Origin: Bacteroidota bacterium
GTDB taxonomy: Bacteria; Bacteroidota; Bacteroidia; Bacteroidales; GCA-2748055
Direction of reading: 5' to 3'
NCBI GenBank assembly: GCA_024244665.1
Contig: JAAEOI010000510.1
Location: forward strand, 1 to 27,513
Length of the DNA stretch: 27,513 nucleotides
Both the position numbers and the translations under genes were made by a program. Position 1 is the stretch's first letter; each line of letters begins with the position of its first letter. The notes below the pieces were generated by a model. The model worked only from the letters and a program-made list of their open reading frames with translations. It did not search any database and had not been told where the DNA came from. Below are positions 1-27,513 of the stretch, in pieces.

Positions 1-954
1 ACATCAGAACAGTATGTTCCTGGACCGAACCTCCGTCAGTTTGGTACGGATTCCAGGAGAATATGGTCAGCCTCCTATATGAACCTTACCAGTGGAGGAA
101 TTGTGCATCCAAAGGAGACAGTGCTGGGATGGCTGGATGTAATGGAAACACCTGCAATGCTAAAACCCTATTATGCCGGATCTGCCAAAAGCCGGATGAT
201 GAAAATGCTTCGAAAGGGACATAGTGGTGTAGCACTGTCCAGGGAAGAATTGGATAAGTTTGCTTGCTGGATTGATCTGCTGGTGCCTTACTGTGGCGAT
301 TATGATGAAAATACCAACTGGACAACAGAAGATTGGAAAAGTTACAAATACTTCACCTCCAAAAGGCAACTTTCGAAAATGGAAGATGCAAAAAATGTAC
401 GCTCTTATATAGAGGCACAACATAATTCAAAACCAAAAACCAGAACAATAGACAAAACATATCGAAATCTGGCGCTCAATCCCAGTGACACCCAATGGTT
501 TAATCTTTTATTTCCGCATGCGACATCCAATAGCGAGTGCAGGGGGGAAGATGCATTTCTGGCAAAGAATGCAATCAATGGCTTGAAAGAGAACAAAGGA
601 CATGGTGGGGAACATCCTTCATGGGGACCGGAAAAAACATCGGATATATGGTGGAAAGTTGATTTTGGAAAGGAGGTGCTGACGGATAAGCTGGTCCTCT
701 ATATCAGAGCTGATTTTCCCCATGATAAGTACTGGAATGAAGCAAGAATAGAATTTTCCGATGGTTCCAGTCAGAAAATAGAAATAGGAAAAACAGAAAA
801 GGCACAGGTTTTTAAATTTACAGGAGGTAAAAAGAAGACTTCGTGGGTGAAGCTGTCCGGTTTTAAACAAACAGAACCAATTGGCTGGTGCGGATTAACG
901 GAAGTGGAAGTGTGGGGCTGGAATGAGAATAATGATCTTTTAACAAACAATTAG
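1..954 (+). CDS. HzsA-related secreted protein, C-terminal part, with discoidin-like (F5/8 type C) domain
   Basis: The reading frame is open from base 1, so the true start lies outside the window and 317 residues are visible. The first third carries a pattern I associate with HzsA-related proteins (hydrazine synthase alpha-subunit-like, common in Bacteroidota and Planctomycetota surface enzymes): a P-Y-x-x-G-S-A-K-S stretch, then M-L-R-K-G-H-S-G-V and a W-I-D-L-x-V-P-Y-C-G-D-Y segment. After a charged linker, residues about 155-305 form a beta-rich domain ending in G-L-T-E-V-E-V-W-G-W, typical of F5/8 type C or discoidin carbohydrate-binding folds. No CxxCH haem motif is present in the visible part. 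Homology to HzsA does not imply hydrazine synthesis; in this setting a surface, polysaccharide-associated role is more plausible, but that is inference. It ends with TAG at 952-954 and no strong terminator follows. Confidence 0.6.
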   Translation, partial: TSEQYVPGPNLRQFGTDSRRIWSASYMNLTSGGIVHPKETVLGWLDVMETPAMLKPYYAGSAKSRMMKMLRKGHSGVALSREELDKFACWIDLLVPYCGDYDENTNWTTEDWKSYKYFTSKRQLSKMEDAKNVRSYIEAQHNSKPKTRTIDKTYRNLALNPSDTQWFNLLFPHATSNSECRGEDAFLAKNAINGLKENKGHGGEHPSWGPEKTSDIWWKVDFGKEVLTDKLVLYIRADFPHDKYWNEARIEFSDGSSQKIEIGKTEKAQVFKFTGGKKKTSWVKLSGFKQTEPIGWCGLTEVEVWGWNENNDLLTNN

Positions 955-1062
955 AAAATATAGAGTGCAGATTCAGCTCCCGGGAGTGAAGAGATTGACA
1001 TGAAAAAGGGTGAGGCGTATTGCTGCTTCGAAGTAGTTAACTAAAATCTAAAGTCTAGAGCT

Positions 1063-1716
1063 ATGAAACGTATTTATTGTATTTTGATTTCTGGGTTGGT
1101 GTTTATTTCATCATATGCACAACCGGGATCTGAGGAGGTATCCCATTATCTTTTTCCTGAGTTTATAAAAGGAGTTATTCTGACGAGAGCTGGAGAAGAG
1201 AATGGCGTTTTGGCTAATTATAATTCATTAACCGAAGAAATGGTATTCGAAAATAAGGGTAATAAATTAGCTATTGCACCGGGAGAATTAGCTCGAATTG
1301 ATACTGTCTATATCAAGGATAGAAAGTTTATTGTCTTGAATCATAAATTCGTTGAATTTTTATATCACTCAAAGTGGGATCTGTATCTTGAGCACAAGTG
1401 CAAGTTGAGGGAAAAAGGTGAGCAAATTGGTTACGGTGCAACATCAAAGAATACATCCGTTTCACACTATTCGTCGCTTTTTTCCCAAGGTGTGGTTTAC
1501 GAATTGAAATTGCCTGATGGTTATGAAACAAAACTCTATTCTTATTATTGGTTAAAGAAAAACGGTGAATTATATAAGTTCGAAAACATGAAGGATTTGA
1601 AGAAATTATATACTGAGAAGGAGGATTTATTCAAGTCATATGTAAAAAAGCATCGTATAAAATACAAGAATCAGGAAAGTATTATTCAATTAATAGAGTA
1701 TTTGGAGTCGAACTAA
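1063..1716 (+). CDS. Small secreted protein of unknown function
   Basis: A 217-residue protein with a clear signal peptide (MKRIYCILISGLVFISSYAQ, cleavage near residue 19 or 20) followed by a compact, Lys- and Tyr-rich domain. The pattern F-x-K-G-V-I-L-x-R-x-G, then L-A-N-Y-N-S-L-T-E-E-M-V-F-E, recurs in uncharacterised Bacteroidota periplasmic or outer-membrane-associated proteins as I remember them; I cannot name a function. There are no Cys residues in the mature part except one in a K-C-K stretch. The coding sequence is visibly more AT-rich than the enzyme genes to the right and has no operonic partner: the nearest neighbour ends 108 bases upstream and the next real gene is antisense. I see no convincing promoter or terminator. 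Confidence 0.75.
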   Translation: MKRIYCILISGLVFISSYAQPGSEEVSHYLFPEFIKGVILTRAGEENGVLANYNSLTEEMVFENKGNKLAIAPGELARIDTVYIKDRKFIVLNHKFVEFLYHSKWDLYLEHKCKLREKGEQIGYGATSKNTSVSHYSSLFSQGVVYELKLPDGYETKLYSYYWLKKNGELYKFENMKDLKKLYTEKEDLFKSYVKKHRIKYKNQESIIQLIEYLESN

Positions 1717-1776
1717 AATTTATGTTATGCACTTCATGCAAAATTAATTTGGTTTTAGCAGTTGCACGTATTTTGA

Positions 1777-1982
1777 TTTCACTCGTTGCAGTTCCGGGGA
1801 CGGTTCAATGAACACTATTCGAATGATCCCTCCTGGATCTATTGGATGACGGAAACAAGGATCCGAAGCGAGAGGAGAAGATTCGTGATACGCTTACAAA
1901 ACTGGAAAGTAATTTGCCGGAATGGGTAATGCGCGACTGGCGTTGGGAAGAGATAGTGGCATCCTGTAACCGGTTTAAGTAA
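1777..1982 (+). pseudogene. Decayed C-terminal gene relic with a frameshift
   Basis: This stretch has no intact gene but reads as protein in two frames. Frame A, open from 1777 after a TGA, gives L-Q-F-R-G-R-F-N-E-H-Y-S-N-D-P-S-W around 1789-1839. Frame B, open from 1827 to the TAA at 1980-1982, gives D-L-L-D-D-G-N-K-D-P-K-R, then L-P-E-W-V-M-R-D-W-R-W and a final C-N-R-F-K. Both segments have normal protein composition and join sensibly at about 1827-1845, as expected if one or two bases were gained or lost. I do not recognise the family. It is most likely the tail of a gene whose front was lost by rearrangement. A 71-codon antisense frame over the same bases is its shadow. The rest of the 1717-2039 interval shows only short AT-rich inverted repeats near 1983-2035, too weak to call a terminator. 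Confidence 0.35.
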
Positions 1983-2039
1983 GGTTTTGTAAACCTGTAG
2001 CCAGATGGTTTAGTGATCATTATTTTTTATGATTCATCA

Positions 2040-3569
2040 TCAGTCTGAATGTTTTTCCCAAAATGCATAAAGATATTCAGAGGTTCTGAAGTAAATATAA
2101 TCACCGGCAATAGCAGGTGTTGCTAAAATCTTTCCCTCTAATCTGACCTCCGATATCACACCGGAATAATCTGTTGCCTTAATTACAGTTACAATCCCCC
2201 TGTGACCTGCTAAATAGATATATCCGTTTGCCGTTATCGGAGATGCAAAATAGGCACCTGAGGCACCTAGCTTTTCACTATAATGCACTTTACCAGTATT
2301 GGCATCCATGCAGGTAACCCAGCCGCCATCTTTGACAGTATAAATACAATCCTGAATTGCAACAGGACTGGGAACCTCGGGTGTTTTAGTATTATGGTTC
2401 CATATGATTTGTTCCCAAGAGAGTTTTCCTATATTAGATAGCGATATCGCAATTACGCCTAGGTCCTGAGCAAAACCATTCATCATACTAAAAACAGCAT
2501 TCCACTCCAGGCTGTCAATGCTGTTATTCTTATCTTTATCAATCAGCCAATTAAAAAAGTCGCTAACCGGTCTGGAAGCATATAGTATATCCGCAGCCTC
2601 AGTCCTGTCGAATAACATGAAATCATCGGTCAGTTCATTTATTGTAATCAAGCTATCTCCATTCTGGTCAAAATCTTTCAATACTTTATTAAAGTCTTCA
2701 TATTCGAAGAAGGCTCCACGATTCTCCTTATCAGACAATTCCTGCCAGGCTCCAATAATTAATAAGGAATCATGCACAACTGGTGTACTGACACCATCGG
2801 TTATCAGAGGGATCCACCAGATCGGTGATCCATCTTTCACCGAATAAGATGCAATTCCACCACTCCGATGTATAATAATCTGGCTATTAAAACTGATAGG
2901 AGTACTCCAGCCCTTTTCTCCATTATTATTCAAATATGTCACTTCCTGTGTGAGAGTTTTCCATTCAACTTCCCCAGAATTCTTGTTCAGTGCAAGCAAA
3001 CATCGGGAATTCTTTCCCCCATAATCGAGATTGACTATCACCTTATCTTGAAAAACAATCGGAGAACTGGCATGACTCCACCTGTGAGAAGGTGGTGGAA
3101 TGCGATATTCCCATTTCAGGGACCCATCATGATCATAACACAGCACACCATGGGATGCATAATACACATATATACCGTCTTCATCAACAGCAGGAGTGGA
3201 CTGGGCGGGACTACTGACAGGGTGAGCACCCCCTATTTTGTCAGGACGGAATGATTCTTTCAAGATTATATCTCCACTATTTCGGTCCAAACAGAGTAAT
3301 TGCATTTCTCCATTATTTTCAATACATCCTGTTAGAAATATCCGATCTTTCCATATTATAGGAGATGAACTACCCTCCGGAACATCCATCTTCCACTGCA
3401 TGTTAATTTCCTCTCCAAATTCCAACGGAGGCTTTGCTCCCTCGGAAGCCAAACCACATCCATTAGGGCCTCTGAATTGAGGCCAGAAAGATTCCTGTGC
3501 TTTTAAAGGGGGGAATAGAAATAAATATAATACCCCAAATGATATCAGAATAAAAATATTCCTTTTCAT
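2040..3569 (-). CDS. Secreted PQQ-type beta-propeller protein with two EF-hand loops
   Basis: A 509-residue protein starting with a signal peptide (cleavage near residue 24, before Q-E-S-F-W-P-Q-F-R-G-P). The W-P-x-F-R-G-P-x-x-x-G opening, followed by repeats of the type I-x-W-x-D-x-I-F-L-T-G, G-L/V-L-C-Y-D-x-x-G-x-L-K-W and A-L-N-K-N-S-G-E-V-E-W, is characteristic of the PQQ-like (PQQ_2 or pyrrolo-quinoline quinone repeat) propellers abundant in Bacteroidota and Planctomycetota. Between propeller blades, residues 301-312 (DQNGDSLITINE) and 344-355 (DKDKNNSIDSLE) are two canonical calcium-binding EF-hand loops. Such proteins often lack PQQ and serve as scaffolds or uncharacterised enzymes, so an actual dehydrogenase activity is not claimed. 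It is transcribed opposite to everything else here and has no operon partner. Its tail reaches 2040, just beyond the rightward relic. Confidence 0.85.
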   Translation of the reverse strand: MKRNIFILISFGVLYLFLFPPLKAQESFWPQFRGPNGCGLASEGAKPPLEFGEEINMQWKMDVPEGSSSPIIWKDRIFLTGCIENNGEMQLLCLDRNSGDIILKESFRPDKIGGAHPVSSPAQSTPAVDEDGIYVYYASHGVLCYDHDGSLKWEYRIPPPSHRWSHASSPIVFQDKVIVNLDYGGKNSRCLLALNKNSGEVEWKTLTQEVTYLNNNGEKGWSTPISFNSQIIIHRSGGIASYSVKDGSPIWWIPLITDGVSTPVVHDSLLIIGAWQELSDKENRGAFFEYEDFNKVLKDFDQNGDSLITINELTDDFMLFDRTEAADILYASRPVSDFFNWLIDKDKNNSIDSLEWNAVFSMMNGFAQDLGVIAISLSNIGKLSWEQIIWNHNTKTPEVPSPVAIQDCIYTVKDGGWVTCMDANTGKVHYSEKLGASGAYFASPITANGYIYLAGHRGIVTVIKATDYSGVISEVRLEGKILATPAIAGDYIYFRTSEYLYAFWEKHSD

Positions 3570-3597
3570 GATTATTGGGTTTAGATATGCATATTTA

Positions 3598-3626
3598 AAT
3601 TTACTGTTATTCTGATTTCAAGTCAA
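3598..3626 (-). promoter_or_regulatory. Possible promoter for the leftward propeller gene
   Basis: On the minus strand TTGACT (3621-3626 read in reverse) and TAAATT (3598-3603) are separated by 17 bases and lie about 30 bases upstream of the ATG at 3569. The TAAATTTA overlap also partly fits the Bacteroidota -7 consensus TAnnTTTG, with the last base differing. The site abuts the end of the transposase relic. The match could be chance in AT-rich sequence. Confidence 0.25.
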
Positions 3627-3957
3627 CTATATCTTTAGATTAGTTCTGTTGCTCATCAATATCTGGCATCTGTCCTCGAATTTTATTATAAACTGATTTA
3701 TTATTATTCCCCAAGAGCGGATCGGCATGGACCAGTTCTGCTGGATATTATTTACAGCCAGATAAATTGCCTTCATGGCTGAATGGTCATCCGGGAACAC
3801 AGCCTTTGTTTTGGTGTATTTTCTGATACCACTGTTCAAACTCTCAATAGCATTGGTATTAGAGATGATTTTGCGGATCTCCATCGGATAGTCAAACCAG
3901 GCAGTCAGTTCCTCTCAGGCTATTCTCTCTATGAGTTGTTTTGACTCCAGAGCGTTT
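3627..3957 (-). pseudogene. IS256-family transposase relic (C-terminal fragment)
   Basis: Reading leftward, the frame encodes E-E-L-T-A-W-F-D-Y-P-M-E-I-R-K-I-I-S-N-T-N-A-I-E-S-L-N in two adjoining pieces, then K-A-V-F-P-D-D-x-S-A-M-K-A-I-Y-L-A-V and W-x-M-P-I-R-S-W-G-x-I-I-N-Q-F. These are the hallmark C-terminal motifs of IS256-type (Transposase_mut, DDE) transposases, including the catalytic Glu in N-A-I-E-S-L-N. The longest intact piece is 85 codons (3627-3884). Immediately upstream, E-R-I-A is followed by TGA where the family normally has Trp before E-E-L, so a TGG to TGA mutation is likely, and another stop lies further up. The first 300 or so residues, with the two catalytic Asp, are missing. 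The element cannot transpose by itself. Confidence 0.8.
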
Positions 3958-3980
3958 AGCCTTTAACGCAGCTACTTAAC

Positions 3981-4006
3981 GTTTACACAAAATTCTTTAC
4001 ACTACC
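3981..4006 (-). repeat. Possible terminal end of the IS256-type element
   Basis: The minus strand here reads GGTAGTGTAAAG, then AATTTTGTGTAAAC, pointing toward the transposase relic. GTGTAAA-containing ends are common in IS256-family elements as I remember them. The position, upstream of what would be the N-terminal side of the transposase, fits an outer end. No matching inverted copy is visible left of 3627, so the other end is lost. From here to 4190 I see nothing else: a 60-codon frame at 4016-4198 has unconvincing composition. Confidence 0.3.
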
Positions 4007-4190
4007 AGTTCCTACATGTCGCGGGTGGTATATTGTTTTTCCATCTCTGGCCCAGGCATCCCTCTGAGATCCCACCGGGCCTATGCTGGCTTGAACAGTG
4101 GATTTGATAAGGTACCACTCGATTTTACAATGCCTTGTTTATTCGTATATTTATTAATTCACATTTTCAAGTATTATTTGAGCAACTCAA

Positions 4191-7100
4191 TTGATTAGAA
4201 AGACAATAGTAATTTTAGTTGGATTGGCACTACTTTTGGTAATTACAGGGGCCAAAGAGAAGGAACAACAACTATCCAAACTCGAGTCCGGTTTTCTGAA
4301 TCCGCCTCCCGATGCCCGGCCGCATACCTTCTGGATATGGATGAATGGCAATGTCACCAGGGAAGGGATTACAGCCGACCTGGAGGCTATGGCCCGGGTG
4401 GGAATCGGAGGTGTCTTGCTATTTAATGTTGCCGGTTCTCATGGTACCGACATCCCTGCCGGTCCTGTAGACTACCTGAGTGATGAGTGGCTGAACCTGG
4501 TAAAATATACGGCCGGTGAGGCTGATCGGCTGGGTATAGAAATGGGACTGCACAATTGTGCCGGCTGGGCAACCACCGGTGGTCCGTGGATAAAGCCGGA
4601 AGATGGGATGCAGCAGCTGGTATCTGCTGAAATATCCCTGTGGGGAAACAGGCATGTGGTTCAAAAGCTACCTCATCCAGAGGTCTTTGAAGGGTATTAC
4701 CGTGATATTGCGGTGTACGCCATTCCCAGGAATATGGACCGCGGTTACCGGGTTCACCAATGGGAACCCAAAACAGGACAGAGGGGCGGTCGTGCCGGAA
4801 GGCAACCCGATCTGAGTCCGGTCCCCGAAGGATCAGCCATCGCACTTGAATCCATTATTGAAATCAGCCGGTATGTTAATGAAGAGGGTATCCTTGAATG
4901 GGATGCCCCTCCCGGATCATGGACGATCCTGCGCCTGGGGTACACCCCGAAAGGAAATACCAATCAGCCGGCTGCCGAATCGGGACGCGGCCTGGAGATC
5001 GATAAACTGCGACGCGAAACTCTGGACCTGCACTGGCGCGAAGGCATTCAACCGGTTCTGGACCACCTGGGTCCCCTTGTGGGTAATTCCTTTCATATCA
5101 TCCATCTGGATAGTTATGAAGCAGGATTGCATCACTGGACACCCCGCATGAGGCAGGAATTTAAGAAACTCCGGGGATACGATCCGACCCCTTACCTGCT
5201 GGCCCTTACCGGCCGTTTAATCGAGGACCCCGCGACCACTGAACGTTTTCTCTGGGACTTCCGCCGAACGATTTCTGATCTTTTCACCGAGAACTACTAC
5301 GGATATTACGCAGATCTCTGTCACGAAAACGGTCTCCATTTTTTAAACGAACCATATACTTCCTGTTTCGAAGGTCTCCAGGTGGCAGCAAAGGTTGATT
5401 TTCCCACCGCGGAATTCTGGGCCGACGGAGGGTATTCTTTTTCCCTCCGTCTGGCTGCTTCTCTTGCACACATCCATGGCCGCAGGTATGCCGGTGCCGA
5501 AGCATTTACAGGAGCACCCCACCTTGCCCGCTGGGAGAATCACCCCGGCTCGCTTAAGGAAGTGGGAGACTGGGCATGGACACAGGGGATAAACCGTCTC
5601 ATCCTCCACAGTTATCCTCATCAGCCCTGGACAGATGTGGCTCCCGGAATGACCATGGGCCAGTACGGGTGTCATTTCGATCGCAACAATACCTGGTGGG
5701 AACCGGGTCGTGCCTGGGTACAGTACCTTCATCGCTCGCAATATCTATTGCAGGAAGGAGAAAATGTGGCCGACGTGCTGTGCTATGCCGGAGACGCAGC
5801 TCCTATCGGAGGTGTCAACCGTCCGGATATCAAGGATAGTGGTTACGACTATGATGCCTGTGGTACCGATATCCTGGCAGAACTGAAAGTGGAGCAGGGT
5901 GATGTGGTTCTGCCTTCGGGAAAGCGCTACCGGCTGCTGGTCCTTCAGGACACCGAATTTATGAGGCCGCATTTTGCACAGAAGATAAAAGAGCTGGTGC
6001 TGGAAGGTGCAAGCGTGCTGGGTCCCAAACCAAAATATACTCCCAGCCTGGAAGGATTTCCGGCCTCCGAAAAGGAAGTGATGGCCATCGGCGAAGAAGT
6101 ATGGGGATCCTGTGACGGCCTGAAGGTGCAATCAAACCGCTATGGCATGGGGCAGGTCTTTTCCGGCATTTCCCCGACTGAGGCACTGAAAATTATGCAG
6201 CTTGCCCCACAGGTAATAATTCCGGATGAAAGCCCGGAAATAGCATGGATACAACGCACCACCGGCGATGCAGATGTTTACTTTCTTTCCAACCAGTCGG
6301 GCAGGGTAATTCATACCCTTGCCGGATTCAGGTCCCGGGGAAAGAAACCTGAGTTCTGGGATGCAGTGAATGGAACCATTAGGCCTGCGCAGGGTTGGAC
6401 TCTGGAAGGGGAGCATACGAAGGTCCCCCTGAATCTGATGCCCGGGGAGTCGGTTTTTGTGGTGTTTCGTCATCGGGGAAAACCCGGCCGGGATCCCTAC
6501 GTCAGTGTGGATAATCCTTCAGTGGAGGAGAAGGACAGCCTGTGGTTTGCAGGAATCGAAGCCGGAAAAGGAGTGCAGGTGCGGACCTGGGAAAATGGTA
6601 AGCATATCCTGCAACGTGCATCAGGAAAAGCAAAGGAAATAAACATACATGGATTACCAGCTCCCCTTGAACTTGAAGGGCCCTGGAGGGTACAGTTTCA
6701 GGAGGGCAGGGGTGCCCCGGAAGAAGTGGCATTGGATGATCTGGTATCCTGGCATAAGCATCCTGATCCGGGCATTCAATATTTTTCGGGAACTGCAAAG
6801 TATTCATTACAATTCGAGGTGCCGGAAAGCTATATTAAAGAGGATCAGGAAATCTGGCTGGACCTTGGGCAGGTTGAGGTGATTGCAGAGCTCCGTCTTA
6901 ATGGAAAAGAAACCGGGATTCTCTGGCACAAACCTTTCCGTGTTGAGGTAAGCGATGACATCCGTTCCGGCTCCAATAATATTGAGATCCAGGTCACCAA
7001 TCTCTGGGTCAACCGTCTTATCGGAGACGAGCAGTATCCGGATGACTGTGAATGGGGCGAAGGCAAATACCTGAGCCACTGGCCCAAATGGTTTATGGAT

Positions 7101-7235
7101 GACGAAGAAAGACCAGAACCTGCACGCATCACATTCACCACCTGGAAACACTGGGCTAAGGATGACAACTTATTGCCCTCCGGTCTTATGGGACCGGTCA
7201 CCCTGAGATGTTCAAAACTAAACCCTGCCTTATGA
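4191..7235 (+). CDS. GH106-type alpha-L-rhamnosidase, secreted
   Basis: A 1014-residue protein. The start is TTG at 4191: an in-frame TGA lies at 4179-4181, no ATG gives a signal sequence, and TTG gives M-I-R-K followed by a hydrophobic stretch to about residue 21. The family pattern is clear: P-P-P-D-A-R-P-H-T-F-W-I-W-M-N-G-N-V-T-R-E-G-I-T near residues 38-61, then V-G-I-G-G-V-L-L-F and a C-A-G-W-A-T-T-G-G-P-W stretch, as in GH106 enzymes that cleave alpha-linked L-rhamnose. Candidate catalytic carboxylates are E310 (in L-D-S-Y-E) and E437 (in A-G-A-E-A-F-T), by analogy with the paired glutamates of characterised GH106. The C-terminal part (about 840-960) is a beta-sandwich with D-L-G-Q-V and V-T-N-L-W-V-N-R-L-I-G-D. 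Length is normal for the family. It opens the enzyme block and overlaps the next gene by ATGA, indicating translational coupling. No convincing promoter is seen upstream. Confidence 0.88.
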   Translation: MIRKTIVILVGLALLLVITGAKEKEQQLSKLESGFLNPPPDARPHTFWIWMNGNVTREGITADLEAMARVGIGGVLLFNVAGSHGTDIPAGPVDYLSDEWLNLVKYTAGEADRLGIEMGLHNCAGWATTGGPWIKPEDGMQQLVSAEISLWGNRHVVQKLPHPEVFEGYYRDIAVYAIPRNMDRGYRVHQWEPKTGQRGGRAGRQPDLSPVPEGSAIALESIIEISRYVNEEGILEWDAPPGSWTILRLGYTPKGNTNQPAAESGRGLEIDKLRRETLDLHWREGIQPVLDHLGPLVGNSFHIIHLDSYEAGLHHWTPRMRQEFKKLRGYDPTPYLLALTGRLIEDPATTERFLWDFRRTISDLFTENYYGYYADLCHENGLHFLNEPYTSCFEGLQVAAKVDFPTAEFWADGGYSFSLRLAASLAHIHGRRYAGAEAFTGAPHLARWENHPGSLKEVGDWAWTQGINRLILHSYPHQPWTDVAPGMTMGQYGCHFDRNNTWWEPGRAWVQYLHRSQYLLQEGENVADVLCYAGDAAPIGGVNRPDIKDSGYDYDACGTDILAELKVEQGDVVLPSGKRYRLLVLQDTEFMRPHFAQKIKELVLEGASVLGPKPKYTPSLEGFPASEKEVMAIGEEVWGSCDGLKVQSNRYGMGQVFSGISPTEALKIMQLAPQVIIPDESPEIAWIQRTTGDADVYFLSNQSGRVIHTLAGFRSRGKKPEFWDAVNGTIRPAQGWTLEGEHTKVPLNLMPGESVFVVFRHRGKPGRDPYVSVDNPSVEEKDSLWFAGIEAGKGVQVRTWENGKHILQRASGKAKEINIHGLPAPLELEGPWRVQFQEGRGAPEEVALDDLVSWHKHPDPGIQYFSGTAKYSLQFEVPESYIKEDQEIWLDLGQVEVIAELRLNGKETGILWHKPFRVEVSDDIRSGSNNIEIQVTNLWVNRLIGDEQYPDDCEWGEGKYLSHWPKWFMDDEERPEPARITFTTWKHWAKDDNLLPSGLMGPVTLRCSKLNPAL

Positions 7236-10200
7236 AAAACCGAATCACAAGCTGCGTCATCTCAGCCTTGATTTTATGGGCCTCTTTTCCGGTACATGCA
7301 CAACAGGAATACTACCAGACCAGCCTTCCAGGTGCATTCACATCTATTCCCGCGGGTGAAACCAGGCCGGGGGGGTGGATCAAAGCCCAGCTGGTGCGCG
7401 ATCTTGAGACTGGATTTACCGGGCACCTTGATTCTCTGACCCATTTTGCCCGCAGCGACATTTTCGGGAAGAGCAGGATCACAGGAATCAGACCCGGTGA
7501 GGATGGAATTCCGGAGCATATCCCAAAATCGTGGTGGCCGGGAGAGACTATACCGGTCTGGCTTGATGGATACCTGCGGGCAGCTTTCCTTACCGGCCAT
7601 CCCGCTGCGAAAGCGAAGATGCATGCCTTTATGAAACACTTGCTGGACTACCAGGAGGAGGATGGCTACATCGGGATCTATCTCCCGGAAACCCGGTATA
7701 TGCATACGACGGAGAATGCCGAGCTCTGGTCCCAGAGCCGCATATTCCGGGTCATGCTGGCCTATTATGAATTTACCGGCGACGGGCGGGTATTGACGGC
7801 GGTGAGGAGAGCTGTGGACCTTACCATGGATCACTATGGACCCGAAAGGAGCTATTTTTCCGTTGACAATGCACTGGGGGGGGTATCTCATGGTCTGATG
7901 TTCACCGATATCCTGGAGTGGTTATACCAGCTCACAGGTGAGGACAAGTACATTACATTTGGCAAATTCCTTTACCATGACTATACCAATTTCGATGTAG
8001 ACAGGCTCAACGATGCCCGGCTCGATTACCTGCTCGATCCCGGAAGAGAGATCGTGGGACATACCCCTCATATTGCAGAGCATCTCCGGGTGCCTGCCTG
8101 GTTGTTCCATGTAACCGGAACTCAGAAATACCGCCAGGCCTATGAGACGGGATATGCCAAACTGGAGCAATACATGGTTCCCAGCGGGGCTGTGCACAGC
8201 GGACACAGGGAAGACGTGGAAGGCACTCCTCCGACCCCGGATATGGCTTATGAATATTGCGGGATCACTGAACTATTTGACACCCAGAAATTCCTGCTTG
8301 AGAAAACCGGGGAGACCCGTTACGCGGATTCGGGAGAAAAACTGGTCCTGAATGCGGGACAGGGAGCCAGGCTGCCCGACGGAACATGCGTCAACTATTT
8401 TTCAAGGGACAACCGGTACCGGGCCACCTCCGAAGGAAGCGGCGGAAGGTTTAAATTCTCCCCCACACATGAAGAGATCGCCGTGTGCTGCAATCCCAAT
8501 GCGTCAAAACTGATGCCTTACTATGTGGATGGAATGTGGATGAAGAGATCCGGTGACTCCCAGGGGCTGGTGGCCATGTTTTACGGACCCTCACTACTGG
8601 AAACAAAAATCACCGGCGCCAGGGTGAGAATCAGGCAGGAGACCCATTTCCCCTTTTCAGATACTGTTCGATTCCTGGTGGAGCCAGAGAGACAAATCCC
8701 CTTTGCAATATGGTTGAGGATCCCTGATTGGTGCGATGAAATGAGAATTGAGGTGGAGGGCGCAGAGATATCCGAAAGGGATGGATTCAAGATCATCCAC
8801 AAAAACTGGACAGATGGAGACTCCTTCCGGGTGACTTTTGATGCAGGCATACAAACCGTTGAGGCAGTGAACGGGGAAATCGCATTTCAAAGAGGACCCC
8901 TGCTCTATTCCCTGGACCTTCCACATGAGCAAATGAAAATTAAAGATTATGCCCTGAAAGGTTTTGCCGACTATGAATTCACTCCCACTGATGATGATCT
9001 TTGGAATCTGCACCTGGATCCGGCTCAGTTGAAGAATGGATCTCCCTTTTTACATGAATACACTGGCACTTCAAACAGCCTCTATCCATGGGACAGGACA
9101 CCCTCTCGCCTCTACGGGCGACTCTTTGATCAGCAGGGTGACAGCAAAGAGGTTCGCCTGGTCCCCATGGGTACGACCATCCTGAGACGGCTGACTTTTC
9201 CTGTAGAATCACCCTCCTCTACGCCTGGAGCGATGGAGTATCCGGGAACACCACCGGGGAAGGTGCATGTATCTCTTACTGAATCACACATATCTATTGA
9301 AAATGCTGCAATTTCCGGAGAATGGGAACTTGCTGCAGGAAAAATTACATCCCTTAGCCTTGAGAACAGGGCTACCCGGCAGTCACTAACCATAGAGGGC
9401 GGACATATGCCCCGGGTGCTACTTCATAACGGACGTACAATTGATCTTTCTTCCTTAAACCCGGTGAACGCATTGAGCGTTGAAGGCCATGAGGTCCTTG
9501 CCACATTCATGGATGACACATCTGGCATGGAAATACGGTGGACGGTCTCACTGGCAGACGGGGCAAATGCCTTTATTCAATCACTGCAGCTCAAGGCATC
9601 AAAGGATATAGAAGTCGAAGAGCTTGTTTTTCTGGAGACGCCTCTCGACCATGCTCAGCAGGTGGGGAATGTGGATGGATCGGTGGTGGTATGTGGTGAC
9701 CTGTTCCTGGCCATCGAACATCCGCTGGCAAAGAACGAGGTGAGCGATCACGGATATGTCAGTTGCATGTTACCCCGCGGCAATGTGTTGAAGGCTGGCC
9801 AGTCCTTGACACACACCAGTGTTTTCGGCGCCGTGCCGCCGGGCCAGCTGCGCAGGGGGTTCCTTTACTACCTGGAAAAGAGAAGGGCTCATTCCTACCG
9901 GCCCTTCCTGCACTATAACAATTGGTACAATGTGTTCCTGGCCCGGCCTGTTGAACGGACCAATGAAGGGGAGTGCCTGGAGGCTATTGAGTGGTTCGGT
10001 GAGAAGCTGGTCCGTGAGCGGGGAGTAAAGATGGATGCCTTTGTGTGGGACGACGGCTGGGATGATTTTAACTCATTGTGGGATTTCCACAATGGATTTC
10101 CTGACGGATTCAAAAACCTGGATGCTGCCGCCAGCAAGTACGGTGTTGCACAGGGGGTCTGGATGTCGCCTAACGGAGGGTATGCAACTGCAAAAGAACA

Positions 10201-11137
10201 GCGAATTGCCTATGGCAAGCCTTTGGGGTACGAGACCAACCATCTCGGTTTCGCCATGGGTGGGGCCAATTATTCAAAGGCTTTCCGTAAGGTTTGCCTG
10301 AATATGATGCGGGAACATGGTGTCACTTTCTTCAAATTCGATGGCATGGGTGAAGGGGGAGAAACAACAGGTACTGAGGCGGAACTATCGGATGATATTG
10401 ATGCGATTCTTGAACTCTCAAGAGATCTTTATCGTGAAAACCCAGAGGTTTACATTAGTGCTACCTCAGGTACCTGGCCCAGTCCCTTCTGGCTAAAATA
10501 TGCATGTTCAATCTGGCGGCAGGGAGGTGACAATGGCTTGTATGGTAAGGGAGATACCCGCCAGCAGTGGATCACCTACAGGGATAAATTTTGTTACGAA
10601 AGGATCGTGCAGCTGGGTCCCCTCTATCCGATCAGTTCTCTCATGCTCGGGGGGATTATTATAGGAGACCGGAGAAGTCCTGCAAGAATGGTTCGCAATG
10701 AGAAATCGGTGGCCGATGAGATCTGGACCTTTTTCGGATCCGGGACCAACCTGCAGGAACTCTATATCAATCCTGAACTGCTGAGCGATACCATGTGGGA
10801 CGAGCTCGCTGATGCGGCCAGGTGGTCCAGGGAAAACAGCGATGTACTGATCGATACCCATTGGATCGGTGGTGATCCGGGCAAGGAGGAAGTCTACGGC
10901 TGGGCTTCCTGGCAACCGGGTAAGGGTATTGTTGTACTGAGAAATCCATCTGACTCACCTGGAGAATTTACCTGTACTTTTAAAGATGCACTTGAGCTCC
11001 CCGATGGGGCCATTTTCAGCATATCGCCGACGATAATCTATCCGCGGAGCAGCCGGTCGGCAGCCTGGCCTTCCAGTGCCGGGGAATCCTTCAGCCTGAA
11101 CCTTCAGCCATTTGAAGTAATAGTCATTGAATTATGA
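7232..11137 (+). CDS. Bifunctional GH127 (DUF1680) - GH36-like glycosidase fusion
   Basis: The chosen ATG at 7232 overlaps the previous stop (ATGA) and begins a good signal peptide (M-K-N-R..., cleavage before QQEYY); an ATG eight codons earlier would bury it. The product is 1301 residues with two modules. Residues about 25-660 are GH127-like: the metal/nucleophile site is intact, with E341-x-C343 (Y-E-Y-C) and C419-C420 (V-C-C-N-P-N), close in numbering to Glu338, Cys340, Cys417 and Cys418 of the beta-L-arabinofuranosidase HypBA1; E327 or E330 in H-R-E-D-V-E-G is a candidate acid. Residues about 676-1301 resemble GH36/clan GH-D alpha-galactosidases: V-W-D-D-G-W, then F-F-K-F-D1037-G as nucleophile and G-G-D1100-N-G followed by W-I-T-Y-R-D as likely acid/base. 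GH127 relatives also cleave aceric acid, so the arabinose assignment is tentative. Confidence 0.8.
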   Translation: MKNRITSCVISALILWASFPVHAQQEYYQTSLPGAFTSIPAGETRPGGWIKAQLVRDLETGFTGHLDSLTHFARSDIFGKSRITGIRPGEDGIPEHIPKSWWPGETIPVWLDGYLRAAFLTGHPAAKAKMHAFMKHLLDYQEEDGYIGIYLPETRYMHTTENAELWSQSRIFRVMLAYYEFTGDGRVLTAVRRAVDLTMDHYGPERSYFSVDNALGGVSHGLMFTDILEWLYQLTGEDKYITFGKFLYHDYTNFDVDRLNDARLDYLLDPGREIVGHTPHIAEHLRVPAWLFHVTGTQKYRQAYETGYAKLEQYMVPSGAVHSGHREDVEGTPPTPDMAYEYCGITELFDTQKFLLEKTGETRYADSGEKLVLNAGQGARLPDGTCVNYFSRDNRYRATSEGSGGRFKFSPTHEEIAVCCNPNASKLMPYYVDGMWMKRSGDSQGLVAMFYGPSLLETKITGARVRIRQETHFPFSDTVRFLVEPERQIPFAIWLRIPDWCDEMRIEVEGAEISERDGFKIIHKNWTDGDSFRVTFDAGIQTVEAVNGEIAFQRGPLLYSLDLPHEQMKIKDYALKGFADYEFTPTDDDLWNLHLDPAQLKNGSPFLHEYTGTSNSLYPWDRTPSRLYGRLFDQQGDSKEVRLVPMGTTILRRLTFPVESPSSTPGAMEYPGTPPGKVHVSLTESHISIENAAISGEWELAAGKITSLSLENRATRQSLTIEGGHMPRVLLHNGRTIDLSSLNPVNALSVEGHEVLATFMDDTSGMEIRWTVSLADGANAFIQSLQLKASKDIEVEELVFLETPLDHAQQVGNVDGSVVVCGDLFLAIEHPLAKNEVSDHGYVSCMLPRGNVLKAGQSLTHTSVFGAVPPGQLRRGFLYYLEKRRAHSYRPFLHYNNWYNVFLARPVERTNEGECLEAIEWFGEKLVRERGVKMDAFVWDDGWDDFNSLWDFHNGFPDGFKNLDAAASKYGVAQGVWMSPNGGYATAKEQRIAYGKPLGYETNHLGFAMGGANYSKAFRKVCLNMMREHGVTFFKFDGMGEGGETTGTEAELSDDIDAILELSRDLYRENPEVYISATSGTWPSPFWLKYACSIWRQGGDNGLYGKGDTRQQWITYRDKFCYERIVQLGPLYPISSLMLGGIIIGDRRSPARMVRNEKSVADEIWTFFGSGTNLQELYINPELLSDTMWDELADAARWSRENSDVLIDTHWIGGDPGKEEVYGWASWQPGKGIVVLRNPSDSPGEFTCTFKDALELPDGAIFSISPTIIYPRSSRSAAWPSSAGESFSLNLQPFEVIVIEL

Positions 11138-14100
11138 AAAATGCTATCCTGTTAATACCAATGCTGGTCCTGGGATTTGTGGCTAATTGCCAGACCATTG
11201 AAATAGACGAGGTCTGGGCGGGTCATCCGGTTGGATTCTGCCTTCTGACAGAGGGGAGCCGGCAATATATTGCTTACTATAATGCCGACAGGCATATGGT
11301 CGTTGGCCAACGAAATCTGCAAGAGGATAATTTTCACCTGCATGTGATGACTCCCACATCCCGGGAAACTCATGGAGGGACCAGCACGGTCCTGGGCTGG
11401 GACAGTCACAATTATGTAACCCTGGGCATCGACAGGGATGGGTACATACATCTGTCGGGCAATATGCATGTACATCCCTTAAGCTATTTCCGTAGTACCG
11501 AACCCCATGATATTAGCACCCTCCAACAGGTAATGAACATGACTGGTAGCCTGGAGAACAGGGTTACCTATCCCAAGTTTATGACTGACCGCAAGGGCAA
11601 GCTGATCTTCCATTACCGTGACGGGGGCAGTGGTAACGGAAATGAGATCTACAATATATATTCGGCCGAAAGTAAGAGTTGGGACCGATTGCTCGATGCC
11701 CCCCTTACAGACGGGGAGGGAAAAATGAATGCTTACCAGTCGCAACCCACACTTATGGCTGATGGCTGGTACCATGTGTGGTGGGTCTGGCGCGATACTC
11801 CCGATTGCGCCACCAACCATGATCTCTCATATATGAAAAGTCCTGATCTGAAAAACTGGTACAATGCTTTCGGGGAGCCTGTGAAGTTGCCAGCCACCAT
11901 CCGGAACAGATCACTGATCGTGGATCCGGTACCTCCGGGTGGGGGGATCATTAATCTTTCGGCCCGTCTTTGTCTTGATGAAAACAACAAAGCTGTATTC
12001 ATCTATCACAAATATGGCCCCGGGGGAAACCTCCAGCTTTTTGTTGCCAGGCAGCAGGGGAATAGCTGGGTATCCGGGCAAATAACTGACTGGGATTACC
12101 GTTGGGAATTCTCAGGTGGAGGAACCATAGTGGTCGATGTACGATTAAAGGATTTCCTGCGCAGGGATGACGGATACTACGAATTCAGCTACTGGCATGT
12201 GAAACAGGGGAACAATACCCTTTTGCTGGATGGAGATTTCCATATTGTTGGAAAAGTTCCAAACGCCGAAACTTTCAGTGAAACAGTGAAGGTGGAAGGG
12301 GATTTCCCTGGTCTTGAGGTTCGCATTGCAGGTGACATTGGTAAAGCAGATGAAAAAGATGCCGCCTATTTTCTCAAATGGGAATCCCTGTCCAGTAACC
12401 GTGATCGTCCCAGGCCGGAACCCTGGCCCGGACCCGCTAAACTGTATTTATATAAAACAACAGATCAATCTGAAACACCATCAAAGATTGATTTTAACCG
12501 TGACTGGACTTTCGTAAAAAGTTCTGCAGAATGGCCGGTGGATTTTGATTCTGAGGGCAAGGTAATGGAAGCGCTTAACTTACCCCACACCTGGAATGCT
12601 TCTGATATGGGGCCCGGACTACTTGATCCCTACATTGGCAGAGCATGGTACGAAAAGCAATTTAAAGCACCGGTTCTAACGGCCGGACAGCGCTTGCTTA
12701 TCAGGTTCGAGGGCATAAATAATTGCAGCAAAGTATGGATCAACGGTGGTTATGCCGGGGGCAGGGATGGTGGTTTTCTTGCTAACATGATAGATGTCAC
12801 TGACTTTTTGATCAATGACAAAAATACAATTCTTGTGCGTGTGGATAACAGCTATGATATGAAGGCCGGCATGCCTCAATGGATCGGCTGGAATCGTTAC
12901 GGGGGAATCACACAGCCGGTCTGGATGCATATCCGCGAACACGCTTATATAAGCAATGCCGGTATAGAGATCCGTACGCCTGAGTTTAGCGGGGATTCTG
13001 CTTTAACAATTGTGAAAACCCATATTGAGGAGACAAAGAAAAGCGGGGCAGAACTTGAAGTCAGACATACTCTGTATTCTCCGGAAGGAGAACGAATTTC
13101 AAGCACCACAAAGTCCGTTCGAACCGGTTTTTTTACCAATCACGTTGAAGTTGAATTACCTGCTGTCATCAAACCAAATCTATGGTCTGATTGCAATCCT
13201 GCGTTGTACAAACTGAAAACAGAAATTCTTGAAGATGAAGTAATAATCGATACTCAGGAAAACTCCATCGGATACAGATATTTCAAATTTGATTCAAGCA
13301 AAGGATTCACATTGAATGGTAAACCCACAAAACTAAGAGGGGTTAATATGCACATGTTCTTTCCGGGACTGGGAAATGCGTTGCCGGAACGTTTTTACAG
13401 AGAGGATATAAAACTATTGAAGCAGATGGGATGTAATTACATGCGATCTTCCCATTATCCACGTACAAAGGAGGTACTCGATGCCTGTGATGAACTTGGT
13501 ATCATGGTGCTGGAGGAGCAACCATACTGGCATGGCTCGGTTCGTGCGACCGGGGGAGAGGAGGCCATCAATCATGCAGTCAGGCTGCTTAAAGATATGG
13601 TCCGGCAACAGGGTAATCACCCCTCGATAATTGCCTGGAATACAGTGAATGAAGTCATGATAGCTCCTCCCTATAAACCTGGATACGGGTATTTTTCAAT
13701 GGATGATCCAGAGAGGGAAACCTGGAAATTGAAGCCGGAAGAGTATCCTTACCTGCGTCGACATCTTCAAAGAATGGTGGAAGCTTTCAAAGAGCTTGAT
13801 CCGGACAGGCCTGTATCAATGGTTGTTGGTGGGCAATGGGAGAAAAATGACCGGGCCGGCCTCACTTCTGTTGCTGATATTGTGGCTTACAATGGAGGAG
13901 CCATGTATCTTGATGATGAATTTCTCGGACGGGAAACCGGTAAATACTATGAATTCAAGCCGGATTATTACCGGGAATTGTTCCCGGAGCGTATTCATAT
14001 CATGTCTGAAGGTATTTTGAACCATTTCACCTATGCCCGGGGAGAGTGGGAAAAGGAGGAGGAAGGATGGCGTTGGAACGCAAAATACTGGAACATTATT

Positions 14101-14841
14101 AATGAACGTCCCTGGTTTTGTGGTGGGTCCATGTGGTGCTTCACAGATTATTCCTACCTCTCGCCCATGGTGGTCGATCGGTTTACGGATAATTCAGGGA
14201 TCAGTCATCATGACCTGCATGGGGCTGTTGACCGTTTCCGTCTGCCCAAAGAGGTTTTTTATTTTTATGAAGCAATGTGGTCAGATCATCCGGTACTGCA
14301 CATTCTCGGTCACTGGAATCATAAAAAAGGCTCATCACAGGATGTTGTGATATTTACGAATTGCCGGGATGTGGAATTAACTCTCAATGGAAGGTCTTTG
14401 GGAAAAGGAACACCCTCCTCTGATGAATTCCCTGCCATAGAAAATCCTCCCCTGATCTGGAAAAATGTCCGCTATAAAAAAGGAAAACTGGAAGCCAGAG
14501 GGATGTATGACGATCAACATCTAACGGACACCCGGACAAGCTCAGGAGATCCTGCCGGAATAGTACTATCGGCTTCAAATGATTTAATGGCAGACGGCCG
14601 GGATATCAGTTTTATTGAGATGATGATCTGCGACATAGATGGAAACCGCTGTTATACGGTCACCGACAGCATCTCCCTGACTGTCAGCGGGCCAGCCCGT
14701 CTTGCAGGAGATCGCCTGGTTCATGTTTCTGGCGGTTTGGCACGTGTGGCCATCCGTTCAGGCGGTGAAAGCAGGAAAATCACAATTATCGCGGAGGGTG
14801 ATAAGCTGAAAAGGGGAGAACTTTTTCTGAGGGCGGAATAA
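11134..14841 (+). CDS. Bifunctional BNR_4 propeller (possible lyase) - GH2 glycosidase fusion
   Basis: A 1235-residue protein coupled to the preceding gene by an ATGA overlap. It has a signal peptide ending near V-A-N-C-Q-T; the Cys might be lipidated but Asn before it is atypical. Residues about 22-440 form a BNR_4-type seven-bladed propeller with H-G-G-T-S-T, W-D-S-H92-N-Y and H-L-S-G-N-M-H112. Propellers of this kind include polysaccharide lyases acting on rhamnose-glucuronate linkages (ulvan lyases PL24/PL25 and PL42, as I recall), and the His pair is where catalytic or metal ligands sit in them. Residues about 450-1235 are a full GH2 enzyme: sugar-binding domain (L-P-H-T-W-N), immunoglobulin-like domain, TIM barrel with acid/base E840 (W-N-T-V-N-E) and nucleophile E959 (H-I-M-S-E-G), then C-terminal beta-sandwich domains. 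Beta-galactosidase, beta-glucuronidase or alpha-L-arabinopyranosidase activity are all possible. Confidence 0.82.
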   Translation: MKNAILLIPMLVLGFVANCQTIEIDEVWAGHPVGFCLLTEGSRQYIAYYNADRHMVVGQRNLQEDNFHLHVMTPTSRETHGGTSTVLGWDSHNYVTLGIDRDGYIHLSGNMHVHPLSYFRSTEPHDISTLQQVMNMTGSLENRVTYPKFMTDRKGKLIFHYRDGGSGNGNEIYNIYSAESKSWDRLLDAPLTDGEGKMNAYQSQPTLMADGWYHVWWVWRDTPDCATNHDLSYMKSPDLKNWYNAFGEPVKLPATIRNRSLIVDPVPPGGGIINLSARLCLDENNKAVFIYHKYGPGGNLQLFVARQQGNSWVSGQITDWDYRWEFSGGGTIVVDVRLKDFLRRDDGYYEFSYWHVKQGNNTLLLDGDFHIVGKVPNAETFSETVKVEGDFPGLEVRIAGDIGKADEKDAAYFLKWESLSSNRDRPRPEPWPGPAKLYLYKTTDQSETPSKIDFNRDWTFVKSSAEWPVDFDSEGKVMEALNLPHTWNASDMGPGLLDPYIGRAWYEKQFKAPVLTAGQRLLIRFEGINNCSKVWINGGYAGGRDGGFLANMIDVTDFLINDKNTILVRVDNSYDMKAGMPQWIGWNRYGGITQPVWMHIREHAYISNAGIEIRTPEFSGDSALTIVKTHIEETKKSGAELEVRHTLYSPEGERISSTTKSVRTGFFTNHVEVELPAVIKPNLWSDCNPALYKLKTEILEDEVIIDTQENSIGYRYFKFDSSKGFTLNGKPTKLRGVNMHMFFPGLGNALPERFYREDIKLLKQMGCNYMRSSHYPRTKEVLDACDELGIMVLEEQPYWHGSVRATGGEEAINHAVRLLKDMVRQQGNHPSIIAWNTVNEVMIAPPYKPGYGYFSMDDPERETWKLKPEEYPYLRRHLQRMVEAFKELDPDRPVSMVVGGQWEKNDRAGLTSVADIVAYNGGAMYLDDEFLGRETGKYYEFKPDYYRELFPERIHIMSEGILNHFTYARGEWEKEEEGWRWNAKYWNIINERPWFCGGSMWCFTDYSYLSPMVVDRFTDNSGISHHDLHGAVDRFRLPKEVFYFYEAMWSDHPVLHILGHWNHKKGSSQDVVIFTNCRDVELTLNGRSLGKGTPSSDEFPAIENPPLIWKNVRYKKGKLEARGMYDDQHLTDTRTSSGDPAGIVLSASNDLMADGRDISFIEMMICDIDGNRCYTVTDSISLTVSGPARLAGDRLVHVSGGLARVAIRSGGESRKITIIAEGDKLKRGELFLRAE

Positions 14842-14850
14842 GAACAAAAG

Positions 14851-17496
14851 ATGAATACAATCATAGGAATATTATTGATTCACGCATTGATTTGCGCTGA
14901 TGATGTCCGAATGGGGGGGTCAACAACTGAAGAATTTTACGCATATCACACGAAATTAAGCCACACATCCACCGATTATTTTGGTAAGTATGCGGACCTG
15001 GTTGTTGTGCTGGGAGAGGGACGAAGACTGGAATTTACCCGGCAGACCAATTATACTCCCAGGTGGGTGACACCCTCGGGCATATTCATGATGGATGAAT
15101 TTTTTCCCGAACGTGATCCGGACTTCAATTTTGATTACAGCTATGTCAGGTTAATTGAGGAAGGTCCGGAGAAAATTGTGGTTCACAGGCGCTATGTCCC
15201 TGATATTGATTTATTGGAAGAAGCAAACAACCGGCTCAATCCTATGTTTATTGGGGGTTTTAGCAATGTGGTGCATGAGATATATACGATCTATCCCACG
15301 GGTAAAGTTGAGAGGAGTGTGAAGGATGCAAGGGGTACAAAATATTATACCTGGATAAAGGAGGATTTTGCCCATGAGCAAATACTGGAATTAAAAGATA
15401 AGGGCATCACTTATGGTCCTGTTAACTGGGGCAACAATGTGCGCGAATTACCAGGTCCGGTGGAGAAGAATCCTGTGAAAACCAGGAATGATCTGCCGGA
15501 GCCCTGCATCTCGTTCACCTTTAATGAAGGAGGCCGGGATTTCATGAACAAAGAATCGGAAGTATTATTCGGACGGAATGCCAAAAGAACCGCCAGGGGG
15601 CTGTGGCAGATTCCGGATCCGGTAGTTGATGGCATAAACAGGGAGATAGTTGGAGTAAGCGGACACGGAACTCTGTACAAGAAGGGTGTTTCCGGCACTG
15701 CCCTTGCCTTTGACGGTTATTATACAGGCATTCATTATGATACCGAACACGTGGAAACAAGGGGTGGCTTTTCTGTTGAAGCATGGCTGGCACCGGATAC
15801 CTATCCTTTCAACAAAGCTCCCCTGGTCCATCAATCCAGGCGCTTCGGCCAGGAGGGGTTTTATCTGGGCCTTGATCCTTATGGTAAGGTATTTATCACG
15901 GTAAACGGATCAACAGCCATCGTAAATGAAGCCATACCACTTTACCACTGGACACATATTGCAGCTACCATCGATGATCAAAAAGCCACGCTATATGTAA
16001 ATGCGGAAAAAGTGGCAGAAACAGTTTTCTCAGGAGAAGTGGATTTGAAAGGCTTACCCCTCTCAATAGGCATGAATACAGAAATGGAGTATTGTACCGA
16101 TCGTGTGCGCGGCTTTGAAAGGAATCTGCCTTTTATTTACGGTATAGAGGGGCTTCTGGATGAAATAAATGTGTACGGCAAGGTGCTGTCAGAAAATGAA
16201 CTGGATCATTGCTTCACCACCTTCCTCCCGCAAGACACCCGATCTGATCTCCGGAAAGCGGTTTTGCCGGGTGAGGACGGAGAGGCAGAGCATTTCGGAG
16301 CGACATGCAGGACCCTTGGCTATGATGAATTATGGGACAGGATGTGGCGGCTGACTGATAATTCTGACATTGTGGTTAAGTTCGATAATAGTCCGGCCAG
16401 TGTGGTTTACTGGCATGGAGCCAATTACGGTGCCGGATGGGTAACGGATAATAATCGCTGGATGGCCGATCAGAGTTCAGAGATCGGTGGTAAATACGGA
16501 TGTTCGGAGCATATGGCAGATAAACAGTGCAGACACAGCTATGCCAGGGTAATTGAAAACAATGAAGCCCGGGTTGTGATTCACTGGCGGCACCCCTGTG
16601 TGGATATCAGTTATCGTTTGAATCACAGGCGAAACTGGGCCGATGAGTATCATACCATTTATCCCGACGGGACAGCTGTAAGGAAGGTGGTTTTTAATAA
16701 TACTTTTTCTCCCGGCTTTCAGGATATCCAGTTTTTCTCCAATCCCGGAGAAACTGCACTGGATGTGATGCATCTGAATGCCCTGACCGTTGCCAACACC
16801 AGAGGTGAGATACAGGAACTGAACTGGCGGAAACCAGATCAGGTTCCGGAGCAGCCTCTGGAAGATGCTACCATTGAATGGTTGAACTCCCGGTCGGAGT
16901 ACAAGGTCTTTGCTGTGTTCCCGGGACCAGGAATGAATCCCTGGGGTGGTCAGGAACAATCGGCGTATACAGATGATCCTTTTGCGGGTCCCTGGAACCA
17001 TTGGCCGGTGGGGCTGGCACCTTCGGACGGACGCTATGCAGTGGCACATGACCGGGTGACTCATTTCGCCATTGCGGCACATGATAATTTACCAAAAATG
17101 GGCAGCGTAATGCTTTATGGTTTCACCAATGAAAAAATAGACGCGGTCATCCCGGTGGCCCGTGCATGGAAAACCCCGCCACAATTAGGGAGGGTCCGTG
17201 GGGTCGAATACCTGGGATTCAATACAGATGAAAAGGCCTTCGAATTTCAAGCTGATGGAACAGATGAAGTAAGTTTCACGATAGAAGCTGATCCGGAATC
17301 ACCCCTGTCGAATCCGTGTTTTATATTTTACAACAACAGCTGCGTCGATCCTGTGGTGAAGCTGAATGGTAAAATGCTCAATGAAGGCCAGGATGTGCGA
17401 ACAGCAAAGGCCTATGATACAAATGGCAGTCGAAAAACCATTATATGGATGGACTATGAATCTGAAATTGAAACGGATGTGACTGTCATATTTTAA
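14851..17496 (+). CDS. Secreted protein with a LamG domain between two homologous modules, family not recognised
   Basis: An 881-residue protein starting 9 bases after the GH2 fusion, with a short signal peptide (cleavage near residue 16, after L-I-C-A). Residues about 220-455 are a LamG/concanavalin A-like jelly-roll (A-L-A-F-D-G-x-Y, F-S-V-E-A-W, W-T-H-I-A-A-T, G-L-L-D-E-I-N-V-Y). The flanks resemble each other: Y-V-R-L-I-E...V-V-H-R-R in the N-half matches Y-A-R-V-I-E...V-I-H-W-R in the C-half; W72-V-T matches W530-V-T; and H-E-I-Y-T-I-Y-P-T-G (TIYP at 146) matches D-E-Y-H-T-I-Y-P-D-G (TIYP at 602). Spacing W to T is 74 and 72 residues, so the halves are a duplication offset by about 457 residues. 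I know no CAZy family with this layout. Conserved Arg, His, Tyr and Asp in both halves would suit a uronide-binding or lyase site, which is inference. By context it serves the same glycan pathway. Confidence 0.7.
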   Translation: MNTIIGILLIHALICADDVRMGGSTTEEFYAYHTKLSHTSTDYFGKYADLVVVLGEGRRLEFTRQTNYTPRWVTPSGIFMMDEFFPERDPDFNFDYSYVRLIEEGPEKIVVHRRYVPDIDLLEEANNRLNPMFIGGFSNVVHEIYTIYPTGKVERSVKDARGTKYYTWIKEDFAHEQILELKDKGITYGPVNWGNNVRELPGPVEKNPVKTRNDLPEPCISFTFNEGGRDFMNKESEVLFGRNAKRTARGLWQIPDPVVDGINREIVGVSGHGTLYKKGVSGTALAFDGYYTGIHYDTEHVETRGGFSVEAWLAPDTYPFNKAPLVHQSRRFGQEGFYLGLDPYGKVFITVNGSTAIVNEAIPLYHWTHIAATIDDQKATLYVNAEKVAETVFSGEVDLKGLPLSIGMNTEMEYCTDRVRGFERNLPFIYGIEGLLDEINVYGKVLSENELDHCFTTFLPQDTRSDLRKAVLPGEDGEAEHFGATCRTLGYDELWDRMWRLTDNSDIVVKFDNSPASVVYWHGANYGAGWVTDNNRWMADQSSEIGGKYGCSEHMADKQCRHSYARVIENNEARVVIHWRHPCVDISYRLNHRRNWADEYHTIYPDGTAVRKVVFNNTFSPGFQDIQFFSNPGETALDVMHLNALTVANTRGEIQELNWRKPDQVPEQPLEDATIEWLNSRSEYKVFAVFPGPGMNPWGGQEQSAYTDDPFAGPWNHWPVGLAPSDGRYAVAHDRVTHFAIAAHDNLPKMGSVMLYGFTNEKIDAVIPVARAWKTPPQLGRVRGVEYLGFNTDEKAFEFQADGTDEVSFTIEADPESPLSNPCFIFYNNSCVDPVVKLNGKMLNEGQDVRTAKAYDTNGSRKTIIWMDYESEIETDVTVIF

Positions 17497-17533
17497 AAGG
17501 AAAACAGAAATAATTAGCATATCTTGGTGTGAA

Positions 17534-18841
17534 ATGAACCCTCATTTCTTTATAAAAATACGAGCACTGATCCTACTGCTGGGTTTGCTTCTATTCTCCT
17601 GTCAGCCAGATAGTAAAACTTCCCCAACAGGCTCTGAATATCTTTTTGCCCTGTTTGAGGACCTTCCGGAGATAAAGGAGCTGCCCGATCCCTACGTGAT
17701 GAACGATGGCAAAAGGGTCAAAAACAAAGAGGACTGGTTGGAGCACCGGGAGTATTTGAAAAAGCTGCTGGCGCACTACCAGTATGGGGAAATGCCTTCA
17801 CGGCCCGACAATGTTGAGGTGAAGGTCGATTCGGTCCGCGAGGCTTATGAGGGGAAAGCCATCATTGAAAATATGCATTTCTCATGGAGCAGGAACAGTG
17901 TATCTCACAGCTTTCGGGTCGGACTGCTAAGGCCAAAAAGGGGAGGGAAGTTCCCGGTCATCATTAAGAACGACCTGTTCAGGTTCTCCTACAATGATAT
18001 CTTAAATGCAGACGCCAGAGCACGTTTTAAAGAGTCTCGAAGAATTGAGGATCAGGACTATCCGGCGTTTGAAGAGGCCATTTCCCGCGGGTATGCGGTT
18101 TGCAAATTTATAAGAACGGATGTGGCCTCCGATGACCGGAACAGCAGTCTGTCGGGTCCCCTTTTCAGGATGTACCCCGAATACGATTGGGCGGCGATTG
18201 CTGCCTGGGCCTGGGCCTACCAGCTGATCATCGACTATTTTGAAACCCTGGATTATATTGATATGGGAAAAATTGCGGCAACGGGCCATTCCCGGGGAGG
18301 GAAAACGGCCCTTTGCGCCGGTATATATGAGGATCGTATCACCCTTACAGCCCCTAATTCATCAGGGAGCGGGGGCACAGCCACGTACCGCTTTTTCCAG
18401 GAAGGACAAAGAAAGCAACTGCTAGGATTTCCCCATAAGCAGCAATTCCCGCACTGGTGGGCGCACAGGTATTTTAAATTTGCTGATAATGAGGACCGCA
18501 TGCCTTTTGATTCCCATTTCAATAAGATGCTCATTGCTCCCCGGGCTTTGTTCAACACGCATGCACGTCACGATTACTGGGCCAATCCCTATGGAACGCA
18601 GCTGACTTTTGAGGCTGCTCAATCCATATTCGACCTTTATGGCGTGCCCGGGAATAACGGGATACACTGGCGCGATGGTGAACATAACCAGGCCCATATT
18701 GATTGGCTTGCCCTGCTGGATTTTTGCGATAAGATCTTTTTTGACAGTGACGAAATACTGGAATTCAAGGCCCCGCCCGATTCCATCTATCCGGAGACAA
18801 GACCTGATGATTTTAACGACTGGGAACTGCCGGTTTTTTAA
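17534..18841 (+). CDS. CE15/CE19-like carbohydrate esterase lipoprotein
   Basis: A 435-residue alpha/beta hydrolase. The N-terminus has a lipoprotein signal with the cysteine at residue 23 (L-L-L-F-S-C). The nucleophile elbow is G-H-S253-R-G-G-K-T-A-L, followed by D-R-I-T-L-T-A-P-N-S-S-G-S-G-G, and the likely catalytic His is H384 in D-G-E-H-N-Q-A-H-I-D-W. The G-x-S-R-x-G-K-x-A and N-x-S-G-x-G-G combination is typical of bacterial CE15 glucuronoyl esterases and the related CE19 pectin methylesterases (founder BT1017 of the RG-II locus, as I recall). It probably removes an ester, methyl or aryl/alkyl, from a uronic acid and so exposes the chain to the neighbouring glycosidases. A 37-base gap without a terminator separates it from the LamG gene. 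I cannot choose between CE15 and CE19 from motifs alone. Confidence 0.78.
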   Translation: MNPHFFIKIRALILLLGLLLFSCQPDSKTSPTGSEYLFALFEDLPEIKELPDPYVMNDGKRVKNKEDWLEHREYLKKLLAHYQYGEMPSRPDNVEVKVDSVREAYEGKAIIENMHFSWSRNSVSHSFRVGLLRPKRGGKFPVIIKNDLFRFSYNDILNADARARFKESRRIEDQDYPAFEEAISRGYAVCKFIRTDVASDDRNSSLSGPLFRMYPEYDWAAIAAWAWAYQLIIDYFETLDYIDMGKIAATGHSRGGKTALCAGIYEDRITLTAPNSSGSGGTATYRFFQEGQRKQLLGFPHKQQFPHWWAHRYFKFADNEDRMPFDSHFNKMLIAPRALFNTHARHDYWANPYGTQLTFEAAQSIFDLYGVPGNNGIHWRDGEHNQAHIDWLALLDFCDKIFFDSDEILEFKAPPDSIYPETRPDDFNDWELPVF

Positions 18842-18851
18842 TAGAAAGCAT

Positions 18852-21242
18852 ATGAGAAGCACAAGGATAGTACTACTTATTGCCCTGGTGGCAGTATTTT
18901 CCTGCAACAGGCAGGAAGCAATCAGCGAGAAACTATGGTATACATCCCCGGCGGAGGATTGGTTCTCGGCTCTGCCGCTGGGCAACGGCAGACTGGGCGC
19001 CATGGTCTTCGGATCACTGGAAGAGGAGCATATACAGATGAACGAGGAAAGTCTCTGGGCGGGTTGTCCCGAAGATCCCTATCCCGAAGATGTGAAAGAG
19101 CATTACCAGAAGTTCCGGGAGCTGAACTTAAGGGGAGAATATAGCAGGGCACTTGAATATGCCATGGATAACCTTGCCATCTCGCCAACTTCAATCCGCT
19201 CGTATACACCGCTGGGTGATCTCTTCATTAAGCTGAATCACACAGATACCGGTAGTTACAGGAGAGAACTGGACCTGGAGACCGGAATCCATACGGTGGA
19301 ATATGAAATCGACGGGAAAAAATTCCGGCGTGAGGCGTTTATCTCTGACAAATACAACGCCATGTTTTTCCATTTTTCTTCTCCTGACGGGGAAAAAATG
19401 GAGGCGGCCATCAGGTATGAAAGAGAGAAGGACATTGAGCAATATGTGGATGATAAGAATGTCCTCTGTATCGACGGCCAGCTCTTCGATGATCCGGAAG
19501 GATATGATGACAACGCGGGAGGATCTGGTGAGGGCGGGTATCACATGAAATTTGCCTCCCGGCTTGCTGTGAACATGAATGATGGTGAGCTAATTGCAAA
19601 GAATAATCAGTTGCTGCTGGAAGGCACCGTGGAGTTCACTGTAATTGTCAGCGCAGCAACGGATTACAATCCCGGCTTAATGAACTTTGACCGGAGTATA
19701 GATGCCCGGCAAAATGCATCTGCCATATTGGAGGCGGCCCTGGCAGAGCCCTACGAAAAGATCAAAAGGGATCATATCAGCGCCCATTCTGAAGTATATA
19801 ATCGCGTGGATTTTTGCATCACTGAGCTTGAGCTGGATGATATTCCAACCAATGAGCGGATAGAAAGGTTGAAAGAGAATGAAGGAGGGACGGATAATTA
19901 TCTTACACAGGTATTTTTTCAATATGGCCGCTACCTGCTCATGGGCAGTTCCGGTGGAAGGGCCACCCTGCCGGCTAACCTGCAGGGGATCTGGAATAAG
20001 GATATGTGGGCCGCCTGGGAAGCTGATTACCACCTGAACATAAACCTGCAGATGAACTACTGGCCGGCCGATGTGTGCAATTTATCGGATGCCTTTGAGC
20101 CATTGTCCAATTATGTATACAGGCTTGCCGGGAAGGGGAATGCAACAGCAAATAAGTTTATTGATTCGGACGGATGGATGGCACATCATGCAACAAACCC
20201 CTTTGGAAGGACTACCCCCTCTGGATCCAACCCGTCTTCTCAGGTGAATAACGGTTACTGTTTTCCACTGGCCGGTGCCTGGATGAGCCTTTCACTATGG
20301 AGGCACTACCAGTTCATCCAGGACAAACACTACCTTGAAGAAACAGTCTACCCTGTAATTCAGGGAGCTTCACAGTTCATCCTCGACTTCCTGGTGGAGA
20401 ATGAAAAAGGTGAACTGGTAACCGCACCTTCCTATTCACCCGAAAATTCATATTTCGATCCTGAAACAGGCCAATCCATCAGGAACACCGTAGCGGCTAC
20501 TGTTGATATTCAAATCATTAATGAGATATTCCAGGCATGTCTGGATGCTGAAAAATTACTGGGGAAGAATGAATTAACAGAATCCATAAATGATGCGCTT
20601 GCCAGGCTTCCTGAAATAAAGATCGGGGCCGACGGGACAATCCAGGAGTGGTATGAAGATTATGAGGAGGTAAATCCGGCACACAGGCATGTCTCCCATC
20701 TATTCGGATTTCATCCGGCCGGACAGATTACTCCTTCCACCCCTGATCTTTACCAGGCGGCACTCAGGACCCTGGAGAAAAGGCTTTCATCGGGCGGGGG
20801 ACAGACCGGCTGGAGCCGGGCATGGGTTATAAATTTCTATGCACGCTTCTTCCAGGGGAATGAATGCAATGGGCATATTAATGCTTTAATCACACAGCTG
20901 GCCGCTCCCAACCTGTTTGACCTGCACCCGCCACATATTTTTCAGATCGACGGTAACCTGGGAGCTACGGCCGGTATTGCGGAGATGCTGATTCAATCGC
21001 ATGAGGGAAACACCATCAGATTGCTTCCGGCATTGCCCGATGCCTGGAAGGAAGGTCATGTAAATGGATTGAAGGCAAGAGGTGATTATATCGTGGATAT
21101 GGCCTGGAAAGACGGAAAGCTGCAAAGTGCAAGAATCACATCGAATAAAGGCGGTACTCCTGATTTGGTTTACGAGGATAAAACCTTTACGCCCGGCTTA
21201 AAGCCCGGTGAAGAGTTTATAATTGATATTAACAAACTATGA
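18852..21242 (+). CDS. GH95 alpha-L-fucosidase (or alpha-L-galactosidase) lipoprotein
   Basis: The ATG at 18852, ten bases after the esterase stop, gives a 796-residue protein with a lipoprotein signal (V-A-V-F-S-C, cysteine at residue 18). The frame is open for 81 codons upstream, inside the esterase, but without a secretion signal. The GH95 pattern is complete: W-x-x-A-L-P-L-G-N-G-R-L-G-A-M near the N-terminus, M-N-E-E-S-L-W-A-G, P-A-N-L-Q-G-I-W-N, then H394-L-N396-I-N398-L-Q-M-N-Y-W, S-P-E531-N and F-Q-I-D700-G-N-L-G. These match His419, Asn421, Asn423, Glu566 and Asp766 of the Bifidobacterium 1,2-alpha-L-fucosidase AfcA, which inverts configuration using Glu as acid and Asn-activated water. 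Keeping His at the 419 position, where an L-galactose-preferring relative has Thr, favours L-fucose. Its stop overlaps the next ATG. Confidence 0.9.
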   Translation: MRSTRIVLLIALVAVFSCNRQEAISEKLWYTSPAEDWFSALPLGNGRLGAMVFGSLEEEHIQMNEESLWAGCPEDPYPEDVKEHYQKFRELNLRGEYSRALEYAMDNLAISPTSIRSYTPLGDLFIKLNHTDTGSYRRELDLETGIHTVEYEIDGKKFRREAFISDKYNAMFFHFSSPDGEKMEAAIRYEREKDIEQYVDDKNVLCIDGQLFDDPEGYDDNAGGSGEGGYHMKFASRLAVNMNDGELIAKNNQLLLEGTVEFTVIVSAATDYNPGLMNFDRSIDARQNASAILEAALAEPYEKIKRDHISAHSEVYNRVDFCITELELDDIPTNERIERLKENEGGTDNYLTQVFFQYGRYLLMGSSGGRATLPANLQGIWNKDMWAAWEADYHLNINLQMNYWPADVCNLSDAFEPLSNYVYRLAGKGNATANKFIDSDGWMAHHATNPFGRTTPSGSNPSSQVNNGYCFPLAGAWMSLSLWRHYQFIQDKHYLEETVYPVIQGASQFILDFLVENEKGELVTAPSYSPENSYFDPETGQSIRNTVAATVDIQIINEIFQACLDAEKLLGKNELTESINDALARLPEIKIGADGTIQEWYEDYEEVNPAHRHVSHLFGFHPAGQITPSTPDLYQAALRTLEKRLSSGGGQTGWSRAWVINFYARFFQGNECNGHINALITQLAAPNLFDLHPPHIFQIDGNLGATAGIAEMLIQSHEGNTIRLLPALPDAWKEGHVNGLKARGDYIVDMAWKDGKLQSARITSNKGGTPDLVYEDKTFTPGLKPGEEFIIDINKL

Positions 21243-22348
21243 AGAGATTAAATGTTTCATTCTTTCCTTTTTGCCTGCTTGTTATATGCATAGCCACCGG
21301 CGGCTGCCGGCAGGGAACAATAAGTGAAAATCCGGCGCCAGTGGATGAAAAAACCCTGGCGGAGTGGTCAGCACCCTACCGGAACTGGCACTACTATCCA
21401 GACCTGGTGATTCCTGATAAACCGGATATTTCAGGAATAGAAGGTGTGAAAATGACAGATGTGCCCACCGTGTTTCAGGTAAAGGGATCGGATAGCTGGC
21501 TGATGACCTATATCGGCTTCGACGGTGCCGGCTACCAGTCTTTTGTGGCCGAAAGCGAGGACCTTGTCCGGTGGGATAATCACCGGCTTGCCATGGGCTA
21601 CGGACCCGAGGGTGAATTCGATCATGGAGGGGTGGTGCTGGGAGCTTTTCTTTATAAAGATTATGATATCAAAGCCCCCCGCATACTGAAGAAAAAGAGG
21701 GGTAACTACTATTCCCTGTACGGATCCTATCCCCGCCAGGGAGGCTATGAATTGCGTCCCGGGTATGAGGGAATCGCCAGGAGCAGCGATGGGATTTCAT
21801 GGGAGAGGGCAAAGGACGAACCCATTCTTTCGGTACATCAGGAGGATTGCGGAAGCTGGGAAAAAGACTGTATTTATCAGCCCTGGCTGCTCGAATACAA
21901 GGGGAGATACTATAATTTTTATAATGCGGCCGACGGTCATATAGAACAAAGCGGCCTGGCCCTTTCTCATAACCTGCTTGACTGGAGCAGGTATGAACAC
22001 AATCCTGTAATCCCCAATGGTCCGGAAGGCAGTTATAATGAGAAGTTCTCCTCCGATCCGAAGGTTTTTCGGGACGGGGATCACTGGGTAAGTTTCTTCT
22101 TCGGGGTGGGCCGTAAAGGTGCCCATATCATGGTGGCTTTTTCAAGGGATTTGTATCACTGGACTGTGGATCCTGAACCCATTTATAAGGCGGGAGGTAA
22201 TCCTTCGGGCATTGACAGCAGGTATGCTCACAAGATCTCACTTGTATGGAATTCTGCAAACGAAACCTACTACATGTACTATTGTGCAGTGGATAAAGAG
22301 GGCACAAGAGGTATCGGATTGATAACAAGTAAACCCATAGATGAATAA
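21239..22348 (+). CDS. GH43/GH130-like five-bladed propeller lipoprotein, putative glycosidase
   Basis: A 369-residue protein coupled to the GH95 gene by ATGA. The N-terminus is a hydrophobic signal ending A-T-G-G-C23, a likely though imperfect lipobox. The rest has the blade-like repeats of clan GH-F and GH130-type enzymes: D74-V-P-T-V-F-Q-V, D143-I-K-A-P-R-I followed by G-N-Y-Y-S-L-Y-G-S, S-S-D-G-I-S-W-E-R, Y-Q-P-W-L-L-E-Y-K-G-R-Y-Y-N-F-Y, and D-P-K-V-F-R-D-G-D-H-W-V. D74 and D143 are candidates for the base and pKa-modulating aspartates, with a Glu or Asp from the central segment as acid. The D-P-K-V start of a late blade also recalls GH130. Exact family and sugar (arabinofuranose, galactose or xylose) cannot be decided from the sequence. 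Length is normal for a single-domain enzyme. Confidence 0.65.
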   Translation: MKRLNVSFFPFCLLVICIATGGCRQGTISENPAPVDEKTLAEWSAPYRNWHYYPDLVIPDKPDISGIEGVKMTDVPTVFQVKGSDSWLMTYIGFDGAGYQSFVAESEDLVRWDNHRLAMGYGPEGEFDHGGVVLGAFLYKDYDIKAPRILKKKRGNYYSLYGSYPRQGGYELRPGYEGIARSSDGISWERAKDEPILSVHQEDCGSWEKDCIYQPWLLEYKGRYYNFYNAADGHIEQSGLALSHNLLDWSRYEHNPVIPNGPEGSYNEKFSSDPKVFRDGDHWVSFFFGVGRKGAHIMVAFSRDLYHWTVDPEPIYKAGGNPSGIDSRYAHKISLVWNSANETYYMYYCAVDKEGTRGIGLITSKPIDE

Positions 22349-25300
22349 CAAATTATTTTCAACCAATTATACTAAGGCCATGATGCTATTGAGCAATTCA
22401 AACAGATTTATGCAAGGTCGTTTTCCAATTCTGAGACTTATGATAACGGGATTGTTGTTGTGTAATCTAATCCAGCCTGTATCAGGACAGGAAAAATATG
22501 AAAACATGTATAGTGGTCAGCGCCCATACGAACTCGATTGGGCAGGCAGGTATGAAGATGACCATATGCCCTTCATTGATTTTGAAAAGGAAGAGGCATG
22601 GACCGTTGAATCAACAGATGGCTCTGCTTCAATACATCGCTCAAACGAAGAGATTATCTGGGACGATTACACCTATAAAGTTGCCTACAGGTCAAACAGT
22701 CTGGATGCAAGTTTTGTAGTACGTCCACCTAAAGCTCTCAAAATCCCCGAAGCATTTACAGCTTTGAATGTGTGGGTGTTTGGCAATTATTGGATATGGA
22801 ATGATCACGCACGGAAAACACCCATCTCGAAACTCACTATCCTTTTGGAGACAAATGGCGGTGAATCTTTTGAAATTCCTTTTCAAAGAGATTTAGATTT
22901 TGGAAGATGGTATCTTATGCATATAAGACTGACAGCCAAACAACAAAAAGCATTTGCAGATGGAGGCGTATTTAGGGGATTCAAATTCACCAATTGTGAT
23001 CCAGATAAAGATAAAGCCCTCTTTTTTGACAATCTCTCTTTTTTTGCAGAGGACCTGACAACTCCACTTGAATACGACATTTTACCCCGTCCTGGAGTCG
23101 ATTTGGCAAAGGGTCAGGACCTGGGTGTTCATACTGGTGAAGAACGTCTCCCTTTCCCAACCAGAGAGGAGACCATTTTACCCGAAAATGTGAGTAAAAA
23201 CTTTGCGACAAATGTATATCGCGATGGAGACACATATATTCTTCGCTACAGTGGCGATGATGGCGAACTGGAATACCGGTACAAGCCCGGGAAGGGAGAT
23301 TTAAGCGATATTACAGCCCAGTGGATGGACGGGGAATCAGAGGCTTTGAGACCCATGGATAATGGTGGAATTAAATTAAAGCTGGACAATGAAGTTGACA
23401 GTATAATTACAGAAAGGTTTGGAAATTTCAGACCCAACAGAGAAACTGTTAAAGACCCCGATAACTTTGAATTGATCGACTGTAAAATCTCAGGAAAAAC
23501 TCTTGTGGCTAAGTGGAAAGTTAGCTCTGACGATCAAAGTACAGAAGTAGAATATACATTTCGCATATGGCAAAAATCCCTTGTATGCGATGTGAAAAGT
23601 TTAGGGGGAGAAGTCGGGAAAATATCACTTGGTAAAGTAAGTGATGCGGTAAATCCCGAATTATTAGGTGTGCCTTATTTGATAGGACCCAGGGTCCTGA
23701 AAACGGGCACCGAGAATAATCCCTTGTTCATGAGCTCATTGGTTGATTATTATCGTACAGCTTCTTCAGGATTATATTTTAGCGGAGACGAGGAGGATGG
23801 AGTTTATTGTAACGGAGGTGTTTATTATGCACCCAAGACAAATGGAATAAGGAACGATTGTTACGAAAGGTTCTTCCTGACACTCTCCCCCCGTTTCGAG
23901 GAGACTCTTCCTGCCATTCCCAATCCAAAGGCGATTACCCGTGAAGATGCGGCCAATCACATGGTGTGTTATTATGCCGTATTTGACAGGGACGAAGATT
24001 ACCGGTACTGGAAAAATGCTGCCCGGTACGGGATCAACAAGGTGGTGATGCTGGACTGGGAAGTTTGCTGGAGGGATGACGCGGAAAGTTTCACGTTCCG
24101 TTCCAGTGCAGCACCCGGTAAAGGAGGTAACGAGGATCTGGCGGAATATGTTTCTAAGGTCCAGGACCTGGGCCTGCGTTATGCGCTCTATAATAATTTT
24201 GTGGACTATGCGCCCGTAAACGCTTTATGGGACGAAGATATGGTGATTCGTTTACCCAATGGAGGATGGCAACAGGCCTGGTTTCGTACTTACTCGGCAA
24301 AGCCAGCAAAAGCAGTTAAATATTCACGTTTGATAAGCAAAGATGCCAAGCATAAATTTAATCCAACAGCGGGAGGCCCGGATGTGCATACAGCTGTCAG
24401 TCCTTACTCACGGGTGGACTTTGATGCTCGTATGCCGGGTGCCGGAACCATGATGACCCAGTTTTATTCTTACGGGCAACTTCTGCTTGAGCAACAGCAG
24501 ATATGGGAAGGACCCACATACAGTGAATGCCACAGCGGGTATTACTACAGTGGCCTTACCACTGGTAGTGGAGCATGCGACGGAGGCAAGTATGATAACA
24601 AATACTGGCTGGTGGATTTCTATTTACGAAAAATGCAGCCCATCAGTGCCCACTGGAGCCTTGGAATGGGAGAACGAAATGATGAAGGTGCCGATCGCTA
24701 TTTTGCCAGAACCATAGCTTATGGAATGCCGGGAGGGTACCTGGGGGGATGGCGAACGCCTTTTGACCTGTACTCAGTGAGAAGCTATTTTATGATTCAG
24801 TCATTGCAATCATATTATGCCAATGCATTGATCAAAAGTATCAGGTATGCAAATGATAAGGGAGAATTGCTGGATGTCTCGGCTGCTATCGCTGAAGGAG
24901 CCCACGCCAGGTCGCAATTAAAGCTGGAATATGATAACGGACTGGAAGTCTGGGTGAATGGAAGCAAAGAAGAGGCCTGGGAAACCCCCCATGCAGAGTT
25001 GCCACCATCGGGCTATTATGCTAAAATGCCCAAAGGCGAGCTGGAAGTATTCAGTGCTCTGAAGAATGGGAAGCGAGCCGACTTTGTTACCTCTCCTGCT
25101 TATGATTTTTTGGATGGACGCGGCCAGTGGATTGAAACTCCCCGGGGAGGTAGCGACGGACAGCTGATCGTACTGAAGAAGAACGATGGCTCTCTTGAAG
25201 TTATTCCCTATGGAGCAGAGAAGTTTGCAGTTGCTCTGGCAAAGAAAGCAGCGAGTATGGTGGCACTTGATGAAGATTACCAGGTGATTGGTGAAGCGCA

Positions 25301-25373
25301 GGGAAAGCTTCGGAAGGGCCTGTACCATATACAGCCTGTTGAGGGTGCTGTTAGCTACATGATAAAATTCTGA
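22341..25373 (+). CDS. Large secreted protein with likely TIM-barrel, unclassified putative glycosidase
   Basis: A 1010-residue protein overlapping the previous gene by 8 bases. The first ATG gives a long charged N-terminus; the signal peptide proper looks like M24-Q-G-R-F-P-I-L-R through P-V-S-G-Q, so a start at 22410 is possible. Residues about 50-230 resemble a carbohydrate-binding beta-sandwich (F-I-D-F-E-K-E-E-A-W, F-F-D-N-L-S-F). Residues about 270-540 form another beta-rich region like the supersandwich of clan GH-D/GH101 enzymes. From about 545, Y-Y-A-V-F-D-R, V-V-M-L-D572-W-E-V-C-W, L-G-L-R-Y-A-L-Y-N-N-F, P-D681-V-H-T-A-V-S-P and W-E723-G-P-T-Y-S-E729 suggest a TIM barrel with D681 as nucleophile and E723 or E729 as acid. 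The closest layout I know is GH101/GH129, but I do not recognise the family. A small beta-domain ends the chain. Confidence 0.6.
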   Translation: MNNKLFSTNYTKAMMLLSNSNRFMQGRFPILRLMITGLLLCNLIQPVSGQEKYENMYSGQRPYELDWAGRYEDDHMPFIDFEKEEAWTVESTDGSASIHRSNEEIIWDDYTYKVAYRSNSLDASFVVRPPKALKIPEAFTALNVWVFGNYWIWNDHARKTPISKLTILLETNGGESFEIPFQRDLDFGRWYLMHIRLTAKQQKAFADGGVFRGFKFTNCDPDKDKALFFDNLSFFAEDLTTPLEYDILPRPGVDLAKGQDLGVHTGEERLPFPTREETILPENVSKNFATNVYRDGDTYILRYSGDDGELEYRYKPGKGDLSDITAQWMDGESEALRPMDNGGIKLKLDNEVDSIITERFGNFRPNRETVKDPDNFELIDCKISGKTLVAKWKVSSDDQSTEVEYTFRIWQKSLVCDVKSLGGEVGKISLGKVSDAVNPELLGVPYLIGPRVLKTGTENNPLFMSSLVDYYRTASSGLYFSGDEEDGVYCNGGVYYAPKTNGIRNDCYERFFLTLSPRFEETLPAIPNPKAITREDAANHMVCYYAVFDRDEDYRYWKNAARYGINKVVMLDWEVCWRDDAESFTFRSSAAPGKGGNEDLAEYVSKVQDLGLRYALYNNFVDYAPVNALWDEDMVIRLPNGGWQQAWFRTYSAKPAKAVKYSRLISKDAKHKFNPTAGGPDVHTAVSPYSRVDFDARMPGAGTMMTQFYSYGQLLLEQQQIWEGPTYSECHSGYYYSGLTTGSGACDGGKYDNKYWLVDFYLRKMQPISAHWSLGMGERNDEGADRYFARTIAYGMPGGYLGGWRTPFDLYSVRSYFMIQSLQSYYANALIKSIRYANDKGELLDVSAAIAEGAHARSQLKLEYDNGLEVWVNGSKEEAWETPHAELPPSGYYAKMPKGELEVFSALKNGKRADFVTSPAYDFLDGRGQWIETPRGGSDGQLIVLKKNDGSLEVIPYGAEKFAVALAKKAASMVALDEDYQVIGEAQGKLRKGLYHIQPVEGAVSYMIKF

Positions 25374-25380
25374 TCATCAA

Positions 25381-27513
25381 ATGAAGTCTGTTGCAGGATA
25401 TTTCTTAGTGTTTTTGTGTATTCTCACCGCCTGTGGCAGCAGGGATCTGGATCCTATCTACTGGAATCGTATTGAAAATGGAAATAAACCCCATGTCAGG
25501 GCTTTCTGGTTGGGGAATCATGTGAACAGGGAGGGACTTTCAGGATTCAACCAGGATATATATGATGCAGGATTTGGCGGAGTGGAATTCTTCAATCTCT
25601 CGGATATCTATGAAACGGATAAACCCAGGATCCCCTATTTGTCTGATGAATGGGTAGAACTGATGAGATTTACCCTGGAAGATTTAAAGGAAAAGGGTCT
25701 TCATGGAGACCTGAATTTATCCACTGGATGGAATCTTGGGGGGAAATGGATGCCCCGGGAATTAAGTGCTTCCCTTCTTGAAATAAAAAAGATTCCTTTA
25801 AATCCGGGCAGTATTACCCAGGCACTTAACTCATCAGAGAAAATTCTAAGCATCCTAGCTGTGGATGAAAACAATAAGCGTATTATATTGGATGTGAATG
25901 AAATCAGGGAAGGAAAAATATCAAGCTTAAAGGCTGAGGAAAATTGGACCCTTTATCTTGCCTGTTTCAGGGAGGGCATTCAAAATATGCGTTTTCCTGT
26001 TCCGGGAGAAGATGGTTATACCATGGATTATATGGATAAACAGGCTATTGAGTTACATTTAAGCCAGTACAGTCACCAGCTGGAAGGACTATTTAATGAA
26101 AATCTTGTCCGGGGAGTTTTTAATGACTCATGGGAGGTAAACCTGAACTGGACCGATAAGCTTTTTGATGAGTTTTACCAGCAAAAGCACTACCGCCTGG
26201 AAAAATACCTGCCTGAGCTCAGCGGGATTGGAAACAGGGATACCATCAGGAGGATATTTATGGACTACAGGGATGTGGTGGCTGCTTTGCTCCTGGAGAA
26301 TTATGCTGAACCTTTTGCTGAATGGGCGAAGGCAAATGACCTGCTGCTGAGGAACCAGGTAAGTGCTACACCTGGTGATGAATTAAGTGTGCATTTTTTA
26401 TCAGATATTCCTGAAGCGGATGTGGGAGGTTCCGAAAAGTGGTTGTTTACCGATGATTTTCGTTACCGTCCTGAGCATTTCCTCCCCAGGATAAAGTTTC
26501 CTCTTTCTGCAGCAAACCTTGAAGGAAAACAGCTGGTAAGTGCAGAGGTATTTACCTGCTACGGACCACACCTGGGGATTGATTTTGAAATGCTGAAGCG
26601 TAATGCAGACTATTGCCTTGCCGGTGGAGTAAACCAGATGTTTTATCATGGTATGGCTTATTCTCCCGATGATGAACCATATCCCGGATGGATGTTCTGG
26701 GCAGCCACACATTTCTCAAAGACCAATACGCTGTGGCGCAACATAAACAAGTTCAACAATTATATAGCGCGGTGCCAGTCCATATTACAGCAAGGGAGTT
26801 ATGACTCCGATTTTTTACTCTACCTGCCCTACTTTGACTATTGGGCTGAAAATGATAAACTGCACATTTTGCCTCAGGCATCCTTCGACTTTGCTTTACT
26901 GCCTGTGGCTTCAGAACTCTGGAATGCAGGTTTTAGTTTTGATTTCATAAGTGACAGGCTTCTGATTGATGAGATTGATTTCCTTGATGGACAGCTTACC
27001 GGACCCGCACATTCTTACAGGACTATTTTAGTGCCTGATTGCAAATACCTTCCTCTTGAAACCATGGAAAAGTTATATGCGCTTGCAGGGGAAGGTGCGG
27101 ATATTGTTTTCTGGCAGAAGATTCCTGATGATGTACCAGGACTGGAATCGCATATCAAACGCAGAGAGAGCCTGGATCAATTGAAGAGTAAGATATTCGC
27201 GCATAAAACCTCCGGTGCCGGGTTTGAGGAGTATAAGACAGGCAAGGGCCGGATCATGATTATCAATGACTTTGATGTACTTCCGGATTTACACATTAAA
27301 AAAGAAGAATTACTTGAGAGTAACCTTCCCTTCATACGAAAGAGGATTGGCGATGAATGGGTTTATTTTATTACTAATCCTGAAAAGAAGAAGAAGGAGG
27401 GATGGTTTAAACTGGATGTAAAGGGGAAATCGGTGGTGATATTAGATCCCATGTTGTATAAAGCCGGGATTGCCCAAAGCAGGAAAAGCAAGGACAAAAA
27501 GACGGAGGTATAC
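25381..27513 (+). CDS. Second GH106-type alpha-L-rhamnosidase-like lipoprotein, 3' end outside window
   Basis: The frame opens with ATG at 25381, 7 bases after the previous stop, and is still open at the last base, giving 711 residues. A lipoprotein signal is clear (C-I-L-T-A-C18-G-S). The GH106 opening is recognisable: V-R-A-F-W-L-G-N-H-V-N-R-E-G-L near residue 37, then A-G-F-G-G-V-E-F-F and L-S-D-E-W-V-E-L. F-N-D-S-W-E252 corresponds to D-S-Y-E of the first GH106 in this window and V-S-A-E389-V-F-T to its A-E-A-F-T, so both candidate catalytic glutamates are kept. The N-terminal region is shorter and the sequence strongly diverged from the first paralogue, so linkage or substitution specificity probably differs. 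The missing C-terminal part should hold the beta-sandwich domain. Lipidation suggests a surface or periplasmic membrane-anchored enzyme. Confidence 0.82.
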   Translation, partial: MKSVAGYFLVFLCILTACGSRDLDPIYWNRIENGNKPHVRAFWLGNHVNREGLSGFNQDIYDAGFGGVEFFNLSDIYETDKPRIPYLSDEWVELMRFTLEDLKEKGLHGDLNLSTGWNLGGKWMPRELSASLLEIKKIPLNPGSITQALNSSEKILSILAVDENNKRIILDVNEIREGKISSLKAEENWTLYLACFREGIQNMRFPVPGEDGYTMDYMDKQAIELHLSQYSHQLEGLFNENLVRGVFNDSWEVNLNWTDKLFDEFYQQKHYRLEKYLPELSGIGNRDTIRRIFMDYRDVVAALLLENYAEPFAEWAKANDLLLRNQVSATPGDELSVHFLSDIPEADVGGSEKWLFTDDFRYRPEHFLPRIKFPLSAANLEGKQLVSAEVFTCYGPHLGIDFEMLKRNADYCLAGGVNQMFYHGMAYSPDDEPYPGWMFWAATHFSKTNTLWRNINKFNNYIARCQSILQQGSYDSDFLLYLPYFDYWAENDKLHILPQASFDFALLPVASELWNAGFSFDFISDRLLIDEIDFLDGQLTGPAHSYRTILVPDCKYLPLETMEKLYALAGEGADIVFWQKIPDDVPGLESHIKRRESLDQLKSKIFAHKTSGAGFEEYKTGKGRIMIINDFDVLPDLHIKKEELLESNLPFIRKRIGDEWVYFITNPEKKKKEGWFKLDVKGKSVVILDPMLYKAGIAQSRKSKDKKTEVY

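Follow-up and report, generated by a model that had tools for sequence, protein, structure and literature searches.

The GH174 endo-1,3-fucanases (8jd7, 9k1g) have a β-sandwich fold like that predicted for the C-terminal (C) module of the protein described here, a likeness that holds at the level of the fold, with 7-8% sequence identity. In the GH174 enzyme Fun174A the catalytic acids are D119, E120 and E218. The polysaccharide lyases of PL8 and PL26 and the C-terminal sandwich of GH38 share this sandwich; these enzymes have helical or α/β catalytic domains, and PL8 and PL26 chemistry requires a helical toroid. Sandwich domains in other enzymes are frequently non-catalytic. For the uronate- and rhamnose-related setting of the locus, we also considered and set aside the PL40 ulvan lyase Uly1040, which the available text of its report describes as a two-domain enzyme with a His/Tyr and Mn2+ mechanism (PMC12915356), and the ulvan dehydratase P29_PDnc, compared by description only, for which the accessible part of the paper makes no mention of a LamG domain (PMC8511951). 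Sequence searches of a PDB set that may not include a PL40 chain returned no PL40-like match.

Within the window, the whole 27,513-nucleotide stretch of DNA that was analysed, we examined a gene for a protein of 881 residues comprising an N-terminal (N) module, a LamG domain and the C module (Table 1). The LamG domain, the duplicate and a C-terminal β-domain set this protein apart from GH174. LamG is its sole named domain (Pfam PF13385, 69.2 bits against a cut-off of 27.6); no NCBIfam model scored above its cut-off, and a PDB sequence search at E ≤10 gave a single match, 4qvs (E 0.001), over the LamG part. The first 20 residues, judged by eye, are hydrophobic, and the protein is probably secreted.

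Table 1. Features of the 881-residue protein and of the surrounding gene block, in window coordinates.
Feature	Position	Strand	Basis
PQQ/β-propeller protein, weak EF-hand matches, upstream of block	2040-3569	-	domain scan
GH106 α-L-rhamnosidase	4191-7235	+	domain scan
GH127-like protein (N half; second half has no family)	7208-11137	+	Pfam, NCBIfam, PDB
BNR_4 fused to GH2	11134-14841	+	domain scan
Gene for 881-aa protein, N module - LamG - C module	14851-17496	+	ORF, domain scan, models
N module, duplicated stretch (residues 24-158), degenerate, without E544/E553 pair	14920-15324	+	profile alignment, row counts
LamG, PF13385 (residues 291-450)	15721-16200	+	Pfam and fold match
C module (residues 456-881), predicted β-supersandwich and C-terminal β-domain, proposed catalytic unit	16216-17493	+	model, conservation
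C-module stretch homologous to N module (residues 477-614)	16279-16692	+	profile-profile alignment
E544-D557 hairpin, invariant E544, E553 and D557, proposed active-site acids	16480-16521	+	model, conservation
R574-Y604, invariant R574, R580 and Y604, near-invariant D585 (269/270)	16570-16662	+	conservation
Glucuronyl-esterase-like (PF22244)	17534-18841	+	domain scan
GH95, ORF called from TTG	18609-21242	+	ORF list, domain scan
GH32/GH130-type propeller	21239-22348	+	Pfam, NCBIfam
1010-aa protein without family	22341-25373	+	same gene block
Second GH106 rhamnosidase, cut by window end	25381-27513	+	domain scan

The N and C modules share the motifs WVT (residues 72-74 and 530-532), YxRxIE (98-103 and 564-569), VxHxR (110-114 and 576-580) and TIYPxG (146-151 and 602-607). 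These motifs, the spacing from WVT to TIYPxG (74 residues in N and 72 in C) and the placement of LamG had been read correctly in the first-pass annotation; its offset of about 457 residues between copies holds at both ends of the block (458 and 456), but in the middle, for YxRxIE and VxHxR, the offset is 466, because the C half carries additional loop residues. BLASTP aligned the N part with the C part at E 2e-8 (30/100 identical), and hhalign, run on the window protein aligned with 51 homologues, matched residues 24-158 to 477-614 significantly (probability 98.7%, E 4.2e-16, 124 columns); the control comparisons of N or C with the LamG segment gave probabilities of 1.8 and 1.1%. The similarity is far above chance, in keeping with the initial idea of a single module duplicated with LamG between the copies. 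The two halves are nevertheless not the equals that they had been taken for: detected homology is limited to these two segments, the matched part of N corresponds to the first third of the C module, and for the last ~265 residues of C (to 881) no counterpart was detected in the N module of this protein, itself predicted with eleven strands. Since two relatives (L036:11585-14869 and L022:4826-6625) carry, after the N copy, a stretch matching the C-terminal β-domain, the sequences suggest that the duplication took the whole module and that the middle of the N copy was later lost. In a tree built from 144 aligned columns of 19 N and 32 C modules, one branch with 100/100 support splits N from C; if the root falls between the two groups, this would indicate one old duplication rather than several.

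Conservation was assessed over 271 C-module rows, not all independent, from 240 proteins and the ORFs of relatives' loci. Modules were labelled N or C by position in the protein, with a few partial rows (L005, L024, L039) labelled by hand; 11 pieces that were neither were excluded from the residue counts, and the duplicate loci L020 and L040 from both counts and tree. Residues E544, E553 and D557 are invariant (271/271), as are R574, R580 and Y604 in all 270 aligned rows, followed by D585 (269/270) and H578 (262/270), with the 29 C modules aligned in A6 sharing 22% to 70% pairwise identity. The 138 N rows differ in a selective way. At the E544 position 6 have glutamate, 77 another residue and 55 a gap, and at the E553 position the figures are 42, 11 and 85, the gaps being partly an alignment effect because loop length varies. 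The R574 position holds lysine in 93 rows and arginine in 24. The positions of D557 (137/137 aligned), E599 and R611 (138/138 each) and R580 (131/138) are kept, so the N module is under constraint. In a narrower 115-sequence set, the hhalign register sets N residue 87 opposite E553 (G 53, E 33, D 17) and nothing opposite E544. The N copy looks like a module that retains its apparent framework, mostly without the two-glutamate hairpin.

AlphaFold2 predicted the whole protein with a mean pLDDT of 91.4 (115 sequences) and residues 456-881 alone with 93.4 (82 sequences). Both models are mostly β with few short helices, in contrast to the helical toroid or α/β barrel of PL8, PL26 and GH38, and the C module appears as a many-stranded sandwich followed by the C-terminal β-domain. 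Strands 544-547 and 550-553 make up a tight hairpin in the C-module model. A turn of two residues would set E544 and E553 opposite each other on the paired strands, both side chains on the same side, a placement read from the secondary-structure string of the model; in the full-length model the 544-553 loop is uncertain (pLDDT 57-61). A fold search with the whole model was dominated by the LamG jelly-roll, closest to domain 4 of the GH43 arabinanase AbnA (5hon, 5hp6; 18-19% identity) and also matched in clostridial toxin binding domains and trans-sialidase; we rejected these matches as a functional clue, as only the jelly-roll fold is common to them. Because LamG swamped this search, the C module was folded alone. 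Foldseek comparison of the C module returned nothing at E ≤ 0.001 against BFVD or the PDB, the PDB rows being mostly of immunoglobulin type. Only a VIA structure comparison gave informative rows, pointing to a general supersandwich fold, and among its best 50 rows the GH174 enzymes and the lyases of PL8, PL26 and other families have the same sandwich at tied Z. A C-module profile search of PDB sequences at E ≤10 matched only 7dnm, at chance level (E 0.73), and none of the GH174 chains.

From the computed duplication, architecture, predicted fold, conservation pattern and gene neighbourhood we infer hydrolysis, acid/base roles and a substrate class, and we favour, tentatively, a glycan-degrading enzyme in which the C module uses E544 and E553 to hydrolyse a fucose- or rhamnose-rich glycan at an internal or terminal bond, LamG provides attachment and the N copy is dead. 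The C module would be the catalytic unit, a β-supersandwich cleaving a glycosidic bond with neither a TIM-barrel nor a helical domain, as seems to be the case in GH174 endo-fucanases. The proposed acid/base pair is E544 and E553, which are predicted to oppose each other across one β-hairpin, with D557 adjacent, and R574, R580, D585 and Y604 may position the sugar, probably a 6-deoxy sugar of the fucose or rhamnose type and probably one with an acidic group. The LamG domain may hold the glycan, and the N module would be a catalytically dead duplicate retained for folding, domain packing or binding.

Of 7,996 candidates scored in a full-length search, 314 proteins reached E ≤ 1e-3, and the top 120 of these are all N-LamG-C; a search with five stand-alone C modules yielded at least 2,936 matches among 8,000 scored candidates. 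By our own profiles, 85 of the best 120 of these are shorter than 600 residues with the C module only, 30 longer ones show only C and five show LamG-C; our LamG profile misses some LamG domains present in the precomputed Pfam column. Among the best 120 stand-alone-search homologues, 26 exceed 760 residues with only C by the same profiles, and the 805-residue product of L001:9603-12020 has an N part of ~360 residues without a named family ahead of its C module. One protein (P0095) fuses N-LamG-C to a GH2 sugar-binding domain. In L024:3400-5325, which adjoins a diverged module gene, a UvrD helicase N-terminal domain (9-449) precedes the module's C-terminal β-domain (about 520-636), an odd fusion or an assembly fault. 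Source names among the matches listed are 'hypothetical protein', LamG-type and 'Concanavalin A-like lectin/glucanases superfamily'. No Pfam or NCBIfam family exceeded its cut-off over the N or C module, as expected from the earlier view of an uncharacterised family, and Pfam gave none over six C-module-only ORFs (L016:17866, L019:10307, L018:12209, L023:5564, L022:3357 and L024:5348); the best-ranked results of a literature search of open-licence papers held no paper recognised as describing the N-LamG-C family. The fold is known and the CAZyme-cluster setting familiar, while the family is one without a model over cut-off or a recognised described member.

Genomic hits are uncommon. Genomes with matches number 1/295 in the class of G001 (full-length alignment, E ≤ 1e-40), 2/23 in the family of G001, 3/199 in the phylum of G003 and 15/298 in the class of G003 (C-module alignment, E ≤ 1e-30), and loci L001-L005 come from Bacteroidales, Planctomycetota, Phycisphaerae and Phycisphaerales. 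Where present, the module can be abundant, with 28 places in G356, 14 in G003 and 8 in G005 and with tandem arrays; the G356 genome measures 4.4 Mb. So many paralogues per genome, together with the LamG domain, the often non-catalytic role of sandwich domains and one locus of G356 (L035) where the module sits among dnaG, rpoD and hemD-type genes, would suit a non-catalytic cell-surface protein whose modules all serve to bind sugar and whose invariant residues make up a site for a ligand or Ca2+. We consider this unlikely, as six polar residues are kept without exception in about 270 rows at identities as low as 22% (29-row set), and the selective loss of E544 and E553 from the second copy resembles an active site beside a dead twin.

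The block that runs from one GH106 gene to the other is closely spaced on one strand, and its GH106, GH127-like, BNR_4-GH2, GH95 and GH32/130-type propeller genes support the glycan-degrading neighbourhood proposed at the outset. The N half of the GH127-like protein has 4qjy as its closest PDB chain and scores 71 bits, below cut-off, to an aceric acid hydrolase model; its second part comprises several hundred residues without a family and includes a DDGW motif suggestive of a possible GH27/GH36-type barrel. Against the BT3686 rhamnosidase model, whose cut-off is 700, the BNR_4 domain reaches 197 bits, and the propeller has 102 bits to NF049877 (beta-D-glucuronidase/beta-L-arabinofuranosidase), for which the cut-off of 1800 applies to the whole protein. 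Since the called GH95 ORF overlaps the preceding gene, its true start is probably downstream. The 1010-residue protein, with no match in Pfam (E ≤5), NCBIfam (E ≤1) or PDB sequences (E ≤0.01), is another candidate enzyme.

Neighbours were counted across 21 genomes chosen for carrying the module, in which 82 of 106 match rows served as module places once N-type copies and second pieces of single genes had been removed; the 5-kb distances were judged by eye from the coordinates. Eight GH29 genes have a module no more than 5 kb away, where 118 places would lead one to expect 1.04 (P about 1.3e-5, a rough value because uniform placement was assumed and genome sizes are approximate). Three are in G003, three in G356 and one each in G004 and G005, the G004 gene occupying two rows that count once in the eight and both within the 118; four genomes thus supply every pair, the assemblies are fragmented, and CAZyme genes cluster anyway. 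GH95 gave 3 against 0.55 expected (71 places), and the GH2 control 0 of 101 places with 0.56 expected (Fisher test of GH29 versus GH2, p 0.006), with the caveat that G356, the richest module genome, is without GH2. GH106 came within 5 kb of a module at one of 36 places (G541:C327), so the window rhamnosidases are not a general partner. The best 25 of 54 families among 42 scanned neighbour proteins include four GH29, two sulfatases and one each of GH127, GH32 and DUF2961, the remainder being many unrelated families; this tally and the dnaG-rpoD setting count against a glycan-cluster reading.

The neighbourhood also bears on whether the protein could be a polysaccharide lyase, its supersandwich binding a uronate glycan, with R574 and R580 neutralising the carboxylate and Y604 or H578 as base/acid to leave an unsaturated end. 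The tied Z of PL8, PL26 and other lyases would accommodate such an enzyme, as would the flanking BNR_4 domain and glucuronyl-esterase-like gene and, at L001, a symporter, Zn-dehydrogenase, PfkB kinase and aldo-keto reductase compatible with uronate or deoxyhexonate catabolism. We judge it improbable, however: 15 of the 21 genomes have no GH88/105 match (E ≤ 1e-15), among them the genomes that carry 14 and 28 module places, and in the remainder all 17 GH88/105 places are more than 5 kb from any module; the mostly β protein has no helical toroid; and H578 is not universal. Of the three activities put forward in the first-pass annotation, glycosidase is accordingly best supported, by the GH174-like fold (tied with others), the fucosidase neighbours and one GH2-type fusion; lyase is weakened by the missing GH88/105, and no finding speaks for an esterase, the named matches including none and the model being mostly β rather than an α/β hydrolase.

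It had further been suggested that the N and C modules form a symmetric pseudo-dimer with one shared active site. The constraint on the N copy would suit such an arrangement, yet C modules occur without N, the last two thirds of the module are without a detected counterpart in N, and N rows mostly lack the glutamate pair even as the rest is partly kept, which makes a shared site quite doubtful. A non-hydrolytic sugar enzyme built on a sandwich of the galactose-mutarotase type, such as a mutarotase or epimerase, shares the general supersandwich fold but is very improbable, since a mutarotase of monosaccharides fits poorly with a LamG domain and with neighbours that degrade polymers; the best 50 VIA rows contain no mutarotase chain, which is not an exclusion.

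Extending the preferred glycosidase reading to the relatives, we raise, with less assurance, the possibility of a superfamily of at least 2,936 bare-supersandwich glycoside hydrolases with a cross-hairpin glutamate pair, which would form a CAZy family or clan of its own with fucose- or rhamnose-rich glycans as substrates, expanded (14 and 28 places) in two Phycisphaerae-type genomes and with one branch carrying an ancient dead duplicate and LamG. Such glycans are hard to degrade and are important to long-term carbon storage, and many of the enzymes that act on them are, to our knowledge, still unknown. A published abstract makes this point for fucoidan as well (PMC12786026). The family would give thousands of unannotated proteins a sharply defined candidate active site, with the N copy as an internal, natural negative control, and, if the reading is true, it would add another case of a pseudo-enzyme domain retained beside its active twin.
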